Program-made: the position numbers and the translations under genes
Part shown: positions 1-64,000 of the stretch, one piece after another
How positions within the stretch are numbered: the stretch's first letter is position 1
Layout of the letters: every line of letters begins with the position of its first letter
The notes under the pieces: model-generated
Seen by the model: only the letters and a program-made list of their open reading frames with translations
Databases searched by the model: none
What the model was told of the DNA's origin: nothing
IMG/VR virus record: IMGVR_UViG_3300020477_000001
Coordinates: 62,001-126,000 of that record
Length of the DNA: 64,000 nt
Origin: a virus
Strand: one strand, 5' to 3'

Positions 1-876
1 GTTTTTATTCCCCACAAAGAAGTGGTCGCATTTCATATTTTTAATTTGCTTAATTTTTGACCTAAAAGCCTTAACGTAGTCCTCTCTTTTTCTCCAGTTG
101 CCAGTTTCAAGGAACCACATAGGTATTCCCGTTAGCGATGACGCAACCCTAAACTGGATGTCAACCGTGCTCATTTCTGTGTCAAGAATTAAGGCTGGTA
201 CATTATTTATCGCCGCCGACTTGATGAGCATGTTACTTATGAATGTAGTTTTGCCTTGCGCTGGCCTAGAAACAATTGCGTAAATATTGCCTTCTCTGAG
301 ACCGCCATACATTCTGTTGAATTCTGCGTATGGCGTTTGAAGCCCACTTTCACTTTCTGGTGTGTTTCCCCTTTCTTCTATTAGCTCTTCTACGTTTTCG
401 AAAAGATTTACTGGTTCATCTTCTATCTCATATTCTTGCATTTTGTCTCCATAGATTTTATCGCAACTTGAAATTATGTCTGACAGGGATTCTGTTCCGC
501 ATCCTTTTGAGTAGTCTTGAATTTTTTTACCTACGCCATAAATCTCTCTTCGAATTCTGAGTTTTAGTAATTCTTTCGTTGACTCTAGCGTTGCTTCCTC
601 TGTTATTTGAGTAAACGATATATTGTCTATGTACCTGTAAATATCTATTTCTTCATTGAACGAAATTCCTAAGTTCTTAATTTTCTCTGATAAAATTACT
701 TTATCTAGATTCCCGCCATTGTTTAGTATGTTCGAAATAACTGAGAAGATTGTCGAGTGTACCTCATTTACGAAGTCTTTCTCGGTAATAAACCTCTGTA
801 CCTCTGGGAATAGATTTGAGTATTTTAATAACCCACCTAATACGTGCTTTTCTACTTTTAACGAATATATTTCCAT
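1..876 (-). CDS. DnaB-like replicative helicase (C-terminus beyond window)
   Basis: Replicative hexameric DNA helicase that unwinds the fork ahead of the phage polymerase. I read 292 codons from ATG at 876; the gene runs off the left edge. An N-terminal helical domain (about residues 1-150) precedes a RecA-like ATPase domain with Walker A SRPAQGKTT at 203-211 and the DnaB-family LDTEMS motif at 231-236. The start is supported by a TTGACC promoter 40 bp upstream and by lack of an earlier in-frame ATG. The gene belongs with the recombinase at 2105 in a replication module. The family is clear; whether it is a DnaB or a T4 gp41 type cannot be settled from the N-terminal part alone. Confidence 0.88.
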   Translation of the reverse strand, partial: MEIYSLKVEKHVLGGLLKYSNLFPEVQRFITEKDFVNEVHSTIFSVISNILNNGGNLDKVILSEKIKNLGISFNEEIDIYRYIDNISFTQITEEATLESTKELLKLRIRREIYGVGKKIQDYSKGCGTESLSDIISSCDKIYGDKMQEYEIEDEPVNLFENVEELIEERGNTPESESGLQTPYAEFNRMYGGLREGNIYAIVSRPAQGKTTFISNMLIKSAAINNVPALILDTEMSTVDIQFRVASSLTGIPMWFLETGNWRKREDYVKAFRSKIKQIKNMKCDHFFVGNKN

Positions 877-892
877 AACAAACCGTGAGAAG

Positions 893-921
893 ACGCTAAC
901 TTGTTTTTTAAGTTAGGTCAA
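893..921 (-). promoter_or_regulatory. sigma-70-type promoter for the helicase gene
   Basis: Minus-strand TTGACC, a 17-bp spacer containing TTAAAAAAC, then TAGCGT as a weak -10. The spacer matches the promoters found in the right half of the window. Confidence 0.6.
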
Positions 922-944
922 GAAAAATAAAATTGAGAGGGGAC

Positions 945-1232
945 TTAGAATAAATCTTCTTCGTCGTCTTCGTCGTCTTCGATGATTTCGCAATCCTCCG
1001 CGAGGAATGAGTCCACTAAGTCTTCGACTTCCACTTCTTCGGTAGCTTTTGTCCAGCTACTAATGAAACTATGTAATCCTAACATAGTAATTTCGCTGTC
1101 TAGGTCTCCGACTATTTCTGGCTTGCCGTCTTTATTGACAAAGAAGACAATATATCCACCCGTTGTCCACTCGTTTAGGTTATGAAGGACTGATGGGGGG
1201 ATCGAGCTTTTTTGGCGTTTTTTTTCGTCCAT
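945..1232 (-). CDS. hypothetical acidic-tailed protein, 95 aa
   Basis: Not recognised. The protein has a basic N-terminus (MDEKKRQK), a compact middle with a GGYIVFFVNKDGKPEIVGD stretch that looks like a beta hairpin, and a C-terminal run of Asp/Glu ending EDDEEDLF. Acidic tails of this kind occur on phage single-strand-binding and DNA-mimic proteins, but no diagnostic motif is present. An AGTGTAATAA promoter-like motif lies 8 bp upstream of ATG 1232 and supports the start. The next gene to the left is the helicase. Confidence 0.65.
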   Translation of the reverse strand: MDEKKRQKSSIPPSVLHNLNEWTTGGYIVFFVNKDGKPEIVGDLDSEITMLGLHSFISSWTKATEEVEVEDLVDSFLAEDCEIIEDDEDDEEDLF

Positions 1233-1239
1233 CCTTTAG

Positions 1240-1249
1240 TTATTACACT
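1240..1249 (-). promoter_or_regulatory. AGTGTAATAA late-promoter-like motif
   Basis: Minus-strand AGTGTAATAA lies immediately upstream of the ATG at 1232. It is one of about 15 such sites in the window. Confidence 0.5.
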
Positions 1250-1252
1250 AAT

Positions 1253-1669
1253 TTAAAGGATCAATCCGAATTTTTCTTTAAAGAACGTCTTAGACATTTC
1301 TCCTATTTCATTTTCTTCTATTTCTATTAATTTAAATTTATTTTTATCAAGCCATTCAGCTTTCTTAAAGTCTCTTTTTATCGAGTCCAGATATTTCACT
1401 CTGGAGTTACTGTGGAAAAATTTATTAAATTCCGAGTGCTGTTTTCCATTAACTTCTATGGCTACCTTTAAGGTGGCGTTAAGTAAGTCAACTTTCATCT
1501 TGGTTCCGTAAACCGGAAATTCTTCGTACACAACGTGACCTAGCCAAAAATCCTTAAAAAATTGTTTTACTCTGAATTGTATTTTTGATCTAGATTTAGA
1601 GTCCCAGCTAATGAGACACTTGGAGACGTTTTTGTTCTGGAGCTTGCCATAAACGTTATATAGTCTCAT
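1253..1669 (-). CDS. putative PD-(D/E)XK-fold nuclease, 138 aa
   Basis: Likely a small metal-dependent endonuclease of the DUF559/Vsr-like PD-(D/E)XK superfamily. The core is visible as VDLLNATLKVAIEVNGKQH (Asp, then E-V-N-G-K-Q-H) followed by a helix with IKRDFKKAEWL and the strand FKLIEIEENEI. The ATG at 1669 is chosen because an upstream in-frame start at 1717 would place the N-terminus inside the tmRNA acceptor arm. The gene lies 6 bp after the tmRNA 3' end, so the two may share a transcript. Substrate is unknown: homing, DNA repair or host DNA degradation are all possible. Confidence 0.6.
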   Translation of the reverse strand: MRLYNVYGKLQNKNVSKCLISWDSKSRSKIQFRVKQFFKDFWLGHVVYEEFPVYGTKMKVDLLNATLKVAIEVNGKQHSEFNKFFHSNSRVKYLDSIKRDFKKAEWLDKNKFKLIEIEENEIGEMSKTFFKEKFGLIL

Positions 1670-1675
1670 AAAAAT

Positions 1676-2080
1676 TGGTGGAGGCGAGGGGAGTCGAACC
1701 CCTGTCTTTAAAACCATCTGCTCAGATATACTACAAGCTTAGTTAGTGTTAATTTTCGTGCTTCGTCACTAACAACTACACACGAGGTTGGAGGCACTTT
1801 ATTTATACTAGACTCCTCGCCCTTCCTAGTTTTTTTTGCTCGTTATCGACGCCCTAGCTCCTTAACGAGCATCCAGAGTAGGACGGGTAGCTTACGCAGC
1901 TACAGCAGCTTCTTCAGCCCAGCCGTGCTTAGCGAGGATCGCGTCAGCTTCGGCAACCGAAGGAGCCATATCAACGTTATTATTGGCAGTTGAATACCTA
2001 GATAGATGATTAAAGAGGCCCGCTATCATCCTCTGCTTGCAATCTTGCGTAAGGCTCTAAATCGAAACCAGTACGCCCCC
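1676..2080 (-). ncRNA. ssrA: tmRNA (ssrA) with a 31-residue tag
   Basis: Transfer-messenger RNA that rescues stalled ribosomes and tags the unfinished peptide. The 5' end GGGGGCG (2080 downward) pairs with CGCCTCC before an encoded ACCA at 1676. The T-arm GGGGTTCGACTCCCC is canonical, with a T-loop TTCGACT. The tag reading frame starts GCC AAT AAT AAC, gives a peptide starting ANNNVDMAPS and ending AEEAAVAA, and stops at TAA. It is 31 residues including the resume Ala, longer than the usual 8-20. The hydrophobic VAA end resembles alphaproteobacterial and cyanobacterial tags. It appears as one piece, not permuted. The exact resume codon is inferred. Confidence 0.92.
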
Positions 2081-2085
2081 GTTAA

Positions 2086-2095
2086 GGTTTACACT
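2086..2095 (-). promoter_or_regulatory. AGTGTAAACC motif at the tmRNA 5' end
   Basis: Minus-strand AGTGTAAACC ends 5 nt before the predicted mature 5' G of the tmRNA. This spacing suits a -10-like promoter element, although tmRNA 5' ends are normally made by RNase P. Confidence 0.5.
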
Positions 2096-2104
2096 TTTTA
2101 AATT

Positions 2105-3199
2105 TTATTTTTTTAAAACTTCTCTAAACTTATTAAACAAATACTTACCTATCTCTTCATTATCTTCGAAGAATTTTTTAAAATTGTCAATCCCTTGGTG
2201 CTGTTTGGGCATTTCTAGGTTAAGCTCGTTTTTGATTTCTTTAATTAATTCATCTGAGACTGACACCCATGCGCCACTTTTTTTTGCCATATCAAAGGCT
2301 AGCAGCGTTTCTACTACCTCATATTCAGCCCAAATACTTTTACCTCCGGTTCTGCCGTATCTGATCGGATACTTCACTACGGTTCCTGTTTTTTCGTTGG
2401 GTGTTTTTTTGAAGGTCACTTTACACCAGTGGCCTACCGTTTCTTCTTTGTCGCCGCTCCCCTTGGTAATTAAATCTTTTTTGAATCTTTCTTGAAATTC
2501 TAAAATCCAGTCACTGTAATGAAGCAGCGCGTTCCCTCCAGAAGCGTTGGTGACTCTTGGGTCTGTTTTTTCGTAGGGGTTTAGTGAAACCTTTGTTCTT
2601 ACTTGTGAGACCATGTAGCAAATATGACCCCTAGTTGTCATTGCGAGTGCCATTTTACGCAAGAAGTCAGAGCTTAGCAACGCTCCAGCGGCAACTTTAT
2701 TGGCGTCTTCTGGGCCTTTTTGTAAGTCTGCTTTCGGTACTAGGGAATCCATGGAGTCAATAATGAACATATATTTAATTTTGTTCTTATTGTTTTTTAC
2801 TAAATCTCTAATTAGATTAATAACGGATTCATAGGTATTGCTTCTATATTCGAGCCATTTATCTTCGCTTTCGTCTATTCCAGCCCTTTGAAGCATTTCT
2901 TTGGAGAGTCTACCTTCCGATTTTACATAAACAACCATGCTCTTTTCTAGTTTTTGAAAATTTCTACCAAACGCTAGGGCGCATGAAGTTTTTCCGCCTT
3001 CAGTTACGCCACTCGCTCTGATAATACCCGGTCTGATGCCACCACTCATTTCAATGTCCAAAACCAAGCTACCGCTAGAGACAACGTAGTTAGTCTCTTC
3101 TTCGAAATTGTAATGATCGTCTTTGTTGTTTTGTAGATACGCTTTTATTTGGTCTACATGACTTACTTCTTCTGTTTGTTCTTTCGCTTTTCTAGGCAT
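2105..3199 (-). CDS. uvsX: UvsX/RecA-like recombinase
   Basis: Strand-exchange ATPase for recombination-dependent replication and repair. The 364-residue protein has Walker A GVTEGGKTS at 64-72 and Walker B YMFIIDSMDSL with Asp148. The DNA-binding loop region includes ICYMVSQVRTKVSLNPYEKT and a GGNALLHYSDWILEF segment typical of the RecA/UvsX core. Length is close to RecA (about 350) and to T4 UvsX (about 390). It overlaps the start of the 3192-3560 gene by 8 bp in a minus-strand run that also carries the glycan genes, and lies downstream of them. UvsX is preferred to RecA because of the phage context. Confidence 0.9.
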   Translation of the reverse strand: MPRKAKEQTEEVSHVDQIKAYLQNNKDDHYNFEEETNYVVSSGSLVLDIEMSGGIRPGIIRASGVTEGGKTSCALAFGRNFQKLEKSMVVYVKSEGRLSKEMLQRAGIDESEDKWLEYRSNTYESVINLIRDLVKNNKNKIKYMFIIDSMDSLVPKADLQKGPEDANKVAAGALLSSDFLRKMALAMTTRGHICYMVSQVRTKVSLNPYEKTDPRVTNASGGNALLHYSDWILEFQERFKKDLITKGSGDKEETVGHWCKVTFKKTPNEKTGTVVKYPIRYGRTGGKSIWAEYEVVETLLAFDMAKKSGAWVSVSDELIKEIKNELNLEMPKQHQGIDNFKKFFEDNEEIGKYLFNKFREVLKK

Positions 3200-3560
3200 C
3201 GTTCAACCAATCTTTTATCGTTTTTGGCTTTTTTTCTTCTACTTTAAAATCTTCTCCAAATTTTTCTTTGCCGACTTCGTTTATAGTTTGCTCTCGAAGG
3301 TTAACTTTTTTAGTTAGCGTGATGTTTTTAATTACTGATTTACCTTCTTCTGTAAAGAACCAACTCAAGTCATTACAGTTTTCGTGAACAGGGAATTCTT
3401 CCCAGAACTTTTCGTCTGGTATCATTTCTAGCATTTTTTTTGCTAGAAACATATTTGTTTTAATTTGCTTAGGGCTGGCCCAAGCACTTGCTTTATCTTT
3501 GTAGAATCTCCCAATAATTTTTTGATATTTATTGGGCTTCCTTTTCTTCATTAAGGTCAA
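3192..3560 (-). CDS. hypothetical protein between recombinase and gmd
   Basis: Not recognised. It is a charged 122-residue protein with a basic N-terminus (KKRKPNKYQKIIGRFYKDK) and a C-terminal segment rich in Lys/Glu that ends IKDWLNDA. Its first codons overlap the 3' end of gmd by 32 bp; the fourth codon is also an ATG (3551), a plausible start that halves the overlap. It overlaps uvsX by 8 bp, so translation of the three is probably coupled. It could be a recombination mediator by position, but no sequence motif shows that. Confidence 0.6.
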   Translation of the reverse strand: MTLMKKRKPNKYQKIIGRFYKDKASAWASPKQIKTNMFLAKKMLEMIPDEKFWEEFPVHENCNDLSWFFTEEGKSVIKNITLTKKVNLREQTINEVGKEKFGEDFKVEEKKPKTIKDWLNDA

Positions 3561-4584
3561 ACTCTACCATCTTTTTGATAAGCATGTCAAAGGAAATCTT
3601 TCTTTCCCAGCCTAATTTTTCTTCAGCTTCACTTGGGTCTCCCAGCAATAGTTCAACTTCTGCTGGTCTATAGAATTTGGGATTTATTTTAATTAAATTT
3701 TGCCCTTTTGGGGAATTATTGTAAAATTTTGTTTTAGTGGGTTCTCCTTCTATTTCTGTCCAGCTTCCAGAAATACCAGCATACTTAAAAGCTTTGCTTG
3801 CGAACTCTTTGATGGTGTGGGTTTCTCCGCTAGCTAAAACGTAATCTTCTGGCTTTTCTTGATTTAGCATTAGCCATACGCCTTTCACGAAGTCCTCGCT
3901 GTCGCTCCAGTCTCTTTGGGAGTAGATGTTGCCGAGTTCTATTGGTTCGATTTTTTCTTCTCTATCTATGCATTTTTTAATTCTGGCGACACCTTTGGTT
4001 ATTTTTCTTGTCACAAATTCTTCGCCTCTTTTGGTTCCTTCATGGTTAAAGAGTATTCCGTGTACCGCGTACATATCATACGACTCTCTGTAAACCTTGA
4101 TGATGTGCCTCGCTGAGCATTTAGAAGCTCCATATGGGCTTCTGGGTCTTAGCGGGTGCTTTATGTCTTGCGGTGTGTATGCCACGTCACCGAATTCTTC
4201 ACTGCTGCCCGCGCTGTAGAATCTGCAATTTGGCTGGAAGTGACGTATTGCTTCTAGGCATCTTGTTACTCCATTGGTGTTTACATCGAAAACGTGAAGA
4301 GGCATGTCCCAGCTAATTCCAACAAAAGAGTTTGCTGCAAAATTAATGAAGTAATCTGGTTGAATTTCTTTTACTAATTTTTGTAAGCTTATTTCGTCTG
4401 TTAGGTCGCCGTATACAAGTTGGAAGTTTGGGTGGTTGAGAAATTTTTTGCAGTTTTTAAAATTTGGATTAGCCACCCGCCTAATCATTCCAAATACCTT
4501 AATGTCATTAAATTCACCTAGCAGGTACTCGCACATATTGGCTCCATCTTGGCCAAGCACACCCGTAACTAAAACTTTTTTCAT
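3529..4584 (-). CDS. gmd: GDP-mannose 4,6-dehydratase
   Basis: Converts GDP-D-mannose to GDP-4-keto-6-deoxy-D-mannose, the first committed step to GDP-L-fucose. A Rossmann NAD(P) site TGVLGQDG lies at 7-14; family genes usually read TGITGQDG. The short-chain dehydrogenase pair Y151/K155 is in SPYGASK, with the SAGSSEEFG active-site loop at 124-132. Length (351 aa) is normal. The stop overlaps the start of 3192-3560, and its own ATG overlaps the stop of the next gene by 4 bp. With Fcl beside it and a phosphomannomutase at 33278, the phage could boost GDP-fucose supply. Confidence 0.95.
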   Translation of the reverse strand: MKKVLVTGVLGQDGANMCEYLLGEFNDIKVFGMIRRVANPNFKNCKKFLNHPNFQLVYGDLTDEISLQKLVKEIQPDYFINFAANSFVGISWDMPLHVFDVNTNGVTRCLEAIRHFQPNCRFYSAGSSEEFGDVAYTPQDIKHPLRPRSPYGASKCSARHIIKVYRESYDMYAVHGILFNHEGTKRGEEFVTRKITKGVARIKKCIDREEKIEPIELGNIYSQRDWSDSEDFVKGVWLMLNQEKPEDYVLASGETHTIKEFASKAFKYAGISGSWTEIEGEPTKTKFYNNSPKGQNLIKINPKFYRPAEVELLLGDPSEAEEKLGWERKISFDMLIKKMVEFDLNEEKEAQ

Positions 4585-5546
4585 ACGCTTCTTAAATTAA
4601 GTTCATTTTTCTGAAACCAATTATAAGTCGATTTTAATCCTTCTTTTAAATTGGTTTTATGATGCCATCCTAGTTTATGTAGTCTCGAACAGTCTAGCAC
4701 CCTTTTTAGAGTACCATCTGGTTTTGATAGATCAAATTTTATTTTTCCTTTATACCCCACCACTTCAGCAATTAGGTGGGCTAGGTTTTTGATCGAGATT
4801 TCTTCGCCAGTTCCTATGTTTATTTGGGACACTCCTTGGTCGTATATATCTTTAAAATTACAATTTTCAAGAATATGCACACATGCGTCAGCTAGGTCTT
4901 TAACGTGCATAAACTCTCTCATCGCTTCGCCAGTACCCCAAACCTCTACTTCTTCTAGTTCTTTTCCTTTAGCTTCGTGAAACCTCCTCATTAAAGCAGG
5001 TAATACGTGTGAGTTTCTTGGGTGGAAGTTGTCGTTTTCTCCGTATAGGTTTGCTGGCATTACTGACAGGAACTCGTCGGCGTGTTGCCTGTGGTAGCTT
5101 TCGCACATCTTGATTCCTGCTATTTTAGCTATAGCATATGGCTCGTTCGTGGGTTCTAGCGGAGACCTTAGTAGGTATTCTTCTTTGATCGGTTGGTCTG
5201 TGAACTTAGGGTAAATGCAAACGCTGCCCAAAAATAAAAGTTTGTCTATCTGGTATTCGTGTGAGTAGTGGATTAAATTATTTTGTATTTGTAGGTTATC
5301 GTAGATAAACTCAGCGCGATATACATTATTAGAATGTATTCCTCCTACTTTAGCGGCGCAGTCTATAACAACGCTGGGCCAATACTGCTTAAAAAAGCCC
5401 TCAGTTTCTGATTGGTTTGTTAGGTCTAGCTCTTGCCGCGTTTTGGTTATTAAGTTTTCGTAACCTTTAGATTTTAGGTTTTCTAGTACGGCAGAGCCGA
5501 CCATACCCTTATGCCCAGCAACAAAAATTTTAGAGTCTTTTTGCAT
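4581..5546 (-). CDS. fcl: GDP-L-fucose synthase
   Basis: Epimerase-reductase that completes GDP-L-fucose synthesis from the Gmd product. The NADP-binding motif GHKGMVG is at 11-17, the catalytic Ser108 is in FLGSVCIYP, and Tyr137/Lys141 are in EPYAIAK. Family-typical blocks AAKVGGI and MPANLYGENDNFHP are intact. At 321 residues it is full length. It overlaps gmd by 4 bp (ATGA-type junction), showing a coupled pair. Cytosolic; the product feeds the fucosyltransferase at 15818. Confidence 0.95.
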   Translation of the reverse strand: MQKDSKIFVAGHKGMVGSAVLENLKSKGYENLITKTRQELDLTNQSETEGFFKQYWPSVVIDCAAKVGGIHSNNVYRAEFIYDNLQIQNNLIHYSHEYQIDKLLFLGSVCIYPKFTDQPIKEEYLLRSPLEPTNEPYAIAKIAGIKMCESYHRQHADEFLSVMPANLYGENDNFHPRNSHVLPALMRRFHEAKGKELEEVEVWGTGEAMREFMHVKDLADACVHILENCNFKDIYDQGVSQINIGTGEEISIKNLAHLIAEVVGYKGKIKFDLSKPDGTLKRVLDCSRLHKLGWHHKTNLKEGLKSTYNWFQKNELNLRSV

Positions 5547-5547
5547 C

Positions 5548-6108
5548 TTATTCTTTCTCGTAAACAGCGATTATGTCGTCTCCTCTTCCTTTTATTTCTC
5601 TTATATCATGCACGGTGAACCTTTCGTCTTTTTGGTATAATTCAAGATACTCTGGGTAGACATCTTCAATTATATAAACGGCTCCAGAGTTTAACTTGGG
5701 TTCTAGTAATTCGAATGTAGCTATAGAAAGGTGGTGTACGTGGGATGCATCTTCTATGACTAAATCTAGCCCAGACTCTGGGAACAGGGGGTCTTCTAGG
5801 ATTTTAGGGCTAGTTTGATCGCTGGGAGAAAGCAGTATAAGATTGTTGGTTTCAGCTTGGTTGATTTCAAGTCTGTGGTAACTTTGATCTAAGCCGTATA
5901 TTTTCGCTTTCTTGAAAGCTCTGCAAAGAAAATGAAGACCTCCGCCTCTTTCCGTTCCGACTTCAAGAATGTTCACTTCTTTGTCGTAAAACTTTTCTAA
6001 GAGTTGTGGGTAGATGTGTTCGTATGCATGGTAGCCAGCTTTGTCTGTTAAGTCTAGTTCGCTTGCCGTAATCATGCATTTCTTGATTTCCTCTTGAACT
6101 TCACTCAT
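5548..6108 (-). CDS. class I SAM-dependent methyltransferase-like protein
   Basis: Probable small Rossmann-fold methyltransferase acting on a sugar or on a glycan. The SAM-binding motif I is NILEVGTERGGGLHF (residues 47-60) and motif II is AKIYGLDQS. DLVIEDASHVHHLS matches the metal-binding pattern seen in the MycE/cephalosporin-hydroxylase-like methyltransferases. It is 186 aa, close to a bare catalytic domain. It overlaps the upstream glycosyltransferase by 8 bp, so it belongs to the glycan operon. The substrate is not visible. Confidence 0.75.
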   Translation of the reverse strand: MSEVQEEIKKCMITASELDLTDKAGYHAYEHIYPQLLEKFYDKEVNILEVGTERGGGLHFLCRAFKKAKIYGLDQSYHRLEINQAETNNLILLSPSDQTSPKILEDPLFPESGLDLVIEDASHVHHLSIATFELLEPKLNSGAVYIIEDVYPEYLELYQKDERFTVHDIREIKGRGDDIIAVYEKE

Positions 6109-7060
6109 TTTCTTTTATAACTCCTTCAATGGTTCTAACGTATTCTTTTGCTAGTTTTTTCCATTCGAAATTTTCTTTTGCATATTTCACGATTTCTTTT
6201 CTGTTTTCAACCGAAACTTTTCTGTTTCTTTCTATAATGCCTCTCAGTTGATCAGTGTTGTTCATTTCCTCTTCGCTTACTACGTCAATGAAGGGAAGCG
6301 AAAGGTCTAGGTTGGCGGTTGCTTGTTCAGATATTACTAAGCCTAGTCCAGCCATAAGACCCTCTAAGCAAGAAAGAGAGTGAGCTTCTCCGTCGCTTAG
6401 CAGAACCATGTTCGCGTAATCTGTTAGGCTTTCATAGACTTTACTCTTTTCCCATTCCCCTAGGTAGTCTGGGCTACCGTAGTCAAAGTCTGGGTCTTGT
6501 TCGTTCCCTGCAAAGTCAATATTAAGGTTTTTGCCTTGCAGGAAGGACTGTTTTTTTCTTGGGTCGATTTTCGCCAAGCAAATTGACCTGTCTGGTTTCT
6601 GGCATTTCGAATCAAAAAGAAACATATTTGAATTAGCGCCATTTGGCGTTATCTTAATTTTTTCTTCTGGTATTGACAGTTCTCGGATGTATGTCTCCTT
6701 GATTCCCTCTGATAATGCAAATATATGATAATCTATGTTTTTGTAGGCATTGAAGATTTGATTATAGGCTCCGTGCTTTTCTGGTTGCTCTAGGTATGCA
6801 TAGTGACTTGTGACTGCTTTGTTTTTACAGTTAATGAATCTCATCATCGGTACATAGTCATCGTATTGCAAATGTACAAAATCCAAGTCTCTCGAATTAA
6901 TACTCTCTATTACTCCTTGAAAGTCTCTTGAGTTATATATATAGACCTCGTGCCCAAGGTCGATCAAAGCCTCTGAGTAGTCCCAGATTAAAGACTCTAT
7001 GGCTCCCCAGCCTTTTGGTGGGATAGGCATAAAACCCGGTCCGATGATTCCTATTTTCAT
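6101..7060 (-). CDS. GT4-like glycosyltransferase, paralogue of the next gene
   Basis: GT-B fold retaining glycosyltransferase. The N-terminus MKIGIIGPGFMPIPPKGWGA has the glycine-rich loop and the PP.GWG(A) pattern of GT4 enzymes that use nucleotide sugars. A phosphate-site block KITPNGANSNMF follows, and the C-terminal SDGEAHSLSCLEGLMAGLG is the E-x7-E-like donor motif. Length is 319 aa, the same as its neighbour at 7057, with which it shares the start, the DYANMVLLS block and the end, so the two arose by tandem duplication. It overlaps the next gene by 4 bp. Confidence 0.85.
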   Translation of the reverse strand: MKIGIIGPGFMPIPPKGWGAIESLIWDYSEALIDLGHEVYIYNSRDFQGVIESINSRDLDFVHLQYDDYVPMMRFINCKNKAVTSHYAYLEQPEKHGAYNQIFNAYKNIDYHIFALSEGIKETYIRELSIPEEKIKITPNGANSNMFLFDSKCQKPDRSICLAKIDPRKKQSFLQGKNLNIDFAGNEQDPDFDYGSPDYLGEWEKSKVYESLTDYANMVLLSDGEAHSLSCLEGLMAGLGLVISEQATANLDLSLPFIDVVSEEEMNNTDQLRGIIERNRKVSVENRKEIVKYAKENFEWKKLAKEYVRTIEGVIKENE

Positions 7061-8016
7061 TTTTTAATTTTATTTATATTATCTATGTAGACATCAACTA
7101 GGCCGTCCCAAGAAAAATTCTCTAAAGCATATTTTCTTATGTCATTTCTTATGGGTATACATCTTTCTCTGTTTTCTTTAATAACTGAGTTTATGTAATC
7201 TAGGTCGTCTATCTTTGCCTCTGGTATTAAGTCGATAAATGGTAAGTCAAGATTTAATTCAGAACAAGCATATTCTGAGAAAACTATACCTAATCCACAG
7301 GCCAGAGCCTCTTTGATTACTAAGGGCGTGCCATTTTCTCCTGTACTTAACAAAACCATATTCGCGTAGTTTGTGAGCATCGAGAAAAGTTTTTCCCTAG
7401 GCTTGATTTCTCCAAGGTAGTTTGGATTGGAGGTGTCAAAGCTGGTGTTGTGGAATTTGCCAATAAAATCCACGCCTTCTAGGGATTGAAATTTGTATTG
7501 CCTTTTTCTTTCTTCTATTTTTGCTAAATAAACAGATTTATTTGGTAATTCGCAGTGAGTATTAAACGACCAGTTATCGAAGTTGACACCATTTTCTAGG
7601 ATTGAGCATGAATTCGCTTTTGCCCCGCACTCTACGAAGGCATCTCTATCCTTCTTAGAGATACAGAAATTATGAAAACCCTCGTTTCTGGTTAGGAAAT
7701 AAAAAATATGCCCATAGTTATCGGCTTCGTGCTTTTCGAGTTGATCTACATACGGGTAGTGGCTGCTTATGCCTTTGCTTTCGCATTCAATGTGGGGTAT
7801 TAGGTCGTAGAATTGATCATAGTGAACGTGAACAAAGTCCCAGTTTTCAGCGTTGCATTCATTTAGTATTTCATTTCTGTCTGGGGTGTTAATAATCTTT
7901 ACTTCGTGCCCCTTCTTCTCTAGCGTGCAGTAATAGTCCCACATCAAGGATTCAACTGCACCCCATCCATCTGGTGGTATTGGTAATATACCCGGTCCTA
8001 TCAAGCAGATTTTCAT
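7057..8016 (-). CDS. GT4-like glycosyltransferase, paralogue of 6101
   Basis: Sister of the 6101 gene: MKICLIGPGILPIPPDGWGA at the start, SILENGVNFDNW in the middle, SVYLAKIEERKRQ, and STGENGTPLVIKEALACGLG as the donor-binding block. It is 319 aa. The two differ enough in the acceptor half to suggest different linkages. Start and stop overlap neighbours by 4 bp on each side, so expression is coupled to the whole operon. Predicted cytosolic, acting on a lipid- or nucleotide-linked glycan; the acceptor is unknown. Confidence 0.85.
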   Translation of the reverse strand: MKICLIGPGILPIPPDGWGAVESLMWDYYCTLEKKGHEVKIINTPDRNEILNECNAENWDFVHVHYDQFYDLIPHIECESKGISSHYPYVDQLEKHEADNYGHIFYFLTRNEGFHNFCISKKDRDAFVECGAKANSCSILENGVNFDNWSFNTHCELPNKSVYLAKIEERKRQYKFQSLEGVDFIGKFHNTSFDTSNPNYLGEIKPREKLFSMLTNYANMVLLSTGENGTPLVIKEALACGLGIVFSEYACSELNLDLPFIDLIPEAKIDDLDYINSVIKENRERCIPIRNDIRKYALENFSWDGLVDVYIDNINKIKK

Positions 8017-8864
8017 AATCTAAATAATTCTTTTATTTTAGTTTTTGTTGGTTCTTCGTAGTGCTCGCTTGGGTCTCTTCTATGTGGGTCCGCATGTAGG
8101 AATATTACGTCCTTCATTTCCTCTTCGAACGGGTTCTTGCCTTTTAGGGTTCCGTCAGTGACTTCTAATTCCATGTGCTCTGGACCCATTGAGCAGTGAT
8201 TTAGTCTGCCACCTAGATCAACTATTTCTTTTTCCGCTATCGCGCTCAAAAAGACTTCATCAGTGATTCCCCGAATGTATTCTTTATAGTTACCATCTGA
8301 ATCTTTATAAACAGAATCGTAGGACTCAAGGACTTTTGAAATTAGTTCTCTGTTTTTGTCTGAGTTTTTATATAGAAATACTCCCCCCGCGTAAAAATTA
8401 CTGTTTATATCTGCGTTGAATGTTAGGAATAGTTCGTGGAAAAAATCTTTGTTTTCTGAAGGCACTGCTTTTTCAAAGAAATCTCTTAGCGTAGGTACGT
8501 AAAAATGCTTTGCTGCTCCTACCCCCTCTCCAATTTCTTCAAACAGTTCCTCAAATCTATTGTTTGCAAGAGCGGTGTCTGTGTCTACATAAACTACGTA
8601 TTCTGTTTCTGCCTCCAGTACGGCTACGTACTTCTGCCTCCAGAACTGGAAGCCGACTTTTTTCTGCGACAAATCTAAGTTGTCTTTCGACTCTAAGATT
8701 TTAACGTTGGGGTAATCGACTGGAAACTTATTGTTTAAATCCAAAACCAAAAAGTTAGTTTCACCTAGAAGGTCCGTTATACTATCTATGCTTGTTTTAA
8801 GGTTCGAATAATGCTCGTCACCTCCTCCGACTATATATACAAATGTGATTTTTTTAGAGTCCAT
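8013..8864 (-). CDS. GT-A fold glycosyltransferase
   Basis: Probable GT8/GT6-like GT-A enzyme. The metal-binding DxD is VYVDTDTALANN, preceded by an N-terminal strand KITFVYIVGGGDEHYSN. It also has the AAKHFYVPTL and NFYAGGVFLYKN segments typical of this fold, and a late HCSMGPEHME. Length 283 aa. No membrane segment. It sits between two GT-B genes, with a 4-bp overlap at its 3' end and directly abutting the next start. Donor and acceptor are not visible. Confidence 0.75.
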   Translation of the reverse strand: MDSKKITFVYIVGGGDEHYSNLKTSIDSITDLLGETNFLVLDLNNKFPVDYPNVKILESKDNLDLSQKKVGFQFWRQKYVAVLEAETEYVVYVDTDTALANNRFEELFEEIGEGVGAAKHFYVPTLRDFFEKAVPSENKDFFHELFLTFNADINSNFYAGGVFLYKNSDKNRELISKVLESYDSVYKDSDGNYKEYIRGITDEVFLSAIAEKEIVDLGGRLNHCSMGPEHMELEVTDGTLKGKNPFEEEMKDVIFLHADPHRRDPSEHYEEPTKTKIKELFRL

Positions 8865-9835
8865 TATAAGACCTTTAATATTGATTCGATTCTGTTTAGA
8901 TATGTATGATTGTCTTTAACGTATTTCATGCATTCTTCAATAAAAGCGTAGTCTTCTCTTTGAGCCATAGCGTCATGAAAAAGCTGGGCTGGGTCTTCCT
9001 GTAACAGGCAGTGCCCCTCTAGTTCACTGTGAATCTCCTTGGAGTTTGTGATCGGTAGGTGACCCCAGCTAGCTGACTTGAATACCCTACACGGAACGTA
9101 GCCGTTTCTCAAGTGCTCTGGACCCCTTACGTCTGCCGCTAGTATTGATAACTTTGTTCTTTTTTGAACATCTTCCTCTGGGAGTGGATGTCTGAATGGG
9201 TCGTTATGGTAAAAGGGTATACCTGCTTTCCTGCATTCCATTATGAATTGAGAGAATGTGCTAAAGTTTTCGCATCTACCGTCTGGGCTCAGATTTCCGC
9301 AAAAATGTATAACTCTTTCTCTTTCTCTTTTAATTTCTTTAAAATTAAATTCATGAGGTAATAGACTTGCTCCCCAAGTTATGTAGAACTTGTCGTAGTC
9401 TGCGATTTCATACTCATGGTAGTCATTTTTGTATTTTATGGATTTGTTTGACTTTGGCTCGAAGTAGCAAGAGTTCCCGACTTTTTGCGCTTTGGATTTA
9501 TCTAAGGTAAAATCGTATATGTGGTCTTTATGCCATATGTGATTATATCTGAAGTCTATAAATCTCTTTACTTCAGCGTTGATGTATTTTGCTGGGTCTG
9601 GGGGGCCATGTACTAGGTAGGTGCTTGATTTGACTAGCGGAATTTTTGAGTCAGCAAATCCCTCAGTCCAAAAAATACAGTCCTCCCAGTCGAAGTCTTT
9701 GGGGTAGTCCTTGTCGTGGAACCAGAACACTTCGTAGCCTAGGTACGAGAACGCTTTAAAGAAAGCTTCTTGTATGTAGGACATCGTGTGGGAGTGAAGC
9801 GGATGTCCCCAAATAATTATTTTTTGCTTATGCAT
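8864..9835 (-). CDS. putative glycosyltransferase, 323 aa
   Basis: GT-B-like protein with the C-terminal block RNGYVPCRVFKSASWGHLP followed by TNSKEIHSELEG, as in exostosin/GT10-like phage and bacterial transferases where a Lys/Ser-containing segment binds the donor phosphate. The N-terminal half (IIIWGHPLHSHTMSYIQEAF) is a Rossmann-like start. No signal peptide or transmembrane segment. It abuts both neighbours with 0-1 bp spacing. Function as a glycosyltransferase is inferred from the fold signature and operon context. Confidence 0.65.
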   Translation of the reverse strand: MHKQKIIIWGHPLHSHTMSYIQEAFFKAFSYLGYEVFWFHDKDYPKDFDWEDCIFWTEGFADSKIPLVKSSTYLVHGPPDPAKYINAEVKRFIDFRYNHIWHKDHIYDFTLDKSKAQKVGNSCYFEPKSNKSIKYKNDYHEYEIADYDKFYITWGASLLPHEFNFKEIKRERERVIHFCGNLSPDGRCENFSTFSQFIMECRKAGIPFYHNDPFRHPLPEEDVQKRTKLSILAADVRGPEHLRNGYVPCRVFKSASWGHLPITNSKEIHSELEGHCLLQEDPAQLFHDAMAQREDYAFIEECMKYVKDNHTYLNRIESILKVL

Positions 9836-10585
9836 TTAGAATCTAGGTAGTGCTAGGGGCCAGTTATGGCCTTGTATTTTAATGCCAAAGAAATCCAAGG
9901 TCTTCCGAATTAATAGCTCATTGCAGTAAGCCCCTGTGTCCTTAACGCATTCTTGCAACGCGAATTCAAACGTGTTAAAAACGCTGGCGTAAGCATCCAT
10001 GTTTTTACTGGAGCTTAGGTTGAGCCAGTCTGAGATCATGCCGTCTGGTTGATTCATGTCCTTGTAATGGACAAGATTAGGGTCGTAGTCTGGAGCATTA
10101 ATTTTTATATACGATATCACGTCTGTTCTTATTTTAATTACGTAATCATATTTAAAGTCATTTTCTAATTCATATGTTTTCTTAAGAATGCTGCTTTTAA
10201 GTAAGCTATACTTAGCGCTGTAATTGTCTCTTATTGTTCTGAATCTGAAGTTTGGTTCTTCTGGGTTGTCTATGGCTCCCTCGAAATATCTTTGTAATGA
10301 TTCATCGAAGTTAATAGTGGAATTCAAAAAGGTCTTGGGCTTTTCTACTTTTAGTGATATTGGCTTGTATAGCTCTTTAAATTTCTCTATAGAGTCGTTT
10401 TTGATTCTTTGATTCTTCCAGCCTCCAGCGCCTCCGTGTTTGTAGGGCTCTGTGCATAGTTCTTCGCTGAACCAAAGGTGAGCAAATACGTCTGCATTAT
10501 TAGGGTCTATCACGTTTTCCTTCATTAATGGGAAACATTCTTCAATAAACCTAGGTTGACCGCAAACTATTATAGCTGTTTTCAT
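9836..10585 (-). CDS. glycosyltransferase-like protein, first of three paralogues
   Basis: One of three adjacent homologous genes (9836, 10586, 11512). The shared signature is an N-terminal A(I/L)x(V/F)xGxPRxxxECxxx, then DVFAHLW, and a central DYVIKIRTDV, which is the DxD-like metal site region. Family members resemble WavE/LPS-synthesis-type transferases in marine phages and bacteria. This copy is 249 aa and ends ALPRF. Likely to transfer sugars in the cytosol. It abuts the next gene (one base between stop and start). Confidence 0.65.
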   Translation of the reverse strand: MKTAIIVCGQPRFIEECFPLMKENVIDPNNADVFAHLWFSEELCTEPYKHGGAGGWKNQRIKNDSIEKFKELYKPISLKVEKPKTFLNSTINFDESLQRYFEGAIDNPEEPNFRFRTIRDNYSAKYSLLKSSILKKTYELENDFKYDYVIKIRTDVISYIKINAPDYDPNLVHYKDMNQPDGMISDWLNLSSSKNMDAYASVFNTFEFALQECVKDTGAYCNELLIRKTLDFFGIKIQGHNWPLALPRF

Positions 10586-11515
10586 TTAAAACTTATTGTC
10601 TCCTTTAAAACCTCTTTTAGTTTTATTTGATCGTCTTTCTTCTGCATCTCTAGGGAATTTGAAGGTTTTTTTGCCTAGAGGAAAAACGTAATTTGGCCAA
10701 ATAAAATTTAACTCCTTAAATAAATAGTAGGGCAATGCAGTGATTTTTTTAACGTCGCATTGTATTTTACTGTTTACAGATAGATGCTTTTCAAGTTGTA
10801 AATGTATTGGTAATTCAATGTAGTCATAGATGTTATCAAAAAACCTCGTATATGAATCCATATTTTTTAAATTTCCGCAAGCAAATAAATCAGAAAATGG
10901 ATAATCTGAACCTAAGTAGCCACCTGTCCCTCCAAAAACGATGCCATTTGAGCAGTATAGGGTATCTTTATCGAGTTTATCGTATTCTAGTCTGTATTTT
11001 ATTGCTAGGTCTGTTCTTGCTAGGATGTAAAAGTCATATTTTTCTTCTGATTTAATCGCTAGTTCTAAGCTGTTTTTTTTTGATTTCCATTGGCTGTATT
11101 CGTTAAAAAAAACTCTATTAGTTCTAACGCCGCTCCAAAGAGGCCCGTTTAGGTCTCTTCCAAGGACTCCAAAATCAGTAATAGGATTCGGGGATTCGCG
11201 CTTTTGTGCATCTTCGTACTGTGAGAAATCAAATTCTTCGATGTCTAAAGGTTTTTCGGTGAGTATTTTTTGGGGTAAATAAAGGTCTTCAAAAATTTTA
11301 TTTTCATTTTCTTGAAATTTTCTCATTAATCGCCCTTCTCTGGCATGTGGGCTTTTTTCGTGGTAGGCTGTTTTTCCGAGCCTATCTTCCCACCAGAGGT
11401 GAGCGTAAACGTCCACCTTTACACCTTCTGTACTTCTTATTATAGTATCAAAGATGTTCACGTAACAAGCTTCTACCTCTCTTGGGAAGCCAAAAAAACA
11501 AAGCGCTACTTTCAT
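10586..11515 (-). CDS. glycosyltransferase-like protein, second of three paralogues
   Basis: Same fold as its neighbours: MKVALCFFGFPREVEACYVN at the start, VDVYAHLWWED, and DFYILARTDLAIKY in the centre. At 309 aa it is the longest copy, with an extra basic C-terminal tail rich in Arg/Lys (PRDAEERRSNKTKRGFKGDN). The G-Q-P-R of its sisters is G-F-P-R here. It overlaps the upstream copy by 4 bp. Predicted cytosolic. Confidence 0.65.
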   Translation of the reverse strand: MKVALCFFGFPREVEACYVNIFDTIIRSTEGVKVDVYAHLWWEDRLGKTAYHEKSPHAREGRLMRKFQENENKIFEDLYLPQKILTEKPLDIEEFDFSQYEDAQKRESPNPITDFGVLGRDLNGPLWSGVRTNRVFFNEYSQWKSKKNSLELAIKSEEKYDFYILARTDLAIKYRLEYDKLDKDTLYCSNGIVFGGTGGYLGSDYPFSDLFACGNLKNMDSYTRFFDNIYDYIELPIHLQLEKHLSVNSKIQCDVKKITALPYYLFKELNFIWPNYVFPLGKKTFKFPRDAEERRSNKTKRGFKGDNKF

Positions 11516-12255
11516 TTTTTATCAAAAAATATCCTCCTAGGCATCCCGTCTAGATTGACGAACTCGTCTTTCTTAGGCATGAAGTAGTATATTTCTGGTC
11601 CTATTGCGTAGGTGTCACATCTTGTGTCTTCTAAGTGGAACCTAATCAAGTCGTGCATATGCGGGAATCCTCTTTCAATATAGCTGTCAAACTCTTCGTA
11701 AATTTGGCAATACTTCTGCATGTTTGATTTGGAGCCACAAGCAAACCAGTCTGAGAAAAATCTGTCCCAGCCAGCGGTTCTGCCATCACCAATATATAGA
11801 ATGTCAGAGTTTAGCTCTTCGTATTTGAACTTCTTGGGGAAAAGTAGGTCAGTGCGGCATCTTACATAAAAGTCATAACTTTCATTCGAAGATAGTGCTA
11901 AATCAAAGCTTTTTGCTATCGAATAGTACGCGCTCTTCATATTGAAGTAGCATTTTTCTAAGTCTGACAGCGTCGGGCAGACTCCTATCCTGTCGGAATT
12001 ACAAAATGAGGTGTCGAATTTTATTTGGTTTTCGAATACGCTTTTTTCGGGTTTATAAAGTTTTGCGAATTCTTCATTTGCTTTTTCTAAAAACTTTACC
12101 GAGTTGGGCTTGTACTCTGTGCCAGCCATGTCCTCGCTCCACCAAAAATGGGCATAAACATCTACATCGTAACCATCAATTAAGTTTCTATTGATGTTTT
12201 CGTAGCATTCCTTTAGGTCTCTGGGCTGACCCGAAAAACAAAGAGCTATTTTCAA
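11512..12255 (-). CDS. glycosyltransferase-like protein, third of three paralogues
   Basis: Third copy: MKIALCFSGQPRDLKECYEN, DVDVYAHFWWSEDM, and DFYVRCRTDLLFPKKF. It is 247 aa, matching the 9836 copy in length. The conserved W-W-S-E-D after the DVYAH motif and the RTDL block mark a shared active site, while the C-terminal halves have diverged. It overlaps the next gene by 4 bp at each end. The tandem set likely builds consecutive linkages of one glycan. Confidence 0.65.
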   Translation of the reverse strand: MKIALCFSGQPRDLKECYENINRNLIDGYDVDVYAHFWWSEDMAGTEYKPNSVKFLEKANEEFAKLYKPEKSVFENQIKFDTSFCNSDRIGVCPTLSDLEKCYFNMKSAYYSIAKSFDLALSSNESYDFYVRCRTDLLFPKKFKYEELNSDILYIGDGRTAGWDRFFSDWFACGSKSNMQKYCQIYEEFDSYIERGFPHMHDLIRFHLEDTRCDTYAIGPEIYYFMPKKDEFVNLDGMPRRIFFDKK

Positions 12256-13304
12256 AGTAAGTCCTCCAAGTTTGAGTCGTTTCTTTTAATGTTAATGGCT
12301 TCGCAGCTAGGGTACGGATTACTTTTAGCGTAATCATTAATTATGTATCTTTTGCAATGAAATAGATCGAAGATGATTTTGTGATACTTCAACCCGATCC
12401 TTTCTAGTTGGGATTTGGTTTCTTTTTTGTATCCCCTTTTTCTGGATGTTGTGATTACAACTTGGGCTTTTCCAGAATCGTATAGCTCATTAATTTTTTT
12501 GACGTTAGCAGGAATCGCATCCGTTTCTCCCCAGTATGGAGGAAAGTGTTGTGCGCTATTTTCCACAAGGGTTCCGTCTAAGTCAATGAAGATGCACTTA
12601 TATTTAGATTTAAAATGATTCCAGTCGTCTATTGTCCCCCAGTCGATGAAGTTATTAGTATCGATAGTGGTAAAGCTTTCGCCCTCAATTATCATTTTAT
12701 AAATAACATGAGAGACATAGAGGTCGTCGTAGTGCTTAATCTTGTTGTAGTATTTTCTGAAGTCTCTTGCGTTTTTAAATCCGTAGCACCCCGTGCAGAA
12801 GTCGCTGCTGATTACCTGTTTTTCAACTATGTTGTTAATGTTGTTGTTTTCATCGCAAGAAACGTAGCTTTTGTTGCATGGGTTAAGTAATGTGTGGTTA
12901 TTTAGGTTAGATGTAGATACGAAATTAGAGGCGGTGATTTTAATTTCAAAAAAATTGTCGCAATCTTTAGAGCAGAAAAAGCCTGTTATTTTTTCTTTTT
13001 TTATTGCCTCGAATATTGTCTCTGGTTGACTTAGGGTTGGCTTGCTTAAGTAAGTAATCTTAAAGTTCTTAATGTTGAGTCTAGAGAATTCTTTTTTGAT
13101 TCCTTCGCTAAATTTATATTTACGCTCGTGTTCTTTAAGGCAAACTAGGTACACGCAATCAAAGAAGTCTAAGTTCAGACCTTTGATCGATTCGGTTATC
13201 ATTAGGCTCCCACTGGGGTGAGTGGAGAGCCATTTGGGTTTTACGTCGGGATACCTGCTGGATTTACCCGCTACCGGAAGGATTAAGCTTCTCATGTTTC
13301 TCAT
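12252..13304 (-). CDS. fused sugar nucleotidyltransferase-HAD phosphatase
   Basis: Two enzymes in one chain of 350 residues. The N-terminal part (1-230) begins LILPVAGKSSRYPDVKPKWL, the G-x-G-x-R-x(n)-P-K signature of nucleotide-sugar pyrophosphorylases. The C-terminal part starts at about 237 with CIFIDLDGTLVEN, the HAD motif I, followed by VVITTSRKRG (motif II) and YIINDYAKSNP (motif IV). It could make an activated sugar and dephosphorylate its precursor. Similar fusions occur in capsule-gene clusters. Coupled to neighbours by 4-bp overlaps. Confidence 0.75.
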   Translation of the reverse strand: MRNMRSLILPVAGKSSRYPDVKPKWLSTHPSGSLMITESIKGLNLDFFDCVYLVCLKEHERKYKFSEGIKKEFSRLNIKNFKITYLSKPTLSQPETIFEAIKKEKITGFFCSKDCDNFFEIKITASNFVSTSNLNNHTLLNPCNKSYVSCDENNNINNIVEKQVISSDFCTGCYGFKNARDFRKYYNKIKHYDDLYVSHVIYKMIIEGESFTTIDTNNFIDWGTIDDWNHFKSKYKCIFIDLDGTLVENSAQHFPPYWGETDAIPANVKKINELYDSGKAQVVITTSRKRGYKKETKSQLERIGLKYHKIIFDLFHCKRYIINDYAKSNPYPSCEAINIKRNDSNLEDLL

Positions 13305-14323
13305 TTTATATTCTCTAGTACGTAGTTGTACACCCTGCTAATCCCCTCCTCAATGTTGAATTTCGGCTCCCAGTTTAGCTCTTTTTTACACTTTGACATA
13401 TCTGCTATAGAGTTTTTGTGTACTTCCTGTTGTATTCTGTGGGTAGAAAGTTGATTGGTGCAGTTGAATAAAGATTCATATTTATCCCAGTAGTTTTCGG
13501 GTTTTTTGAATTTAGCTTCAATATCTTTACCAGAAACTTCTAAAAATATTTGGTACAGCTTCGGTACTGAGAACCCTGCTCCCGTTCCTATGTTGTAGAT
13601 TCCCATTTGATCGCTTTTAGCGGCTATCTCTGTGACGAGGGATATTAGGTCTTCTACAAAAATATAGTCTCTCTCTGCTGTCGATTGATTGTATAACGTA
13701 GGGGCTTCGTTCTTTGCTAGGCATTTTGCTACGTATCCAGTGAATGGCGGTTGCTTTCTTAGGAAATCTTGGTGGGCTCCGTAGACATTAAAGAATCTGA
13801 GTACAGCTATGCTCATTCCGTAGTTATTAATGTAAGATAGGCATAGATTTTCCCCCGCCCTTTTAGTCATTGCGTAGGTAAGGTCTGGATTTACTGGGTC
13901 GTGTTCGGCGTACCCTGTACTGTACCCTCTTTTCTGTGTTGACTTGGTGTTTTCGTAAACCGCTGAAGTTGACGCGAAGAGGATTCGCGGTACGTTCTTT
14001 TTTCTGCAAGCTTCTAGCACGCTCGCTAGCCCACCTACATTTACACTATAGGCTCTCTGGGGGTCTGTTTGGCAGTCGGGTAGGGGTGCGATTCCAGCTA
14101 GGTGAATAACTAGCTCGCAGTCAGAAAGGGTATTTTCTAGCTCTGGCTGATTTCTTACGTCGCATTCGTGTAGCGTTCCGAAAGTTTTACCATCTATCGT
14201 GAGGTTGTCTTTTTGCCCGTAGCTAAAGTCGTCCAAAAGATGAACGTCGTGACCTAAGTTGTGGTAGTAATGGCCTAGTTGGGAGCCTATAAACCCTGCA
14301 CCTCCTGTGATAACTACCTTCAT
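13301..14323 (-). CDS. NAD-dependent sugar epimerase/dehydratase
   Basis: Extended short-chain dehydrogenase acting on nucleotide sugars. TGGAGFIGSQLGHYY is the NAD-binding loop, AGIAPLPD follows, ASTSAVYEN contains the catalytic Ser/Thr and TYAMTKRAGEN gives Tyr-x3-Lys. The C-terminal blocks LRFFNVYG and ERDYIFVEDL are standard for UDP-glucose 4-epimerase-like enzymes. Length 340 aa. The 5' end overlaps the kinase gene by 4 bp. Substrate is unknown; a UDP-hexose is most likely. Confidence 0.88.
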   Translation of the reverse strand: MKVVITGGAGFIGSQLGHYYHNLGHDVHLLDDFSYGQKDNLTIDGKTFGTLHECDVRNQPELENTLSDCELVIHLAGIAPLPDCQTDPQRAYSVNVGGLASVLEACRKKNVPRILFASTSAVYENTKSTQKRGYSTGYAEHDPVNPDLTYAMTKRAGENLCLSYINNYGMSIAVLRFFNVYGAHQDFLRKQPPFTGYVAKCLAKNEAPTLYNQSTAERDYIFVEDLISLVTEIAAKSDQMGIYNIGTGAGFSVPKLYQIFLEVSGKDIEAKFKKPENYWDKYESLFNCTNQLSTHRIQQEVHKNSIADMSKCKKELNWEPKFNIEEGISRVYNYVLENIK

Positions 14324-15111
14324 AACTTGCTAACTATATCAGAGAGAACGCCTCTTAGGTAGTTAATTTTTTTAAGTTTTCTGGTGTACGGAAGAATTCT
14401 GGCGAAGTTTAAAAATTGAAATAAAAGGTAGTATTTCTTATAGCTTTTGATACTTAAAAAACTGTCATGTAGTCTGACATCCAAGTAGTCTAGGCTTATA
14501 TTTATTTTATTTTTATCGAAGCTTTTTTGGTATAGGTCTAGTGACCACTTATAGCGAGTGTCCTGTCTTAATTTGGCTACATCTATTAGTGGCGTTTCAA
14601 TGAATCCATCTAAGAAGTCAATTAGTATTAGCTTGTTTTTTTGGAATATTATATTACTTAGAGTTAGGTCTCCATGGCATGTGCCTATTGGAATCTCTAG
14701 TTTGTCCGGTAGGAGGTCTATGAACTTTAGTAGGCAGAGTATTTTTTTCTTGTTGTATATTTGTAGTATTTTATTCTTGATTACTTTAGAGTCGATCTCT
14801 TGAGTCTCGGAAAAAGATATGCTCTCTTGCACATAAGAGAATATATCCTCTGAAAATTTGTCTATTTCTTTTTTACCCGCTTCGGAGAGGAACGAGACGA
14901 AGTCCTTACCTGCTGCGTACTCCATGGAAAAAGAGTTTTCGGTGCTGTCTAGCACTTTGGGTGTGCTTAGGAATTTAAGGCCGCTTTTGAATTTGCTTTG
15001 CTTGAGCCTTTGCTTCTTGAGTCTGTCGTTGTACTGGAAACTTGGCGAGGTTTTAATTACCTTGCCATTTTTAAGTTCTACTTCGCATCCAGAAAAACCC
15101 TTGAGGTTCAT
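14320..15111 (-). CDS. APH/choline-kinase-fold phosphotransferase
   Basis: Small-molecule kinase of the aminoglycoside-phosphotransferase fold. The Brenner-type catalytic loop is TCHGDLTLSNIIF, and the metal-binding motif is LIDFLDGFIETPLIDVAKL. Length 263 aa. In glycan clusters such enzymes phosphorylate sugars, choline or ethanolamine. Here it stands between an epimerase and the GT6 gene, with 4-bp overlaps both sides, so a role in preparing or decorating the glycan is likelier than antibiotic resistance. Confidence 0.7.
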   Translation of the reverse strand: MNLKGFSGCEVELKNGKVIKTSPSFQYNDRLKKQRLKQSKFKSGLKFLSTPKVLDSTENSFSMEYAAGKDFVSFLSEAGKKEIDKFSEDIFSYVQESISFSETQEIDSKVIKNKILQIYNKKKILCLLKFIDLLPDKLEIPIGTCHGDLTLSNIIFQKNKLILIDFLDGFIETPLIDVAKLRQDTRYKWSLDLYQKSFDKNKINISLDYLDVRLHDSFLSIKSYKKYYLLFQFLNFARILPYTRKLKKINYLRGVLSDIVSKL

Positions 15112-15833
15112 TTTACTCCTTTAAACCTAGGGTAGTCCTTCATGTTTTTGTCCTTGTGTATGAGTAGTTTTGGGAAAACCATTTCCCAGTTCTCTGGGTA
15201 TGCGAACCCGCTGTGGAAAACCGTTACCCTGTCTTTAAAGTCTATGAATCCTTTGTTTAGGTGAGATTCGTCGTGCCACCTCGCTACAACGTTAACCGAC
15301 AGGTCGTCGTCAATTCTTTGCTTCATTAAATTAATGAATTCTAATATGTCTGGGTTCTTGCCACCCCAGAAGCAGCCTTGCTTGTAAGCTGTGTTTTCAT
15401 TCGTTGTGCCAGCGGGCACGCAAGCCAGAGACTCTTCATTTGTTTCGAAATCTGCTAAACCGTATATGGCTTGACCGGGGTGCTGGACTCCAAATAGGCT
15501 ATGATACATGGAGAGCCAGTCTTCTGATATTTCATCGACGGCCTCCATGTCTGAGTCAATGAAAATTATATCTGAGTACTCTTTAAGTTTTTCTTCCTGT
15601 TTTAGTATGTAGTGAAACCTTTTAAGTGTTACGTATGGCCATTCTTCGTGTTCTATTTCAGTGATGATTAAGTTGTCTACCTTTAGTGAGTCGTGCTCTG
15701 GCTGATCTGTGAACACAAAAAAATCTTTGTGAGTTTTGGGTAGAAAAAATTTATTAATAGAACTGTAATAAGATTCAAAAAAATCTATATACTTCTTAGT
15801 TCCGATGAAGATTATGGCTATACGAGGTTCCAT
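15108..15833 (-). CDS. GT6-family (ABO-like) alpha-1,3-glycosyltransferase
   Basis: Member of CAZy family GT6, which includes the human ABO transferases. Diagnostic blocks are EWPYVTLKRFHYIL (65-78), the metal site FIDSDM with DSD at 93-95, the QGCFWGG segment (152-158) and RWHDESHLNK (185-194), nearly identical to the vertebrate pattern. At 241 aa it is a bare catalytic domain without stem or membrane anchor. Many bacterial GT6 enzymes have NxN instead of DxD; this one keeps DxD. It overlaps the adjacent GT11 gene by 16 bp. The family adds Gal or GalNAc to alpha-1,2-fucosylated galactose. Confidence 0.9.
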   Translation of the reverse strand: MEPRIAIIFIGTKKYIDFFESYYSSINKFFLPKTHKDFFVFTDQPEHDSLKVDNLIITEIEHEEWPYVTLKRFHYILKQEEKLKEYSDIIFIDSDMEAVDEISEDWLSMYHSLFGVQHPGQAIYGLADFETNEESLACVPAGTTNENTAYKQGCFWGGKNPDILEFINLMKQRIDDDLSVNVVARWHDESHLNKGFIDFKDRVTVFHSGFAYPENWEMVFPKLLIHKDKNMKDYPRFKGVK

Positions 15834-16657
15834 GTTGTCGGTATTAGGTCTTTTATGTAGTTATACCCGTTGTCTAGGTTGTATATTTTGGGGGTATGTT
15901 CGTCTGTAAACCAGTTCTTGGGGGCGCATACCTTCTTGTTCGTGTTCTTATTTAGGTATGCTGCCCACCAGCTAAAGCTAGAGTTGCATATGATTGAGTC
16001 TTTGAATTTACTCATAAGCGCAAACTCAATTAAATCCTCTCTGAGGAAGTGCTGTGACTCATTTTCGGAGTCTTGAGTGGTAGGGTTTTTTGAGTGTTCT
16101 CTTTCAGATATGAATTCGCAGTTGTATGAAGAGAAGGTTTCTTTGCACCAGTCTATATCATCAGAGAATACGGCAAATTTACTGCACCCGATGAAGTTGA
16201 GACAGTTATTGTAATAGTCTACACTTTGTGATTCATATACCGCCGAAAGGGTTTCGTAGTCACCTCTTCTTACATGGACGAACGCTGAGCATTCTCTTAG
16301 TGTGTCTGAGTACTTTTCGGAAATATAGTTTTCTATTTCGCTAGAGAATTCGAAAATTTTTCTAATTTCTTTTTCTGAGTTTTCAAAATACTTATAAGAT
16401 TGAAAGTATCCATTAAGACCTATTGGCCTAACTGGCTCTGGTAACTTTATCTCTTGGTAGTTGCAGTATTTTTCTTGTAGAATGTCTCTTACTAGTATTT
16501 TCGCTGTTGGGAGGCGATTTTTAAAAAATTGCTGATAATCCCATTCGGGAAAAATAGCTAACTGGTTGCTGGTTTTAGCAATACCAATTGTGGAGGATAT
16601 TTGGAATAATTGATTACCAAGTCTTCCTAATTTTCCTAGGTTTGGAAAGGATATCAT
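15818..16657 (-). CDS. GT11 alpha-1,2-fucosyltransferase
   Basis: GDP-fucose-dependent alpha-1,2-fucosyltransferase, like FUT1/FUT2, FutC and WbsJ. The N-terminal GRLGNQLFQ lies at 11-19 and the GDP-fucose motif HVRRGDY at 128-134. A late SFSWWAAYLN block is the third family motif. Length 279 aa, no membrane segment. Its 3' end overlaps GT6 by 16 bp, the tightest coupling in the cluster, which suits two consecutive steps. The donor can come from Gmd/Fcl in the same operon. Confidence 0.9.
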   Translation of the reverse strand: MISFPNLGKLGRLGNQLFQISSTIGIAKTSNQLAIFPEWDYQQFFKNRLPTAKILVRDILQEKYCNYQEIKLPEPVRPIGLNGYFQSYKYFENSEKEIRKIFEFSSEIENYISEKYSDTLRECSAFVHVRRGDYETLSAVYESQSVDYYNNCLNFIGCSKFAVFSDDIDWCKETFSSYNCEFISEREHSKNPTTQDSENESQHFLREDLIEFALMSKFKDSIICNSSFSWWAAYLNKNTNKKVCAPKNWFTDEHTPKIYNLDNGYNYIKDLIPTTWNLV

Positions 16658-16658
16658 T

Positions 16659-17612
16659 TTAGATGTTCTCCTCTATCCATTTAAATAGCTCGCACTTCGG
16701 TTCCCAGCCAAGCATTTTTTTTGCCTTGGAGTTGTCGCACAACGTTTTCCTTGGTTCAAATCTTGGGTCTATGTGTTTAATTTCTCCTCCAATTTTTTTT
16801 GCAATGTCGAGAATCTTGTAGTCTTTTCCGTTACCTATATTGAATACGTGGAAGCCTTCGTCTGTTTCTGGTCGCGTTGCGGCTAGTATATTCGCGTCAC
16901 AGATATCTCTGACATTAACGAAGTCTCTGGACTGTAGGCCATCCCCAGTAATAGTTAAAGGTTTGCCTTCATTCTTCAATCTCTTAAAAATACCCATAAT
17001 TGGGACATATGGACCTTCAGTCGGCTGTCTGTATCCGTAGGCATTAAAGTACCTCAAAGCTACGCTGTTTAATTTAAATAAATTAAAAAATAATTGCAAG
17101 TATACCTCCCCGATGAGCTTGTGTGCAGCGTATGGGCTAAGCGGGTCACTCGGCATGTCTTCTGGTGTGGGGAGCGTTTTTGCGTCACCGAGTACTGCGC
17201 TTGTCGAGCTAAAGATAACTTTTTGTACTTGCGCTTTTTTTGCAGCCAAGAAAACATTTAGTGAGCCGTTGACATTGACATCATGGAATGTGACGGGGTC
17301 TTGTATTGACTGCTCAACCCTTGGTCTGGCAGCTAAGTGGAAAACGTATTTTGAGTTGCGGAAAACCTTGTATAGCTCTTGAACGCCGTCTCTTATGTCC
17401 ATTTTGTGGATAGTGACCATATCTGGATCGCTCTCTGACTCTTTTATATTTGCACCTAGCACTACTTGATTCGGGAAGTGCAAGGGCAAGCCTTCGTAAG
17501 TTGAGTAATCGTCAACCACATGTACGTCGTACCCTAGGTCAAAGAGTTTTTTCGTGAGGTTACTTCCTATGAATCCGCAGCCTCCAGTAACTATAACCTT
17601 GTCTTTAGCCAT
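16659..17612 (-). CDS. NAD-dependent epimerase (UDP-glucose 4-epimerase-like)
   Basis: SDR nucleotide-sugar epimerase. It has the NAD site TGGCGFIGSNLTKKL, the catalytic FSSTSAVLGDAK and SPYAAHKLIGE (Tyr-x3-Lys), and the ALRYFNAYG and SRDFVNVRDI blocks. Length 317 aa. It differs clearly from the epimerase at 13301, so the two probably make different sugars; UDP-GlcNAc/GalNAc interconversion would provide the GT6 donor. It overlaps the next gene by 8 bp. Confidence 0.88.
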   Translation of the reverse strand: MAKDKVIVTGGCGFIGSNLTKKLFDLGYDVHVVDDYSTYEGLPLHFPNQVVLGANIKESESDPDMVTIHKMDIRDGVQELYKVFRNSKYVFHLAARPRVEQSIQDPVTFHDVNVNGSLNVFLAAKKAQVQKVIFSSTSAVLGDAKTLPTPEDMPSDPLSPYAAHKLIGEVYLQLFFNLFKLNSVALRYFNAYGYRQPTEGPYVPIMGIFKRLKNEGKPLTITGDGLQSRDFVNVRDICDANILAATRPETDEGFHVFNIGNGKDYKILDIAKKIGGEIKHIDPRFEPRKTLCDNSKAKKMLGWEPKCELFKWIEENI

Positions 17613-18564
17613 ATTTCTTTACCATTTTGTTGTATAGGGGGCATCCACTTTCATACCAGTCTACAGAGTCTCTAAGTATGCCTCCGTATTTGGAAAGTAG
17701 ATTTTGGTATGCTATTGTTATGAAAAAGTTTCCGAAATGGACTCTCAGCCCATATCTTAGTACGTCTGCACATTCCGCTTCCATTCCCTTGTGTAGGAAA
17801 GATTCTGCAAATTTAGCTATATCTTCTGGTGTGTTTTCCCAGTTTAGCTGGGTTACCCAGTTTTGACTTCTGTTTTCTCTTCTGTATCTAACCACCCTGC
17901 CGACAGATGTGTATTTGGCGTCATCGTGAAAGGATACCATTTTGTGATTGTGTTTGATTTTGAATCCAGATTCCCTGCACCTTAAAGCGAAGTCAGTATC
18001 TTCGTTGTGCTTACCCTTCCTGTAATCTTCCATGTTTGACATGTTGTAGAATCCGTAAGTCTCAGAATCCCACTGTAACCTTTCGAATACATGCCTTTTC
18101 ATGACCCAAGCCATACCTCCAGACATGTAGATATAATCTGAATCCTCTTCTGGCTCCAGCATTACGTGACCCCTTTCGGGGTCTAAATAGCAGCAGTGAT
18201 CCCAGAATCTAGTGCCATCTGGTAGCTTTACTCGCGATGTTAGTATGTCGAAGTCGTTTCCGTATTTAGTGAACTCAGAATACCAATCTTCAGACAAAAA
18301 CATGTCATCGTCTAAAACCAGAATATTATCAAATTTGGCTGCTGAGCACGCTAGGTTTCTCATTTCTGCCAGATTTCCAGAATCAGCAGCTTTTTTAGCG
18401 TTAACGAATTTATACTCTCCTTTTTGCTTCCAGATTCCAGAGATTATGATTTCAAAGTTAGGAATATTTTGGGAAATTATGGAGTTTATTACCCTGTTTG
18501 TTTGTACGGGTTTTTTTCCATTCGTTATGATTATGCAAGATAAATCCATAAATGTATAGCTCAA
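17605..18564 (-). CDS. GT2-family glycosyltransferase
   Basis: Inverting GT-A glycosyltransferase. It starts with LSCIIITNGKKPVQTNRVIN and has the GT2 metal site NILVLDDDMFLSEDW. A later MSGGMAWVMKRHVFERLQWD (the acceptor loop) and EDTDFALRCRESG (the catalytic ED motif) complete the fold. Length 319 aa; the seventh codon is also an ATG and could be the true start. No transmembrane helix, so soluble. It is the first gene of the minus-strand sugar operon. Confidence 0.85.
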   Translation of the reverse strand: MSYTFMDLSCIIITNGKKPVQTNRVINSIISQNIPNFEIIISGIWKQKGEYKFVNAKKAADSGNLAEMRNLACSAAKFDNILVLDDDMFLSEDWYSEFTKYGNDFDILTSRVKLPDGTRFWDHCCYLDPERGHVMLEPEEDSDYIYMSGGMAWVMKRHVFERLQWDSETYGFYNMSNMEDYRKGKHNEDTDFALRCRESGFKIKHNHKMVSFHDDAKYTSVGRVVRYRRENRSQNWVTQLNWENTPEDIAKFAESFLHKGMEAECADVLRYGLRVHFGNFFITIAYQNLLSKYGGILRDSVDWYESGCPLYNKMVKKYG

Positions 18565-18608
18565 GGCTGATACATTATATAGGATTTTTTAAGGAAAGCA
18601 ACAGCGTT

Positions 18609-18908
18609 TTAGCTGCGATTATTGGTTAAATGATCGATTTTTTCTTCGATTCTATCAAACCTGTGGTGGACTACTTTTACTAGGTCTTGGAAGTCTGACT
18701 TAGATACGTATTTTTCTGGAAGGCTGAGCGCTAGGTCGTTTATTTTTTGCCTAGCTTCCTTAAGGTCGTTCTCGTGGTGTTCCCATAGTTTATCTATGTC
18801 TTTGGCGTTTTCTTGGGTTTTAGCCCACACCACTTTAAGAATCCAACCACCAAAGAAGGTTATTAATCCTATCACTACATTCATGAAGAACTGAAAATCA
18901 ACTTCCAT
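18609..18908 (-). CDS. small membrane protein with coiled coil (XhlA-like)
   Basis: A 99-residue protein with one transmembrane segment near the N-terminus (FMNVVIGLITFFGGWILKVV, about 8-27) followed by a long charged helix with heptad-like spacing ending RFDRIEEKIDHL. This layout resembles XhlA-type phage membrane proteins associated with lysis, but no specific motif proves it. The start follows an ATGTGTAATTA motif. It is divergent from the pyruvyltransferase gene at 18992. Confidence 0.6.
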   Translation of the reverse strand: MEVDFQFFMNVVIGLITFFGGWILKVVWAKTQENAKDIDKLWEHHENDLKEARQKINDLALSLPEKYVSKSDFQDLVKVVHHRFDRIEEKIDHLTNNRS

Positions 18909-18913
18909 ACTTT

Positions 18914-18924
18914 TAATTACACAT
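18914..18924 (-). promoter_or_regulatory. ATGTGTAATTA motif upstream of 18908
   Basis: Minus-strand copy ending 5 bp before the ATG at 18908; core TGTAATTA is intact. Confidence 0.5.
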
Positions 18925-18991
18925 TTTTAAGGTTTTTAAATTTTTTTTTTTTAATAATAGGGTGTAAGTATCTTGTGTGTGAAGCTTTTTT

Positions 18992-19843
18992 ATGCTCATT
19001 TCTGTGGAAGAATTCATGACTAATATAAAAAAATACCTAGCTAAATACCAAGGAATTAAGGTCAAGTATGTGCCAAACTCCGGTAACGCTGGGGATTCTT
19101 TTATAGGATTTGCTACCGTGCAGATGTTCAAGGAGTTGAATCTCGATTACAAAATCTGCAAGCATGACGAGGTATTTGAAGGGGATAGTATAATTTACGG
19201 AGGCGGTGGAAGCCTAATACGTAAGTATAGTGGTTCTAGGAATTTTTTGTTAAAAAACCACGAGAAGAATGATATCGTAGTTCTTCCCCATTCTTTCCAT
19301 GATTGCGATGATTTGCTAGCTTCTCTCTCGGAGAGAGTTACCTTGATCGCTAGAGAAAAAATTTCTTATAATTATATAAAGTCCAAGGCTAATTATTTGA
19401 GTAATTGTTTATTGTCGCATGACATGGCTTTCCACATCAAAGATATAAGTAGATACAGGGACAGGAGTTGCGTCGGTGTATGTAACTCGTTTAGGGTTGA
19501 TGACGAGCTTAGAGACAGTAAAGATCGAGTTAAAGTCCCAGAAGGCAACAAGGACATATCAATAGACTTTCAACGACCAATGTTCATGAGGAATTGGGGT
19601 ATTCCTAATGATACAAATACTCAAGTAGAAAAAAATCTGAGCGTTGCAACTGATAATATGTTTTCTTATCTTTCGAAATTTGAGAAAATTAATACTAATC
19701 GTTTGCACGTTGGAATTGCCGCAGCGCTAATAGGTAAGGAGGTTAATTTGTATCGGGGTTCTTATCATAAGATTGTGGGGATATATGAATTTTCTATCGC
19801 AGGTAAGTTTGATAACGTTGTATTTCATAATAGTAATCCATGA
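18992..19843 (+). CDS. polysaccharide pyruvyl-transferase-like protein
   Basis: Likely a pyruvyl- or glycosyl-transferase of the PF04230 type (ExoV/CsaB/WcaK fold). Evidence is NSGNAGDSFIGFATVQMF near the N-terminus, IIYGGGGSLIRKYSGSRNF, VVLPHSFHD, and the C-terminal NRLHVGIAAALIGKEVNLY with the conserved R-L-H. Length 283 aa; an ATG at 19016 is an alternative start. It is one of only two sugar genes on the plus strand here and overlaps the next by 4 bp. Confidence 0.75.
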   Translation: MLISVEEFMTNIKKYLAKYQGIKVKYVPNSGNAGDSFIGFATVQMFKELNLDYKICKHDEVFEGDSIIYGGGGSLIRKYSGSRNFLLKNHEKNDIVVLPHSFHDCDDLLASLSERVTLIAREKISYNYIKSKANYLSNCLLSHDMAFHIKDISRYRDRSCVGVCNSFRVDDELRDSKDRVKVPEGNKDISIDFQRPMFMRNWGIPNDTNTQVEKNLSVATDNMFSYLSKFEKINTNRLHVGIAAALIGKEVNLYRGSYHKIVGIYEFSIAGKFDNVVFHNSNP

Positions 19844-20763
19844 AGTATTATCTGTCAGCAGCTTTAACAATAAAAACGAAGTGGTTCGACTCCCTCAAAG
19901 AGTGGTTTCTGTGGAATAAGTTCATAGGTGTAGAGCATTTTTATATTGTTGATGACAATAAAGGTAAGCCTCTGAGAGACTTTTTTAGAAACTTCTCTAG
20001 TGATATTACTTTTATAGAAGATGTCGAGGCTGATAGCAACATCCCCCAAAGAGATTTATTTAAAAAGATATATAACGAGTACAATCATGAATCGCACTGG
20101 TTGGCATTTGTAGACGATGATGAATACATAATGTCTTTGCAGGAGTTAAGCTTTTTAGATTTCTTAAGGTCTGTGGAGAACAGGAACGGTGTAGAATTAG
20201 CTTCTAGGTTTTTCGGGCCTCATGGTTATGAAAAGCACGAAGGGTTAAAGTGTCATGAGAATACATTAACTCTAGACAGGTATTGGCTTTATGAGTCTAA
20301 ACCTATTCTGAAAACCATAGTAAACTCTAGGATCGTTGGGAATTTAAGTGATGGCGGAAGTGTTCATAGATTGCTATCCGAGGGTGCAGTTGACTGTTTC
20401 GGGAATCAAGTAGAGTCCATTAATGAAACTCAAATACATAATAACTGGGGCTTCGATGACAAGGTGGTTAATGACGCAGGGAGGATTCATAATCCTAGAT
20501 TTGTAATCAATCATTATGGTCTTAGGAGTCTGGAAGAAATAGAATACAAGTTGTTTGAAAGAGGCTTTGCGGAAGGGGAGAGAATCTCGGATGGAGGAGT
20601 GACGTATAGGGCTCATAAACTACTCAAGCAACTCTTTTCTACAACTAAGCATAATAATTTAAACCATAGGGGCAATTTTAATAATTTTTATTTTAAATCA
20701 TGTCTACCTAACACTAGGTCTGAGTTTCTTGATTACTATAATAAGAATCGAGGTAAATTCTAA
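19840..20763 (+). CDS. GT92-like glycosyltransferase
   Basis: GT-A enzyme of the family 92/Glyco_tranf_2_4 type. The start MKYYLSAALTIKTKWFDSLK leads into KEWFLWNKFIGVEHFYIVDD, the conserved E-W-x5-G-V-x2-F-x2-D-D block, then LAFVDDDEYI as the DxD site. A histidine-rich segment (INHYGLRSLEEIEYKLFERG) matches the C-terminal family motif. 307 aa. The stop at 20763 meets the stop of the convergent nrdB, with no room for a separate terminator. Confidence 0.8.
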   Translation: MKYYLSAALTIKTKWFDSLKEWFLWNKFIGVEHFYIVDDNKGKPLRDFFRNFSSDITFIEDVEADSNIPQRDLFKKIYNEYNHESHWLAFVDDDEYIMSLQELSFLDFLRSVENRNGVELASRFFGPHGYEKHEGLKCHENTLTLDRYWLYESKPILKTIVNSRIVGNLSDGGSVHRLLSEGAVDCFGNQVESINETQIHNNWGFDDKVVNDAGRIHNPRFVINHYGLRSLEEIEYKLFERGFAEGERISDGGVTYRAHKLLKQLFSTTKHNNLNHRGNFNNFYFKSCLPNTRSEFLDYYNKNRGKF

Positions 20764-21771
20764 CTAAAAATCATCTACTAGCACCCCAGAGCTCTGATAA
20801 TCTTTAACTTTTCTCTCAAAGAAGTTAGTCATAGCTCCGGTATCTACAACTTCAGACAGCCAAGGGAACGGGTTGTTATCGCTGTCGAAGCGATAGTCAA
20901 TCCCGATACCCTCAAGCCGCCTGTTGCCGATATATTGCATATAGTCAACGAACATATCTGCATTTAGTCCAAGGATGCCACGAGGCAGGACATCGTGAGC
21001 GTATTTAATTTCAAGCTCTACGGCTTTTTTAATATGCTCTACTGTTTCTTCCTCGAACTTTTTCGTCCACACCGATGAGTATTGTTCTTTAATTGTGTTA
21101 ATTAAGTATGTGCCGAACTTAATGTGTAGGCTTTCATCCCTTAACGTGTATCTGATTTGATCGGAAAGACCGGGTAATTTGTTTTGACGACCAAGGGCGA
21201 GTAACATCGCGAAGCCGCTAAAGAAAAATGTTCCTTCGCATACAATATAGTAAGTAATTAAGTTCCTTAAGAATTCTTTTTTGCCTTCTGTTGTTTTAGT
21301 TGAGAAATCTTGCCTGTTGACATCAGACGTTATGCTAATTAAAAAGTCGTCTTTAGCTTTTATTGACTCTATGTTGTTGTAAGCTTCGTATACTTCAGAT
21401 ACTTTGAGTCCGTAGCTATCACAGCATGTGACTACGGTCCAGTTATGTAGTGATTCTTCATATGCTTGGCGCATTATGTATTGACCGCACTCCGCGTCAG
21501 TTATCCATTTTGCGACATTAAGTAGTAAATTATTGCCAACCAAGGACTCACTTCCAGCGAAAAAGCCAAGGCATCTTTTAACGAGTAGTTTTTCATCTTT
21601 TGATAGCGTTCCGTCTTTCCATTGTTCGATATCATTGGACATGTTTATTTCTGCTGGGGACCAACTATTGGCTACTCCCTTAAGAAACAAGTCCCAAGCA
21701 AATTGATGTTTATGAGGGAGTATTTGGTTTACTCCAGTCGTGTTCTCCTCTAATAATAATCCACTTTTCAT
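20764..21771 (-). CDS. nrdB: ribonucleotide reductase small subunit, class Ic-like
   Basis: Radical-generating beta subunit of ribonucleotide reductase, which supplies dNTPs for phage DNA. Metal ligands are E75 (AGSESLVGN), E106 and H109 (YEESLHNW), E179 (CEGTFFF), E213 and H216 (RDESLHIKFG). The residue four after His109, where class Ia enzymes carry the radical Tyr, is Val113, and the first ligand is Glu rather than Asp. Both are hallmarks of class Ic (Chlamydia-type, Mn/Fe) subunits. 335 aa, 37 bp downstream of nrdA on the same strand. Confidence 0.93.
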   Translation of the reverse strand: MKSGLLLEENTTGVNQILPHKHQFAWDLFLKGVANSWSPAEINMSNDIEQWKDGTLSKDEKLLVKRCLGFFAGSESLVGNNLLLNVAKWITDAECGQYIMRQAYEESLHNWTVVTCCDSYGLKVSEVYEAYNNIESIKAKDDFLISITSDVNRQDFSTKTTEGKKEFLRNLITYYIVCEGTFFFSGFAMLLALGRQNKLPGLSDQIRYTLRDESLHIKFGTYLINTIKEQYSSVWTKKFEEETVEHIKKAVELEIKYAHDVLPRGILGLNADMFVDYMQYIGNRRLEGIGIDYRFDSDNNPFPWLSEVVDTGAMTNFFERKVKDYQSSGVLVDDF

Positions 21772-21808
21772 TCGTGTCGCATCCGTGTTGATTCTGTGTT
21801 TTAGTTCC

Positions 21809-24265
21809 TCATTGGCAGCTTTCGCATGTTGGGTCTAATATGCTACAAGCAGTTTGACCGCTTAGAGCTTCGTGTTTGCTTGCTATTTGATCCGCCATTT
21901 GTGTGTTGGTGGACTTTTCAATTTTGCTTGCCGATTTATTTCTTAGATAATAAGTGCTCTTCAGACCTCTATTCCTCGCATGAATATAGAGATCATTCAA
22001 ATATTTTAAAGATGTTTCTTTATTAAATAAATTTAAAGATTGCCCCATGTCGATCCATTTTTGCTTAGCGGCAGCTAAGTCAACTAATTTAAATTGGTCG
22101 TGATTAAAGGCAGTACAATATCGCTCTTTGAGGTCTTCTGGGATTTCACCATTAAGCATCGATAAGTCCCCGTCAACTGACTTAATGGCTTCAACCATGG
22201 ATTGATTCCATATTCCCCTGTCTTTGCATTCCTTAATGAACCATTCATTTACTATCGTAAGATTTCCGCTTTTATTCTCGTAAACAAAAAGTACTGAAAA
22301 GTCTGGCTCAATGCATGGGGAGCATCCTTGGATGTAAGAAATAGTAGCAGTTGGTGCTATTGCCATTGTGTTGCTGTTTCTCATTCCAGACTCCGAAATA
22401 GAATCCCTAACGACCTTCCAGTCTAGCTCTGGGCAGAATTTTTTACCTCTGTGAATGATTGGTTTTTCACCGAGGTACTCCATGAGGTTTTTGTATGTGT
22501 CAATTGGCAGAACGTTTTGACTCCATAGTGAGCCTTCATAGGTGGGGTACGTTCCTCGTTCTTTGGCTAGCTTGCTTGAATTAAAGATACAGTGGTAAGA
22601 GATAAACTCGTATAATTCATCTGAAAACTTAACTGCCTCGTCTGAGGAGAAGTTTACTTTGTAAGAGTGAAACACATCAGCCCAACCCATGCTGCCAGCG
22701 CCGACTGGTCTGTGCTTTAAGTTGGAGTTTTCTGCTTCCTTGGTTGGGTAAAAGTTTAGATCGATTACGTTGTCAAGCATCCTCATCTGGGTTTTGATAG
22801 TCTTGGCGAGGAGCTTAAAGTCTAGTGTTCCGTTCTCTTTTAGATGTTGTTTTAAGTTTACTGAGCTTAAGTTGCAGACGGCTGTTTCTCCTACTTCAGA
22901 CTTTTCTCCCTCGTTGAATAAGGATGGTTTGGTGTGTAGGAATATTTCAGTGCATAGATTAGAACTATGAACGATGCCTTCGTGGATGTTTGAGTATCGG
23001 AAGTTAGCATTGTCTTTAAAGGTCATCCAAGGGTGACCTGTTTCGAACAGAACTCTTAACATTTTTTTCCAGAGTTCTTTTGCTTTTATTTTTTTAAAAT
23101 TATTTAATTCTCCCTTATCTGCCATCTTGCAGTACTTCTTGTATTTTTTGTCAAACTCCGTACCGTAGCATTCATGTAGGTCTCTCGTGTCGGATGGAGA
23201 GAACAAGTACCAGTCTTCATCTGATTTGATTTTCCTAATGAAAAGGTCTGGTATCCAGTTAGCGGTGTTCATGTCATGACACCTTCTTCTTTCATCTCCC
23301 GTGTTCTTCTTTAGGTCTAGGAAGTCTTCGATATCTAAGTGCCAAGGCTCAAGATAGGCGCACCCAGCACCCGGTCTTTTTCCGCCTTGATCAACCGCTA
23401 TGAGTGTATCGTTATAAATCTTTAGCCAAGGAATTAGGCCAGAAGATTTTCCATTAGTGCCTTTGACATAAGAATTAGAAGCCCTAAAGTTGCTAACATC
23501 GAAACCCAAACCTCCAGCGAACTTACTTTTTCTGGCTTCCTGCCAGAGACCCTCAAAAATACCATCAATGGAATCATCAAAAGTATTAAGATAGCAGCTA
23601 GAAAGCTGGCTATGAGTGCTGCCGCTGTTGAAAAGAGTAGGAGTAGAGCAGCACAAGCGAAAAGTAGAAAGTACATCGTAGAATTCGATAGCTTTTTCAT
23701 TTTTATTATCCTCGTTTATAGCTAGACCCATTGCTACTCTCATCCAGAATGCTTGAGGTGTTTCTACCCTAATCTCGTCAATGCAATGAAGGTATCTGTC
23801 GTAAATTGTTTGTAAGCCTAGGTACTTAAACATTAAGTCTCTGCTTGGATCAATAGCCTCAGAGAGTCGCTTGAGGTCAAAGTCTAGGAGTTCTTCGGAA
23901 ATTATATCTTCTTTTGTGAGTTTTTTTAAATTTGATACAAAACAAACTCTATATTGCTCATTAAAGTTTTCCGCATTTCTGCTCTCTCTAAATACCTCCT
24001 TGTGTATCGTGCCTAACAAAAGCTTTGAAGCGACATAGGCGTAATTTGGTTCTTTTTCTATCTTTTGCCTCGCGCTCATGATGAGGGCAGAGTCTATTTC
24101 CTTTGTTGTAATCTTATCGTAAAGTTGAACGTGGGCATCTAATACTACTTCGCTCGCTGAAACATTCTCTAGGTCTTCACAAGACCTTTCGGCGCATAAG
24201 TTAATTTTGTTAATGTTGAGGGGCTGAAGTCTTCCATTTCTCTTCTTTACGTTGATTGAGCTCAT
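21809..24265 (-). CDS. nrdA: ribonucleotide reductase large subunit
   Basis: Catalytic alpha subunit, 818 aa. It has an N-terminal ATP-cone-like region (about 1-100), the active-site Cys in RLCCSTPTLFNSG (204-215), the catalytic loop SSNLCTEIF with Asn, Cys and Glu, the TATISYIQGCSPCIEPD loop, and a C-terminal redox tail ending CESCQ that passes electrons from thioredoxin or glutaredoxin. Start ATG 24265 follows a purine-poor leader; no clear ribosome binding site is seen. It forms an alpha-beta operon with nrdB. Confidence 0.95.
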   Translation of the reverse strand: MSSINVKKRNGRLQPLNINKINLCAERSCEDLENVSASEVVLDAHVQLYDKITTKEIDSALIMSARQKIEKEPNYAYVASKLLLGTIHKEVFRESRNAENFNEQYRVCFVSNLKKLTKEDIISEELLDFDLKRLSEAIDPSRDLMFKYLGLQTIYDRYLHCIDEIRVETPQAFWMRVAMGLAINEDNKNEKAIEFYDVLSTFRLCCSTPTLFNSGSTHSQLSSCYLNTFDDSIDGIFEGLWQEARKSKFAGGLGFDVSNFRASNSYVKGTNGKSSGLIPWLKIYNDTLIAVDQGGKRPGAGCAYLEPWHLDIEDFLDLKKNTGDERRRCHDMNTANWIPDLFIRKIKSDEDWYLFSPSDTRDLHECYGTEFDKKYKKYCKMADKGELNNFKKIKAKELWKKMLRVLFETGHPWMTFKDNANFRYSNIHEGIVHSSNLCTEIFLHTKPSLFNEGEKSEVGETAVCNLSSVNLKQHLKENGTLDFKLLAKTIKTQMRMLDNVIDLNFYPTKEAENSNLKHRPVGAGSMGWADVFHSYKVNFSSDEAVKFSDELYEFISYHCIFNSSKLAKERGTYPTYEGSLWSQNVLPIDTYKNLMEYLGEKPIIHRGKKFCPELDWKVVRDSISESGMRNSNTMAIAPTATISYIQGCSPCIEPDFSVLFVYENKSGNLTIVNEWFIKECKDRGIWNQSMVEAIKSVDGDLSMLNGEIPEDLKERYCTAFNHDQFKLVDLAAAKQKWIDMGQSLNLFNKETSLKYLNDLYIHARNRGLKSTYYLRNKSASKIEKSTNTQMADQIASKHEALSGQTACSILDPTCESCQ

Positions 24266-24376
24266 TATACTTTACAGGATAGGTAGATTAGATTACATCT
24301 TTTTTTAATGGAGGAAAAGAAAAAAAACCTTGTTGGGGAATTTTGTTGAAGAGCAACTTAAATATGTGTAATTAAG

Positions 24377-24721
24377 TTAAGTATTTGTATCGTTTTGGTG
24401 CTTCATTCCGTTCCTTTTGGCTGAGTAGTTTTTAAAGTGCTTTTCTTTAACGCTATCTTTACCCTCGCTCTTAGTTCTTGCTTCGCTTGCTTCTCTGGAT
24501 GCGTCCCAAAGGTCACCGAAAGTTCCTTTTTTATTTTCGGTTTTCCTCATGAAGCTTTCAAGTGATCCATCTACTCGTGTGTCTATTGAGCTATTTGGGG
24601 AAGTAAATACTCTGCGCCATTCTACTCCATCTGGGCTAGTGTACGAGTGGTCGTCTTTCATGGATTGAACTATTTCAATTATTTCTCCTGTTTCTGGATT
24701 TTCAAATTCGTAGATAGGCAT
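24377..24721 (-). CDS. FmdB-like small protein lacking zinc cysteines
   Basis: The N-terminus MPIYEFENPETGEIIEIVQS matches the start of FmdB-family zinc-ribbon proteins (MPIYEY.C..CG), and SPDGVEWRRVFTSPN matches their C-terminal half. The metal-binding cysteines are absent, so it is probably a zinc-free derivative. The remaining 50 residues are charged and look disordered. 114 aa. It begins 1 bp after the 24723 gene ends. Role unknown; FmdB-like proteins occur in many marine phages. Confidence 0.65.
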   Translation of the reverse strand: MPIYEFENPETGEIIEIVQSMKDDHSYTSPDGVEWRRVFTSPNSSIDTRVDGSLESFMRKTENKKGTFGDLWDASREASEARTKSEGKDSVKEKHFKNYSAKRNGMKHQNDTNT

Positions 24722-24722
24722 C

Positions 24723-25802
24723 TTATTTTATCCTAATATATACATCTTCATAATCAAGTAAATCATCCAGCCTGTCTTTGGCTGATTTATAATTAAAGAA
24801 GCAGTATTCTTTCATGTACCAGTAGAGGAATTTGTCGCTGAGCTCCTTGTCGAACCAAGATTCCGTGTCTATGGCTCTATGTAGGTCGCAGATTTTCCTT
24901 AAGTCGTAAGTTATCCAGTGGTATTCTGGCTGACAAAAGGATATAATTGGCTTAGAGTGCATCATCGCTTCAAATCCCGCTCCAGAGTTTCCTACTATTA
25001 CACATTTACTATTGGGTAGAAAGTCATGTATTGATCGAAAGCCAGTGTGAACTTCAATGCTTGGGCTTATTTTTTCAAGTTCGTATTTTATTTTATTATC
25101 TAACTGCTCATCTTCACTACAGAATTCACCTTTTTCTTTGCCATTCATGTATGGGTGAAGTTTTACAATTATTTTGTCTTTAGAGATTTTAGAAAGCTTT
25201 TCGCATATACCTCTTAGTTTGTAATAATAGGTGAATTCAAAATCCTGTTCGGATACCACCGTATCCCCAAAGCACTGGCCTACTATTAAGAAATAATCAG
25301 TATCTCGTATTGAGCCTTTCTTCTCTAAGGTATTTCTGCAAAACTTTGAGTCGTTTTTCGTCACCCACTCGTAAACGTCTTTGTGAAAGAACTTGTATAC
25401 GTCTTCGTAACTCACGTCCTCAAAGTCTGGCCTGTGGTATGTGATTGAAGAGTATGAGCCGTATCCAAGCTCATCCAGAGTCGCTTGATTTAGGTCCGGT
25501 ACTGTGGGTTTTAAAAATAAATTTAAATTAGAATTTATTTTAAAATTAGATACTTCATCTACTGTGGAGTGATTGTATATGCAAACGTCGAACTGAATAC
25601 TCTTTGCTTCTTCTGTTGAGATGCTTCGTATATGTCGCGGAGACAGTGACTCGAATTTATTGCAGTCTATGCTTAGGTCGTTTAGCTTATATATCTCATA
25701 CCCTTTGTCTGCTAAGGATTTGCATAGCCATTCGTACCTACATGCCCAGTCGATTAAGATGACATCAATCTTGTGACTGTGTAAGAGAGCCTTTGGTTTC
25801 AT
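24723..25802 (-). CDS. capsule-polysaccharide/CDP-glycerol-type transferase
   Basis: GT-B-like enzyme. The C-terminal region carries KIIVKLHPYMNGKEKGEF, SIHDFLPNSKCVIVGNSGAG and FEAMMHSKPIISFCQPEYHW, the pattern of KpsC/KpsS and CDP-glycerol glycerophosphotransferase families (His of KxHP, the N/S-GxG phosphate loop, and the E-A-x3-x-K-P block). 359 aa, no membrane segment. It lies between FmdB-like and GT4-like genes, separate from the main sugar operon by the nrd genes. Confidence 0.75.
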   Translation of the reverse strand: MKPKALLHSHKIDVILIDWACRYEWLCKSLADKGYEIYKLNDLSIDCNKFESLSPRHIRSISTEEAKSIQFDVCIYNHSTVDEVSNFKINSNLNLFLKPTVPDLNQATLDELGYGSYSSITYHRPDFEDVSYEDVYKFFHKDVYEWVTKNDSKFCRNTLEKKGSIRDTDYFLIVGQCFGDTVVSEQDFEFTYYYKLRGICEKLSKISKDKIIVKLHPYMNGKEKGEFCSEDEQLDNKIKYELEKISPSIEVHTGFRSIHDFLPNSKCVIVGNSGAGFEAMMHSKPIISFCQPEYHWITYDLRKICDLHRAIDTESWFDKELSDKFLYWYMKEYCFFNYKSAKDRLDDLLDYEDVYIRIK

Positions 25803-25820
25803 TTCGTCGGCCTCTTTTCA

Positions 25821-26897
25821 TTAAAGGTGAGAAAGTATTTGGTCTAGGGTCTTGGAGTAGGTGAATTCTTCTTTTAACTTTACCCCTTCTTCGTTAATTG
25901 GGTTGCTTTTATACCTCTTAACCGCTTCTTCGCAAGCAGAAATAAATTCGTCTTCGTTGAAATCGAATATATTGCCTTGATTGAAGGGGGAGTCTTTTTT
26001 GAAGAATACGCCGTCTTCTGCTGGTATTTTGCCTGTAGGATTTACTAGTACTGAGTTGCTTTCATTTGCCCACATCTTGTATGAGTGAGCGTTCAGTATG
26101 ACCGCGTGTTTACCTAAGCAGACTGACTGAAACTCTGGTAAGCCCCAGCCTTCACCGCCAGACATGCCAACTACAATGTTTCCGCAGTTTAGGTAGTCAT
26201 TGTACATCGTATTAAGGGGCATAAAGCCGAGCATGTTGACGTTAAAGTATTCTTTTCCGCCTAAGCTCCTCTTGATTAATTCTGAATTTTTCGCTGGATC
26301 AAGGAACGTATTGAATACAGCGCAGTTTAGGTAGTAATTTTTATTGTTACCAAACTTCTTGACCCAAGAACTAATTACTTTTTCGTGGTGCTTGCGTTTC
26401 TCGAACTTGCCTACTAGGTTGAATACTATCTTTTTATCGACGAAGTAATCTCTGTTTGTGTTGTGGAAATTTACATCATCGAACCCAAGTTTGACTACGC
26501 TTGATTCAACTCCAGATTTTGCGAAGGTATTTTTTGAGTAGTCGGATGTGAATAGTAGCCTATGATTATTCTTAGCTATGTTTACTTCTGTCTCCGTAGG
26601 TTTATCTAGCTCATGGAATGTAATTAAGATTTGCTTTTCGCTAAAAGATTCTAGTGAGCCGTTTAGATGCCATAGCTTAATTACCGGAGTGGACCTGTCA
26701 TGTTCTTTTGAGGACTTATTTATACATGATTGAATCCATTCGAAGAATTCTTTGTCTTGCGGTTGGGACGAGAGGTCCACGTTGCCAACAGGAAACAGAC
26801 AAGGATGCATATCCCTTTTGTACATCTCCCTCAAAAGGGATACACAAACTTGCCCGAACGAGACGGAATTAATTGGGAAGTTTAGCGAGAAGTCCAT
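25821..26897 (-). CDS. GT4-like glycosyltransferase
   Basis: Retaining GT-B transferase of 358 aa. NLVGKFEKRKHHEKVISSW is the linker region of GT4 enzymes, VVGMSGGEGWGLPEFQSVCL is the E-x7-E donor motif, and an N-terminal acceptor domain precedes it. ATG 26897 is preferred over an in-frame codon at 26939 because it follows the upstream gene's stop by 7 bp instead of overlapping it. Cytosolic. Confidence 0.8.
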   Translation of the reverse strand: MDFSLNFPINSVSFGQVCVSLLREMYKRDMHPCLFPVGNVDLSSQPQDKEFFEWIQSCINKSSKEHDRSTPVIKLWHLNGSLESFSEKQILITFHELDKPTETEVNIAKNNHRLLFTSDYSKNTFAKSGVESSVVKLGFDDVNFHNTNRDYFVDKKIVFNLVGKFEKRKHHEKVISSWVKKFGNNKNYYLNCAVFNTFLDPAKNSELIKRSLGGKEYFNVNMLGFMPLNTMYNDYLNCGNIVVGMSGGEGWGLPEFQSVCLGKHAVILNAHSYKMWANESNSVLVNPTGKIPAEDGVFFKKDSPFNQGNIFDFNEDEFISACEEAVKRYKSNPINEEGVKLKEEFTYSKTLDQILSHL

Positions 26898-26904
26898 AGG
26901 TGAC

Positions 26905-27198
26905 CTATAGTAGTTCCTCGCATTCCTCCGTCTCCTCAACAGATTCTTTCACTACTTGAACCTTCTGTTGTTGGTTGTTGTTTCTCTGGGTGGATTCGTA
27001 GATTCTAAGAAAGGGTTGGTTACTGCCTTCAGTGTGGTACTTATTGTTGAAGACGGTAAGTTTTACCTCACCTGCTTCAACCCACTTTTTTGCCAGTTCC
27101 TTAGTTACCTTGATGTTTCCACCATAGTACTCTTCCTTGCTGTCGTTTCTCATTTCTCTTTTCCAGAGAGCCCCTAGTTCATTTTCTTTATTTGCCAT
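26905..27198 (-). CDS. DUF736-like small protein
   Basis: 97 residues. ELGALWKREMRNDSKEEYYG resembles the IGAAWKKESKNG-type start of DUF736-like single OB-fold proteins found on phages and plasmids, and FLRIYESTQRNNNQQQ gives a final strand. The C-terminus is acidic (EETEECEELL), as in single-strand DNA-binding proteins. A DNA-binding role is possible but not shown. It sits between the dNMP kinase and the glycosyltransferase. Confidence 0.5.
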   Translation of the reverse strand: MANKENELGALWKREMRNDSKEEYYGGNIKVTKELAKKWVEAGEVKLTVFNNKYHTEGSNQPFLRIYESTQRNNNQQQKVQVVKESVEETEECEELL

Positions 27199-27221
27199 AG
27201 CTACGAACTTTATTGCGTTTT

Positions 27222-27824
27222 TTAATTGTTGTCAATTTCTTTCTTGTACTGCTGTAAGAAATTTTTAATATGATTTTCTAGGGACTCGTTAAGCCCTTCA
27301 CTGACAGTTTTCCATTGAACTTTGTAGTCAGAGTTCATAAACAGGTGAGGGTCGTTCCTTAACTCTTCTTCGTTTGCGCCTTTTAAAAATATTTTAAAAT
27401 TATCTTCATTAAGGTCATACCTACCTATGTAAACTAGCTTTCCTTTGAGTTCGTGCTTGAGCCAAGAAAGCTCGTCATGTTCATAATCGCAGTACCTTAT
27501 GTCGGTTATTACTGCAATTGTTTTAGGTGAATCAAATTCTTTTATTTCTTTTTCTATTCTAGAAATCCAGTATCTGCCTTCTGTCTCTTCCCTTTTCCTT
27601 TTCGCATGAGCCACGAGGGTGTTTCTGATTTTATTTTTATCTTCAATCGAGCAATTAGTTGGATCGATTCCGTATTTACTAACACAGTAATCCTTGCATT
27701 CTTCCTTTAGTTTATCAGCCAAACTAAACCTCTTGACTTCAAAACTTGTACTTGCAAGTCTCTTTAAAATGCTAAAAAAAGTATCTTTTCCTGCTCCAGC
27801 AACACCAGTAATTCCAAGTATCAT
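27222..27824 (-). CDS. deoxynucleoside monophosphate kinase
   Basis: P-loop kinase like T4 gp1, phosphorylating dNMPs for dNTP synthesis. Walker A GVAGAGKDT is at 7-15. The lid/Arg-rich segment is HAKRKREETEGRYWISRIEK, AVITDIRYCDYEHDE is the core strand with Asp-x-Arg, and the protein is 200 aa. The 3' end and neighbours show only small gaps, and its start overlaps the 27821 gene by 4 bp. It complements nrdAB, dCMP deaminase and dUTPase in the window. Confidence 0.88.
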   Translation of the reverse strand: MILGITGVAGAGKDTFFSILKRLASTSFEVKRFSLADKLKEECKDYCVSKYGIDPTNCSIEDKNKIRNTLVAHAKRKREETEGRYWISRIEKEIKEFDSPKTIAVITDIRYCDYEHDELSWLKHELKGKLVYIGRYDLNEDNFKIFLKGANEEELRNDPHLFMNSDYKVQWKTVSEGLNESLENHIKNFLQQYKKEIDNN

Positions 27825-28045
27825 TTAACTTCCCATTTGTATTTCATTAATTTTTCAAGTATCTTGTCCCTCTTTACCCTAGCGCTTTCTACATCATCAA
27901 CCCTTAAGCTTTTTCTAATTCTCTCGGAAGTCCCGTCGTCGTACTGGACCATAAAGTGAATCCACCAATACCTCCCGTTCCTCCAGATATGGTGGTTAAG
28001 GTTGGACTCATCTACCTTTACTGAACCTTTGAATCTTCTACTCAT
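27821..28045 (-). CDS. small Arm-type DNA-binding-like protein
   Basis: 74 residues with a three-strand-plus-helix look: NHHIWRNGRYWWIHFMVQYD, then RIRKSLRVDDVESARVKRDK. The pattern of aromatic beta strands followed by a Lys/Arg helix resembles the Arm/AP2-type DNA-binding domain of tyrosine integrases, but no catalytic domain follows, so it is not an integrase. It could be a small DNA-binding regulator. It is the first gene of the minus-strand operon after a terminator. Confidence 0.55.
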   Translation of the reverse strand: MSRRFKGSVKVDESNLNHHIWRNGRYWWIHFMVQYDDGTSERIRKSLRVDDVESARVKRDKILEKLMKYKWEVK

Positions 28046-28064
28046 TATTGTATCATTAACTGCT

Positions 28065-28147
28065 TTGCATATCCTAACTTTCTTTAGGATAAATTAGATA
28101 CAAAACCCCCCGCGAAGGGGGGCTTGCATATCCAACTTTCTTCTAGG
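28065..28147. repeat. direct repeat flanking a terminator hairpin
   Basis: Two near-identical copies, GCATATCCTAACTTTCTTTA (starting about 28069) and GCATATCCAACTTTCTTCTA (starting about 28125), flank the C6-G6 hairpin at 28108-28124. On the minus strand the repeat places AAGAAAGTT(A)GGATATGC on both sides of the terminator. Confidence 0.6.
28103..28125 (-). terminator. rho-independent terminator (minus strand)
   Basis: Minus-strand GCCCCCCTTCGCGGGGGG, a 6-bp GC stem with a TTCGC loop, followed by TTTT. It separates the 28437 gene or the structured RNA from the 27821 operon. Confidence 0.75.
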
Positions 28148-28160
28148 GCTTTTTTTGTTA

Positions 28161-28433
28161 AGGTGTAAGCATCACCGATACGCATCGATAATATCGAAGT
28201 CATCTCCCATACAGGGTGAGAAACTGTGCTTAAAAACTCATTACAATGACTAACCACAACACGCCGGGGTATTGCGATGGGAATTACCCATCAGTTTTTT
28301 GTTAAAGCCGCCTTTCGAATGAAGCTGATGGCGCAGCTACCGCGATGGTCATTCTTAGGAAACCCTACCGTTTACTCTCGGCGGGCTAAAGGAGGTTCTG
28401 ACCCCTTGATGGCCGAAGGTATATGTTTTTTTA
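28161..28433 (+). ncRNA. candidate structured non-coding RNA
   Basis: No gene fits the 391-bp gap 28046-28436. This part holds many stable stems: TCGATAATATCGA, GATGGG-AATTA-CCCATC, and a three-way junction in which GAATGA pairs with TCATTC around AGCTG/CAGCT and ACC/GGT hairpins. A further AGCCGCC/GGCGGGCT stem joins distant parts. It begins at an AGGTGTAAGC motif and ends in a T7 run, so a plus-strand transcript is likeliest. CTAACCACAACAC at 28250-28262 resembles the dispersed GGAACTACAACAC motif. I do not recognise an Rfam family. Confidence 0.55.
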
Positions 28434-28436
28434 ATG

Positions 28437-28880
28437 TCAGTCAATATCATTTTCGTCTTCTTCCTCTTTTTCTTTTTTAGCTAAAGTATTCTTGAAATGA
28501 GAATACATAATTAAGAGGTTCTTAACGTCTTTTTCTTTTATGTCTGTTGATTGACAGTAATCAGAGTGGTCATTAATCATGTCACAAAATTCGTTTATCT
28601 CCCTAGCAATAGCCATACATAAAGTTTCATTTAACTCTACTGTCTGTTTATAAGATTCTATTCTTTTTTCAAGAACCCAAAAATCCCTACTCTCGTGATT
28701 TACTTTTTTAATTAATTTATATTCTTCTAAAGAATCCAAAGCACCCCTCACCACTGCGTCCCTCTCCTCGGTATCTTCCACAATAGGCTCCAGAATTTCC
28801 GAAGATTTTTTCATAGTAAACACAGCCTCGTTTTCCCTAAACCAAGAAAGAAGCTTGTCTGAGCAATCAGAAATATTCAT
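28437..28880 (-). CDS. putative winged-helix regulator, 147 aa
   Basis: The first 70 residues (CSDKLLSWFRENEAVFTMKK to DFWVLEKRI) look like a winged-helix: helices, then a helix ending SLEEYKLIKKVNHESRDFWV with a beta wing. The remainder is helical with an acidic tail (EKEEEDENDID). ATG 28880 is preferred over an in-frame codon at 28934 because a TTGACT-17-TATAGT promoter lies between them. It is divergent from the small HTH gene at 28966, a layout common for phage regulators. Confidence 0.65.
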   Translation of the reverse strand: MNISDCSDKLLSWFRENEAVFTMKKSSEILEPIVEDTEERDAVVRGALDSLEEYKLIKKVNHESRDFWVLEKRIESYKQTVELNETLCMAIAREINEFCDMINDHSDYCQSTDIKEKDVKNLLIMYSHFKNTLAKKEKEEEDENDID

Positions 28881-28887
28881 GCCTCGA

Positions 28888-28916
28888 ACTATATGTTTAA
28901 ATTTTAAAAAAGTCAA
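28888..28916 (-). promoter_or_regulatory. sigma-70-type promoter for 28437-28880
   Basis: Minus-strand TTGACT, 17-bp spacer, TATAGT; the ATG follows 8 bp later, giving an almost leaderless transcript. Confidence 0.7.
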
Positions 28917-28926
28917 AAAATGGATA

Positions 28927-28954
28927 TTGACCACTTTAAAAAGTATGTTACTCT
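28927..28954 (+). promoter_or_regulatory. sigma-70-type promoter for the 28966 operon
   Basis: TTGACC, 16 bp including TTTAAAAAG, TACTCT, then ATG at 28966. Divergent from and close to the 28888-28916 promoter. Confidence 0.65.
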
Positions 28955-28965
28955 TAACTTAAATT

Positions 28966-29193
28966 ATGAGTAATAAAGCCACCAAGGAAAGAAAACAAAG
29001 AGTAGTAATCGATTGGCCAGAGAACCAGTTTTCTGCGGAAGAGGTCTACGAAGCCTTCAAACAAAGAATTTCTAGGGTTTCCGTCCACAGCAAAATCAAT
29101 AAAGCGGTGTCGAACGGAGAGCTCGAAGTCGTAGGTAAGTCCCAGCCACGCACGGGTCGCCCTCGAACCATCTATAAGAAGAGTAATGGATAA
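28966..29193 (+). CDS. small helix-turn-helix-like protein
   Basis: 75 residues, basic at both ends (KATKERKQR; RTGRPRTIYKK). The middle WPENQFSAEEVYEAFKQR followed by VSVHSKINKAVSNGELEVVG fits a winged-helix in which the second helix recognises DNA and the wing carries the GRPR motif. It may regulate the operon it leads. Its last codons overlap the deaminase start by 8 bp. Confidence 0.65.
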   Translation: MSNKATKERKQRVVIDWPENQFSAEEVYEAFKQRISRVSVHSKINKAVSNGELEVVGKSQPRTGRPRTIYKKSNG

Positions 29194-29614
29194 AGACTCC
29201 TCCGGTAGATTATCTTGGGAAAACTATGCGCTGAAGCTGGCTAAAACAGCGAGCGAAAGAAGTGAAGACCCCTACGTAAAAGTAGGGGCTTGCGCGTTAG
29301 GTTGGAGCCATGAGGTCTTAGGTCTGGGTTACAATGGCTTAATGTCGGGTAAAGATGTTGAGCCCTCGTTCTGGGAGGACAGAGATTCACGCAGACCATA
29401 CATGATTCACGCCGAAGTTAATTGCCTTGCTGGAGTCGAAAGAAATAAATGTAAAGTCTTAGCAGTGACACTCTTACCTTGCGCGTATTGCGCCACCTTA
29501 ATAGCTGCACATGAAATACGACACGTAGTTTATGGAGATACTTACGACAGAGACACCAAGGCTTTAGAAATTTTTGATTTTTATGGAATTAAATTACTTA
29601 AATTGGATTTATGA
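29186..29614 (+). CDS. dcd: deoxycytidylate deaminase
   Basis: Zinc-dependent deaminase turning dCMP into dUMP for thymidylate synthesis. The zinc site is HAEVN (His75, Glu77) and PCAYC (Cys99, Cys102); the N-terminal ERSEDPYVKVGACAL is the substrate-binding block. 142 aa, single domain. Together with the dUTPase at 30879 it controls the dUMP pool. The symbol is tentative because similar proteins are named comEB or cd in different phages. Confidence 0.88.
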   Translation: MDKDSSGRLSWENYALKLAKTASERSEDPYVKVGACALGWSHEVLGLGYNGLMSGKDVEPSFWEDRDSRRPYMIHAEVNCLAGVERNKCKVLAVTLLPCAYCATLIAAHEIRHVVYGDTYDRDTKALEIFDFYGIKLLKLDL

Positions 29615-29963
29615 CTTTATACTATTTGCATCCTTAAACTTATTGCTGCTTATAGTATGGTTCCAGACGAATGCCTTCATCGAGTACGCCAAGATTCTTG
29701 TCGTAGGAAATAAATTTCTTAAAACTGAAGAGTTCGAAAAGGAGTCACAAATGACTGGAATCAACTATCCAGAGTTTCTTCAATTAAATTATAATTGCTT
29801 TTTAACAAGATTAATGTCTTGCCCCTATTGTATTGTATTTTGGCTTTGCGTGTTTCAATCAATAATGATAGATAAACCCCTAATTGGAGTAGTCGTTTAC
29901 TACCCAACGATACTACTATATTTTTTATTACAATTAATTCTAAAAAAAATTAACGAGGAATAA
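29574..29963 (+). CDS. small membrane protein
   Basis: Two hydrophobic stretches (FILFASLNLLLLIVWF; VVVYYPTILLYFLLQLIL) and a shorter one between them (YCIVFWLCVFQS) mark an inner-membrane protein. SCPYCIVFW recalls the C-P-x-C-x-x-F-W motif of DUF1360-like phage membrane proteins. The start may be 29574 or 29583; both overlap the deaminase. 126-129 aa, role unknown. Confidence 0.65.
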   Translation: MIFMELNYLNWIYDFILFASLNLLLLIVWFQTNAFIEYAKILVVGNKFLKTEEFEKESQMTGINYPEFLQLNYNCFLTRLMSCPYCIVFWLCVFQSIMIDKPLIGVVVYYPTILLYFLLQLILKKINEE

Positions 29964-29966
29964 AAG

Positions 29967-30254
29967 GTGAAAAAACTAGACCAAGAATCCTTAGTGAGAC
30001 TAATGGAAAAGAATCCAGAGCTTACCGAAGTGCTACCTTGGTCAGAAATGCTAATTAAATACCACAACGGAATCAATAAAGGTTGCTCATGCAATAAAAC
30101 CAAAAGAGCTAAAGCAGCAGAGAATCTTTATGTAGACATAGTAACAAACTTCGTTTCACCGAATAATGACGTAAAAGACTACTTAAAAGACTTCTTTACA
30201 GGTGACAAAATTTTATTTACAAAAGGCGACGAAATTCTACTCACCATTGAATGA
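29967..30254 (+). CDS. hypothetical protein, 95 aa
   Basis: Starts with GTG after AGGAATAAAAG. A soluble, mixed-charge protein with a small Cys/Lys-rich centre (GCSCNKTKRAKAAENL) that resembles a zinc-less treble-clef knuckle, but no known family is apparent. It continues the 28966 operon with short gaps and overlaps the next small gene by 4 bp. Confidence 0.55.
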   Translation: MKKLDQESLVRLMEKNPELTEVLPWSEMLIKYHNGINKGCSCNKTKRAKAAENLYVDIVTNFVSPNNDVKDYLKDFFTGDKILFTKGDEILLTIE

Positions 30255-30400
30255 TGCCCAAAAAGAAGCAAAGTAAAAACAAGCAAAAAAAACCTTCTGG
30301 CGCTGGCAAAGGTGATAAAGCAAGAAATTGTTATAGCAAAAATTTCAAAGACAACTATGACTCCATAGATTGGGGGAAGAAAAAGAAAAAAAGTAAATGA
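30251..30400 (+). CDS. very basic small protein, 49 aa
   Basis: Reads ATG ATG CCC with two possible starts (30251, 30254). About a third of residues are lysine; the sequence ends WGKKKKKSK. Probably a nucleic-acid-binding or disordered phage peptide. It overlaps both neighbours by 4 bp, supporting translation. Confidence 0.5.
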   Translation: MMPKKKQSKNKQKKPSGAGKGDKARNCYSKNFKDNYDSIDWGKKKKKSK

Positions 30401-30600
30401 AAAAAATAATTATTGTCAGTTTATTGATTTGCATTGGATGCGTAAATAACAGCAAATATCGCTACGAGGTTCACCTTAAAGATGGTGACGGAATGATGCA
30501 TCTTTATACAGGTGAAAACTACAAAGACGCAATATCATACATCAAAGAGTATGAAAAAAGCCATGGAGACATGACCCTAATCAAAATGGTGAAAGACTAA
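30397..30600 (+). CDS. small lipoprotein, 67 aa
   Basis: Signal peptide MKKIIIVSLLICIGC with a lipobox (ICIGC), so it is predicted to be lipid-modified and exported. The mature part is 50 residues and charged (YRYEVHLKDGDGMMHLYTG). In phages such proteins block adsorption or take part in lysis; nothing here decides. Coupled by ATGA overlap with the upstream gene. Confidence 0.7.
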   Translation: MKKIIIVSLLICIGCVNNSKYRYEVHLKDGDGMMHLYTGENYKDAISYIKEYEKSHGDMTLIKMVKD

Positions 30601-30607
30601 AATAAAC

Positions 30608-30721
30608 ATGCAATCCATTCTAACGCTTGCAATTATACTTTTCCCTTTTGCAATTTTATTTTTAACCGCATTTCTCATAATTGATTTATTCGTGGACTTG
30701 TTTAATGATTTGGGAAAGTAG
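30608..30721 (+). CDS. 37-aa single-pass membrane peptide
   Basis: ATG 30608 follows the lipoprotein stop by 7 bp. Almost the whole peptide is one hydrophobic helix (ILTLAIILFPFAILFLTAFL) with an acidic end (DLFVDLFNDLGK). The stop overlaps the 5' end of the tRNA-Arg gene. Confidence 0.5.
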   Translation: MQSILTLAIILFPFAILFLTAFLIIDLFVDLFNDLGK

Positions 30722-30788
30722 CTCAACTGGATAGAGCAACGGTCTTCTAAACCGTAGGTTCTGGGTTCAAGTCCCAGCTTTCCTGCCA
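30712..30788 (+). tRNA. tRNA-Arg (anticodon UCU)
   Basis: Cloverleaf with acceptor GGGAAAG/CTTTCCT, D-stem GCTC/GAGC, anticodon stem ACGGT/ACCGT around loop CTTCTAA, T-stem CTGGG/CCCAG with TTCAAGT, and an encoded CCA. UCU reads AGA/AGG, codons likely favoured in this AT-rich genome. Confidence 0.95.
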
Positions 30789-30795
30789 GACTTGC

Positions 30796-30870
30796 GGGCG
30801 GTTAACTCAGCGGTAGAGTGTCTCGTTTACACCGAGGTTGTCGGGGGTTCGAATCCCTCACCGCCTACCA
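30796..30870 (+). tRNA. tRNA-Val (anticodon UAC)
   Basis: Acceptor GGGCGGT/ACCGCCT, anticodon stem TCTCG/CGAGG with loop TTTACAC, T-arm GGGGG-TTCGAAT-CCCTC (one wobble pair), discriminator A and encoded CCA. It reads GUA/GUG. Only 7 bp separate it from the tRNA-Arg, so they are co-transcribed. Confidence 0.95.
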
Positions 30871-30878
30871 TTTTTAAA

Positions 30879-31301
30879 ATGAAAGTTAAATACAAAAAAC
30901 TAAACGACGACGCAATCACTCCAGTTCAAGCGACTAGCGGTGACGCGGGTAATGACTTGTTCTCCACCGAAACAGTTGAGCTAGACCCGCTTCAAAGGAA
31001 GATCGTTAAAACTGGAATTTCTGTAGCCATCCCAGAAGGATACTATGGAAGAGTAGCGCCTCGCAGCGGGCTAGCAGTTAAGCATGGAATAGATGTTTTA
31101 GCTGGCGTGATAGACGCTGGCTACCGAGGCGAAGTCGGAGTAGTGCTAATTAACTTTTCCTCAGATAAAGTAATCTTTGAAAAAGGCTCTAAAATAGCTC
31201 AGCTAATAATAGAAAAGTGCCACGCAACAGAATGGGAAGAAGTTAGCAACCTTTCTGAAACCGAAAGGCTTGATGCAGGTTTTGGTAGCACTGGAGTTTA
31301 A
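30879..31301 (+). CDS. dut: dUTPase
   Basis: Hydrolyses dUTP to dUMP and keeps uracil out of DNA. All five trimeric dUTPase motifs are visible: SGDAGNDL, APRSGLAVKHG, GVIDAGYRGEVGVVLIN, GSKIAQLIIEK and the C-terminal GFGSTG. 140 aa. ATG 30879 is used; an in-frame codon further upstream lies inside the tRNA-Val gene. It starts 9 bp after the tRNA. Confidence 0.95.
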   Translation: MKVKYKKLNDDAITPVQATSGDAGNDLFSTETVELDPLQRKIVKTGISVAIPEGYYGRVAPRSGLAVKHGIDVLAGVIDAGYRGEVGVVLINFSSDKVIFEKGSKIAQLIIEKCHATEWEEVSNLSETERLDAGFGSTGV

Positions 31302-31304
31302 ATA

Positions 31305-31314
31305 AGTGTAATAA
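31305..31314 (+). promoter_or_regulatory. AGTGTAATAA motif before 31321
   Basis: Lies between the dUTPase stop and the GTG start of the next gene, 6 bp upstream of it. Confidence 0.5.
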
Positions 31315-31320
31315 CTATAT

Positions 31321-31584
31321 GTGAAAGATATAATTGAAGACTACACCGATGTCTTTGAATCGAATATCTGCGACCCAGACGCCTCTTGGGAAAAATGCTT
31401 CAATAATTTCTGTGACATCATTGCTCTACTCAGAAGCAACAGATACGATGAGAAAAGAATATCAAAATTTTTAATTTGGGCCTCCCAGCTTTTACAAATG
31501 AAAAAAACCATCACCACCCCAGTCGGCACTAGCTTTGTTAACTGGAGAAAAGATTATTCTAGAAAAAATATCTGGAAAGAGTAA
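31321..31584 (+). CDS. hypothetical protein, 87 aa
   Basis: GTG start directly after the AGTGTAATAA motif. A helical protein (FESNICDPDASWEKCFNNFC, then RISKFLIWASQLLQMKKT) with a Trp/Lys-rich end (FVNWRKDYSRKNIWKE). No family recognised. Followed within 31 bp by another motif and a new start, so it is probably monocistronic. Confidence 0.55.
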   Translation: MKDIIEDYTDVFESNICDPDASWEKCFNNFCDIIALLRSNRYDEKRISKFLIWASQLLQMKKTITTPVGTSFVNWRKDYSRKNIWKE

Positions 31585-31588
31585 TAAT

Positions 31589-31598
31589 AGTGTAATTC
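31589..31598 (+). promoter_or_regulatory. AGTGTAATTC motif and strong RBS before 31615
   Basis: AGTGTAATTC is followed by TCTGGAGGCGAAAAATG, one of the few places with a full GGAGG Shine-Dalgarno, which fixes the start at 31615. Confidence 0.55.
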
Positions 31599-31614
31599 TT
31601 TCTGGAGGCGAAAA

Positions 31615-31842
31615 ATGAGAACGCCGTTAAAAAAAATTTTTATTAATGATTTAGAAATTAGAGTTTACAGCTTGTCGGAAGCGCTAGGCTCCCCTGTTGC
31701 AGAATCAGTAACCATAATTGACCACTTTAACGATGTTTCCTATGAAGAAGCTGAGCTTATATTTGATTACTTAATTCATGAAGGCTTCATAGAGTCACAA
31801 AACGCTAAATTAGAAATAGCTAAAAATTCTTATTTTAATTAA
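31615..31842 (+). CDS. small winged-helix-like protein, 75 aa
   Basis: The pattern VAESVTIIDHFNDVSYEEAE followed by LIFDYLIHEGFIESQNAKL resembles a winged-helix domain (helix, turn, helix, wing). Its GGAGG ribosome binding site suggests strong translation. It is located between small late-motif genes. Function unknown; a transcription regulator is a reasonable guess. Confidence 0.6.
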   Translation: MRTPLKKIFINDLEIRVYSLSEALGSPVAESVTIIDHFNDVSYEEAELIFDYLIHEGFIESQNAKLEIAKNSYFN

Positions 31843-31896
31843 AATTTAAAAGTTATAAGCTTGCCGTAACTTAAAAAGTTTCATATAATAGAACAC

Positions 31897-32130
31897 ATGA
31901 AAGACATCAAAGCACTCCACGACAGGATAAACCTACTCAACGAGTCCATACTGTTTGCCGACAAAGAAATCGACAGGTGTGCCACAGAGCTAGAAAAAAT
32001 CGAAGTACTACCAGACACAGATTACATAATGGCTAAAAGAGAAAAGTTTGTTAATTGTGTGACACTCATGTTCAAAAGGGTTAGGATGGATAAAGAAGAA
32101 CTCAGAAAAATAGAGAAGTCTCTTGGATAA
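31897..32130 (+). CDS. coiled-coil protein, 77 aa
   Basis: Nearly all helical: KALHDRINLLNESILFADKE followed by RCATELEKIEVL and a second helix MFKRVRMDKEELRKIEKSLG, compatible with an antiparallel coiled coil. Overlaps the sigma factor start by 8 bp, so the two are co-translated; it might act on the sigma factor, for instance as a partner or anti-sigma, but this is only positional. Confidence 0.55.
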   Translation: MKDIKALHDRINLLNESILFADKEIDRCATELEKIEVLPDTDYIMAKREKFVNCVTLMFKRVRMDKEELRKIEKSLG

Positions 32131-32743
32131 AGACTTAACCCAATTACCGGAAAAAAATCTAGTCGCCCTCTCAAAAAAGGGCGACTGTTTTGCGTTTGAG
32201 GAGCTACTCAAAAGAAATAAAGATTTAGTTTTCGCCACCATTATCAGAAGACTCACGACAATAAGGCTCCCCCACATCAACAGAGGCAGTTCAGACGAAG
32301 AAGACATTTTTAGCATCTCGTCGTTTAAAGCTTGGAAGAATATAAAAAAGTTCAAAGGAGACTCCAAGTTTTCTACTTGGTTAACCCGTATAGCGATAAA
32401 TGAGATCACAGATGAAACCAGAAAAAATCTTAGAAAGCACTCACTCTCCCTCGACTCCCTAATTGAATCCACTGGAGACAAATCTGCGCTTCAATATTGC
32501 GAACAATCAACCAACCAAGCATTCGACAATTTATCGCATAAAGATATCAGAAAAATTTACGAAAAAGCTTTAACCAAATTATCCCCACAGCAAAGAATGG
32601 CGATCCATCTTTTTGTAAACGATGGTTTAACCTACGGAGAGATTTCTAAGGTCTGCTGCGTCCCAATAGGGACAATAATGTCTAGGCTTTTCTATTCTAG
32701 AAAAAAACTAAAAAAAGAAATAGAATTGCTTCTCAATAAATAA
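32123..32743 (+). CDS. ECF-like sigma-70 family factor
   Basis: 206 residues with sigma region 2 (FEELLKRNKDLVFATIIRRL to SSFKAWKNIKKFKGDSKFST then WLTRIAINEITDETRK) and region 4 (LTKLSPQQRMAIHLFVNDGL, YGEISKVCCVPIGTIMSRL as the -35 helix-turn-helix). No region 1.1 or 3, so ECF-type. TTG start overlaps the preceding stop; no other in-frame start exists before region 2. A good candidate for reading the AGTGTAATTA motif, by analogy with T4 gp55. Confidence 0.85.
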   Translation: MDKDLTQLPEKNLVALSKKGDCFAFEELLKRNKDLVFATIIRRLTTIRLPHINRGSSDEEDIFSISSFKAWKNIKKFKGDSKFSTWLTRIAINEITDETRKNLRKHSLSLDSLIESTGDKSALQYCEQSTNQAFDNLSHKDIRKIYEKALTKLSPQQRMAIHLFVNDGLTYGEISKVCCVPIGTIMSRLFYSRKKLKKEIELLLNK

Positions 32744-32751
32744 TTAAAAAA

Positions 32752-32761
32752 AGTGTAATTA
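32752..32761 (+). promoter_or_regulatory. AGTGTAATTA motif before 32763
   Basis: Perfect consensus copy one base upstream of the ATG codon at 32763, too close for a leadered transcript unless translation starts further in (for example at the internal ATG 32775). Confidence 0.5.
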
Positions 32762-32762
32762 T

Positions 32763-33104
32763 ATGTTGAAGAAGATGACTCAAAAACTACTATCTAAGGT
32801 ACGTGATATCATGGGCACATGCGATACGCTAGACAACCCACTTGATAGAACTCTTTCTGTAGACGGAGACTCTTTCATACTTAAAAACCGACAAAACGGT
32901 AAAAGTATATTAATAGGCGAGGCTTACATAATACCCAAAAAAGAAGGCGGGCATAAACACATACTAGCTTTCAAAATAAATTCTAAAAAATGGAAGTGGG
33001 CAGAAAGCGAAGGCTTTACTAGGGACGAAATAATTGATATATTCGCAAATGAGATTTTTGAAGAACTGCATATCGATGACGCAACAGACTACTTAACGTC
33101 TTAA
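32763..33104 (+). CDS. hypothetical protein, 113 aa
   Basis: Soluble alpha/beta protein. Strands DRTLSVDGDSFILKN and KSILIGEAYIIPKKEGGHKH are followed by helices RDEIIDIFANEIFEELH. No family recognised. An ATG four codons in (32775) is an alternative start and would give a short leader after the motif. The next gene starts 1 bp after its stop. Confidence 0.55.
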   Translation: MLKKMTQKLLSKVRDIMGTCDTLDNPLDRTLSVDGDSFILKNRQNGKSILIGEAYIIPKKEGGHKHILAFKINSKKWKWAESEGFTRDEIIDIFANEIFEELHIDDATDYLTS

Positions 33105-33105
33105 A

Positions 33106-33294
33106 ATGAAAGACCCGAAAATAAAGAATTTGAAAAAGTTGATCGGTCACTTACTTGAGAAGGCCCAACAAGAAGATTTGATTCACAAAAAGAAATCACT
33201 AGAATCAAATAAAGCCTCAGAAGCAATAGGTGATAGCTTCTGGGTGTTTCACTTAAAGGAAGCTCAACGACTCATAAATGATATCGAAAGATAA
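33106..33294 (+). CDS. hypothetical helical protein, 62 aa
   Basis: Amphipathic and Lys-rich (KIKNLKKLIGHLLEKAQQED), with a C-terminal helix FWVFHLKEAQRLINDIER. No known domain. It overlaps the phosphomannomutase start by 17 bp, so they form an operon. Confidence 0.5.
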   Translation: MKDPKIKNLKKLIGHLLEKAQQEDLIHKKKSLESNKASEAIGDSFWVFHLKEAQRLINDIER

Positions 33295-34006
33295 AAACAT
33301 ATACCTCTTTGACATAGATGGCACACTCACTGAGCCTCTATCCAAGATGGATTCCAGTTTTACTTATTCTTTTCTTTCATGGATGGCCGATAAAAAAGTG
33401 TTCTTAGTAGGGGGCAGCGATTTTAAAAAAATATCATTACAAGTTCCTCAAAGCGTAATTAGCAGATGTTCTGGAATTTTTTCTTGCATGGGAAATGAAC
33501 TTAGAACTAAAGAAGGAATAAAATATCAAAAAGAATGGAAAGCCCCAGTTAAGTTGCTCGACGAATTACTAGAGATAAGGAAGTCTTCTAGATACGAAAA
33601 CAAACGTTCCAAATATATAGAATCAAGGCGCGGCATGATTAATTTCTCTGTGGCTGGCCGAGACTCAAGCGAGGAAGAAAGAAAAGATTACTTTCTCTGG
33701 GACCAGAAAAGTAAAGAAAGAATAGTAATTTCGAAAAATTTAAAACGCAAATTCCCAGAGCTAGATATCTGCATAGGCGGCATGATAAGCTTAGACATCC
33801 AACCTCGCGGATGGGATAAAGCCCAAGCTGTAGACTGGATAAAAAGTCAAAGACAGTACGAAAACTGCAAAATGTTTTTCTTCGGAGATAAGTGTCACAA
33901 CGGGGGCAACGACGAGTCCCTGTTTAAGAGGGTTACGAAAGAAGGCGGGGAAGCATACAATGTAGAAGGCCCGAAAGAGACACTAGAAATAATCAGCAGA
34001 CTTTAG
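33278..34006 (+). CDS. pmm: eukaryotic-type phosphomannomutase (HAD family)
   Basis: Converts mannose-6-P to mannose-1-P, feeding GDP-mannose and then GDP-fucose. HAD motif I is YLFDIDGTLTEPLSKMD (Asp12, Asp14), the cap has SRRGMINFSVAGR (typical R-x-G-M-x-N-x-S-P/V-x-G-R), and CIGGMISLDIQPRGWDKAQA plus FFGDKCHNGGNDE match PMM1/PMM2. 242 aa. Bacteria normally use the unrelated ManB/AlgC enzyme, so this is an uncommon choice. ATG 33278 overlaps the gene before it. Confidence 0.9.
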   Translation: MISKDKNIYLFDIDGTLTEPLSKMDSSFTYSFLSWMADKKVFLVGGSDFKKISLQVPQSVISRCSGIFSCMGNELRTKEGIKYQKEWKAPVKLLDELLEIRKSSRYENKRSKYIESRRGMINFSVAGRDSSEEERKDYFLWDQKSKERIVISKNLKRKFPELDICIGGMISLDIQPRGWDKAQAVDWIKSQRQYENCKMFFFGDKCHNGGNDESLFKRVTKEGGEAYNVEGPKETLEIISRL

Positions 34007-34313
34007 AGAGACTCTTTATTTGGCCTGTTAGATTTAAGGCGTTCTCGCAGCTAATAGAACTTGTTCTAATTGTCATTGGGTAGTTTAATTCCGTATCCAA
34101 TCGTATTCCTTCAATTTTCCATTCTGGATAAACAAAGTCATCAACGAAATCTATCCATCCCTTAGACTTCAAGGTCTTATAGTATGCATCTACTTCCTTC
34201 TGCCTAGCCTCAACCAGAACGTCTAGACCGATTTCCTCCTTAGATATCATTGTAACGTACCTAAAAAACAAACCCTCATTGCAAGTCAAATTTGACACAA
34301 CAATCAGATTCAT
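33993..34313 (-). CDS. hypothetical protein, 106 aa, minus strand
   Basis: ATG 34313 sits 5 bp after a minus-strand AGTGTAAAAT motif, which is the best evidence that this gene is real; an in-frame codon at 34358 would lie upstream of the motif. The protein is mixed alpha/beta (WIDFVDDFVYPEWKIEGIRL, RTSSISCENALNLTG) and not recognised. It overlaps the convergent pmm gene by 14 bp. Confidence 0.6.
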   Translation of the reverse strand: MNLIVVSNLTCNEGLFFRYVTMISKEEIGLDVLVEARQKEVDAYYKTLKSKGWIDFVDDFVYPEWKIEGIRLDTELNYPMTIRTSSISCENALNLTGQIKSLSKVC

Positions 34314-34318
34314 ATAGT

Positions 34319-34328
34319 ATTTTACACT
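34319..34328 (-). promoter_or_regulatory. AGTGTAAAAT motif before 34313
   Basis: Minus-strand variant whose layout (motif, ACTATATG start context) mirrors the plus-strand site at 31305. Confidence 0.5.
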
Positions 34329-34332
34329 GAAA

Positions 34333-34593
34333 ATGGACCAAATTAACAGCTTTTTCATATCAGTTGCAGGAATTTTTTATTTTTTAAATTTATTTAAATT
34401 ATACAAAGACAAAGACGTAAAAGGTATTAGTGTCCTAAGTATTATGTTCTTTAGTTTTTGGAATTTCTGGACTTTATATTTTTTCTGGGGCACAGAATTT
34501 CTGTTAACTAAGTATGCATACATAGTCGTCTCCTTCGCCAACTTTCTTTACCTTTGCTTACTTTTTCGATACAAAGTGCTTGACAAGGATTAA
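34333..34593 (+). CDS. PQ-loop-like membrane protein, 86 aa
   Basis: Three hydrophobic helices: FFISVAGIFYFLNLFKLYKD, ISVLSIMFFSFWNFWTLYFF and YIVVSFANFLYLCLLFRY. The order helix, KLYKDKDVKGIS, helix resembles the half-unit of SemiSWEET/PQ-loop transporters, though the Pro-Gln itself is missing. Small and in the inner membrane; it might dimerise as SemiSWEETs do. Divergent from the 33993 gene. Confidence 0.55.
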   Translation: MDQINSFFISVAGIFYFLNLFKLYKDKDVKGISVLSIMFFSFWNFWTLYFFWGTEFLLTKYAYIVVSFANFLYLCLLFRYKVLDKD

Positions 34594-34616
34594 AAAAAAC
34601 ATTTTAATTCCCTCAC

Positions 34617-34820
34617 ATGACAGAAGTAAAAATCGAAAAAGGAATGACAGTAGACAGAGCGCTCAAACTTCTCAAGAAAAAATTAGACAGAGAAGGCACT
34701 CTAAAAGAAGTAAAAGAGAGAAAGCATTTTACCCCGAAAAGCAGGATTAGATACGACAAAAAAAGAACCGCCAAGTACAACGCGAAGCAGCAAGCGATTA
34801 GAGATAAGTACTGGAGATAG
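34617..34820 (+). CDS. rpsU: ribosomal protein bS21
   Basis: 67 residues. MTVDRALKLLKKKLDREGTL, KEVKERKHFTPKSRIRYDKK and KRTAKYNAKQQ reproduce the bS21 layout: two helices, then a Lys/Arg-rich tail with the (R/K)-x-(F/Y)-x-K-P/K-S-x-x-R motif. bS21 sits by the Shine-Dalgarno/anti-Shine-Dalgarno helix and affects initiation. Phage copies are known in large marine phages and may bias ribosomes toward phage mRNA. Start follows CCTCAC, without an obvious ribosome binding site. Confidence 0.9.
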   Translation: MTEVKIEKGMTVDRALKLLKKKLDREGTLKEVKERKHFTPKSRIRYDKKRTAKYNAKQQAIRDKYWR

Positions 34821-34828
34821 ACGCCTAC

Positions 34829-35374
34829 ATGAGCCACCCCAACCTGCTTGAAAAAACTAAGACCTACCTCGTGGGTCATATGCAGTACGCCAGCGGTAGA
34901 GATTGGCGAACACAGGTGGAGCTAGAGCTTGAAAAGCTAAACATCACAACTTTCAATCCCTACAGGAAGCCCTTCGTAAAAGACGTAGATGAAGCCGAGG
35001 GTGCTCGCGAAAAGCTGCACGAAGATATGGAGAATGGCTTTTACAATGATGTTGCTAGCTATATGAGCGTAATTAGGAGCTATGATTTAAATCTAGTCGA
35101 TAGATCAGACTTCATTATTGCTCACTTATTGCCAGATGTTGCAAGTTGGGGTAGCGCAGAAGAGCTAGTCACCGCAGTCAGAATGAAAAAACCCATATTC
35201 ATCTCCATGGAAGGCGGCAAAAACAAAACCCCTCTCTGGATGATGGGAATGATTCCACATAACTATATCTACAATAGCATCGAAGAAGTCTTAAAAATAA
35301 TTAAACAAATTGACTCTGGAGAAAAAACAATAGATAGCGACAGATGGAGGCTTTTGAGGAAAGATTTACGTTAA
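34829..35374 (+). CDS. nucleoside 2-deoxyribosyltransferase-like protein
   Basis: TYLVGHMQYASGRDWRTQVE (start of the fold with a G-x-M pattern), NLVDRSDFIIAHLLPDVASW and GSAEELVTAVRMKKPIFIS reproduce the DRTF/2-deoxyribosyltransferase-like fold: substrate loop, Asp, and the G-S/T-x-x-E catalytic Glu. 181 aa. It may salvage or modify nucleosides. It starts 8 bp after bS21 and is probably co-transcribed. Confidence 0.7.
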   Translation: MSHPNLLEKTKTYLVGHMQYASGRDWRTQVELELEKLNITTFNPYRKPFVKDVDEAEGAREKLHEDMENGFYNDVASYMSVIRSYDLNLVDRSDFIIAHLLPDVASWGSAEELVTAVRMKKPIFISMEGGKNKTPLWMMGMIPHNYIYNSIEEVLKIIKQIDSGEKTIDSDRWRLLRKDLR

Positions 35375-35380
35375 TTTTTT

Positions 35381-35408
35381 TTGACTTAATTAAAAACATA
35401 TATTACAG
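35381..35408 (+). promoter_or_regulatory. sigma-70-type promoter for 35421
   Basis: TTGACT, 16 bp starting TAATTAAAAAC, TTACAG; weaker -10 than others. Confidence 0.45.
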
Positions 35409-35420
35409 TTAATTAAGAAA

Positions 35421-35702
35421 ATGAGAATGGATAAGATAGTACTGGGTAGGTTTTACTTTGATAAAGAGGAAGAGCACGTTGTACAGGCTCGACAGAAAGC
35501 GAATACGTCGTCAATTTTAGCCACTAGACACAGCCCAACGCCTTTTTTTGTGAAAGCCTCGACTTTGAGGGAAGCCTCAAAACAAGAAGTAGATCAGTAC
35601 AAAGAAGAGACAGAGCAAAGAAAAAACAATAACTTTAAACTCCAGAAGCGCACAGCTAAAGTCAAATCTATTAAGAAGAAGAAGAAGGAGGAGGTTGCTT
35701 AA
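35421..35702 (+). CDS. basic hypothetical protein, 93 aa
   Basis: Lys/Arg-rich, particularly the tail (KRTAKVKSIKKKKKEE). The first part (KIVLGRFYFDKEEEHVVQAR) may form a small beta unit. Nucleic-acid binding is likely by charge only. Monocistronic: own promoter upstream and a strong terminator downstream. Confidence 0.55.
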   Translation: MRMDKIVLGRFYFDKEEEHVVQARQKANTSSILATRHSPTPFFVKASTLREASKQEVDQYKEETEQRKNNNFKLQKRTAKVKSIKKKKKEEVA

Positions 35703-35730
35703 AGGGTGGAGTCGAAGTGGTAACCACGAA

Positions 35731-35769
35731 CCCCCGTCGTCTCCCCCACTTAGGACGGCGGGGGTTTTT
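35731..35769 (+). terminator. rho-independent terminator
   Basis: CCCCCGTCG pairs with CGGCGGGGG (one G-U) around a 16-nt loop, followed by TTTTT. Confidence 0.85.
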
Positions 35770-35800
35770 AGTTTAGAGACAACAGTACGCACAAGAAATA

Positions 35801-36898
35801 ATGGTAAAAGATAACGAAATAAATATATCCCCAGAAGAGTGGCTGCGGTTAAATGAGTCTTTCCCTAAAGAGGAAATTAAGAAAATGATCTCTGACGCCA
35901 TAGGAGACAATAACTTACCTATGCCCATGAGAAAAATCTCCGAGATGGACTCTATCTCAGACTTCGACAAACTAATCTCCTTTGACGATAAAGAAATAAT
36001 TAAAAAAGAAGAGTGGTTCACTAGGTACGATTATAGCAGTAAGTATCCATTGTCGAATGTTCTTTTTTCGACATGTAATACTGGCAACAAAGCCTCCGAC
36101 TACTACCAGCAAGAAAACCGTTGGCGATGCGATAGCATAAACTCCCCAAGCCCATACAGAACTTGGACCACGGAAAAATTTAGAATGACGCTCCTAAACG
36201 CCCTATGGAGTCTTAAGCTAGAAGAGGTAAACTCAAAAAATCTTAGAGCGTGTATCGCACTTAGAAAATACATAGCAAACCAGTTTAGACCTTCCGCAGC
36301 CAAAGCAATTTACAACTATTTCGGTGCTCAAAAAACATTAGATTTTAGCTCTGGGTGGGGAGACAGATTGTGTGGCTTTTTGGCTAGTGACGCAGAATCT
36401 TATGTAGGAATAGACCCCAATGAAAAATTATTTTCTGGCTATGAAAATATGTACGACATGTTCCTAGGGGAAAAGGAAATAGAAATCATAAATTGCTGCG
36501 CGGAAGATGTAAAGCTACCCGATAATGATTTTGACTTGGTATTTACATCTCCTCCATACTTTAATATAGAAAGATACACCCAAGAAGATAATCAATCTTG
36601 GAAGAAATACAGGAAAATTAATTCTTGGCTTGAAAACTTTTTATTCGTAGCACTGCAAAAGTCTTGGGATAGCTTGATAAATGGAGGATACTTGGCTATA
36701 AATATAAGTGATGTATACTCAAATCATACTATAAATAAAATTTGTGACCCAATGAACGATTTTATATCTGAATTAAAAAATTCTAAATACATTGGCTGCT
36801 ACGGGTATCAAATGAGAAAAAGGCCGAGTAGTGGAGCGTTAAAGGGCAAAAAAGGTAAATTCGCTGAGCCGATTTGGGTTTGGCAAAAAATAAAATGA
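35801..36898 (+). CDS. DNA methyltransferase (SPPY motif)
   Basis: SAM-dependent DNA methyltransferase of the amino-methylating type. The SAM site is LDFSSGWGDRLCGFLAS, and the catalytic motif IV is FTSPPYFNIERY (SPPY, as in N4-cytosine and some N6-adenine enzymes). GGYLAINISDVYSNH and KRPSSGALKGKKGKFAEPIW follow. The first 110 residues are an extra domain. 365 aa. No cognate restriction gene is visible, so protection of phage DNA is likelier than a restriction-modification pair. Confidence 0.8.
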   Translation: MVKDNEINISPEEWLRLNESFPKEEIKKMISDAIGDNNLPMPMRKISEMDSISDFDKLISFDDKEIIKKEEWFTRYDYSSKYPLSNVLFSTCNTGNKASDYYQQENRWRCDSINSPSPYRTWTTEKFRMTLLNALWSLKLEEVNSKNLRACIALRKYIANQFRPSAAKAIYNYFGAQKTLDFSSGWGDRLCGFLASDAESYVGIDPNEKLFSGYENMYDMFLGEKEIEIINCCAEDVKLPDNDFDLVFTSPPYFNIERYTQEDNQSWKKYRKINSWLENFLFVALQKSWDSLINGGYLAINISDVYSNHTINKICDPMNDFISELKNSKYIGCYGYQMRKRPSSGALKGKKGKFAEPIWVWQKIK

Positions 36899-37209
36899 GA
36901 TTATTTTTATTTAAATTACTATTTAAGATAACTTGGTGGATCGCGCCCGATCAACGCCGCGTAAATAGGCTATTTGAAATGTACTTAGAGTACATTAAAG
37001 CAGAAGAAGATTACATTGCTTGCCAGAAAAGACAAGCCGAAATGGATGCTTGCATCCAGCCCAGAACCGAGACTTACGAGCATCTCACCACTAAAAAACA
37101 AAGAGACCTATATCGCGCAAGTATGCCCCCTAGGTCTTCTGATTCGAGTCAACCAAGAAGCCATTATTCTGACTATGAAGAAGCGAAAGCCTACCATGAA
37201 GGCCGATAA
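36895..37209 (+). CDS. hypothetical N-terminally anchored protein, 104 aa
   Basis: Starts at ATG 36895 overlapping the methyltransferase stop. A short hydrophobic N-terminus (RLFLFKLLFKITWWI) may anchor it to the membrane; the rest is charged and helical (RRVNRLFEMYLEYIKAEED). Ends with a Ser/Arg-rich low-complexity tail. No known family. Confidence 0.55.
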   Translation: MRLFLFKLLFKITWWIAPDQRRVNRLFEMYLEYIKAEEDYIACQKRQAEMDACIQPRTETYEHLTTKKQRDLYRASMPPRSSDSSQPRSHYSDYEEAKAYHEGR

Positions 37210-37210
37210 A

Positions 37211-37372
37211 ATGTCCAAAGATTTTGAAGATATTAAGTACTACATCAAACAAGCAGAAGAATATGGCCTCCTGCAAGAAGTAATAATTACTGCGATTAAA
37301 ACTGCACAAGTAAACCCCAACTACGAACCAGAGGTTATAATGGACATGGCCTGTGACGACTGGGATATCTAA
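37211..37372 (+). CDS. hypothetical acidic protein, 53 aa
   Basis: ATG 37211 follows the previous stop by 1 bp; an ATG at 37196 is possible too. Helical start (EDIKYYIKQAEEYGLLQEVI) with an acidic end MACDDWDI. The longer reading from 37016 overlaps the previous gene almost fully and was not used. Function unknown. Confidence 0.5.
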   Translation: MSKDFEDIKYYIKQAEEYGLLQEVIITAIKTAQVNPNYEPEVIMDMACDDWDI

Positions 37373-37374
37373 AG

Positions 37375-37476
37375 CTACTTCTTTCCTACCCTAAAAGCTA
37401 TCACGCACACACCGATTGCCGTAGCGAGCTTACACAAAGAATCCAAAATGGCCATAGTTAATGCTAGTTCATTCAT
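37375..37476 (-). CDS. 33-aa hydrophobic peptide
   Basis: ATG 37476 directly after a minus-strand AGTGTAATTAT motif. The peptide has one hydrophobic stretch (LCKLATAIGVCVIAF) and ends RVGKK. Convergent with 37211; fills an otherwise empty gap. The motif placement is the main support. Confidence 0.45.
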   Translation of the reverse strand: MNELALTMAILDSLCKLATAIGVCVIAFRVGKK

Positions 37477-37481
37477 AAATA

Positions 37482-37491
37482 TAATTACACT
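37482..37491 (-). promoter_or_regulatory. AGTGTAATTA motif before 37476
   Basis: Perfect minus-strand copy; ATG follows after TATT. It is back-to-back with the ferredoxin gene on the other strand. Confidence 0.5.
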
Positions 37492-37552
37492 TAAAAAAGT
37501 TATACAATTAAAAATATTATATTGATAACCGCAACACGGTGTATATATTTAT

Positions 37553-37780
37553 ATGGCCTCGAAAGAAGACAAGTACGAAGACAATGTAGCTGGTAAATTT
37601 TACGTTGATACGGAATGCATTGATTGTAATTTATGCCGAGAATTAGCGCCAGAAAATTTCACCAACCACGAAGACGGATACTCTTACGTCTACAAACAAC
37701 CGAAAGAACAAGGTGAAGCAGACGCTTGCTTAGAAGCAATGGATAACTGCCCCGTCGAAGCCATAGGTGACGATGGATAA
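37553..37780 (+). CDS. [Fe-S] ferredoxin
   Basis: 75-residue single-cluster ferredoxin. Cysteines are in ECIDCNLCRELAP and MDNCPVEAIG, i.e. C-x2-C-x2-C ... C-P, typical of one [4Fe-4S] cluster. An additional Cys (ADACLEAMD) sits where the second cluster of 7Fe/8Fe types would start. It may feed electrons to a phage or host reductase; the partner is not in the window. Confidence 0.85.
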   Translation: MASKEDKYEDNVAGKFYVDTECIDCNLCRELAPENFTNHEDGYSYVYKQPKEQGEADACLEAMDNCPVEAIGDDG

Positions 37781-37817
37781 AAGAAGCTCAAAACTTACGC
37801 CACAGAAGCCTTAAAGA

Positions 37818-37827
37818 AGTGTAATTA
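37818..37827 (+). promoter_or_regulatory. AGTGTAATTA motif before 37852
   Basis: Perfect copy 24 bp upstream of the ATG at 37852, followed by AAAAAAGGAATTAAC, which gives a weak GGA ribosome binding site. Confidence 0.5.
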
Positions 37828-37851
37828 ATTTTAATTAAAAAAGGAATTAAC

Positions 37852-39078
37852 ATGCCCCTTCCGTCTCCAAATAAAGGACAAAAAAAAGAAGAATTCGTAA
37901 ACATCTGTATGGACAATACTAAAATGCTAAACGAATTCCCAGACGACAAACAAAGAGCCGCTGTATGCTACTCCCAGTGGGACAAGTCAAATGGCTCCGT
38001 AGAGATGGATTTTTCGGGGCAGTACGTTCAAGCCAAGGAAGGCAAAACCCTAAACAAGCCATTCAGAACGCCAAAGGGTCCAAAGAAATTTTCTGTGTAC
38101 GTTAAGAACGAAAAAGGCAACGTAGTAAAGGTTAACTTTGGCGATCCGAACATGGAGATTAAGAGGGACGACCCGAAACGCAGAAAGAACTTCAGAGCAA
38201 GACATAACTGCGAAAACCCCGGTCCTAAAACCAAAGCTAGATACTGGTCCTGCAAGATGTGGAGCAAGAAGAGCGTTACCAAAATGACCAAGGGCTCAGA
38301 AGACTGCGAATGGGATGGCGAAACTTTTTTCGATCACGACGAACTATTAACCCTTAACCCATCATTAGCCTTCGTAGAAACAGAAATCACCGAAAATGAC
38401 GACATCTGCGAGTGCGAACCCAATGAGGCTACTCTCGCCAAGAAGGAAAAAACCCTTCCGCCCGCCCTCCAAAAACAAATCTTAAAGAAAAAGGGCAAGA
38501 AAAAAGAAGAGAATTCTAAAGAGGAAGAAGAGAAAGCTGAGAATAAATCCAAGGCAGACGAAGACGATAAAGTAGTGCTTCCATACTTGAGGCAGAAAAA
38601 AACTGCCGACGCTTACGAAATGAGTTACAATGAGTACAATCAAGTAATGAATTTCAATGACGCAGTAGAGACTAGGGATGACTTGCCAGTAGAAGACCTA
38701 GAAGAGGCTATTTCTGCGAAGCGTAGAGGACCAAAGTCTTCAGCGCAAACACCAGCTAAGCCCAGTGAAAGAAAAAAAGGTTCATCCAAAAATAAAAAAG
38801 GTAGCGCTGGCAAGAGCGGACCCGCAATTACTTTCTCAGCAAAAGTAACTGAGTCTCTAAAAAACAAAGTAAAAGAACACAACTCAAAATACCCTAAAAA
38901 AGTAACACTAAGCCAACTTAAAAAAGTATACAGAAGAGGTGCAGGAGCTTTCTCTTCATCGCACAGACCGGGTAAAACAAGAGGTCAATGGGCTATGGCC
39001 AGAGTCAACATGTTCTTAAAAATGAAAGCTGGTAAAAAAGTAAAAGACAGCTACAGAGCGGCTGACGGAGACATATAG
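37852..39078 (+). CDS. phage protein with DUF5824-like C-terminus
   Basis: 408 aa in three parts. Residues 1-150 hold a small domain with conserved Cys (NICMDNTKML, CENPGPKTKARYWSCKMW). Residues 190-330 are a charged linker rich in Glu/Lys. The C-terminal 90 residues (VTLSQLKKVYRRGAGAFSSS, RPGKTRGQWAMARVNMFL, KVKDSYRAADGDI) match a domain common in marine phages (DUF5824-like). The layout recalls scaffold or prohead-associated proteins, but this is inference. A late motif drives it. Confidence 0.6.
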   Translation: MPLPSPNKGQKKEEFVNICMDNTKMLNEFPDDKQRAAVCYSQWDKSNGSVEMDFSGQYVQAKEGKTLNKPFRTPKGPKKFSVYVKNEKGNVVKVNFGDPNMEIKRDDPKRRKNFRARHNCENPGPKTKARYWSCKMWSKKSVTKMTKGSEDCEWDGETFFDHDELLTLNPSLAFVETEITENDDICECEPNEATLAKKEKTLPPALQKQILKKKGKKKEENSKEEEEKAENKSKADEDDKVVLPYLRQKKTADAYEMSYNEYNQVMNFNDAVETRDDLPVEDLEEAISAKRRGPKSSAQTPAKPSERKKGSSKNKKGSAGKSGPAITFSAKVTESLKNKVKEHNSKYPKKVTLSQLKKVYRRGAGAFSSSHRPGKTRGQWAMARVNMFLKMKAGKKVKDSYRAADGDI

Positions 39079-39079
39079 A

Positions 39080-39517
39080 ATGATATACTTGCTCTACGGT
39101 CAGCCAGCTTCTGGTAAGACGACCCTAGGCAAATTACTATCCGAATATTTAGACTCTCCGTTTTTCATAGACGGAGACGAGTTTCGCTCTTTATTTTCCA
39201 ATGAAGACTATGGCCCAAGCGGGCGGTATTCTAACATCAAAAACGCAAACGCAGCTTGTACGTATTTAAACAAAGGTTTAAATTATGACGTGGTATTATC
39301 TTTGGTCAACCCATACGAAAGCCTCAGAAAAGAACTAAAGGAAAACAACCCAGACGAAGTTCTTGAGATTTTTTTACACTCAGAAAGAGAACTCAGAAAA
39401 GAATTCCACGTACAAGAATTCGAAATAGGTAATCCAGACATAACAATCAGTACTGATAAGCCTACAGAGATCACCTTCGTAAGCTTACTAGCTTACATAT
39501 CTGTCACTCTAAATTGA
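39080..39517 (+). CDS. P-loop kinase, adenylylsulfate-kinase-like
   Basis: Walker A GQPASGKTT at 7-15, then LSEYLDSPFFIDGDEFRSLF (D-G-D, the substrate helix of APS kinase CysC) and SLVNPYESLRKELKEN, corresponding to the A-x-I-S-P-Y motif. 145 aa, shorter than typical CysC (about 200). It may phosphorylate adenylylsulfate or another nucleotide. It starts 1 bp after the previous stop. Confidence 0.7.
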   Translation: MIYLLYGQPASGKTTLGKLLSEYLDSPFFIDGDEFRSLFSNEDYGPSGRYSNIKNANAACTYLNKGLNYDVVLSLVNPYESLRKELKENNPDEVLEIFLHSERELRKEFHVQEFEIGNPDITISTDKPTEITFVSLLAYISVTLN

Positions 39518-39525
39518 TTTTTTAA

Positions 39526-39554
39526 TTGACTTAAATTAAAAAACAAAATACCTT
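39526..39554 (+). promoter_or_regulatory. sigma-70-type promoter for 39567
   Basis: TTGACT, 17 bp with AAATTAAAAAAC, TACCTT, then ATG 12 bp later. Confidence 0.6.
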
Positions 39555-39566
39555 GTTACGCACGAC

Positions 39567-39914
39567 ATGGAAAAAGAGAAATGCGACAAGTGTGACTGCG
39601 AGGTGACAACTGAGAACTGCGCCATAACTATGCACGCAATTGCATGGGACGAGCCTTACGCTGGGTTATTTGCTAGGCGTAGGTGCATCAACTGCTCTCC
39701 ATCAAGAGCGCAGCACATTGTTCACCCAGACTTTCCGCCAGTAGTAGACGACAGGGAGCAGTTCGACAAACGCAATCGGGAAGTATTCCCCGCAGAGGAA
39801 AAGGTAAGAGAGTTTGAAAAACGATGGACCGCTGCATGGCTTATGTGCCAACACCCAGAGGTAGCGGAAGCGCAACTACAAAAACTCGCAGCGACATGGA
39901 AGTCGCCCGATTAA
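39567..39914 (+). CDS. small zinc-binding-like protein, 115 aa
   Basis: Two Cys pairs (KCDKCDCEV; RCINCSP) separated by about 35 residues suggest a zinc knuckle. The C-terminal half is a charged helix ending EAQLQKLAATWKSPD. Not recognised. First gene after a sigma-70 promoter; followed 2 bp later by a small gene. Confidence 0.55.
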   Translation: MEKEKCDKCDCEVTTENCAITMHAIAWDEPYAGLFARRRCINCSPSRAQHIVHPDFPPVVDDREQFDKRNREVFPAEEKVREFEKRWTAAWLMCQHPEVAEAQLQKLAATWKSPD

Positions 39915-39916
39915 TT

Positions 39917-40111
39917 ATGAACGGAATCGAAATAAATGGAAAATACGTGCGAGCCTTTAAGTCTGGCAAGTTACCGAACGGCAAGCCTAGATGGGCCGTA
40001 GGTCTATGGGAGTTCGGGGATAGTGAAACAGAATACACGTACCCTAAAAGTTTTGAGAGTAAGGAAGACGCCCAAGTCTTCATAGCAGAACTAAACATAA
40101 GAGAATCGTAG
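39917..40111 (+). CDS. hypothetical protein, 64 aa
   Basis: ATG 39917 lies just after the previous stop. Strand-rich (IEINGKYVRAFKSGKLPNGK, PRWAVGLWEFGDSETEY) with a final helix KEDAQVFIAELNIRES; looks like a small AP2/integrase-Arm-like or ubiquitin-like unit. No family assigned. Confidence 0.5.
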   Translation: MNGIEINGKYVRAFKSGKLPNGKPRWAVGLWEFGDSETEYTYPKSFESKEDAQVFIAELNIRES

Positions 40112-40125
40112 AATTAGATTATAGA

Positions 40126-40473
40126 ATGAAAGACTTAGCCCCCGATATATGTAGACAGAGGATCGTTATTGAAGGTACTCTTTATAACGCTTTCAGCCCA
40201 GAAGACATGGACAGGTACTGCCGCGAAATGACCAAAGTCTTAGGTATGACTGAAGTCACCGCCCCATTCTGCAATCATGACCCCCAGTATGGATGGTGTG
40301 CTTACGCACACTGGAAAGAAAGCGGAATGCATGTTTATGCATGGGACAACAGAAAGCCTCCGTTTTTCTCTGTTGATGTTTATACCTGCAAGCCATTTAA
40401 CCCAGATCATGCAGTAAACTTCACAAGAGAGTTTCTTGGGGAGAATCTAATTGAGCTAGCATGGAAAGAGTAA
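40126..40473 (+). CDS. S-adenosylmethionine decarboxylase-like protein (SpeD)
   Basis: Polyamine-pathway-type pyruvoyl decarboxylase fold, 115 aa (SpeD is about 120-130). RIVIEGTLYNAF is the first strand; WKESGMHVYAWDNRKPPFFS aligns with the ESHISIHTWPE...YAA segment, and VDVYTCKPFNPDHA with the DVFTCG block (Cys88). The self-cleavage Glu65-Ser66 and a following His69 remain, but two residues of the canonical loop are missing, so its substrate may differ from AdoMet. It overlaps the next gene by 13 bp. Confidence 0.75.
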   Translation: MKDLAPDICRQRIVIEGTLYNAFSPEDMDRYCREMTKVLGMTEVTAPFCNHDPQYGWCAYAHWKESGMHVYAWDNRKPPFFSVDVYTCKPFNPDHAVNFTREFLGENLIELAWKE

Positions 40474-40736
40474 CAAAAAAATACTGGAACCATGACGGTC
40501 CTCCCTCCCATTATCATGTTGAGGTAGATGGAGAGTTGGCCTTTAGAGGTAGCTATGACCAAGGGATACTGTTCATAAAGTCGCTCGACAACAATGGCAT
40601 GATAAACTTTAAAGACGACTTCATTCCCTATGCTGATATGCTTTGCAAAAGATATTACAGAGCCTTGATGTGCGAAAGGGAATTAAGGCGAGAAATAATT
40701 AAATTAAAAAAAGAAATAAAAAATAAAGCATCGTAA
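40461..40736 (+). CDS. hypothetical protein, 91 aa
   Basis: Starts inside the SpeD-like gene's 3' end. Pro/His-rich N-terminus (NHDGPPSHYHVEVDGELAFR), a helical Arg/Lys-rich C-terminal half (ALMCERELRREIIKLKKEIK). No family. The stop overlaps the next start by 1 bp. Confidence 0.5.
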   Translation: MERVTKKYWNHDGPPSHYHVEVDGELAFRGSYDQGILFIKSLDNNGMINFKDDFIPYADMLCKRYYRALMCERELRREIIKLKKEIKNKAS

Positions 40737-41650
40737 TGTCTTTAGTTAGATACAAAATTTATTACAAAGGAAAGCCTTGTCACGAGGTTAATGCACTTAA
40801 CAGACAAGACGCTGCCAGAAAGGCAAAATACTGGTTTTACAAACGTGTCGATAGAGGTGAGCTCAGCGGTAAGGTAAGAATGGTACTAACCATAGATGAC
40901 CCAAATAAAGAGGGCGAGTTTGTCCCGAACTTTAACGTACAGTTAGCTAAAAATAACTTCTTCCTAAAAGAAGACGCCGATAGGATAATCCAGCAGTCCA
41001 ATGGAATGCTAAGATACTCCACCAAAAGAGAAATAGAAAAAGCTTCTCAAAAAATCGGACACATAACGCAGTTTACTCGCATAAAAAGGCACAGGGTATT
41101 ACCTAAAAAAGTTAAAGGAATCCCTTACCTCTATAAATGGTACGATAATTACTACTACAATATTACTTTCAAAAATCAAAAAACCGTAGGCACAGTTTGG
41201 AGGAAAGGCGGCTCCCTAAATGTTGAGAGTAGCCCCAGATGGGAAGGTGACGGAAGAAAAGTTTGGAATAGCAAATCAATTAAAAAATCACCTGCTTGCA
41301 TCAAAAAAGGCAAAATGACCAGCAAGCACCGGAGTAAGCTACTGAGATTACAATCACCCACGGAGCTTGAGGCCATTTCCGAAATCCTAGACAAAAGACT
41401 TTACGAACTAGACAAATCTAGGGATGTAAAGAAGAAGATCGAAAAGATCAGAGACGCTAAATTAGAACTACAATTAAAAGAGGCGTTATCCTTCTTCCCT
41501 AATCTATGCAATATGCAAACCTCAGCCATCCTAAAAGATGGTATGAAAATCATAAATAATAAAGTATTCTACAGTAAAGACTGGCTTAGATTAATTGTAA
41601 ACGACGAACAACAACTCTACTCTGCTATCCGCAGCTTAATCAGACCATGA
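40736..41650 (+). CDS. hypothetical protein, 304 aa
   Basis: Soluble, basic, with a repeated theme of aromatic strands (PYLYKWYDNYYYNITFKNQK) and long charged helices (LDKRLYELDKSRDVKKKIEK). The N-terminal YKIYYKGKPCHEVNALNRQDAARKAKYW resembles small DNA- or RNA-binding folds. An AP2/GIY-like domain was considered but no catalytic motif is present. It overlaps its neighbours by 1-4 bp. Confidence 0.5.
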   Translation: MSLVRYKIYYKGKPCHEVNALNRQDAARKAKYWFYKRVDRGELSGKVRMVLTIDDPNKEGEFVPNFNVQLAKNNFFLKEDADRIIQQSNGMLRYSTKREIEKASQKIGHITQFTRIKRHRVLPKKVKGIPYLYKWYDNYYYNITFKNQKTVGTVWRKGGSLNVESSPRWEGDGRKVWNSKSIKKSPACIKKGKMTSKHRSKLLRLQSPTELEAISEILDKRLYELDKSRDVKKKIEKIRDAKLELQLKEALSFFPNLCNMQTSAILKDGMKIINNKVFYSKDWLRLIVNDEQQLYSAIRSLIRP

Positions 41651-41997
41651 TAAAATATACAATTCAAGAAAGATTCTTCATTTTCCTAGGTTTAGTGTGT
41701 CTCGGCATGGTGTCTATTAATCACTATTACTTAAACAAGTACGATAAAGATATACAGGAGTCCTTAAATGAAAATTACGATATCTCTAAAAGACATATAG
41801 CAAACTCAATCAACAAAAGCATGGCCATAGAACACTGGAAATCCATGTACCTTGGCCAAAAAAGTTACTGCGAAATGCTAGAAAAACAGGTCAACGTAAT
41901 AAATGACTACTGGGGCAAAGAAAATTTAAAATTGAAAGATGAGCTTTTCGATCTAAAACACTCAAATACAAACAACTCAACCACCCCTAAAAAATGA
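41647..41997 (+). CDS. N-terminally anchored periplasmic protein, 116 aa
   Basis: One membrane segment (FFIFLGLVCLGMVSINHYYL, about 10-29) and a charged helical domain outside or inside the membrane (AIEHWKSMYLGQKSYCEMLE). The layout fits an inner-membrane spanin-like or uncharacterised phage envelope protein. It overlaps the Tat-signal protein gene by 4 bp. Confidence 0.5.
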   Translation: MIKYTIQERFFIFLGLVCLGMVSINHYYLNKYDKDIQESLNENYDISKRHIANSINKSMAIEHWKSMYLGQKSYCEMLEKQVNVINDYWGKENLKLKDELFDLKHSNTNNSTTPKK

Positions 41998-42503
41998 ATC
42001 GTAGAGACTTTATAAAGTCAACAAGTGCGAGCGCGGTAGCACTCGCAACAGTACCCGCATCTATAGCAAGCGAATCAGAGCACTCTCCTCCAAGGCTAAA
42101 GCCAGAGTATCCTTATTTTGTAAATTGCTATATTCAAAATCAAAGATATTGGCCCCTAGAGGAATACAAAGATGGTATTTTTGGCGGTGATCATGAAGGT
42201 ATAAAAGATGAGGGGTACATGGGAGAAAAATGGATTGACGGTCAATTACGTTTTAATAGTTTCGGTGCAGCGGTTGAGTTTATAGATGTTCATAGCTTGG
42301 TAGTTCCTTTTTATAATGAAATTATGTATGAAGTATTTCATGAGAGAGTAAAAGACCAAATGGTTCCGCCAAAACATATTTTTAATTACTGGGTTAAATT
42401 AATGCCCGATGGTTTGGTGGATAACTTTCCAGAAACTATTAGGTGGATTCACCCAGACTATATTGATCACACTGCTGATGGAGCCTTAATTGAATATGTA
42501 TAG
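41994..42503 (+). CDS. protein with Tat signal peptide
   Basis: NRRDFIKSTSASAVALATVP is a twin-arginine (R-R-D-F-I-K) signal with an A-S-I-A-S-like cleavage region, so the folded protein is predicted to be exported by the host Tat pathway. The mature 140 residues (PYFVNCYIQNQRYWPLEEYK, LRFNSFGAAVEFIDVHSLVV) are not recognised. Tat signals are rare in phage genes. It is convergent with the signal peptidase I gene. Confidence 0.7.
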   Translation: MNRRDFIKSTSASAVALATVPASIASESEHSPPRLKPEYPYFVNCYIQNQRYWPLEEYKDGIFGGDHEGIKDEGYMGEKWIDGQLRFNSFGAAVEFIDVHSLVVPFYNEIMYEVFHERVKDQMVPPKHIFNYWVKLMPDGLVDNFPETIRWIHPDYIDHTADGALIEYV

Positions 42504-42518
42504 AAGTTAAAGATCGCA

Positions 42519-43058
42519 TTATTTAGCTTCGCCCTCAATGTTGTCTTTGTATATTACCCCATACCAAGAATCAGACCTGTTATCCCCAATTACCCAATAT
42601 TCGTCTTTCTTTAGTTTGGCGAATTTTACATTTTCATTTTCATATACGATTTGATTCGTTCTCCAATCTCTTAAAGGGATTCCTGCTGCGCCGACAAGCA
42701 TTACTCTTATTTTTTGGTGACTGAATTCGTCTTTGTGCAAAATCCCGTCTATATATATATCGCCATCAATTATTTCAATCACTTCATTAGGTAAACCTAT
42801 TATTCTTTTGATCATGTACTCATCATCTTTCCTGCTAACGAAAACAACCACATCCCCACGTTTAATTTGATTCATTTTGTGAGTAGTTTTATCCACCATA
42901 ACAGTCTCGCCATCGGCATAACTCCCCTTCATGCTTCCACCCACTACTTTAAATTTTTTATAACCTACATTTATTATCACGCCGAATACTAAAAGCAGAA
43001 CAAAAAGCCTAAAATATTTATTTTTAAAATTTATTTGATTTAAAACGTCTTTTTTCAT
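42519..43058 (-). CDS. lepB: type I signal peptidase
   Basis: Membrane serine protease that removes signal peptides. One N-terminal membrane helix (FRLFVLLLVFGVIINVGY) precedes box B VVGGSMKGSYADGE with nucleophile Ser42, box C/D RGDVVVFVSRKDDEYMIKRI with general base Lys84, and box E GDNRSDSWYG (158-167). 179 aa, compact like Gram-positive and phage S26 enzymes. It lies beside exported proteins (41994) and downstream of a late motif. Confidence 0.9.
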   Translation of the reverse strand: MKKDVLNQINFKNKYFRLFVLLLVFGVIINVGYKKFKVVGGSMKGSYADGETVMVDKTTHKMNQIKRGDVVVFVSRKDDEYMIKRIIGLPNEVIEIIDGDIYIDGILHKDEFSHQKIRVMLVGAAGIPLRDWRTNQIVYENENVKFAKLKKDEYWVIGDNRSDSWYGVIYKDNIEGEAK

Positions 43059-43097
43059 AGCTATACCCCTAAGCTGTACATTTTTATTCCGGTACTT

Positions 43098-43107
43098 TAA
43101 TTACACT
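43098..43107 (-). promoter_or_regulatory. AGTGTAATTA motif upstream of the signal peptidase gene
   Basis: Perfect minus-strand copy, about 40 bp upstream of the ATG at 43058. Confidence 0.5.
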
Positions 43108-43126
43108 TGTATTGAGTTTTTTGCTA

Positions 43127-43915
43127 TTAAATTGATTCGCGTTTTATATTTGGAAATGGTTTGAAGTAATTTTTTTCGTAATTCCACATTAATTGGTCTA
43201 CATCTTCAATAGTATTTACTTTTGAATCATTTTTGCACATTTTGATAAACATATCTCTATCGTTGCTCCATCTAGTGCCGTCCCAAAATTCGAATCCTTG
43301 AAAGGAGCTTTTGTAAACGCAAATGTTTTCGTATGCGGGCATTATATATACATAGTTTAAACCTTTTTCCTTCGCCACTTCCAGTTCTTTTATCATACTG
43401 TATTTGCCTAAGAACATTTTGGGTTTATGATAATCCCAACAAAATTGTATCGAAGTCATCGCCTTTGAGTTGCGATGCATTCTACAAATAGTAAAAGCCC
43501 TAAGAATCCCTTCGTCCCTGTGCTCTAGGATATATTTGTCTTCGATGTCTAAATCATATAAATCTTTTATTTCCATATCATGACCAAAGCCACGTAGGTT
43601 TTGATATTTCTCATGTATGCGACTCAAGTCTTTTAAATTTGATTCTTTAAGTGGTTTGAATTCGGACTTTATATTTGCACAAGGCTTTAGCATTTTTCTT
43701 GTTTTTTTATTATATTTTAATTCAGAAACTTTTAATCTGGTTTGCCTACCTTGAATCCAAACTCTTTGCCTTTCATCTTTGGCCCACTCGTATATAAACC
43801 ACCCATTGTCCAGAGCGTACTCTTCTTCTTCTGGGTCGAAGTAAGCGCATACCTCGCAAAAAATGACGCTGGCATTCGACATCTTCCCACAGACGTGTTG
43901 AAAAAATAGTTTCAT
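43127..43915 (-). CDS. Ate/Bpt-like aminoacyl-tRNA protein transferase
   Basis: Resembles arginyl/leucyl-tRNA-protein transferases, which add Arg or Leu to N-terminal Asp/Glu and mark proteins for degradation. The C-terminal GNAT domain has FLGKYSMIKELEVAKEKGLN, YVYIMPAYENICVYKSSF and QGFEFWDGTRWSNDRDMFIK, matching the L-G-x-Y...G-L-x-Y-V-Y-L-G-Y...Y-K-x-x-F block. The N-terminal NGWFIYEWAKDERQRVWIQG and HEKYQNLRGFGHDMEIKDLY fit the family start. The N-terminal CxxC is partly altered. 262 aa. GNAT acetyltransferase is the alternative. Confidence 0.7.
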   Translation of the reverse strand: MKLFFQHVCGKMSNASVIFCEVCAYFDPEEEEYALDNGWFIYEWAKDERQRVWIQGRQTRLKVSELKYNKKTRKMLKPCANIKSEFKPLKESNLKDLSRIHEKYQNLRGFGHDMEIKDLYDLDIEDKYILEHRDEGILRAFTICRMHRNSKAMTSIQFCWDYHKPKMFLGKYSMIKELEVAKEKGLNYVYIMPAYENICVYKSSFQGFEFWDGTRWSNDRDMFIKMCKNDSKVNTIEDVDQLMWNYEKNYFKPFPNIKRESI

Positions 43916-44224
43916 TTATTTGGGGCAGCAAATGGGGCACTGTTCGCCTTTAGTTTTATCGCAGTCACATTCTTTATTATCTTTCATTTTTTTACTCCAA
44001 GGTCTGGGGTTAGTTTTGGGTTTTTCATGATAAGGTATCCCGAAAGTCTCATTCCCGCAGACCCTCAAATCGTTAGAATCGAAATGTTTGACCATTCCAG
44101 AATCAGTTAAAAAAACCACCCAGATAGTATTAAAATCTGGACTATAATCTATAACTAATTGAGCCCACCCCTCGCCCAGCGGGGTTTCTACTGGTATAGG
44201 CGGATTAAGCTGAAGCATGTTCAT
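43916..44224 (-). CDS. small Cys-rich-tailed phage protein, 102 aa
   Basis: A beta-rich core (LGEGWAQLVIDYSPDFNTIW, VVFLTDSGMVKHFDSNDLRV) typical of SH3-like folds, and a C-terminal tail with five cysteines (KECDCDKTKGEQCPICCPK) that could bind zinc. ATG 44224 lies after a GGTGTAATTA motif; the next upstream in-frame codon is TTG. It abuts the 43127 gene. Confidence 0.6.
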   Translation of the reverse strand: MNMLQLNPPIPVETPLGEGWAQLVIDYSPDFNTIWVVFLTDSGMVKHFDSNDLRVCGNETFGIPYHEKPKTNPRPWSKKMKDNKECDCDKTKGEQCPICCPK

Positions 44225-44230
44225 CAATAA

Positions 44231-44240
44231 TAATTACACC
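44231..44240 (-). promoter_or_regulatory. GGTGTAATTA motif before 44224
   Basis: Minus-strand copy, 6 bp before the ATG; divergent from the TTGACC promoter at 44257. Confidence 0.5.
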
Positions 44241-44256
44241 TAAATAAAAAAAGGTA

Positions 44257-44285
44257 TTGACCTTTGCTAAAAATCTGTATATTAT
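44257..44285 (+). promoter_or_regulatory. sigma-70-type promoter for the lipoprotein gene
   Basis: TTGACC, 17 bp, TATTAT. A GAGAGGAAC ribosome binding site follows ahead of ATG 44316. Confidence 0.75.
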
Positions 44286-44315
44286 GCATTTCCTCCCATT
44301 GAGAGGAACATATAT

Positions 44316-44537
44316 ATGAAAACCATTAAATACCTAGTATTAGGCGCTGTTATTGCCACTTTTTCGGTGGGATGCGCCTTTACCAACAAGCTCCCCTCCG
44401 TTACAGTTGGTGGAGCAGCAAACAAAGATGCGGTCTTAGACGCAAAAGTTAACAAGCAAGGCGCTGCTTTGACATTGCCCCTAGTTAACGTGGATGTCCC
44501 ATTCCCGTCTGTTAAAACTGGTGACGACGTTAAGTAA
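44316..44537 (+). CDS. small lipoprotein, 73 aa
   Basis: Lipoprotein signal MKTIKYLVLGAVIATFSVGC with lipobox (FSVGC). The mature part is Val/Ala/Gly-rich and mildly charged (LPSVTVGGAANKDAVLDAKV). It is monocistronic: strong promoter and GAGG site before, strong terminator after, so it is probably made in large amounts early in infection. It may act in superinfection exclusion or in envelope modification; this is speculative. Confidence 0.75.
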   Translation: MKTIKYLVLGAVIATFSVGCAFTNKLPSVTVGGAANKDAVLDAKVNKQGAALTLPLVNVDVPFPSVKTGDDVK

Positions 44538-44559
44538 AACTAACGTCTATTTCCCCTTA

Positions 44560-44592
44560 GCACCCCCCCTTTACAGGGGGGCTTTTTTTTTT
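44560..44592 (+). terminator. rho-independent terminator
   Basis: GCACCCCCC pairs with GGGGGGC around TTTACA, followed by a run of ten T. Confidence 0.9.
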
Positions 44593-44624
44593 GCTATATA
44601 TTAAATTAGAAAATGAGCTAATTA

Positions 44625-44634
44625 TGTGTAATTA
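44625..44634 (+). promoter_or_regulatory. TGTGTAATTA motif before the metallothionein-like gene
   Basis: Plus-strand copy 38 bp upstream of ATG 44673. Confidence 0.45.
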
Positions 44635-44672
44635 AATAAGTGAGAATACAACCGACAACCCCCATAACCCCC

Positions 44673-44780
44673 ATGAATTCTAACGACAAAAAATCCTGTC
44701 AATGTGGCTGCGGCTGTAAAACTTGCAATGATAGCTGCTCTTGTAAAGAGGGTTGTTCTTGCAAAAAACAAGAGGAATAA
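44673..44780 (+). CDS. metallothionein-like Cys-rich peptide, 35 aa
   Basis: Nine cysteines in about 23 residues: SCQCGCGCKTCNDSC then SCKEGCSC, arranged as C-x-C and C-x2-C pairs. No aromatic residues, flanked by Lys/Gln/Glu. This composition is diagnostic of small metallothioneins that bind Zn, Cd or Cu. It starts at ATG 44673 and its stop is followed at once by the ATG of the next gene (TAAATG). A phage metallothionein could protect against metal or oxidative stress, or store zinc. Confidence 0.65.
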   Translation: MNSNDKKSCQCGCGCKTCNDSCSCKEGCSCKKQEE

Positions 44781-44894
44781 ATGATCCTACCACACGACGC
44801 AGACAAAGGGAAGCCGCCCAAAGACGCAAAAGCGTTTGGCTTTTTTGTTGTTTTAGTTATTGTTATTATAGGTGTAGTAATCTACAACATGTGA
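44781..44894 (+). CDS. 37-aa membrane peptide
   Basis: ATG 44781 directly after the previous stop. An N-terminal charged part (HDADKGKPPKDAKAF) precedes one transmembrane helix (FFVVLVIVIIGVVIY). Its TGA overlaps the next ATG by one base. Role unknown; candidate small inner-membrane effector. Confidence 0.55.
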   Translation: MILPHDADKGKPPKDAKAFGFFVVLVIVIIGVVIYNM

Positions 44895-45286
44895 TGGCTA
44901 AAAAAGATAAAATAACTTACAATAGCGAGCTAGACTACTTAGATATACAGGTAGACAGAAAACAGTGCAGCGATGTTTTTATTTCTAAGCCCCATCAAAA
45001 TGTTAGCCTAACTTTCAACAAAGACACGGGCGGTCTCATACAAGTAATGATTTCCGACTTCTTTGAAGTGATAAAACACTCTGATGGCGCTGTCAATTGG
45101 GACATGGACTCTGACTCGCTATCCGTTAGTTTAACAAAAGATCACACAGTCGATGCTCTTTGCGACTTGGTTTATTTCGATGACAAGACCCAGACAATGG
45201 TAACCTTAAACAGAAATGAATATGGAAACCTAACGGGCATGGAAATAATTAATGTCCACAAACTCATCAAAAAATTCTCGACTTAA
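44894..45286 (+). CDS. hypothetical protein, 130 aa
   Basis: ATG 44894 overlaps the preceding stop; the longer in-frame reading from 44753 covers two other small genes and is not used. The protein is beta-rich, with two similar halves (ITYNSELDYLDIQVDRKQCS; VNWDMDSDSLSVSLTKDHTV), suggesting an internal duplication like DUF2283. DUF2283-type proteins have the Y-x-x-E-x-D-x-L-x-I pattern seen here. Function unknown. Confidence 0.6.
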   Translation: MAKKDKITYNSELDYLDIQVDRKQCSDVFISKPHQNVSLTFNKDTGGLIQVMISDFFEVIKHSDGAVNWDMDSDSLSVSLTKDHTVDALCDLVYFDDKTQTMVTLNRNEYGNLTGMEIINVHKLIKKFST

Positions 45287-45289
45287 TAA

Positions 45290-45318
45290 TTGACTTAAAT
45301 TAAAAAAAGCCTCTTAAT
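45290..45318 (+). promoter_or_regulatory. sigma-70-type promoter for the hydrolase gene
   Basis: TTGACT, 17 bp with AAATTAAAAAAAG, CTTAAT; ATG follows at 45325. Confidence 0.55.
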
Positions 45319-45324
45319 GTTTTC

Positions 45325-45801
45325 ATGAGGTTTATGAAAGTCATTTTATTTATTTTATTTTTTAATTTCAGCTTACAAGCTCAAGACTTAACGCCTCAGC
45401 AGCGCATACTTACAGAGACGATTCTCGGAGAAGCGCGTGGCGAGGGGGAAGCTGGTATGTATGCAATCGCCTGTATTGTGAAGCGTCGTATGGAGCTAAA
45501 GAGCTACCCCAACACAGCAATTGGAGTTTGCCTTGAGCCTAGCCAGTTTGATTACTGGACACAGCACAAGCGTGTAAAGTGGGACGACCAAAACCGCGCT
45601 AACGTGCGCCGACTCATGAAGGGCAACAATAAGCTTGTGCGCTATGCTAAGATGCTTGCCGTTAATATAGATAAAGTAGACTTAAACTATATAAACAACG
45701 CTGATCACTACTGCGCTCTAAGGACTCATAATTATTGGACTAAAAAAAATAAACCTGTAAAGATCATTGGTAATCATAAATTCTTTAAATTAAGAAACTA
45801 A
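45325..45801 (+). CDS. SleB-like cell-wall hydrolase with signal peptide
   Basis: Peptidoglycan hydrolase of the Hydrolase_2/SleB family. A signal peptide (KVILFILFFNFSLQAQ) precedes TETILGEARGEGEAGMYAIA, with the conserved catalytic Glu in L-G-E-A-R-G-E, then CIVKRRM and CLEPSQFDYW (the S-Q-F-S-x-W block). 158 aa. ATG 45334 is an alternative start. Codon choice is more GC-rich than its neighbours, hinting at later acquisition. Monocistronic with promoter and terminator; suited to lysis or early envelope work. Confidence 0.85.
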   Translation: MRFMKVILFILFFNFSLQAQDLTPQQRILTETILGEARGEGEAGMYAIACIVKRRMELKSYPNTAIGVCLEPSQFDYWTQHKRVKWDDQNRANVRRLMKGNNKLVRYAKMLAVNIDKVDLNYINNADHYCALRTHNYWTKKNKPVKIIGNHKFFKLRN

Positions 45802-45883
45802 TTGATATTATAACAATGTATACTATATTGTGGTGGCTTTCTGTGTTGGGTTGTTTCAAGAGCACAGTCGTCGCCAGTGAAGG

Positions 45884-45913
45884 GAGCGGGCTTTTGCCCG
45901 CTCTCTTTTTTTT
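45884..45913 (+). terminator. rho-independent terminator
   Basis: GAGCGGGC-TTTT-GCCCGCTC perfect stem followed by a T-rich tail (TCTTTTTTTTT). It isolates the following promoter and RNA. Confidence 0.9.
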
Positions 45914-45922
45914 AAAAACTTC

Positions 45923-45951
45923 TTGACCGAAATTAAAAAACCATATAGCAT
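45923..45951 (+). promoter_or_regulatory. sigma-70-type promoter for the structured RNA and TnpB-like gene
   Basis: TTGACC, 17 bp with AAATTAAAAAACC, TAGCAT; overlapping CATAAT also possible. The start point would be near the CCCCAG at 45955. The array promoter at 58102 gives a similar CCCCAG start. Confidence 0.75.
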
Positions 45952-45954
45952 AAT

Positions 45955-46120
45955 CCCCAGTCGCTAACAGACTGCTACGGTGGGTTGCACCGGAAGGGGA
46001 GGGAAACCTCCAAATGCCGAATAGGTATGGTTCGCTTGCGAAGCAGATTCGGAAAGTTCCTAGGGGTCAACGGGGGGAGGATCATCCCGATCCTCCTCCC
46101 GCCCCCAAACCCTACAACAC
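45955..46120 (+). ncRNA. tracrRNA/omega-RNA-like structured RNA
   Basis: Multi-stem RNA filling the 328-bp gap before the TnpB-like gene. CCCCAG (45955) pairs with CTAGGGG (46060) and encloses AGTC/GACT, GGTG/CACC and GGAGG-GAAA-CCTCC hairpins and CCGAAT/ATTCGG topped by TTCGC-TT-GCGAA. A long GGGGG/GAGGATC...GATCCTC/CCCCC hairpin follows. GTTGCA (45984-45989) complements TGCAAC of the repeat 3' end and TGCGAAGC (46037-46044) complements GCTTCGCA of its 5' end. CCTACAACAC at 46111-46120 resembles the repeat end. The complementarity is seen; the tracrRNA role is inferred. Confidence 0.7.
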
Positions 46121-46129
46121 ATCTTTAAA

Positions 46130-47638
46130 ATGAAAAAAAAATCTAAACTTCAAAAGGTTGAACAAGAAACTATTCCTGTTAAATACCGAATCTACCCAAA
46201 CCTTAAGCAACGCAAATACCTTGACAGATGCTTTCTTTCCAGCCGAATCGTATGGAACTGGCTGCTAGGAGTACAGAAAGATTATGACCGTGGTCTTACT
46301 GAATGGGTAAAAGAAAAGTATGCCAAAGAGCTACAGAAATTCTGCAAGAAAGAAGGCTTCGAATTAAGCAGTCCATTTGAGCACGAAAAAATAAAAGAAT
46401 TAAAAAAAGGAGAAGCGAAAAAATTTCACACGGAAGTCATTCGCCTCAAGAAGGAGGAAGTTTTCCCCTCTGTCTTAGGGATAGAACTCCTTAAAGCCAT
46501 TATTCCTAATGCAGAAGAAGACGAAATCAAGAAGATGATAGTCAACAAAAAGAATCCTTCCGCTTCTAACAAGACTATCAACATCATGGACTTAAAAAGG
46601 CAAGTAAAAAACCTTCGAGAAGATAAACCAATCTTAAACCAAGTCGCATCCCAAGGAATCCATCACGTACCGCTTAACCTAGCTAAAGCTTGGAAGGCGT
46701 GCTACGACAAGAACCGCCCAGATTCCGGTGAGCCTAAATTCAAGAACAAATTCGCGAAGCAGTCATTCACTTTTGACACAGCAAAGCTTCAAGGAAATAA
46801 GTTATTCCTCCCGCCTAAAAGCAAAAACATTTTCATTAAAACAAAAGTCCATCGAGAGATGGAGGGTGAGCAAAAAACAATTACTGTTACTAAAAGCAAA
46901 ACAGGAGAATACTACGCCTCAGTTAACTTTAGGCAAGATGTATTCTTCCCGAAGCCCAAAAGTTTTAGTAAATCGAGCACGGTTGGCATTGACCTAGGAA
47001 TTAAAGATGACTACATCATTATGTCTAACGACATGGGGTCAATCAAAAACCCAAAATTTTTCAAGAAGCATGAGCGCAAAATCGCAATGCTAAATCGAAA
47101 ATTATCGCGCTCCCAGCCGAATAGCAATTCACGCAACAAAGTTCTACACGAGCTTAACCGCGAGTACGAGAAGCTCTCTAAAGCAAGGGAAGATTTTCAG
47201 CATAAGGTAACACACCAGATCGTAACTAACCCAAACATCAAGGCGGTGGCTGTCGAGGACTTGAATGTGAAGGGCATGACAGCTAAGAACAAACCAAAGG
47301 AGGGCGAAAATGGCCACTACTTACCAAACAATCAGTGCGCCAAACGAGGACAAAACAAAGCCACTCTGGACGCTGGGTTTGGAAGAGTTAGGCAGATGCT
47401 TGACTACAAATGTAAGCGCAATGGCAAAACGTTTGGAAAAGTTGACAGGTTCTTTGCATCCTCCAAAACATGCAACAACTGCGGTCATATCAATAAAGAG
47501 CTCAAAGTTTCCGACCAGTACTGGACCTGCGAAAAATGTGGCGAGCATCACGAGAGGAACTTTAATGCGGCAAATAACGTGCGAGATGAATTTATACGCG
47601 CAAGCAAGCAGAAAAAGAAAACCAAGAACTCGAAATAA
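46130..47638 (+). CDS. TnpB/Cas12f-like RNA-guided protein, predicted nuclease-dead
   Basis: 502 aa, longer than a usual TnpB (about 400) and in the Cas12f range. The N-terminus YRIYPNLKQRKYLDRCFLSS is the OrfB/TnpB start, with an insert at about 60-150. GEPKFKNKFAKQSFTF marks the recognition-lobe end. RuvC-I is GIDLGIK (Asp288), RuvC-II is AVAVEDLNV (Glu376), and the zinc ribbon has Cys448, 451, 467 and 470. RuvC-III reads HERNFNAANN where the family has HDRDxNAAxN: Asn477 replaces the catalytic Asp, so cleavage is predicted lost while RNA and DNA binding may remain. No TnpA transposase is near. The structured RNA precedes it on the same transcript. Confidence 0.88.
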   Translation: MKKKSKLQKVEQETIPVKYRIYPNLKQRKYLDRCFLSSRIVWNWLLGVQKDYDRGLTEWVKEKYAKELQKFCKKEGFELSSPFEHEKIKELKKGEAKKFHTEVIRLKKEEVFPSVLGIELLKAIIPNAEEDEIKKMIVNKKNPSASNKTINIMDLKRQVKNLREDKPILNQVASQGIHHVPLNLAKAWKACYDKNRPDSGEPKFKNKFAKQSFTFDTAKLQGNKLFLPPKSKNIFIKTKVHREMEGEQKTITVTKSKTGEYYASVNFRQDVFFPKPKSFSKSSTVGIDLGIKDDYIIMSNDMGSIKNPKFFKKHERKIAMLNRKLSRSQPNSNSRNKVLHELNREYEKLSKAREDFQHKVTHQIVTNPNIKAVAVEDLNVKGMTAKNKPKEGENGHYLPNNQCAKRGQNKATLDAGFGRVRQMLDYKCKRNGKTFGKVDRFFASSKTCNNCGHINKELKVSDQYWTCEKCGEHHERNFNAANNVRDEFIRASKQKKKTKNSK

Positions 47639-47649
47639 TTTTTGCCCAA

Positions 47650-47703
47650 GTGGCTGGCGGCGGCAGAGACTTTTATCTCTTCGGTCCTTGCTCCGCCAGC
47701 CAC
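47650..47703 (+). ncRNA. stable hairpin after the TnpB-like gene
   Basis: GTGGCTGGCGG pairs perfectly with CCGCCAGCCAC over 11 bp, with an inner AGAGA/TCTCT hairpin, and is followed by ATTTTAAAAT. It may be the transcript's terminator or a 3' part of the guide RNA; TnpB omega-RNAs usually come from this position. Confidence 0.5.
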
Positions 47704-47721
47704 ATTTTAAAATAAATAAAA

Positions 47722-47886
47722 ATGAAAAGCGACAATCCAAACCGAGGCAACGGCAAGCACATTCATAAGTCACCAATCAATATGGACAATCCACAAAAAA
47801 AAGAGGATAGTGACTGGTGGGCAGAATTGTGTAAAAAACATGGAGCAAAAAACGCTTGGAAAAAAGAGAACAAAAAGAAGGTATGA
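47722..47886 (+). CDS. hypothetical basic protein, 54 aa
   Basis: ATG 47722 follows the hairpin. Asn/Lys/His-rich (SDNPNRGNGKHIHKSP, then WWAELCKKHGAKNAWKKENK). Overlaps the SANT-like gene, which may start within it. Possibly a small nucleic-acid-binding peptide; not recognised. Confidence 0.45.
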   Translation: MKSDNPNRGNGKHIHKSPINMDNPQKKEDSDWWAELCKKHGAKNAWKKENKKKV

Positions 47887-48412
47887 CTACGCTCATGGCT
47901 CTGAATCAGCAGTGATCGCCAGAGATGAATACCTCGAAAGAATAAAATGGAAGCCGCACGAATATGAAGTCATAAAAAACAATTACAATAATCATTCTGA
48001 TGCGGAAATAAGCCTCAAGTTCCTGCCTCACCGCACACCCGAATCAATAAGAAGATGTAGGCGCTCAATGAAATGTCACAGAAAGCCGAGCCACCAAATT
48101 TGGACAGAAGAAGAATTAGAATTACTGTATATCCATTGGAGAGACTACGACCAGAGGGAGCTTAAGGAAAAATTCTTCCCAAACAAAACCGTTGAGCAGG
48201 TTAGGAATGCTAAAATGCATCGCGGGCTAAAGAAGCCCCCAGTCTGGACCAATGAAGAGAGAGGCTTGCTGATAGACCACGGAGCGAACTATGACAGAGG
48301 ACAGCTACAGAAGCTGTTTTTCCCAAATAAAACCAAGGACCAAATAAGCCACATGAGAAAGCACCTCGGAATCAGAAGAAACCTAGGCGATAAAGAGATT
48401 AAAAAAGTGTAA
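47840..48412 (+). CDS. three-repeat SANT/Myb-like DNA-binding protein
   Basis: Three repeats of about 45-50 residues, each starting with a Trp and a helix and closing in a recognition helix: WKPHEYEVIKNNYNNHSDAE (with PHRTPESIRRCRRSM), WTEEELELLYIHWRDYDQRE (with PNKTVEQVRNAKMHRGL) and WTNEERGLLIDHGANYDRGQ (with PNKTKDQISHMRKHLG). The spacing is that of SANT/Myb or phage terminase-like HTH repeats. About 190 aa. ATG 47840 is chosen; GTG 47810 also fits. It may bind phage DNA or regulate genes downstream of the TnpB-like protein. Confidence 0.65.
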   Translation: MEQKTLGKKRTKRRYDYAHGSESAVIARDEYLERIKWKPHEYEVIKNNYNNHSDAEISLKFLPHRTPESIRRCRRSMKCHRKPSHQIWTEEELELLYIHWRDYDQRELKEKFFPNKTVEQVRNAKMHRGLKKPPVWTNEERGLLIDHGANYDRGQLQKLFFPNKTKDQISHMRKHLGIRRNLGDKEIKKV

Positions 48413-48415
48413 TTG
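48406..48415 (+). promoter_or_regulatory. AGTGTAATTG motif before 48422
   Basis: Overlaps the stop of the SANT-like gene and lies 6 bp before ATG 48422. Confidence 0.45.
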
Positions 48416-48421
48416 ATATTG

Positions 48422-48574
48422 ATGAAATCAGAGTATTTCCCTATTCTAATGCTTCTGTCATTTTTATTTTTATTATTTTTTGTCTTGAGATGGAATCGAA
48501 TTAAGATGAAGAATTTCCCAGAGGATATCTCCTTCAAGGATACGCTTAAACAAGTTTTCTTCATTGAGTCTTGA
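48422..48574 (+). CDS. 50-aa membrane protein
   Basis: A strong hydrophobic helix (FPILMLLSFLFLLFFVL) followed by a charged part (RWNRIKMKNFPEDISFKDTL). Its TGA lies in the -35 of the next promoter (TCTTGACA). Possibly an inner-membrane effector; not recognised. Confidence 0.55.
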   Translation: MKSEYFPILMLLSFLFLLFFVLRWNRIKMKNFPEDISFKDTLKQVFFIES

Positions 48575-48599
48575 CATAGATTAAAAAATCCCCCACCCT
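48571..48599 (+). promoter_or_regulatory. sigma-70-type promoter, overlaps upstream stop
   Basis: TTGACA, 17 bp with GATTAAAAAATC, CACCCT (weak -10). Its -35 contains the stop codon of 48422-48574. Confidence 0.5.
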
Positions 48600-48606
48600 A
48601 CACTCC

Positions 48607-48783
48607 TTGAAAGAAAAAGACAGCCGCATTAAAAGTTGCGAAAAATGTGGCGTATCAATGCTAAAGATGTTTAATGCTTGCCCGTACTGCGGTTTCTGCC
48701 AAAAGCAAAAAACTAAATTAGCGCAGACAACTAAGGAGAAACATGAGGAAAAACAAGATTTCATTAGTAAGCGGCGGATTTGA
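48607..48783 (+). CDS. zinc-ribbon protein, 58 aa
   Basis: SCEKCGVSMLKMFNACPYCG is a complete C-x2-C ... C-x2-C zinc ribbon, followed by a Lys-rich tail. TTG 48607 is the only start that keeps the ribbon whole; ATG 48658 would remove the first pair. It overlaps the next gene by 41 bp. Likely DNA- or RNA-binding, like small phage transcription modulators. Confidence 0.55.
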   Translation: MKEKDSRIKSCEKCGVSMLKMFNACPYCGFCQKQKTKLAQTTKEKHEEKQDFISKRRI

Positions 48784-49177
48784 TCCAATTCACGTTGGAC
48801 ACATAGAACTCTTTAACAGGGCTAGAGAAATCTCTGACGGGCTATTCGTGATCTTGAATAGTGATAGGTTCCTCACAGAAAAGAAGGGCAAGCCCTTCAT
48901 GCAGCAACCAGAAAGAAAAGTCATTATTGAAAACTTACAGATGGTTGACTTGGTTATACCTTCAATAGACGAAGACCAAACGGTTTGTGCTACCCTGCGA
49001 AAACTAGCTAGCCTCAAGGACGCAGTTGACTCTGAATTATATTTCTGCAATGGTGGAGACAGGACGGACGGCGAGAACACGCCAGAACACAAAGTCTGCG
49101 AAGAAGTCGGAATACACAACGTTTATGGATTAGGTGAAAAAATCCAAAGCAGTAGTTGGCTTACGAAAGGGAACTGA
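48743..49177 (+). CDS. cytidylyltransferase-like nucleotidyltransferase
   Basis: HIGH-superfamily nucleotidyltransferase: GGFDPIHVGHIELFNRAREI carries the H-x-G-H motif, with GKPFMQQPERKVIIENLQMV (the R-x2-x-I/L segment) and a late FCNGGDRTDGENTPEH, similar to the HldE/RfaE-C (D-beta-D-heptose 1-phosphate adenylyltransferase) family, whose G-G-D-Y/R-x block it shares. 144 aa. It may activate a sugar or alcohol phosphate for the glycan genes. A GGAGAAAC ribosome binding site supports ATG 48743. Confidence 0.8.
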   Translation: MRKNKISLVSGGFDPIHVGHIELFNRAREISDGLFVILNSDRFLTEKKGKPFMQQPERKVIIENLQMVDLVIPSIDEDQTVCATLRKLASLKDAVDSELYFCNGGDRTDGENTPEHKVCEEVGIHNVYGLGEKIQSSSWLTKGN

Positions 49178-49199
49178 AACACATAAAATCACCGTCGCG

Positions 49200-49751
49200 A
49201 TGAAGAATTTAACCTGCGATAGCAAGAAGGGGAGAGAGTATGAAGCTCACGAAGAGAAAGCTATACTCTATATACAAGAGAAAAGAAATGTTGTAATAAC
49301 CTCTACGAGGTCAGAGCTCAATGAGGAATCAAAAATCCTAGAACAAGATATCTTAATCTCCAAAAAAGATGAAAGAGGAATCTTCAGACTAAGGGCGGTA
49401 GGCGAATTTAAGAACAGGAATGAATTCAAAAGAGGCTCTGGAATCCCGTTGACGCTAGAGAAGCTAAAAGGAGATAGACCTAATGACGGCTACATGATTA
49501 GCCTCAGAAAGCTAAAGAGTGGCCAAGCAATGTCTACGTCCCTAAAGGTTCCTTTCGTTGTTATTGTTAATTTAATGAATGATAAATACATTCTCTGCTG
49601 GAAGCTGACCAACGAGAAAGGTCAATGGGTTAAAAGACCGGAATCACTCAAACAAGAGACGCAGAAGAACATTGCAGGGGGAAATAAGCTTGACGACGTA
49701 GTTTATCTTAAATTATCAGAAACAGCTTTTCAACTTGAAAAAAACTACTAA
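49200..49751 (+). CDS. hypothetical protein, possible PD-(D/E)XK nuclease
   Basis: ATG 49200 is used, since the in-frame ATG at 49134 lies within the previous gene. A D-x(n)-E-x-K pattern occurs in LEQDILISKKDERGI and RAVGEFKNRNEF, with a following helix, compatible with a PD-(D/E)XK core; an upstream Glu helix (GREYEAHEEKAILYIQ) fits the first helix. 183 aa. The assignment is tentative; nothing shows the substrate. Confidence 0.5.
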   Translation: MKNLTCDSKKGREYEAHEEKAILYIQEKRNVVITSTRSELNEESKILEQDILISKKDERGIFRLRAVGEFKNRNEFKRGSGIPLTLEKLKGDRPNDGYMISLRKLKSGQAMSTSLKVPFVVIVNLMNDKYILCWKLTNEKGQWVKRPESLKQETQKNIAGGNKLDDVVYLKLSETAFQLEKNY

Positions 49752-49780
49752 TAGGTTAAACTGAGAAAACTTAAAAAATT

Positions 49781-50143
49781 ATGAGCGAAGATAACAATAA
49801 CTCTAATACCGAAGAAACTACAAAAAACTCCAAAGACTTTTCGAGGCAAGAGGAAAACTGGAAAATTATGATTTTCTGTAATATTTCTTGGGAAGAGGCT
49901 TCGAAGGTAGAAGGCGACGACAGGGAGTTCCTTTTGCTGAAGGCTGACGAGCAGAAAGTAGAAGTACTCAAAAGGAAAAAAGAGTTGGCCGAGCAACAGA
50001 TGGCAGAGCAGCAGCAACAGGCCATGATGCAACAGCAAGCCTTGATGCAACAGCAGCAAATGATGCCCCAGCAGATGCCAATGCAGCAGCAAATGCCTAT
50101 GAACGGCGGCGGTATGCCTCCCCAGATGCCCCAGAGAGTCTAG
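49781..50143 (+). CDS. Gln/Met-rich low-complexity protein, 120 aa
   Basis: An ordered part (EENWKIMIFCNISWEEASKV) and helix (QKVEVLKRKKELAEQQMAEQ) lead into a tail of Gln and Met repeats (QQQALMQQQQMMPQQMPMQQ) ending in Gly/Pro/Met. Such tails form flexible or phase-separating regions; phage scaffold and portal-associated proteins can look like this. No family assigned. Confidence 0.55.
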   Translation: MSEDNNNSNTEETTKNSKDFSRQEENWKIMIFCNISWEEASKVEGDDREFLLLKADEQKVEVLKRKKELAEQQMAEQQQQAMMQQQALMQQQQMMPQQMPMQQQMPMNGGGMPPQMPQRV

Positions 50144-50150
50144 AGGGAGC

Positions 50151-50468
50151 ATGGATGGCCATTTAAAGCTTCTAAATCCGAAAAGGATAAGAGTTAAGTC
50201 GCTGTGCTGCTCTTATTGTGATCTTTCTTATAACAGAGAACACTATAAGGCTTTATTCGAGGCTAAAAAATTAATTTATTTTAAATCTCTAGATACAAAC
50301 ATATTTAGAGAGAAGGAAATAATTTGCCATGACTGTTTAGTTAATCTAGCAGACAAAGAGTCACTTTCATTCAAAGTAGAAACAGATACACATATTCTTA
50401 AATTAGATATAGACCCAACGATAGGCAATAAAGGCGACACAGATGACTTTTTAGATGATTTAATATAG
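50151..50468 (+). CDS. small zinc-binding-like protein, 105 aa
   Basis: Two Cys pairs (SLCCSYCDLSYN; ICHDCLVNL) about 45 residues apart could form a treble-clef zinc site. The tail is acidic (TDDFLDDLI). Starts 7 bp after the previous stop with GGGAGCATGG upstream. Not recognised. Confidence 0.55.
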   Translation: MDGHLKLLNPKRIRVKSLCCSYCDLSYNREHYKALFEAKKLIYFKSLDTNIFREKEIICHDCLVNLADKESLSFKVETDTHILKLDIDPTIGNKGDTDDFLDDLI

Positions 50469-50470
50469 AC

Positions 50471-50499
50471 TTGACTTAACTTAAAAAACTCTATATCTT
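50471..50499 (+). promoter_or_regulatory. sigma-70-type promoter for the UV endonuclease gene
   Basis: TTGACT, 17 bp TAACTTAAAAAACTCTA, TATCTT; ATG 50507 is 7 bp on, so the transcript is nearly leaderless. Confidence 0.7.
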
Positions 50500-50506
50500 C
50501 CTATGC

Positions 50507-51430
50507 ATGTACAATTTGTGCTGCATATCAAATTCATTAGCCAAAGAGGGTCACAAGTTTCAGACCATGACTTGGGCTAGGTTCTCCAAGTTACCCCGCG
50601 AAGAAGCTATTGCAATCGTTTCTGCTCGCACTCTTAACAATCTGAAAGTTACGCGCAAGATTCTTGAGCAGTGTGCAGAGCATGGCTGGGGCTATCGCGT
50701 TAGCTCTGCTTTATTTCCACTTCTTACTTACGATGTAGCAGAACTCAAAATTCAAGACTACCCAGACTGGATTGACATACAAGCTGCATTTGCAGACTGC
50801 AATATGTTCATCAATGACAATCGTATCCGCATCTCATGTCATCCAGATCAGTTCAATGTTCTTGCAAGCTTGGGTAAAGCGCAGGTAGAAAAGACTATCA
50901 AAGAACTCAATCATCATGGTTGGTTCATGGATATGCTTGGTGCTCCTCGCGACTATCGCGCACCCATCAACATTCATGTCAACAACACCAAAGGCGAGCC
51001 TTCAGAAATTGCTGACCGTTTTATGCTCAACCTTTACAAGTGCGACCAATCTGTACGCTCACGACTAGTCATAGAGAACGAAGACAAAGGCATCTGGACT
51101 CCAGCGTTACTTGTCGAGCATTTCACCACATTGCCCATTACTTACGACAACCTACACCACAAATGCTTACCCGATGGCCTCACAGAGGATGAAGCCTATC
51201 GCTTGTGCTATAACACATGGCAAGATAACGGTTACTTCAAACCACTGTTTCATTACTCAGAGTCTCACCCAGACAAAAACAATCCACGTAGCCATGCCGA
51301 CACACCCACCGAGATACCGCTGGACGGCGGACATTCTTTCCCTGTTGACTACGACATAGAACTCAAGTCAAAAGATGACGCCATTAAAGAGATACAAAGA
51401 TTAGAACTGAAGGGGTTAATAAATGGATAA
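50507..51430 (+). CDS. uvsE: UV DNA damage endonuclease
   Basis: Cuts 5' of UV lesions in a metal-dependent TIM-barrel. MYNLCCISNSLAKEGHKFQT, YRVSSALFPLLTYD, RISCHPDQFNVLAS, INIHVNNTKGE, RLVIENEDKGIWTPALL, ITYDNLHHKC and FHYSESHPDK carry the conserved His, Glu and Asp metal ligands of UvdE/UVDE. 307 aa, close to bacterial UvsE. Also ATG at 50503 in another frame, not used. It is more GC-rich than neighbours. The stop overlaps the HNH gene. Confidence 0.93.
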   Translation: MYNLCCISNSLAKEGHKFQTMTWARFSKLPREEAIAIVSARTLNNLKVTRKILEQCAEHGWGYRVSSALFPLLTYDVAELKIQDYPDWIDIQAAFADCNMFINDNRIRISCHPDQFNVLASLGKAQVEKTIKELNHHGWFMDMLGAPRDYRAPINIHVNNTKGEPSEIADRFMLNLYKCDQSVRSRLVIENEDKGIWTPALLVEHFTTLPITYDNLHHKCLPDGLTEDEAYRLCYNTWQDNGYFKPLFHYSESHPDKNNPRSHADTPTEIPLDGGHSFPVDYDIELKSKDDAIKEIQRLELKGLING

Positions 51431-52340
51431 AAAAGAGAAAACAAAATCGACAGATAGAAATATAGTTTGCATAGATTGCGGGGAGGAGTTTACAGGATGC
51501 TATAGAACCAAGAGATGCAAACCCTGCGCGAAAGAGAGGGCGAACGCTTTAGCTAGAAAGAGGAGGGCAGCTAACCCAGAGAAATATCGCACTTACGATA
51601 GAGCTAGATATGCCGCCTCCCCGAAGAGACGTGAGCAATCGCTTGCAAGTCAGCATCGCAATATAGAGAGAACTAGAGCAACCAGAAGAAAGAGTTACAA
51701 TAATAATAGAGATAAAATTTTAGCCAAAGCAAAATCGGATCGCGAGGCTAACCCAGAGAAATATCGTGAACGGAAGAGGGTTGCTTACCGCGCTAACCCA
51801 GAGAAACACCGAAAAGAGGCAAGAGACCGAAGGGCGGCTAATCCAGAAAAGTACCGCGCCCAAGCTAAGGCTAGGTATCATGCCAACCCGCAAAAATTCC
51901 GCGATCAAAGGAAAAAGTCTTTTGAAAACAACCGAGAGGAAGTAAACAGACGAGCTAAGGAGAAAAGGGCAGCTAACCTAGAGAAATATCGCGCTAGAGA
52001 CAAAGAGGCTGAAAAAAGACGACCTGCTGGGCAAGCACTGGCGAAATCCAATGCGAGAAAAGCACTTAAACAGTCTGCAATCTTACCTACAACAGATTTT
52101 GATAAAATAAAAAATCTTTACAAAGAAAGGACTAGACTAACAAAAAAAACAGGCATAGAGCATCACGTTGATCATATAATCCAATTAACCCTAGGAGGCG
52201 CACACCATCAAGACAATTTGCGCGTGATAACAGCAAAAGAAAACCTCACAAGGGGTTACGACTACGACCCCACTCTTGGTGGTGTATGGGCAAACAATGA
52301 CCGAGCAAGGAAAACTAAGAAAAAATTAGGAATCAAATAA
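51423..52340 (+). CDS. HNH endonuclease with NPEKYR repeats
   Basis: 305 aa. An N-terminal zinc finger (CIDCGEEFTGCYRT and CKPCAKERANA) is followed by about seven repeats of the form R-x-A-N-P-E-K-Y-R-x3-R (residues 50-190), which are basic and probably contact DNA. The C-terminal HNH nuclease is GIEHHVDHIIQLTLGGAHHQ followed by DNLRVITAKEN. This fits a free-standing homing endonuclease or a phage HNH protein. It overlaps uvsE by 8 bp. Confidence 0.8.
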   Translation: MDKKEKTKSTDRNIVCIDCGEEFTGCYRTKRCKPCAKERANALARKRRAANPEKYRTYDRARYAASPKRREQSLASQHRNIERTRATRRKSYNNNRDKILAKAKSDREANPEKYRERKRVAYRANPEKHRKEARDRRAANPEKYRAQAKARYHANPQKFRDQRKKSFENNREEVNRRAKEKRAANLEKYRARDKEAEKRRPAGQALAKSNARKALKQSAILPTTDFDKIKNLYKERTRLTKKTGIEHHVDHIIQLTLGGAHHQDNLRVITAKENLTRGYDYDPTLGGVWANNDRARKTKKKLGIK

Positions 52341-52462
52341 TGATAACGCCCCCGAAGATCATAGGTTTTATATGGGTAGCATTCTTAACACTGTTTTACT
52401 TCTTCGCCTCAATAGCTGTTTTTATTGTTACTTCAATCGCTAATATTTTTAAAAAAGAATAA
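52340..52462 (+). CDS. 40-aa membrane peptide
   Basis: ATG 52340 overlaps the HNH stop (TAATG). Two short hydrophobic stretches (FIWVAFLTLFYFFASIAVFI) and a basic end (NIFKKE). Role unknown. Confidence 0.5.
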   Translation: MITPPKIIGFIWVAFLTLFYFFASIAVFIVTSIANIFKKE

Positions 52463-52472
52463 ATAAAAAACC

Positions 52473-52501
52473 TTGACTAAAGTTAAAAAACTCTCTATTA
52501 T
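52473..52501 (+). promoter_or_regulatory. sigma-70-type promoter for the amidohydrolase gene
   Basis: TTGACT, 17 bp AAAGTTAAAAAACTCTC, TATTAT; ATG 52509 follows after 7 bp. Confidence 0.75.
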
Positions 52502-52508
52502 ATTACCC

Positions 52509-53390
52509 ATGAAGAGAATTGATACTTATTTCGCAAAAGAGTACGAGGCAGACACACCCACTGCCTCTATGCGTAAGTTGCGCCCAGTGGCTGAAGCAGC
52601 TAGTGCTGCTGGTTACGCAAACATCTTGAAGACATCCTCCAGCGAAGGCGTTAGCGACAAGCTAAAAAAAATTCACAATGCAGATTACGTGGAAGCCTTC
52701 TCTAACGGTACTTATCCGCTCAGCGAAAGCAATGGATGGGGCTGGAGCAAAGAGATTAGGGACGGCGTTTTCAGAATTAACACAGGGCAGCTTGACGCTG
52801 CTAAAGCTGCGTTAAGCAACGGCATTGCAGCAAATGTAGCGCAGGGGTTTCACCATGCTGGAATCGAAAGAGGCTGCGGTTATTGTACCTTCAATGGGTT
52901 AGCACTAGTCGCTAATGAATACAAGACCAAGAAAGTATTCGTTTTAGACTGCGATGAGCATGGAGGCAATGGTACGGCTGAGTTTACCAACATACTGGAC
53001 AACTTATCGCAGGTAACCATCAACGGCTCTAATTTCGGAACCGAAGAGAACCCCCGCAGCCGATGCATTACTCTTCCTCGAATCACTAACCGATTTGAGC
53101 TTTACGAAGATGCACTGGAAGAAGGCTTCTCTATAATGGATAGGTTCGAGCCCGACTTGGTTATCTACCAAGCTGGTGCTGATCCTCACATTGACGATCC
53201 CTTGGGCTCTCTGGGTATGACAACCGAACAAATGTACAACAGAGACAAGAAAGTATTTACGAAGCTCAAAGCTTCAAATATACCGACAATGTTCGTACTG
53301 GCGGGGGGCTATCAAACCCCGATTGAGGAAAAACTTGTACCGCTGCACTTGAACACCTTCAAGGCTGCTCACGAAGTATACAACAATTAA
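52509..53390 (+). CDS. histone-deacetylase-family acetylpolyamine amidohydrolase
   Basis: Zinc amidohydrolase of the HDAC/AphA superfamily, likely removing acetyl groups from polyamines or proteins. GFHHAGIERGCGYCTFNGLA has the catalytic His-His pair, VFVLDCDEHGGNGTAEF has D-x-D-x-H-x-G-N-G-T zinc binding, LVIYQAGADPHIDDPLG has the second Asp, and MFVLAGGYQTP closes the active site. 293 aa from ATG 52509, downstream of its promoter. Bacterial acetylpolyamine amidohydrolases are a close match in size. Together with the SpeD-like gene it hints at polyamine control. Confidence 0.85.
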   Translation: MKRIDTYFAKEYEADTPTASMRKLRPVAEAASAAGYANILKTSSSEGVSDKLKKIHNADYVEAFSNGTYPLSESNGWGWSKEIRDGVFRINTGQLDAAKAALSNGIAANVAQGFHHAGIERGCGYCTFNGLALVANEYKTKKVFVLDCDEHGGNGTAEFTNILDNLSQVTINGSNFGTEENPRSRCITLPRITNRFELYEDALEEGFSIMDRFEPDLVIYQAGADPHIDDPLGSLGMTTEQMYNRDKKVFTKLKASNIPTMFVLAGGYQTPIEEKLVPLHLNTFKAAHEVYNN

Positions 53391-53435
53391 AGGAACAACA
53401 ACACAGCACCAAAGATACTATCTCCGTAGCATACT

Positions 53436-53846
53436 ATGAACATCAAAAGAGAAACAACAACAGCATGGGTAGTTTTCCCAGAATATACCCAATGGGAAAA
53501 CAAGGACAATAAAATGTTCTGGGATGAAGATTACGACCTAGAAGCTGCCGCAGATGCTGCCGTAAAACATTCATGGAAAAAGCCCATAATGACTAGAAAA
53601 TGGCCTCGGCCTGTCACTTTCGGTGACTTTGTGCTTGTTACCAATAGCAATTCAAGCGAGTGGTTTAAGATGATTCGCTGTAAAGGCGGATGTAATGGCT
53701 ATGAGTGGCAAGTCTCATCTTGGGAAGAGGTTTTTGGCGAAGAGGCGGCAGTTAGGAAAGACATGAAAGGATACCTTGAAGACGCTGCTAAAGTAAATGA
53801 CGCCCTAACTGAATTTGAGGAGAAACAATGCACAACGGAAAAGTAG
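53436..53846 (+). CDS. hypothetical protein, 136 aa
   Basis: Trp-rich (TAWVVFPEYTQWENKDNKMF; WFKMIRCKGGCNGYEWQVSS) with two strands and a C-terminal charged helix ending EEKQCTTEK. Not recognised. It follows the amidohydrolase after a gap carrying a GGAACAACAACAC motif. It overlaps the cytidylyltransferase by 19 bp. Confidence 0.5.
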   Translation: MNIKRETTTAWVVFPEYTQWENKDNKMFWDEDYDLEAAADAAVKHSWKKPIMTRKWPRPVTFGDFVLVTNSNSSEWFKMIRCKGGCNGYEWQVSSWEEVFGEEAAVRKDMKGYLEDAAKVNDALTEFEEKQCTTEK

Positions 53847-54262
53847 GATTTACTTGTAGCTGCTTTGACCTTTTACACGCTGGCCACTGCTTGATGCTGA
53901 AGGACTGCAAAGAGCAGTGCGACTGGCTTGTCGTTGGCCTCCAAACCGACCCCAGCGTCGATAGACCAGAGAAAAACAAACCAGTCCAGTCACTTGAAGA
54001 AAGAAAGATACAATTAGAAAGCATAAAGTACGTTGATCAAGTGCAAATATACGAAACAGAATCAGACCTAGTAAAACTGATTGAGGATGTCCATCCAGAC
54101 GTAAGGATACTCGGTAGCGATTATATAAATAAAAAATTCACTGGCGATCACCTAGACATTCCCGTATACTACCACGAAAGAAACCACGATTGGTCCACTA
54201 GCGATTTAAGAAAAAGAATCAAAGGGGAATGGCCTCACCATACAGACTATCTGGATGACTAA
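53828..54262 (+). CDS. glycerol-3-phosphate cytidylyltransferase-like
   Basis: TagD/GCT-type nucleotidyltransferase: GFTCSCFDLLHAGHCLMLKD contains H-A-G-H (17-20), WLVVGLQTDPSVDRPEKNKP carries the substrate loop, RILGSDYINKKFTGD and DWSTSDLRKRIKG the R-x-x-G-I-S-T-T/S-D-x2-R-K-R-like C-terminal motif. 144 aa. It would make CDP-glycerol or a similar CDP-alcohol for the CDP-glycerol-type transferase at 24723. AGGAGAAAC ribosome binding site. Confidence 0.85.
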   Translation: MHNGKVGFTCSCFDLLHAGHCLMLKDCKEQCDWLVVGLQTDPSVDRPEKNKPVQSLEERKIQLESIKYVDQVQIYETESDLVKLIEDVHPDVRILGSDYINKKFTGDHLDIPVYYHERNHDWSTSDLRKRIKGEWPHHTDYLDD

Positions 54263-54305
54263 CCAGCGTACTGCAACACAATAAAAAAACGCGATTAATA
54301 AAATA

Positions 54306-54494
54306 ATGAAAGCCTTTCCTTTAGTTCTTTTAATTTTATTTATTTTTATTTCTGGCCCTTTAGTTACCATTTGGATGCTTAATACTCTATTTTCTGTAGA
54401 TATTCCATACACTTTGGAAACTTGGGCTGCTGCTTTTGTATTAGGAGCCGCGCTTTACGGTCCTAACGCAAGGAAAGAACTACGCGATAAATGA
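54306..54494 (+). CDS. two-helix membrane protein, 62 aa
   Basis: Two hydrophobic segments (FPLVLLILFIFISGPLVTIW; ETWAAAFVLGAALYG) and a basic end (NARKELRDK). ATG 54306 lies 44 bp after a stop, beyond a GTACTGCAACAC motif. Unknown; small envelope proteins like this are common in phages. Confidence 0.55.
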   Translation: MKAFPLVLLILFIFISGPLVTIWMLNTLFSVDIPYTLETWAAAFVLGAALYGPNARKELRDK

Positions 54495-54769
54495 AGAGAG
54501 TAGATATACAAAATCATATAAATGAACACTACCCAGAAATGGATGAAGATATTCTTTTAGCTGATGGATTCGAGAAAGCTTTTTTGGGGATTGCTAATAG
54601 TTATTGCTCCGCGCCCAGAGCTTGCTATGATGCTGATAAATGTATAGAAATCCTAGAAAAGAGAGACGGAATGAGTCATGAGGAAGCTATTGAATTTTTT
54701 AATTTTAATGTTTCTTCTGCTTATGTCGGGGAGTTTACGCCAGCATTTATGAAATTGGCGCATAGTTGA
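54491..54769 (+). CDS. hypothetical protein, 92 aa
   Basis: Acidic start (NEHYPEMDEDILLADGFEKA) with Cys (CSAPRACYDADKC) that may form a disulfide or metal site, then EEAIEFFNFNVSSAYVG, as in small helical phage proteins. Overlaps its neighbours by 4 bp at the 5' end. Not recognised. Confidence 0.5.
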   Translation: MKRVDIQNHINEHYPEMDEDILLADGFEKAFLGIANSYCSAPRACYDADKCIEILEKRDGMSHEEAIEFFNFNVSSAYVGEFTPAFMKLAHS

Positions 54770-54775
54770 TATTTC

Positions 54776-54803
54776 TTGACACTGTTTTTGTTTATGTTAT
54801 TTT
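54776..54803 (+). promoter_or_regulatory. sigma-70-type promoter for 54811
   Basis: TTGACA, 16 bp, TATTTT; the ATG follows 7 bp later. Confidence 0.6.
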
Positions 54804-54810
54804 TTCGGCC

Positions 54811-55011
54811 ATGAGAATGGCCGACTTCGTGAAAGGGCATAATAAGCTGAAAATTAGCAGTTTTCAGTACCTTTGTGCGTTTCAAGCTGGCCACTTAGAT
54901 AAAGACAAGGATGATTCTTATTGTCCTTATACATTTCCGCCGCAAATAGAAGCATATTTTCAAGGTAAAAAAAATAAAAACAAAAAAATTATTAACAAAT
55001 TCTTGACTTAA
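54811..55011 (+). CDS. hypothetical basic protein, 66 aa
   Basis: ATG 54811 directly follows the promoter; the longer in-frame reading from 54766 overlaps it. Positive C-terminal tail (KKNKNKKIINKFLT). LCAFQAGHLDKDKDDSYCPY holds two Cys and His. Unknown. Confidence 0.5.
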   Translation: MRMADFVKGHNKLKISSFQYLCAFQAGHLDKDKDDSYCPYTFPPQIEAYFQGKKNKNKKIINKFLT

Positions 55012-55031
55012 TTAAAAATGAATGGAATAGT
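55003..55031 (+). promoter_or_regulatory. sigma-70-type promoter for the sigma factor gene
   Basis: TTGACT, 17 bp with AATTAAAAATG, AATAGT; overlaps the end of the preceding gene and lies 8 bp before ATG 55040. Confidence 0.55.
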
Positions 55032-55039
55032 GGGACTCC

Positions 55040-55993
55040 ATGAGTAGCTACCTAGAAGAAAAGTCGTCGGAAGATTTATATTTTAATGAAATTTCAAGAT
55101 ACGATTTAATCTCCTCGGATCGAGAAAAAGAGTTAGCAAAAAAAATAAAAAAAGGCGGAAGAACTGGCAAAAAAGCCCTTGAAGAATTAGTTAATGCTAA
55201 TTTAAGATTAGTCGTAAAGATAGCTGGAGAGTTCAAAGGCTTTGGGTTGGATTCTGGCGATTTAATCAACGAGGGAAACCTCGGATTGATGAGGGCCGCT
55301 GAAAAGTATGATGGCCGCGAAGGCGTTAAGTTTTCAACATATTCCGCGTATTGGATAAGGCAAAGTATCTACAGAGCCCTCTCGAATAAGAGCAGAACAA
55401 TTAGGCTTCCCGTTCATGTTTGCGCTGCTAATTCTAAAATAATTAAATTTATTTCAAAATACCAAGAATCCAACAATGGAAAAAAGCCTTCAGTTAAGCA
55501 GATAGCGAAAGCCACCAACGCAACAGAAAGATTGGTGTCGGATGTAATAAATGGTGGAGTGACCAACGTAAACTCTCTAGACAGAGAAATCGGAACTGAT
55601 GACAGCGGCTCTAAAGAGACCCTAGGGAACATAATTGAGGACCAAAACGCTGAATCCCCCGACCAAATCTGGAAAAACGTGGAAGATGTTAGTATTCTAT
55701 TAAAATTGATACAAAAATTAAATAATAGAGAAAGATACATAATTTGCAATAGATATGGAATAGGAACCAAGACCCCAAAAACTCTAGAAGAAATTGGGGA
55801 ACACTTCGGCGTTACTAGGGAAAGAATAAGGCAGGTACAAAAAGTAGCAATGATGAAGTTAAAAAACTACATGGATAAGTATTATAGATACAAGCCAGAG
55901 GTTGAGGATCATTATGTTGAAGGCCGAAGATTTGTAGCAAGGGTTAAAAGAGAAGAAAAAGCCAGAGAAAAGAAAAAAAAGGTTAAAAAATAG
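55040..55993 (+). CDS. sigma-70 factor (regions 2, 3 and 4)
   Basis: 317 aa, like a primary/RpoS-type sigma factor without region 1.1. Region 1.2: SSEDLYFNEISRYDLISSDR. Region 2: LVNANLRLVVKIAGEFKGFG, LINEGNLGLMRAAEKYD, VKFSTYSAYWIRQSIYRAL. Region 3: SKIIKFISKYQESNNGKKPS. Region 4: LEEIGEHFGVTRERIRQVQK. Virulent phages usually encode short sigma factors, so a near full-length one is notable. It could redirect host polymerase to the TTGAC-class promoters that fill this region, including its own. Confidence 0.93.
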   Translation: MSSYLEEKSSEDLYFNEISRYDLISSDREKELAKKIKKGGRTGKKALEELVNANLRLVVKIAGEFKGFGLDSGDLINEGNLGLMRAAEKYDGREGVKFSTYSAYWIRQSIYRALSNKSRTIRLPVHVCAANSKIIKFISKYQESNNGKKPSVKQIAKATNATERLVSDVINGGVTNVNSLDREIGTDDSGSKETLGNIIEDQNAESPDQIWKNVEDVSILLKLIQKLNNRERYIICNRYGIGTKTPKTLEEIGEHFGVTRERIRQVQKVAMMKLKNYMDKYYRYKPEVEDHYVEGRRFVARVKREEKAREKKKKVKK

Positions 55994-56001
55994 TGTAATT
56001 T
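55992..56001 (+). promoter_or_regulatory. AGTGTAATTT motif after the sigma factor gene
   Basis: Overlaps the sigma factor stop; about 80 bp upstream of ATG 56083, the longest distance among the class. Confidence 0.4.
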
Positions 56002-56082
56002 TTTTAAGAACTGCTACACTGGTTCAATAATAGAATAACAATCAAACTAAATATGTAAACACAACAACAATAAAGGGGGCGC

Positions 56083-56265
56083 ATGAAAGATTCAGAATTA
56101 TTATTAAGGGAGGTTTCTTTTGAGTTATTAGGCAAGTTGAACGATACTTACGAAAGTGATTCCGAATATGCGGCGGGGCAAAGGTTTGCATACCTTAAAT
56201 CAATTTTAATCATTAAAAAGAAACTATCTGAAACTAGGAATAATAATGCCAAGACACCCAATTGA
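56083..56265 (+). CDS. hypothetical helical protein, 60 aa
   Basis: Starts at ATG 56083 after GGGGGCGC. Helix-rich (SELLLREVSFELLGKLNDTY; AYLKSILIIKKKLSETRNN). It overlaps the next gene by 20 bp. Not recognised. Confidence 0.5.
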   Translation: MKDSELLLREVSFELLGKLNDTYESDSEYAAGQRFAYLKSILIIKKKLSETRNNNAKTPN

Positions 56266-56815
56266 TGATGAGGTTTACACGTTCGACGATATAGGCAAAA
56301 ATGCGCCAAGGTTGAGCTACAATCGTAAAATTAAAAAGATCGTCTTCGAGAACTACGAAGCTTTCTGGCTTTTGCTTCACGCCACAAAACACCCAGATAT
56401 TATTAATGGAGTTATCTTTGAAACAGATGACAACTTCAAGGCTCATTATATAAAACAAACAGGGGATAAAGACTTAAATAATCTTTATATAAATAAATTT
56501 ATTTTAAAAGAGATGATGGAGGCTATGAACATAAGCGACCAGCATGATACCTTCCAAGGGTCATTCCAAGATAAGAATATGCACCTCTGGATGACCAACC
56601 AAAATGAATCCGAGAACATGGAGGATGCCAAGGTTCTCAGCAGTAAGTCTCAGTCAGAGCGGCAGAAGAGATTTGATCAAAAGACCAAGGAGAGAGAGCA
56701 ACAAGGAGAAGAAAGAATGAACGCACAAGAATTCCTTGAGTGGTCATCGGAGCATGTAGAAGAAGACTTAAAAAAGAGAATAGATGCAGGAGACACAAAT
56801 TGGAAATTCTTATAA
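56246..56815 (+). CDS. hypothetical protein, 189 aa
   Basis: An ordered N-terminal half (IDDEVYTFDDIGKNAPRLSY; AFWLLLHATKHPDIINGVIF) and a charged, Gln/Lys/Arg-rich second half (SQSERQKRFDQKTKEREQQG) ending DAGDTNWKFL. The layout recalls phage structural-assembly or DNA-packaging cofactors. The stop overlaps the next ATG by one base (TAATG). Confidence 0.5.
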   Translation: MPRHPIDDEVYTFDDIGKNAPRLSYNRKIKKIVFENYEAFWLLLHATKHPDIINGVIFETDDNFKAHYIKQTGDKDLNNLYINKFILKEMMEAMNISDQHDTFQGSFQDKNMHLWMTNQNESENMEDAKVLSSKSQSERQKRFDQKTKEREQQGEERMNAQEFLEWSSEHVEEDLKKRIDAGDTNWKFL

Positions 56816-56985
56816 TGCAAAAGCCAGACAACAAAATGAAGCGCTGGCTAAACTCTCAGACCAAAGATTTAAAAAAAATTAATTTTAATTCTCTGGTAAA
56901 TTCATTCAAAGACAAGTTTAAGGTCAGTATCAACGATGCTCGTATGTACGTGATGCAATGGGACCACGACAGAAACAAGCATTAA
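56815..56985 (+). CDS. hypothetical basic protein, 56 aa
   Basis: ATG 56815 overlaps the previous stop. Lys-rich (MKRWLNSQTKDLKKI) with a C-terminal helix NDARMYVMQWDHDRNKH. Overlapping ORF frames give no better alternative. Confidence 0.5.
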   Translation: MQKPDNKMKRWLNSQTKDLKKINFNSLVNSFKDKFKVSINDARMYVMQWDHDRNKH

Positions 56986-57002
56986 ACCGCCGTATTAGAT
57001 GC

Positions 57003-57031
57003 TTGACATATATTAAAAAACTCCTTATCAT
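57003..57031 (+). promoter_or_regulatory. sigma-70-type promoter for 57073
   Basis: TTGACA, 17 bp TATATTAAAAAACTCCT, TATCAT. Confidence 0.7.
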
Positions 57032-57072
57032 ATATCTACAGACATACCTTAAGATATATATAGGAACAAACA

Positions 57073-57147
57073 ATGGACTTAATATTTGCGGCAATAGTGA
57101 TATACTTCTTCTGCTTTGCTTTTAAGCAGCTAGTCAAGGATTTGTAA
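57073..57147 (+). CDS. 24-aa hydrophobic peptide
   Basis: ATG 57073 is followed by MDLIFAAIVIYFFCFAF, nearly a single membrane helix, ending KQLVKDL. Preceded by AGGAACAAACA and a promoter at 57003, so translation is plausible. Confidence 0.45.
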   Translation: MDLIFAAIVIYFFCFAFKQLVKDL

Positions 57148-57516
57148 ATCGAGGGGGAGCTACAACACAACAAATTGTGAAAACAATAGCCCTGTTTTTA
57201 CGAGCTTTTTACACATTTTTTAAAACACTCACAGTGAACTACAACACTATAAGCTAGTATGGAACTAATAAACACAATAAAGCATTTCAAAAGAATAAAA
57301 TAAAATATTGAAGTGTATTAAAATGGGTTAATGTGGGGTGCATATTATATATATATCCGTCAAGCATTAAATTTAAAAACTATTCACATATTTATTAACA
57401 CTGAAACCACGTCAAGCAAAAACAACAAAAAACAATAAAAAACTTATTAATATTTTCTAAGTCAAGAAAAAACAAACAAAAACTTAAAAAATTATTATTG
57501 ACTATATAGCAAATAT
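57148..57516. other. AT-rich gene-free stretch with array-like motifs
   Basis: No supported gene. It holds two copies of the array-end motif (GGAGCTACAACAC at 57156-57168, TGAACTACAACAC at 57235-57247) and long A-rich tracts. GTCAAGCATT occurs here (about 57358) and again near 63264. No clear hairpin or terminator is seen. Confidence 0.5.
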
Positions 57517-57633
57517 ATGGGCTTAAAACCAAGAAAAGAAGGAGAAGCAAAAAGAATAGCAACATACATAATATTAATCATATATGGAATTGTTATACTT
57601 ATAGTTTATCTATTAAATAAATTATTTTCTTGA
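57517..57633 (+). CDS. 38-aa membrane peptide
   Basis: ATG 57517, KPRKEGEAKRIATYIILII then YGIVILIVYLLNKLFS: a charged start and a single transmembrane helix. The stop TGA is at 57631-57633. Confidence 0.45.
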   Translation: MGLKPRKEGEAKRIATYIILIIYGIVILIVYLLNKLFS

Positions 57634-57682
57634 CACAGATAAATGGAATTAAAACACAATAAAGAATAGAGGGTTTTTTTTG

Positions 57683-57711
57683 TTGACTTAACTTAAATAA
57701 ATTAGTATAAT
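57683..57711 (+). promoter_or_regulatory. near-consensus sigma-70 promoter, no gene follows
   Basis: TTGACT, 17 bp TAACTTAAATAAATTAG, TATAAT: the best consensus match in the window. The transcript would start near GTTTCCAAAGGGG and contains no ORF. Confidence 0.75.
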
Positions 57712-57752
57712 GTTTCCAAAGGGGCTTCATCACAACAAAGGTAAGATTTTTC

Positions 57753-57781
57753 TTGACTTAAGTTAAATAATATATTAAAAT
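57753..57781 (+). promoter_or_regulatory. second tandem promoter, similar to 57683
   Basis: TTGACT, 17 bp TAAGTTAAATAATATAT, TAAAAT, followed by TTTTCCAAAGGGA, almost the same start as the promoter 70 bp upstream. Confidence 0.7.
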
Positions 57782-57809
57782 TTTCCAAAGGGATTTTTTT
57801 TATTTTTTT

Positions 57810-57838
57810 TAATTCTTATAATAGGAATTATTTTTTTC
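57810..57838 (+). terminator. weak rho-independent terminator
   Basis: AATTC-TTATAATAG-GAATT followed by ATTTTTTT. It would end the short transcript from 57753. Confidence 0.5.
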
Positions 57839-58101
57839 TTGACAAGTAAATAATGTTTCTTATTCTTATTATGCTTAAGGAGCTACACCACGTTATTAAC
57901 ACCAACGTACACGGAACTACACCACCCATTTGCCGACGATTGATTTTTAAGGAACTAAAGCACGGATTCGAACTCACGTCTGGAACTACGACACCCATTT
58001 ACCAAGGAGCCGCAACACGTCGAATGCAGTGGTATATTTGTGAACGCAATCGAGCCAAATAATAGGAACTAAATACACGAGGTCGGGAGTTCAGAAAAGC
58101 C

Positions 58102-58130
58102 TTGACTCATCTTAAAAAACTCTTCATAAT
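58102..58130 (+). promoter_or_regulatory. sigma-70-type promoter of the CRISPR-like array
   Basis: TTGACT, 17 bp CATCTTAAAAAACTCTT, CATAAT. The predicted start near AGTCCCCAGA gives a CCCCAG leader like that of the structured RNA at 45955. Confidence 0.75.
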
Positions 58131-58225
58131 AGTCCCCAGATTAAGAAACTGATCTTTGACATAGGCACTGCAACACACGAGGCCAAAGACATTCAAGGGA
58201 CTACAACACAACATTATGGTATTCC

Positions 58226-58777
58226 TTAGCAATTTAAGGGACTGCAACACAGTAAGGCGATTATAACATCGCGCTCGACGGTTCGCACTGGTACTAATTT
58301 AAGGGACTGCAACACTGCAACCATGCTAACTAACGTGGTTACACAGCTTCGCACTGGTAGCAATTTAAGGGACTGCAACACTGTTACACACATCGCTGCG
58401 ATGAAGCGGCGGCTTCGCACTGGTACAGATTTTAGGGACTGCAACACCGTATCAGAACGAGATATCGTCCCGCCTTGGGCTTCGCACTGGTAGCAATTTA
58501 AGGGACTGCAACACTTAGTCGAACCGCATAACGTCGAGTGTCTGCTTCGCACTGATAGCAATTTAAGGGACTGCAACACAATGAGGCAGATAATGGAAGG
58601 GGTAGCTAGCTTCGCACTGATAGCAATTTAAGGGACTGCAACACAAAACTGCACCAACAGGAAGCGGAATCACAGTTTTGCACTGGTACTAATTTAAGGG
58701 ACTGCAACACAAGGGGTGACGTAGTGGAAGCGACCACATAAGCTTCGCACTGGTACAGATTTTAGGGACAACAACAC
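58226..58777 (+). CRISPR. CRISPR-like array, 36-bp repeats and eight spacers
   Basis: A 5'-truncated repeat at 58226-58250 is followed by eight repeats at 58281 (35 bp), 58346, 58412, 58479, 58544, 58609, 58675 and 58742 (36 bp each). Repeats begin GCTTCGCACTGGTAGC and end TTTAAGGGACTGCAACAC. Spacers are unique and 30, 30, 30, 31, 29, 29, 30 and 31 bp. The repeat ends are constant but the centre varies (TAGCAATTTA, TACTAATTTA, TACAGATTTT), with the variants alternating along the array. The last repeat changes to GGGACAACAACAC. No cas1 or cas2 is in the window. Confidence 0.85.
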
Positions 58778-58798
58778 AGTAAAGAACCCTACGTACAT

Positions 58799-58897
58799 AT
58801 TTGTGAATGATTTTTGGACAAATAAAGGAACAACAACACTGAATCTCTAGGCGATATTTGTGAATGATTTTAAGGCAAATAAAGGGAACTACAACAC
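58799..58897 (+). repeat. second repeat family, two copies with hairpin
   Basis: Two 41-42-bp copies, 58799-58839 and 58856-58897, of a unit starting ATTTGTGAATGATTTTTG and ending AAATAAAGGAACAACAACAC. They are separated by 16 bp (58840-58855). ATTTG pairs with CAAAT to form a hairpin in front of the common 13-nt end. They follow the array directly. Confidence 0.7.
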
Positions 58898-59217
58898 TCT
58901 GTTAAAGTCCGTCCAACACGAGGCGGCGAGAATTGATGCCGATCAAAATACTTAATTATTGATTGACTAATTTTTTTGTCGCTCATTTGTGAACGTCAAA
59001 GAGGCAAATAATATAGGGGAATTAAATTAGATATTTTAGATTAATAGGGACTAATTAAACACGATGCTCAATCCCAATATTGTTAATTTATGAATGATTT
59101 TTTGCCAAATAAGGGTTATTTAACATAAGGGAATTTCGTATACAAGAAAAATGTTGCCCCGGAGAAAACACCCCCTTATAAGAAATATATTAAAGGAACT
59201 AAAACACAACAAAAGTG

Positions 59218-59340
59218 ATGAAGAATTTAATTTTAATTATTATTATTTTAATTATTACTGGTTGTTATACAGCCAAGGAAAGAGTAATGCCTCTTGGTCC
59301 CCATGATGATAGCTATGGTAAGAATTGGGTAAGTAATTAA
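59218..59340 (+). CDS. small lipoprotein, 40 aa
   Basis: MKNLILIIIILIITGC carries a lipobox (IITGC), so lipidation and export are predicted. The mature peptide is 25 residues, Gly/Pro/Asp-rich, ending KNWVSN. ATG 59218 is preceded by an AGGAACTAAAACAC motif. It is the only gene inside the repeat region. Confidence 0.55.
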   Translation: MKNLILIIIILIITGCYTAKERVMPLGPHDDSYGKNWVSN

Positions 59341-59449
59341 GGAACTGTAACACCAAATCCAGCATGGCGTTTAGATATTTTGGGAACTAAAACACGGGTA
59401 TAGCTCATTTGAAATAGGAACTAGAACACATGTGGTGCGCCATTATATT

Positions 59450-59659
59450 TGTGAACGCGATTTTTGCAAATAAAGGAACTACAACACCAGCGGTTTCAGA
59501 AGCTATCTGTGAACGCGATTTTTGCAAATAAAGGAACTACAACACCCGTCATGGAATTATAACACTAACTCCTCAGATGGAACTACAACACGTTGAGATA
59601 CTGCTTTCGCGGGAGCTATCTGTGAACACAATTTTTGCAAATATAGGGAACTACAACAC
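59450..59659 (+). repeat. hairpin repeat family, three further copies
   Basis: Units with TGTGAACGCGATTTTTGCAA followed by ATAAAGGAACTACAACAC begin near 59450 and 59508, and a variant with ACACAATTTTTGCAAATA near 59622. The inter-unit sequences differ. The first copy is complete with ATTTG/CAAAT; the later two begin CTGTGAAC. Confidence 0.65.
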
Positions 59660-59822
59660 GACGGGAACTCACGACGGAGAGTTAATCAAGGAACAACAAC
59701 ACGAAAACTTTTTCTGTATTCTTGATCTTGTAATGGAACTACAACACTCAAGGGCGGCTCATTTTAATTTAAAATAAAAAAGGGAACTACGACACTTGCT
59801 ATTATTAATTGTATCTTTAATT

Positions 59823-59832
59823 AGTGTAATTA
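59823..59832 (+). promoter_or_regulatory. AGTGTAATTA motif upstream of 59891
   Basis: Perfect copy 20 bp before a TTGACT promoter; both classes stand before the same gene. Confidence 0.45.
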
Positions 59833-59852
59833 TTATTGTCTATAAGTTTTTA

Positions 59853-59881
59853 TTGACTGTAATTAAATTGCTCTATATAAA
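59853..59881 (+). promoter_or_regulatory. sigma-70-type promoter for 59891
   Basis: TTGACT, 17 bp, TATAAA, followed by AAGGATACACATG. Confidence 0.65.
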
Positions 59882-59890
59882 AGGATACAC

Positions 59891-60127
59891 ATGAAAAAAA
59901 AGAAACTATCCCCGCAAGCCCAAATATACGAGAAGGCTTGGAACGACGTAGTGTCCGAAATGAGTGACCATAAAAGAAATATTATTATTAATAATTTTAC
60001 TGTTGTCAGTGGTCATCATGTATATGAGAATAAATATGATCAAAGGGTAGCAGATGAAGCAGCTAAGGAAGCCCGTATACGAGGTGACCAACAAATAGAA
60101 GCACTGTTTCCAACTGGCAAGTATTAA
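59891..60127 (+). CDS. hypothetical protein, 78 aa
   Basis: Start supported by the AAGGA ribosome binding site and promoter. Basic N-terminus (KKKKLSPQAQIYEKAWNDVV) and a helix YDQRVADEAAKEARIRGDQQ. Not recognised. The stop is followed by a GTACTACAACAC motif. Confidence 0.55.
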   Translation: MKKKKLSPQAQIYEKAWNDVVSEMSDHKRNIIINNFTVVSGHHVYENKYDQRVADEAAKEARIRGDQQIEALFPTGKY

Positions 60128-60242
60128 AGGTACTACAACACGAGCGGGCACTACAGTGGTAGGAACAACAACACAGTCCCCTGCTATAATCTATGGAACT
60201 AAAGCACGAGTGCATATAGTAGAAAAAAATAAAAAAAAATAA

Positions 60243-60271
60243 TTGACTTAAATTAAAAAAAACTTCATACT
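60243..60271 (+). promoter_or_regulatory. sigma-70-type promoter for 60279
   Basis: TTGACT, 17 bp TAAATTAAAAAAAACTT, CATACT. Confidence 0.6.
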
Positions 60272-60278
60272 GGTCGCC

Positions 60279-60521
60279 ATGAAGAGAAAAGGTTCTGGCA
60301 AAACAAAGGGAGCGACCAGCTTCGTACAAGTGACACTGGGAGAGCTCAACCGCGTACTCAAAGAGGGTGCAGTGGTTGTGGTCAGTCGCAAGTACGCCGA
60401 GCAACTGGAGCTCGATTCTAAGCCCATGTATTCTAATTACAAGAATCTTGAGGCCCACTCAAACCAAATCGATGTCAAGATCGATGAACCGGAGGACACA
60501 ATTGATTTCAAAGTAGAATAA
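60279..60521 (+). CDS. hypothetical protein, 80 aa
   Basis: ATG 60279 lies 7 bp after the promoter. FVQVTLGELNRVLKEGAVVV then VSRKYAEQLELDSKPMYSNY is a strand-helix-strand unit. The N-terminus is basic (KRKGSGKTKGA) and the end is acidic. It may be a small DNA-binding or assembly factor. Codons are more GC-rich than in the AT-rich flanks. Confidence 0.55.
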   Translation: MKRKGSGKTKGATSFVQVTLGELNRVLKEGAVVVVSRKYAEQLELDSKPMYSNYKNLEAHSNQIDVKIDEPEDTIDFKVE

Positions 60522-60559
60522 TGGAATAACAACACGAACGAAAAGACTTCATAAAAGTC

Positions 60560-60588
60560 TTGACCTAACTTAAAAAACTATATAATAT
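60560..60588 (+). promoter_or_regulatory. sigma-70-type promoter for the RuvB-like gene
   Basis: TTGACC, 17 bp TAACTTAAAAAACTATA, TAATAT (TATAAT also readable at 15 bp). Confidence 0.75.
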
Positions 60589-60594
60589 ATCCCT

Positions 60595-61554
60595 ATGACG
60601 AACGAACGAACTATCCCCAACCCTTTCGAGGGTATCATTGGCCAAAAGAAGGCTAAGAAACAGATAAACTTTTACAGGCGAGGCTACAATGCCACAGGTA
60701 TTCTTCCTCACCTATTGTTTGTTGCTCCGAAAGGATGCGGCAAGACCATGCTGGCTAAGGCTGTTAAAGACACTCTTATGTCCAGAGAGAACCCAGAGAA
60801 AGCTAAGAAGTTTCTGGAGATTAACTGCTCTACGCTTCGCAACGTCAAGCAGTTCTTTAATCAAATCATGATTCCTCATGTTCAACACGAGGAAGTCACA
60901 ATCTTATTCGATGAATCCTCTGAGATTCCTCACGATGTTTCGATGGCACTGCTTACGTGCTTAAACCCGAACAAGCATAATCGTAACGAGTTCTCTTACG
61001 AGGACTATACGGTAGAGATTGACTTCTCGCGACACACTTTCATGTTCGCCACCACCGAGGTGCAGACCATGTTCCACGCTCTTATTGACCGATGCAAGCG
61101 CATCGATCTACAGGAGTACTCTTTAAAGCAACTCGGACAGATTCTCAAGGTTAACCTTGAGGGTATCGAGTTCGAGGAGGGTCTGATGCCCGACATCGCC
61201 TCTACTCTTAGGGGCAATGCTCGTAAAGCAGTTCAGACTGCCAACGACATTTCCTCGTACATGGCGGCGGAGGAGCGAGGTTACTTCACTCGCAAGGACT
61301 GGAACCTGTTCAAAGATGAGCTAGGAATCGAGCCACTCGGATTGTCTCCGATTGAGATTCAACTCTTAGAGATTCTCAACGACAAACCAGAGTGCAGCTT
61401 GACCTACCTGTCAGCCAAGACTGGCATGACCAAGGCGGCAGTACAGAGGGACATTGAGATGTACCTTCTCAAGAACGATCTAATGGAGATCGGCACTGGC
61501 GGACGCAAGATCACCAACAATGGACGTGAGACCTTGGAGGTCATCAATGGATAA
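60595..61554 (+). CDS. RuvB-like AAA+ ATPase
   Basis: 319 aa. AAA+ core: FEGIIGQKKAKKQINFYRRG, Walker A APKGCGKT (44-51), Walker B ILFDESSEI (103-111), sensor 1 TFMFATTEV, Arg finger region ALIDRCKRIDLQEYS, and sensor 2 TLRGNARKAVQTANDI, which is the RuvB-type R-G-x-x-R block. The C-terminal winged helix (LTYLSAKTGMTKAAVQRDIE) follows. RuvB normally drives Holliday junction migration with RuvA; no RuvA is visible. Walker B has DESS instead of DEIH, so the phage version may work alone, like a clamp-loader or helicase. Confidence 0.85.
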   Translation: MTNERTIPNPFEGIIGQKKAKKQINFYRRGYNATGILPHLLFVAPKGCGKTMLAKAVKDTLMSRENPEKAKKFLEINCSTLRNVKQFFNQIMIPHVQHEEVTILFDESSEIPHDVSMALLTCLNPNKHNRNEFSYEDYTVEIDFSRHTFMFATTEVQTMFHALIDRCKRIDLQEYSLKQLGQILKVNLEGIEFEEGLMPDIASTLRGNARKAVQTANDISSYMAAEERGYFTRKDWNLFKDELGIEPLGLSPIEIQLLEILNDKPECSLTYLSAKTGMTKAAVQRDIEMYLLKNDLMEIGTGGRKITNNGRETLEVING

Positions 61555-61885
61555 AGTTACTGCGGAACAGCTTAAGAGAGAGCCATCGGCTCCCTTCGAT
61601 AGAATCGTTCGTCATATGGAGGATTTCCTCGCTGCGCGGATGTGCAGCGAGGAGTCCTTCAACCAAGTGAAGCGTAACACCTACAAGTACACAGACTGCG
61701 GCGCTTGGATTGACGAGGACGAGAACGGTATTACTGTAGGAAGTATTGTCGAAGGAGCAGACTACGGAACCTCGACTTACGTTTTAATCTACCCATTCAA
61801 GATTCAAGAATTCTGGGATGCATTGAATGAAGTAGAGATGGAGGCTAAACAAATCTGGGAGGAGGTCAATGGAGAAGAACAATGA
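61547..61885 (+). CDS. hypothetical protein, 112 aa
   Basis: ATG 61547 overlaps the RuvB-like stop (ATGGATAA). A helical start (KREPSAPFDRIVRHMEDFLA), then a beta section ITVGSIVEGADYGTSTYVLI and a helix FWDALNEVEMEAKQIWEEVN. Family not recognised. A partner of the ATPase by context. It overlaps the next gene by 17 bp. Confidence 0.5.
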   Translation: MDKVTAEQLKREPSAPFDRIVRHMEDFLAARMCSEESFNQVKRNTYKYTDCGAWIDEDENGITVGSIVEGADYGTSTYVLIYPFKIQEFWDALNEVEMEAKQIWEEVNGEEQ

Positions 61886-62216
61886 CATAGACTTCGCAAT
61901 ATTAAACCAAAAAAGATATGAAAAATATAAAGGAATTAATTTAAGTACTTGTTTCTTAGTACATGAATCAGAAAAGGGACACATGAAGGACTGGACTTGT
62001 ATCACGCGGAATGATGACTTCTTTAGAGTAAACATTATCGCAGGTATGGTCTCAATGATGAGAGGAGAAACAGAGTACGACATTACGGGACCAGCAACAA
62101 ATATACTAAACCCCGTACTAGGATTACAGAACAAAGAAGATTTGGAAAAATGTAAATTCTCTGATATAAAGAAGTTTATGAAATGGAGAATCAATAAAGA
62201 TAACTATATAGAATAA
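61869..62216 (+). CDS. hypothetical protein, 115 aa
   Basis: Alpha/beta protein, KGINLSTCFLVHESEKGHMK and DWTCITRNDDFFRVNIIAGM are hydrophobic strands. Not recognised. It continues the RuvB-like operon with a 17-bp overlap at the start. Confidence 0.5.
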   Translation: MEKNNDIDFAILNQKRYEKYKGINLSTCFLVHESEKGHMKDWTCITRNDDFFRVNIIAGMVSMMRGETEYDITGPATNILNPVLGLQNKEDLEKCKFSDIKKFMKWRINKDNYIE

Positions 62217-62220
62217 GATT

Positions 62221-62406
62221 ATGAATAAGAAAGATACAAATACATATGTTGTTAAGATGACCGAAACCAGCAACGGAGTGGTCGTAGACTCAGTGCAGCA
62301 ACTCGTACAAGTGCTCGGTGTAGATCGTGAGAAGTATAAGACTATCGACAAGCGCGACTTCACCAGCAAGCATCTCAATACTGTTACTAAATTCACAGCG
62401 CGTTAA
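62221..62406 (+). CDS. hypothetical protein, 61 aa
   Basis: Strand-rich (NTYVVKMTETSNGVVVDSVQ) with a basic C-terminal half (KYKTIDKRDFTSKHLNTVTK). Starts 4 bp after a stop. The final codons overlap the next gene by one base. Unknown. Confidence 0.5.
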   Translation: MNKKDTNTYVVKMTETSNGVVVDSVQQLVQVLGVDREKYKTIDKRDFTSKHLNTVTKFTAR

Positions 62407-62633
62407 TGAAGAAGTCTCACTGGAAAGAAGGTCTTGAAATACCCAAGCCACCAAAGGGAATCACTCACGCCCAAATAAAGTGTGGCAAGAAGAAGTCTAC
62501 CGTAACTATAAACGACTTCGACACTTTCCGAGGGGTAGAGGGAATGGTGCGCTGGGGTAAGCAAAAGAAGAACAGTAAAACAATTGAATTAATAGGAGAA
62601 GAATTCTTTTGGGACGGATTTAAAGTAGAATAG
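62406..62633 (+). CDS. hypothetical protein, 75 aa
   Basis: HWKEGLEIPKPPKGITHAQI then KCGKKKSTVTINDFDTFRGV and WGKQKKNSKTIELIGEEFFW: a small basic beta protein, perhaps nucleic-acid-binding. Two GGAACTACAACAC motifs follow the stop. Confidence 0.5.
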   Translation: MKKSHWKEGLEIPKPPKGITHAQIKCGKKKSTVTINDFDTFRGVEGMVRWGKQKKNSKTIELIGEEFFWDGFKVE

Positions 62634-62710
62634 GAACTACAACACAACATAATATTCGCGACTCGCAAGGGAACTACAACACGTTCAAGGACTTGGTATA
62701 AAAATTTCCT

Positions 62711-62818
62711 CCCAAACCGTGGGCTATCCCAACCCCACACCGGAGTCGATGGAATAGAGGCGGAAGAGAGCTCCGCACTAGCGATGGGGATATCGCTACG
62801 TTTAACACCATCGGCTCC
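62711..62818 (+). ncRNA. candidate structured RNA with three-way junction
   Basis: GGAGTCGATGG (62742) pairs with CCATCGGCTCC (62808) over 11 bp with one G-U, enclosing GCGGA/TCCGC (62760/62772) and TAGCGAT/ATCGCTA (62779/62792). Upstream, CCCA/TGGG (62711-62723) forms another hairpin. The fold looks evolutionarily maintained; family and strand are not certain. Confidence 0.6.
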
Positions 62819-62847
62819 TTGACTTCTTTCAAATAACCTCGTATACT
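62819..62847 (+). promoter_or_regulatory. sigma-70-type promoter, no gene follows
   Basis: TTGACT, 17 bp, TATACT, starting directly where the preceding RNA structure ends. The next plus-strand gene is not visible in the window. Confidence 0.6.
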
Positions 62848-63347
62848 AATACCAGCAAACCAAATAATACAATTTTATCTTTCCTGTATTATTGAAAGTT
62901 CAAACTTCTTAATGTCTCTATGCAATTTAGGGACAACTTCTGCCCTTCATCGGCAAACAAAAATGAATCAAATAACACCAAATAAAAGCGAACCATATAC
63001 GAACAAATAATAGACAAATAAAATAGATATAAGAATATAAGAATATAAAATTTGGCGGGTGACCCTATAATAATAGAACAACAATTGTTAATAACTTTTT
63101 AATAATGTTAATAATTTTTTCTTGACTTAAACATACAGAAAAACGGAATAACAATTATTTTTTTCTTGACAAGCAAAATCGTGTAGAAAATTTTTTATAT
63201 TTTTTTGTTGACTCGAAAACCTCGGCGCGAGACAATTGCATTGTCGCCCGCCACGTTTTGGCCTGTCAAGCATTTAATTAAATTATTTTACCAAGCCACA
63301 GTACCTTTCGTATTACTATTAATACAAGTAATATTATTATAAGATTA

Positions 63348-63527
63348 TTATAGTTCATTTATTCTAGTGATAAGATTGTCGATTCCGTCTTGCTTCTTTT
63401 GGTAGCTCTCTTTATCTCTGCCTATGTGGGGACTTAAGTCACTAAGGAAAGACACACGCCACCGCTGCCATTCTAATAAAGAAACCTTTAATAATTCTAG
63501 TTCTTGTTTTGATATTTCTATTTTCAT
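63348..63527 (-). CDS. hypothetical protein, 59 aa
   Basis: I read 60 codons from ATG 63527: the start MKIEISKQELELLKVSLLEW is a typical small phage helix, followed by QRWRVSFLSDLSPHIGRD and DGIDNLITRINEL. Just under common length cut-offs but convincing in composition. It is convergent with the plus-strand genes and lies 5' of a GC-rich hairpin at 63553. Function unknown. Confidence 0.65.
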   Translation of the reverse strand: MKIEISKQELELLKVSLLEWQRWRVSFLSDLSPHIGRDKESYQKKQDGIDNLITRINEL

Positions 63528-63550
63528 TATTGTTATAAGATTCGAAGGGT

Positions 63551-63577
63551 TTACCCGCCCCCATTACGGGGGCGGGG
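63551..63577. terminator. GC-rich hairpin between minus-strand genes
   Basis: CCCGCCCCC-ATTA-CGGGGGCGGG is a perfect stem in AT-rich surroundings. No T-run follows on either strand, so it may be a pause, RNA-stability or factor-dependent site rather than a classic terminator. Confidence 0.5.
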
Positions 63578-63589
63578 TGGGCGCAGATA

Positions 63590-63673
63590 CTATCGCGTGA
63601 GCTTTTCCATCTCACAAAACAATACTATCAACACATACGCCCCGATGATGTATCCGAATATTTCGCCACGCAT
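63590..63673 (-). CDS. 27-aa membrane peptide with strong RBS
   Basis: Minus-strand AAGGAGGTGATG precedes MRGEIFGYIIGAYVLIVLF then CEMEKLTR, a one-helix peptide. The ribosome binding site is perfect but unusually close to the ATG. A longer open frame that ends at the same stop is a shadow of the 63687 gene. Moderate support only. Confidence 0.4.
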   Translation of the reverse strand: MRGEIFGYIIGAYVLIVLFCEMEKLTR

Positions 63674-63686
63674 CACCTCCTTCCAA

Positions 63687-64000
63687 CTACTTCCACTCAA
63701 CAAAGCCAGTGATTTGCTCTGGTTGACGTAGAAACTTTTTGATATTCCCAATCTCAGCAATGCTAGGCTTGTATTTAAGGCCCACGATTTTACCAATTGG
63801 GTCTGTAAAGCGCAAGTCTGATTCATCGCCGTTAATCACTTCCCAACCCCCGAAGTCTGTAGCAGGTAGTTCACCCGCGTATACTACAGCAACATTGACG
63901 CCCCAGCCCAGAAATTGCGCTACTTGCTCGTCACTGGTGTTTTCACTGCGGGAATAAGTTAGGTGGTAGTTCTTGGGCAGTTTACCCTGTGCATATTCTA
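63687..64000 (-). CDS. DUF7227-like protein, N-terminus beyond window
   Basis: About 104 codons read to TAG at 63687. YHLTYSRSENTSDEQV, then GWGVNVAVVYAGELP, GGWEVINGDESDLRFTDPIG and KIVGLKYKPSIAEIG match the C-terminal part of a phage/plasmid family (S-R-S-E-N ... N-V-A-V-V ... V-I-x-G-D-x-x-D-L-R-F-x-D-P) of unknown function. Codon use is more GC-rich than the AT-rich region beside it. The gene continues past the right edge. Confidence 0.65.
   Translation of the reverse strand, partial: EYAQGKLPKNYHLTYSRSENTSDEQVAQFLGWGVNVAVVYAGELPATDFGGWEVINGDESDLRFTDPIGKIVGLKYKPSIAEIGNIKKFLRQPEQITGFVEWK

Follow-up and report, generated by a model that had tools for sequence, protein, structure and literature searches.

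In Escherichia coli O86, the GT11 fucosyltransferase WbwK and the GT6 glycosyltransferase WbnI act on the same galactose, GT11 first and then GT6, to give a B-type antigen (PMC4202792). The GT6 enzyme of Bacteroides ovatus, BoGT6a, is an α-1,3-GalNAc transferase that acts on Fuc-α-1,2-Gal (PDB 4AYJ). Not every GT11 enzyme forms the α-1,2 linkage; one member, HhFT2, is an α-1,3 enzyme (PMC4202792). The characterized vertebrate enzymes have the donor triads LGG or AGG (A), MGA (B), GGA (Forssman), and HAA (α-Gal) (PMC6351642), and a rule has been proposed by which Gly at ABO position 266 or 268 is required for GalNAc transfer (PMC4692239). In phages, GT6 had been reported in two cyanophages by 2014 (PMC3961637); that report and the annotation of P-SSM2 bear out the mention of a cyanophage GT6 in the initial annotation of this DNA. 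Gmd, GDP-fucose synthase, and GT11 were reported in cyanophage S-SCSM1 in 2022 (PMC9602691). Adjacent GT11 and GT6 genes are present in GenBank cyanophage records without comment, and a search of the openly licensed literature found no paper on GT11–GT6 pairing, its asymmetry, or the Gln-Gly-Cys pocket described below. The purpose of many glycosyltransferases carried by viruses of aquatic microbes is unknown; in the locus described here a precursor pathway, a fucosyltransferase, and a capping enzyme share one operon.

The DNA analyzed (the window, 64,000 nucleotides) is part of an IMG/VR virus record of 158,301 bp, from an uncultivated bacterial virus. The matches listed for its TerL were Lactococcus and Clostridioides phages, with 23−27% identity across a portion of the protein; the host groups of those matches included no cyanomyovirus. 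When 25 kb of the window was compared with phage records by megablast, only tRNA matches were obtained. Judged by TerL and DNA identity, the virus does not belong to the Kyanoviridae (T4-like cyanophages). Relatives of its TerL were found in at least 339 uncultivated viral contigs, and the protein is far from those of cultured phages; this virus lineage is abundant and uncultured. A tmRNA gene lies at 1676−2080 (−), beside a RecA/UvsX-like gene (Rfam RF00023, 131 bits); it encodes the 31-residue tag ANNNVDMAPSVAEADAILAKHGWAEEAAVAA, and its DNA had no match in phage records. A transposase-family gene is located at 46130−47638 (+; PHROG 506), which we take to be of the IS200/IS605 OrfB/TnpB type.

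The initial annotation had described adjacent GT11 and GT6 genes at 15108−16657. Both ORFs are found there on the (−) strand with an overlap of 16 bp (15818−15833), the genome carries only one of each, and both family assignments held, with profile scores above the cut-offs and folds that agree. For GT6, Pfam PF03414 matched with E = 4e-17 and 62.4 bits, relative to a gathering cut-off of 25, and PHROG profiles fit better than Pfam (PHROG 3317, 1.4e-60). The top sequence match in the PDB was BoGT6a (E = 6.7e-26), with human ABO at about 3e-16. In a Foldseek search with the AF2 model (pLDDT 94.4) the best match was also BoGT6a (E = 6e-23, TM 0.85−0.89), and human ABO gave a TM of about 0.8; the model predicts a GT-A fold of the ABO/BoGT6a type. 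The DxD and WHDESHLNK motifs recognized earlier are D93-S-D95 and residues 186−194, the latter including the catalytic E189. The PF03414 score, the fold, and the DxD together with the Glu of WHDE place the protein in CAZy family GT6. It scored 175.4 bits with the narrower NCBIfam model NF041524 (family 6 glucosyltransferase), relative to a cut-off of 250, and was not filed under that model. No transmembrane segment was found in GT6 by a simple hydropathy scan. In a quick tree it clustered with uncultivated viral sequences, and viral and bacterial GT6 sequences were almost separated (two changes).

Donor contacts were examined using the BoGT6a−UDP-GalNAc contacts (PMC3961637) as the list. Residues T12, Y15, W65, T69, R72, H118, G153, W186-H187-D188-E189, and K229 of the window GT6 are retained from BoGT6a. 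The changes are the replacement of the Asn pair by D93/D95 (with S94 between), of N69 by V68, and of T134 by D128, and a different donor triad, Q152-G153-C154. With these contact residues kept and D93/D95 present, GT6 looks like a metal-dependent, active enzyme.

For GT11, PF01531 matched with E = 4.6e-19 and 69.2 bits (cut-off 23.9) and PHROG 2644 with 2.6e-47, and the GT11 signature HVRRGD (HxRRxD) was found at residue 128. Because a sequence search of the PDB found no relative (the value obtained, E = 0.19, is that of chance), a fold search was used. The best Foldseek matches of the AF2 model (pLDDT 90.4) were fucosyltransferases only, namely FUT8, NodZ, POFUT1, and plant FUT1, with a TM of about 0.5−0.6. 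The PF01531 score, the HxRRxD motif, and the GDP-fucose-using GT-B fold place this protein in CAZy family GT11.

The pair lies within seventeen co-directional genes that extend from 18564 to 3529 on the (−) strand, each separated from the next by −16 to +1 bp (Table 1). Promoter and terminator scans gave signals at the level of shuffled sequence. The initial annotation had overlooked the terminal Gmd and GDP-L-fucose synthase genes of this operon and the epimerase upstream of GT11. Gmd matched PF16363 (5.5e-107) and PDB 2z1m (7.3e-81) and has SSEEFG and YGASK motifs; the synthase (Fcl) matched the E. coli GDP-fucose synthetase (GFS) in the PDB (1.1e-113) and has the YAIAK (Y-x3-K) motif. Because their top NCBIfam matches fell below the strict equivalog cut-offs (TIGR01472, 340.7 bits vs. 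415 for Gmd; NF047922, 461 bits vs. a curated 500 for Fcl), the two names rest on the best-family match plus the kept motifs. Together these enzymes are predicted to make GDP-L-fucose, the donor of GT11. The epimerase matched PDB entries 6dnt (3.9e-43), 4zrm (1.3e-41), and WbpP (1.6e-39), and its top NCBIfam match was galE, below the cut-off. It is kin to the UDP-glucose and UDP-GlcNAc 4-epimerases and is a plausible candidate for the source of a donor of the UDP-Gal or UDP-GalNAc type for GT6. The divergent gene pair beyond the operon probably belongs to the same glycan region. Also outside the main operon, a Capsule_synth (PF05159) homologue is located at 24723−25802 (−), beside a glycosyltransferase-like gene.

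Table 1 Features of the glycan region, with viral polymerase and TerL genes and bacterial fusion ORFs from other loci (L numbers)
Feature	Coordinates	Strand	Basis or remark
Gmd (GDP-mannose 4,6-dehydratase)	3529..4584	−	351 aa; PF16363, PDB 2z1m, TIGR01472
Fcl/WcaG (GDP-L-fucose synthase)	4581..5546	−	321 aa; PDB match, NF047922, YAIAK
Methyltransferase	5548-6108	−	Operon middle (5548..15111)
Two PHROG_33732 glycosyltransferases	6101-8016	−	Operon middle
Two genes without family assignment	8013-9835	−	Operon middle
Three tandem PHROG_13607 paralogues	9836-12255	−	Operon middle; PHROG family of unknown function
HAD-domain protein	12252-13304	−	Operon middle
SDR gene	13301-14323	−	Operon middle
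Kinase-like gene	14320-15111	−	Operon middle
GT6 (ABO-like) glycosyltransferase	15108..15833	−	241 aa; PF03414, PHROG 3317, BoGT6a match, AF2/Foldseek
GT11 fucosyltransferase	15818..16657	−	279 aa; PF01531, PHROG 2644, AF2/Foldseek
NAD-dependent sugar-nucleotide epimerase (SDR)	16659..17612	−	PF01370 1.4e-51; directly upstream of GT11
GT2-like glycosyltransferase	17605..18564	−	First operon gene; PF13641 1.3e-5; synteny
Polysaccharide pyruvyl transferase-like	18992-19843	+	PF04230 1.6e-13; divergent pair with 19840-20763
GT2/GT92-like	19840-20763	+	PF13704 3.9e-8; divergent pair
DNA polymerase III alpha-type polymerase	L012:15160-17775		No close cultured relative
TerL	L015:998-2827		No close cultured relative
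GT6–GT11 fusion ORF	L104:7647-9587		Bacterial; N-terminal GT6, C-terminal GT11
GT6–GT11 fusion ORF	L127:7998-9626		Bacterial; N-terminal GT6, C-terminal GT11
GT6–GT11 fusion ORF	L141:2098-3738		Bacterial; N-terminal GT6, C-terminal GT11

The reading we favor, with moderate confidence, is that a cytoplasmic operon provides GDP-fucose for fucosylation by GT11, after which GT6 adds an α-1,3 cap to a host surface glycan. We infer the exact linkages, donor, acceptor, and purpose as follows: Gmd and GDP-L-fucose synthase would convert host GDP-mannose to GDP-L-fucose. GT11 would transfer the fucose, most likely in α-1,2 linkage, onto a terminal galactose-type residue. GT6, using a metal held via its DxD, would then add a retaining α-1,3 cap to the fucosylated residue, from UDP-Gal or a different donor that lacks an acetamido group, so that the product would be a branched, H-then-B-like cap. 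Because no flippase, polymerase, or exporter was recognized among the families found in the operon, the cap would most likely be placed on a host LPS or capsule precursor that is exported by the host machinery. The surface of the infected cell would thereby be altered, for example so that adsorption of rival phages is blocked. Candidate purposes of the system are superinfection exclusion, masking of receptors, and coating of the virion.

The same two-step chemistry might instead be directed at the virion, with soluble enzymes acting in the cytoplasm to decorate tail or capsid proteins that have just been synthesized. A simple hydropathy scan found no transmembrane segment in any of the seventeen operon products, and no window ORF of at least 200 aa with three or more such segments; for glycan proteins of this kind, in an operon with no flippase or exporter family, a soluble acceptor would suffice. 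Long ORFs of structural size and a collagen-like tail fiber are also present elsewhere in the record. We nevertheless regard a virion target as unlikely, because the size of the operon, its several sugar-nucleotide enzymes, the pyruvyl transferase-like neighbor, and the Capsule_synth homologue look more like surface-polysaccharide building, and because the usual interpretation of LPS genes in phages is that they modify the host surface (PMC7029224, PMC9602691).

The donor pocket bears on the nature of the cap. Gln-Gly-Cys occupies ABO positions 266−268 in the window GT6 and in 80/80 readable viral GT6s (the best 80 of 511 candidates), and DxD is likewise present in 80/80 of them. The register of the triad was confirmed by alignment with a human AABB chimera (YYMGAFFGG vs. 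AYKQGCFWGG). Among the cyanophage reference GT6s, seven of eight have Gln-Gly-Cys; the exception, P-SSM2, has Ala-Gly-Gly, like BoGT6a. The bacterial GT6 sequences mostly have NxN and the triads MGG, AGG, or CGG. Having Q152 and C154, the window GT6 lacks the Gly at ABO position 266 or 268 that would mark an A transferase. Under this donor rule, which was proposed for vertebrate enzymes (PMC4692239) and is applied here to viral GT6, GalNAc transfer (A-type) appears unlikely, Gal or a different sugar being the likelier donor, and the triad is compatible with B-type (UDP-Gal) transfer. The initial annotation had called GT11 and GT6 the pair that builds A/B caps; the families are supported, the sequential pairing is supported by asymmetric linkage, fusions, and synteny (below), a fucose supply is supported by the Gmd and GDP-fucose synthase genes of the operon, and the A (GalNAc) form is disfavored by Gln-Gly-Cys. 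As a separate observation, the P-SSM2 GT6 gene is located at L009:10262−10957, and its AGG triad is that of a GalNAc transferase.

The Gln-Gly-Cys triad is uncharacterized, so a sugar other than Gal and GalNAc could be the donor. In an alternative reading, GT11 and GT6 are real but their product is not ABO-like: a new branched cap would be formed through another GT11 linkage (e.g., α-1,3) or another acceptor, together with such a donor for GT6. Consistent with this, the triad is unlike all of those characterized in vertebrates (LGG, AGG, MGA, GGA, and HAA; PMC6351642), GT11 includes the α-1,3 enzyme HhFT2, the window GT11 is only 28−44% identical to other viral GT11s, and two further SDR enzymes could supply unusual donors. 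Opposing it, the GT6–GT11 fusions and the bacterial pairing, including the characterized O86 pair, argue for a shared Fuc-Gal intermediate (PMC4202792). We consider a non-ABO product rather improbable; a blood-group-like architecture is well supported, and an ABO-like mechanism is supported.

We then turn to the linkage of the two genes in viruses and bacteria. A same-strand GT11 gene was within 3 kb of GT6 in 70/73 cases and directly upstream in 51/73, the 73 being those viral GT6 genes, from the best 80 of 511 candidates, that had room upstream. After dereplication at 70% identity, GT11 was near 32 of 34 viral GT6 genes and adjacent in 24 (also from the best 80 of 511). The profile used to find these loci was built from members linked to GT11, and the loci share ancestry. 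In the reverse test, GT6 was within 3 kb in only 5 of a sample of 48 GT11-centered viral loci among the matches listed. Loci centered on TerL had GT11 in 0/80, a weak control. Because these loci are short and outside glycan regions, loci centered on fucose synthase were chosen as the control: GT11 was present in 8/8 that contained GT6 and in 5/44 that did not (Fisher p = 1.7e-6, kinship ignored). GTx-centered loci had flanks too short for judging GT11. In bacteria, 56 of 77 GT6 loci had GT11, with adjacent pairs in both gene orders, and in Hoeflea, Planctomycetota, and Kuenenia (L104, L127, and L141, respectively) one ORF encodes both domains, GT6 first and GT11 second. In the related virus 3300030329_005540, the GT2-epimerase-GT11-GT6 and Fcl-Gmd ends of the operon are conserved at 44−73% identity (the epimerase 52% and the GT2-like protein 50% identical, in the same place), and several genes between these ends have no counterpart. 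Some viral GT6 domains are located C-terminally in ORFs of about 560−580 aa (L062:4902−6605, L037:7050−8714, and L085:6966−8714), the N-terminal part of which resembles a glycosyltransferase by eye.

Like the gene identities, the operon structure, and the purifying selection (below), the dependence of GT6 on GT11, and not vice versa, is shown computationally; it is expected if the GT11 product is the GT6 substrate. The pairing is widespread in aquatic viruses. The enzymes very probably act in sequence, with GT6 probably capping the fucosylated sugar made by GT11. GT11 and GT6 could be mere neighbors in a glycosyltransferase-rich phage glycan cluster, with no sequential action, given that the operon contains many glycosyltransferases and that neighboring genes are swapped between phages. 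This explanation is quite improbable, because the directional linkage is near-universal and persists after dereplication, the control loci picked independently of GT6 and GT11 (fucose synthase) agree, adjacency is kept despite the reversed order in many bacteria, and fusions exist.

Purifying selection on both genes is strong. Relative to a near relative from another metagenome (L016), GT6 had a pN of 0.009, a pS of 0.49, and a dN/dS of 0.011, and the 3' part of GT11 (the stretch available) had a dN/dS of 0.028; this pair of viruses differs at about 49−65% of synonymous sites. That GT6 and GT11 are decayed or unexpressed passenger genes is hardly credible, since the ORFs are intact with conserved catalytic residues, and both dN/dS values are low.

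Returning to sequential capping of a host surface glycan by GT11 and GT6, the dependence of GT6 on GT11 predicts the substrate order and the Gln-Gly-Cys pocket predicts the donor. More tentatively, and with less confidence than we place in that reading, the viral GT6 lineage (DxD, Gln-Gly-Cys, nearly always beside GT11) may be a distinct donor-specificity class of the ABO family that caps a fucosylated glycan with a non-GalNAc sugar, possibly neither A nor B, and that contributes to widespread viral alteration of host surfaces beyond the T4-like cyanophages. If sequential capping by GT11 and GT6 is correct, ABO-type caps would be a common viral product, and the system would provide a naturally occurring, soluble form of the ABO donor pocket for use in enzymology and in glycan synthesis.

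Among known systems, BoGT6a is the closest solved structure to the window GT6 in both sequence and fold and has most donor contacts in common with it; the window enzyme differs in having DxD in place of NxN, QGC in place of AGG, and V68 in place of N69. Bacterial GT6 enzymes are usually NxN and metal-independent, in contrast to DxD with QGC in the window, which would also set the O86 enzyme apart. Human GTA and GTB share the GT6 fold, DxD, and WHDESHLN with the window GT6, whereas their triads are LGG (A) or MGA (B) and the window enzyme has no membrane anchor. Cyanophage S-SCSM1 resembles the window in having Gmd, GDP-fucose synthase, and an α-1,2-fucosyltransferase in one phage, and GT6 is not named in the excerpt of its description (PMC9602691). 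GT11–GT6 pairs are found in the Kyanoviridae phages Bellamy (201−202), SynMITS9220M01, DSL-LC02, S-8S55, and B23, and with two genes between in P-SSM2 and ACG-2014f. As in the window, the GT11 gene precedes that for GT6 on the same strand, and GT6 has DxD and, except in P-SSM2, QGC. The clusters of P-SSM2, ACG-2014f, and DSL-LC02 also include gmd and fcl-type genes, and Bellamy, SynMITS9220M01, and S-8S55 have an epimerase immediately before GT11. The GT6 and GT11 proteins of these phages are, however, only 33−40% identical to those of the window, whose virus lacks a close cultured relative and has a TerL unrelated to theirs. The window is thus a further viral glycan cluster of a known type, outside the T4-like cyanophages; what is new here is the directional dependence of GT6 on GT11, the occurrence of the pair in a non-Kyanoviridae virus, and the combination of DxD and QGC in viral GT6s.

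Follow-up and report, generated by a model that had tools for sequence, protein, structure and literature searches.

A previously undescribed pseudoknotted RNA family with a predicted promoter and terminator of its own in large uncultivated phages

The gap at 28161-28433 of the window (the whole 64,000-nt stretch of DNA analysed here, taken from a 158 kb phage record) overlaps the gene for a previously undescribed structured RNA, predicted to run for about 310 nt on the minus strand, which we recovered in about 30 uncultivated phage records with the same gene neighbourhood. We regard it as nearly certain that this is a stand-alone structured RNA gene of the minus strand. All members of the family so far come from a single group of large uncultivated phages. 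The first-pass annotation had proposed an unrecognised structured RNA with a multi-helix junction in this gap and had considered an independent RNA as one reading; both proposals agree with the lack of an Rfam match, the conservation in relatives, the strong covariation and the dedicated promoter and terminator predicted from the aligned loci. The parts of the RNA and its immediate surroundings are the following:

28437-28880, minus strand: p28437, upstream gene for a predicted winged-helix protein (co-occurrence with the RNA, fold model)
28439-28444, minus strand: predicted -35 box, TTGACT (TTGAC at this site in 22 of 25 loci)
28416-28421, minus strand: predicted -10 box, TACCTT, at a spacing of 17 nt from the -35 box
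28100-28409, minus strand: predicted noncoding RNA of ~310 nt (promoter and terminator positions, covariation, G-U count of 79:6)
28388-28407, minus strand: 5' hairpin (alignment of the 5' domain)
28360-28387, minus strand: second hairpin, AGCCC-GCCG ... CGG-GGGUU (compensatory CG/UA pairs at two positions)
28293-28300, minus strand: 5' strand of pseudoknot 1, AAAAACU, whose partner is AGUUU in the P7 loop
28275-28293, minus strand: hairpin P8 (double changes in 6 of 6 pairs, 99.4% paired)
28251-28275, minus strand: conserved single-stranded core GCAAUACCCCGGCGUGUUGUGGUUA (alignments), the source of a resemblance to the end of an array repeat
28198-28251, minus strand: three-helix domain P5-P7, which includes the conserved loop GAGUUUUUAAGCACAGUUUCUC (covariation)
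28185-28197, minus strand: hairpin P4 (double changes in 3 of 3 pairs)
28162-28176, minus strand: hairpin P3 (double changes in 3 of 4 pairs), whose loop pairs with 28148-28151 as pseudoknot 2
28124-28147, minus strand: repeat copy R, its outer part being the 3' strand of helix P1
28106-28122, minus strand: GC-rich terminator hairpin (a hairpin in the aligned homologues too), followed by UUUUGU at 28105-28100
28065-28088, minus strand: repeat copy L, just past the terminator and similar to copy R

Taken alone, the window would not lead one to a structured RNA, because single-sequence folding yields unremarkable z-scores against dinucleotide shuffles (-0.73 and -0.47 for the two strands) and no Rfam 15 family, including GOLLD, ROOL and OLE, matches the element at its gathering threshold; permissive Rfam scans of this region and of two homologues returned sub-threshold, chance-level matches only. 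Only comparison between relatives makes the structure visible. The first relatives were reached by a search with a nearby dCMP deaminase, and the set was widened to about 30 by pattern and protein scans. In the loci reached first, the gap is 72-88% identical over about 100 nt, as against roughly 30-45% for the flanking proteins; across the whole set, in which the RNA is an estimated 310-380 nt long, its core retains 72-90% identity and the flanking proteins about 30%. Of 24 large records, 13 have the RNA, each in a single copy. No homologue was found in cultured phages (blastn and tblastn) or plasmids (blastn), and two pattern scans of GTDB genomes gave no credible one; five Chamaesiphon matches from the GTDB scanning fell within an unrelated conserved segment and were judged to be chance. 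Our covariance model R1 matches the window at 28125-28300 on the minus strand (E 2.8e-27, with this sequence itself in the training set), and two members found later by another pattern, outside the model, match it at 1e-34 to 1e-36 and share the promoter.

A minus-strand alignment of 26 members yielded 32 base pairs in seven helices, two of which are pseudoknots; these pairs are formed in 96.5% of the alignment cells, and 24 of the 32 show compensatory (double) changes, the covariation expected of a stand-alone structured RNA. The covariation score is 0.595, compared with 0.248 +/- 0.013 for shuffled and 0.09-0.13 for slid controls, the shuffled control being no strict probability because alignment and helices were picked on the same sequences. 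Among the individual helices, P5 has double changes in 6 of 7 pairs and is 97.8% paired, P7 is 100% paired, and pseudoknot 1 has double changes in 3 of 5 pairs at 94.6% pairing; the loop pairing of pseudoknot 2 is GCUU/AAGC in the window and CCC/GGG in most homologues. Helix P1 is backed separately by complementarity within loci (score of 7.2 for a locus's own partner versus 5.8 +/- 0.2 permuted), and the two 5' hairpins by compensatory changes. Overall, the aligned sequences predict an RNA of at least nine helices, two of them pseudoknots, arranged around a conserved single-stranded core. A long-range pairing of AGCCGCC with GGCGGGCT, suggested earlier, is not seen in the homologues; GGCGGGCT is part of the conserved local hairpin at 28360-28387.

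The same alignment indicates the strand. On the covarying helices, 79 wobble cells read as G-U if the RNA is that of the minus strand and 6 if it is that of the plus strand (these being A-C on the minus); in an earlier count, made over the pairs that were predicted on both strands, the figures were 66 and 13. This asymmetry places the functional RNA on the minus strand of the window. The covariation that the first-pass annotation had proposed to look for in relatives is strong, whereas the strand it points to, in keeping with the promoter and terminator, is the opposite of the one assumed there. Immediately before the RNA's 5' end on the minus strand, 22 of 25 loci carry TTGAC, where shuffled sequence would give 1.4; it occurs once on the opposite strand and never in a comparable plus-side zone. 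A generic promoter score for the upstream zone is only modestly raised (8.8 versus 8.0 shuffled) and -10 boxes are often poor across loci, the clear signal being the positioned TTGAC box; the stretch TTGACT-N4-TTAAAAAA is also similar to a promoter motif repeated in this phage (families D4/D5). The consensus sequence and its conservation point to a dedicated promoter of the sigma70 type, that is a host-type one. At the other end, a GC-rich hairpin followed on the minus strand by a U-rich stretch visible in the sequences themselves (in L068, for instance, GUCUUUUU) constitutes an intrinsic-type terminator, and the transcript is predicted to extend from about 28409 to about 28100. The 28161-28433 interval originally delimited omits the RNA's 3' end and terminator (28100-28160) and takes in about 24 nt of the promoter. 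What had been read as a start at AGGTGTAAGC, a late-type motif, is hairpin P3 with its pseudoknot loop (28162-28176), and the T7 run taken as the end belongs to the spacer of the minus-strand promoter.

The gap had been described as lying between divergent operons; both of its neighbours (27821-28045 and 28437-28880) are in fact minus-strand genes, and gene direction diverges some 500 bp further right, at 28.9 kb. Further along are two adjacent tRNA genes, tRNA-Arg (TCT) and tRNA-Val (TAC), at 30712-30870 on the plus strand, immediately ahead of dut. Elsewhere the window encodes a phage tmRNA (1676-2080, minus; predicted tag peptide ANNNVDMAPSVAEADAILAKHGWAEEAAVAA), a UvdE homologue (UV endonuclease; 50507-51430, plus; Pfam PF03851, E 1e-34) and a protein with a histone-deacetylase-like domain (52473-53390, plus; Pfam PF00850, E 9e-32).

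As to function, we lean, by a modest degree, towards a stand-alone RNA gene of about 310 nt whose product is a trans-acting, stable RNA or ribonucleoprotein made early and binding protein, with p28437 as the first candidate. Transcription would proceed from the minus strand under the host-type sigma70 promoter and stop at the intrinsic-type terminator; the product would then act in trans, early in infection, as a stable RNA or RNP, and would bind a protein of the phage or of the host. The word "early" is owed solely to the sigma70-type promoter. For the protein, the adjacent winged-helix gene product p28437 would be the first to consider: its family is present in all 13 RNA-bearing and none of the 11 RNA-less records among the 24 large ones, and its fold model (pLDDT 87.7) shows a winged helix plus two additional helices, for which PDB matches are weak and generic (best E 0.008). 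The co-occurrence may reflect shared ancestry, as the two genes adjoin in most records, and action through protein binding with p28437 as the first candidate is a tentative proposal that we hold at below even chances.

The terminator is flanked by the direct repeats R and L, each of about 24 nt, which change together from locus to locus (window and 24 other loci): R and L of the same locus have a similarity of 13.6, compared with 7.5 across loci, and in 22 of 25 loci no R from elsewhere matches L better than the R beside it does. Copy L was considered as an alternative partner in P1, which was not supported, R alone apparently being needed; the repeats were also considered as a phage-wide promoter, and the whole genome has two copies, both at the RNA locus. 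A more ambitious version of the trans-acting account, to which we give a small chance, is a new phage RNA machine in which the pseudoknotted RNA with its unpaired core and its own winged-helix protein would form an RNP acting early on host or phage (or a new ribozyme), the matched, fast-changing terminator repeats serving as its recognition part.

A cis-acting element belonging to the neighbouring operon (3' UTR, attenuator or riboswitch) would suit the arrangement at most loci, where the gene on the 5' side (p28437 or dut) shares the strand of the RNA and stops where the RNA begins, so that cotranscription with it is possible, and where in many cases the next gene beyond the terminator is also on the RNA's strand. 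However, an opposite-strand gene follows the terminator in L020, L044, L056, L064, L132, L134 and L176, leaving these seven loci without the regulated downstream gene in the same transcript that marks a riboswitch or cis-leader. In L176 opposite-strand genes flank both sides, which argues that the RNA is a stand-alone gene, and the promoter is nonetheless retained there (TTGACT-N17-TATTTT). With a promoter of its own, and following p28437 in some loci and the unrelated dut in others, the RNA is unlikely to be such an element. A self-cleaving or RNA-processing ribozyme with the unpaired core as its active site is likewise unlikely, if anything slightly more so: the long conserved unpaired stretches, the pseudoknots and the similar sequences R and L on either side of the terminator would fit one, whereas no Rfam ribozyme matches and no cleavage site is predictable. 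Less probable again is a role at the DNA level, for instance as a replication origin, in which the structure would be incidental. The site is close to the switch in gene direction and has a hairpin between two similar direct repeats, yet the 79:6 wobble asymmetry requires selection on an RNA strand, and GC skew across the window has no clear switch at the RNA, the change in AT skew tracking gene direction.

The first-pass annotation had also raised a second scaffold RNA for an effector of this phage. The effector gene (46130-47638, plus) encodes a TnpB/Cas12u-like protein of 502 aa with Cas12f1-like TNB and OrfB_IS605 domains and Cas12u4 as its best PADLOC match. Its third RuvC motif is HERNFNAANN; that of TnpB is usually D-R-D, so catalysis may be altered. 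A CRISPR-like array at 58215-58800 (plus) consists of ~36-nt repeats at ~65-nt spacing ending in GGGACTGCAACAC, and scattered single repeat copies, along with many solitary GGAACTACAACAC, occur from 53384 to 62682 (plus). As claimed, CTAACCACAACAC is present (28250-28262) and resembles the end of the array repeat, but it is the complement of the conserved core and is also found in array-less genomes. An 11-position pairing between GUGUUGUGGUU of the minus strand and the repeat end AACTACAACAC is conceivable, and this complementarity made a tracrRNA reading look promising at first; we dropped it on the distribution of effector and repeat in the relatives. Among the 25 other RNA-bearing records, some of which are fragments, an effector homologue occurs in one (at 32% identity) and the array repeat GGRACTRCAACAC in none, and RNA-bearing records of 104, 114, 136, 162 and 178 kb have neither. 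The one homologue, in L157 (record G015), is a second TnpB-like protein whose matched frame contains a TGA; its record has the RNA and lacks the array repeats. With the complementary segment moreover kept in effector-less genomes or swapped for a local hairpin (L022, L027, L021, L007), a scaffold or tracrRNA role beside this effector and array is extremely improbable.

Few large structured RNAs are known from phages, and their roles have yet to be established. To these the present family adds one with a defined strand, boundaries, predicted promoter and terminator, a pseudoknotted structure and a candidate partner, which makes its transcription, structure and binding directly testable. It also illustrates that a region without a single-sequence fold signal can hold very strong structure, given relatives and the right strand. 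Compared with known systems, the RNA resembles tracrRNA and omegaRNA in being a structured RNA of a phage with a TnpB/Cas12u-like gene and in its short complementarity to an array repeat; it differs in being conserved across records lacking both effector and repeat. OLE RNA is likewise large and ornate, has long conserved unpaired stretches and works with proteins; the RNA described here has no Rfam match. GOLLD and ROOL are large, phage-encoded, pseudoknotted noncoding RNAs of unknown function (PMC12286853), and the present RNA is like them in these respects, a likeness of kind and not of membership. Many GOLLD members exceed 800 nt, against about 310-380 nt here; the present RNA lies outside any tRNA island, the two tRNAs being about 2.3 kb away; and ROOL has no identified protein partner, while a protein family co-occurs with this RNA. 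By this analogy, our best guess is a trans-acting early RNA or RNP of the GOLLD/ROOL kind.
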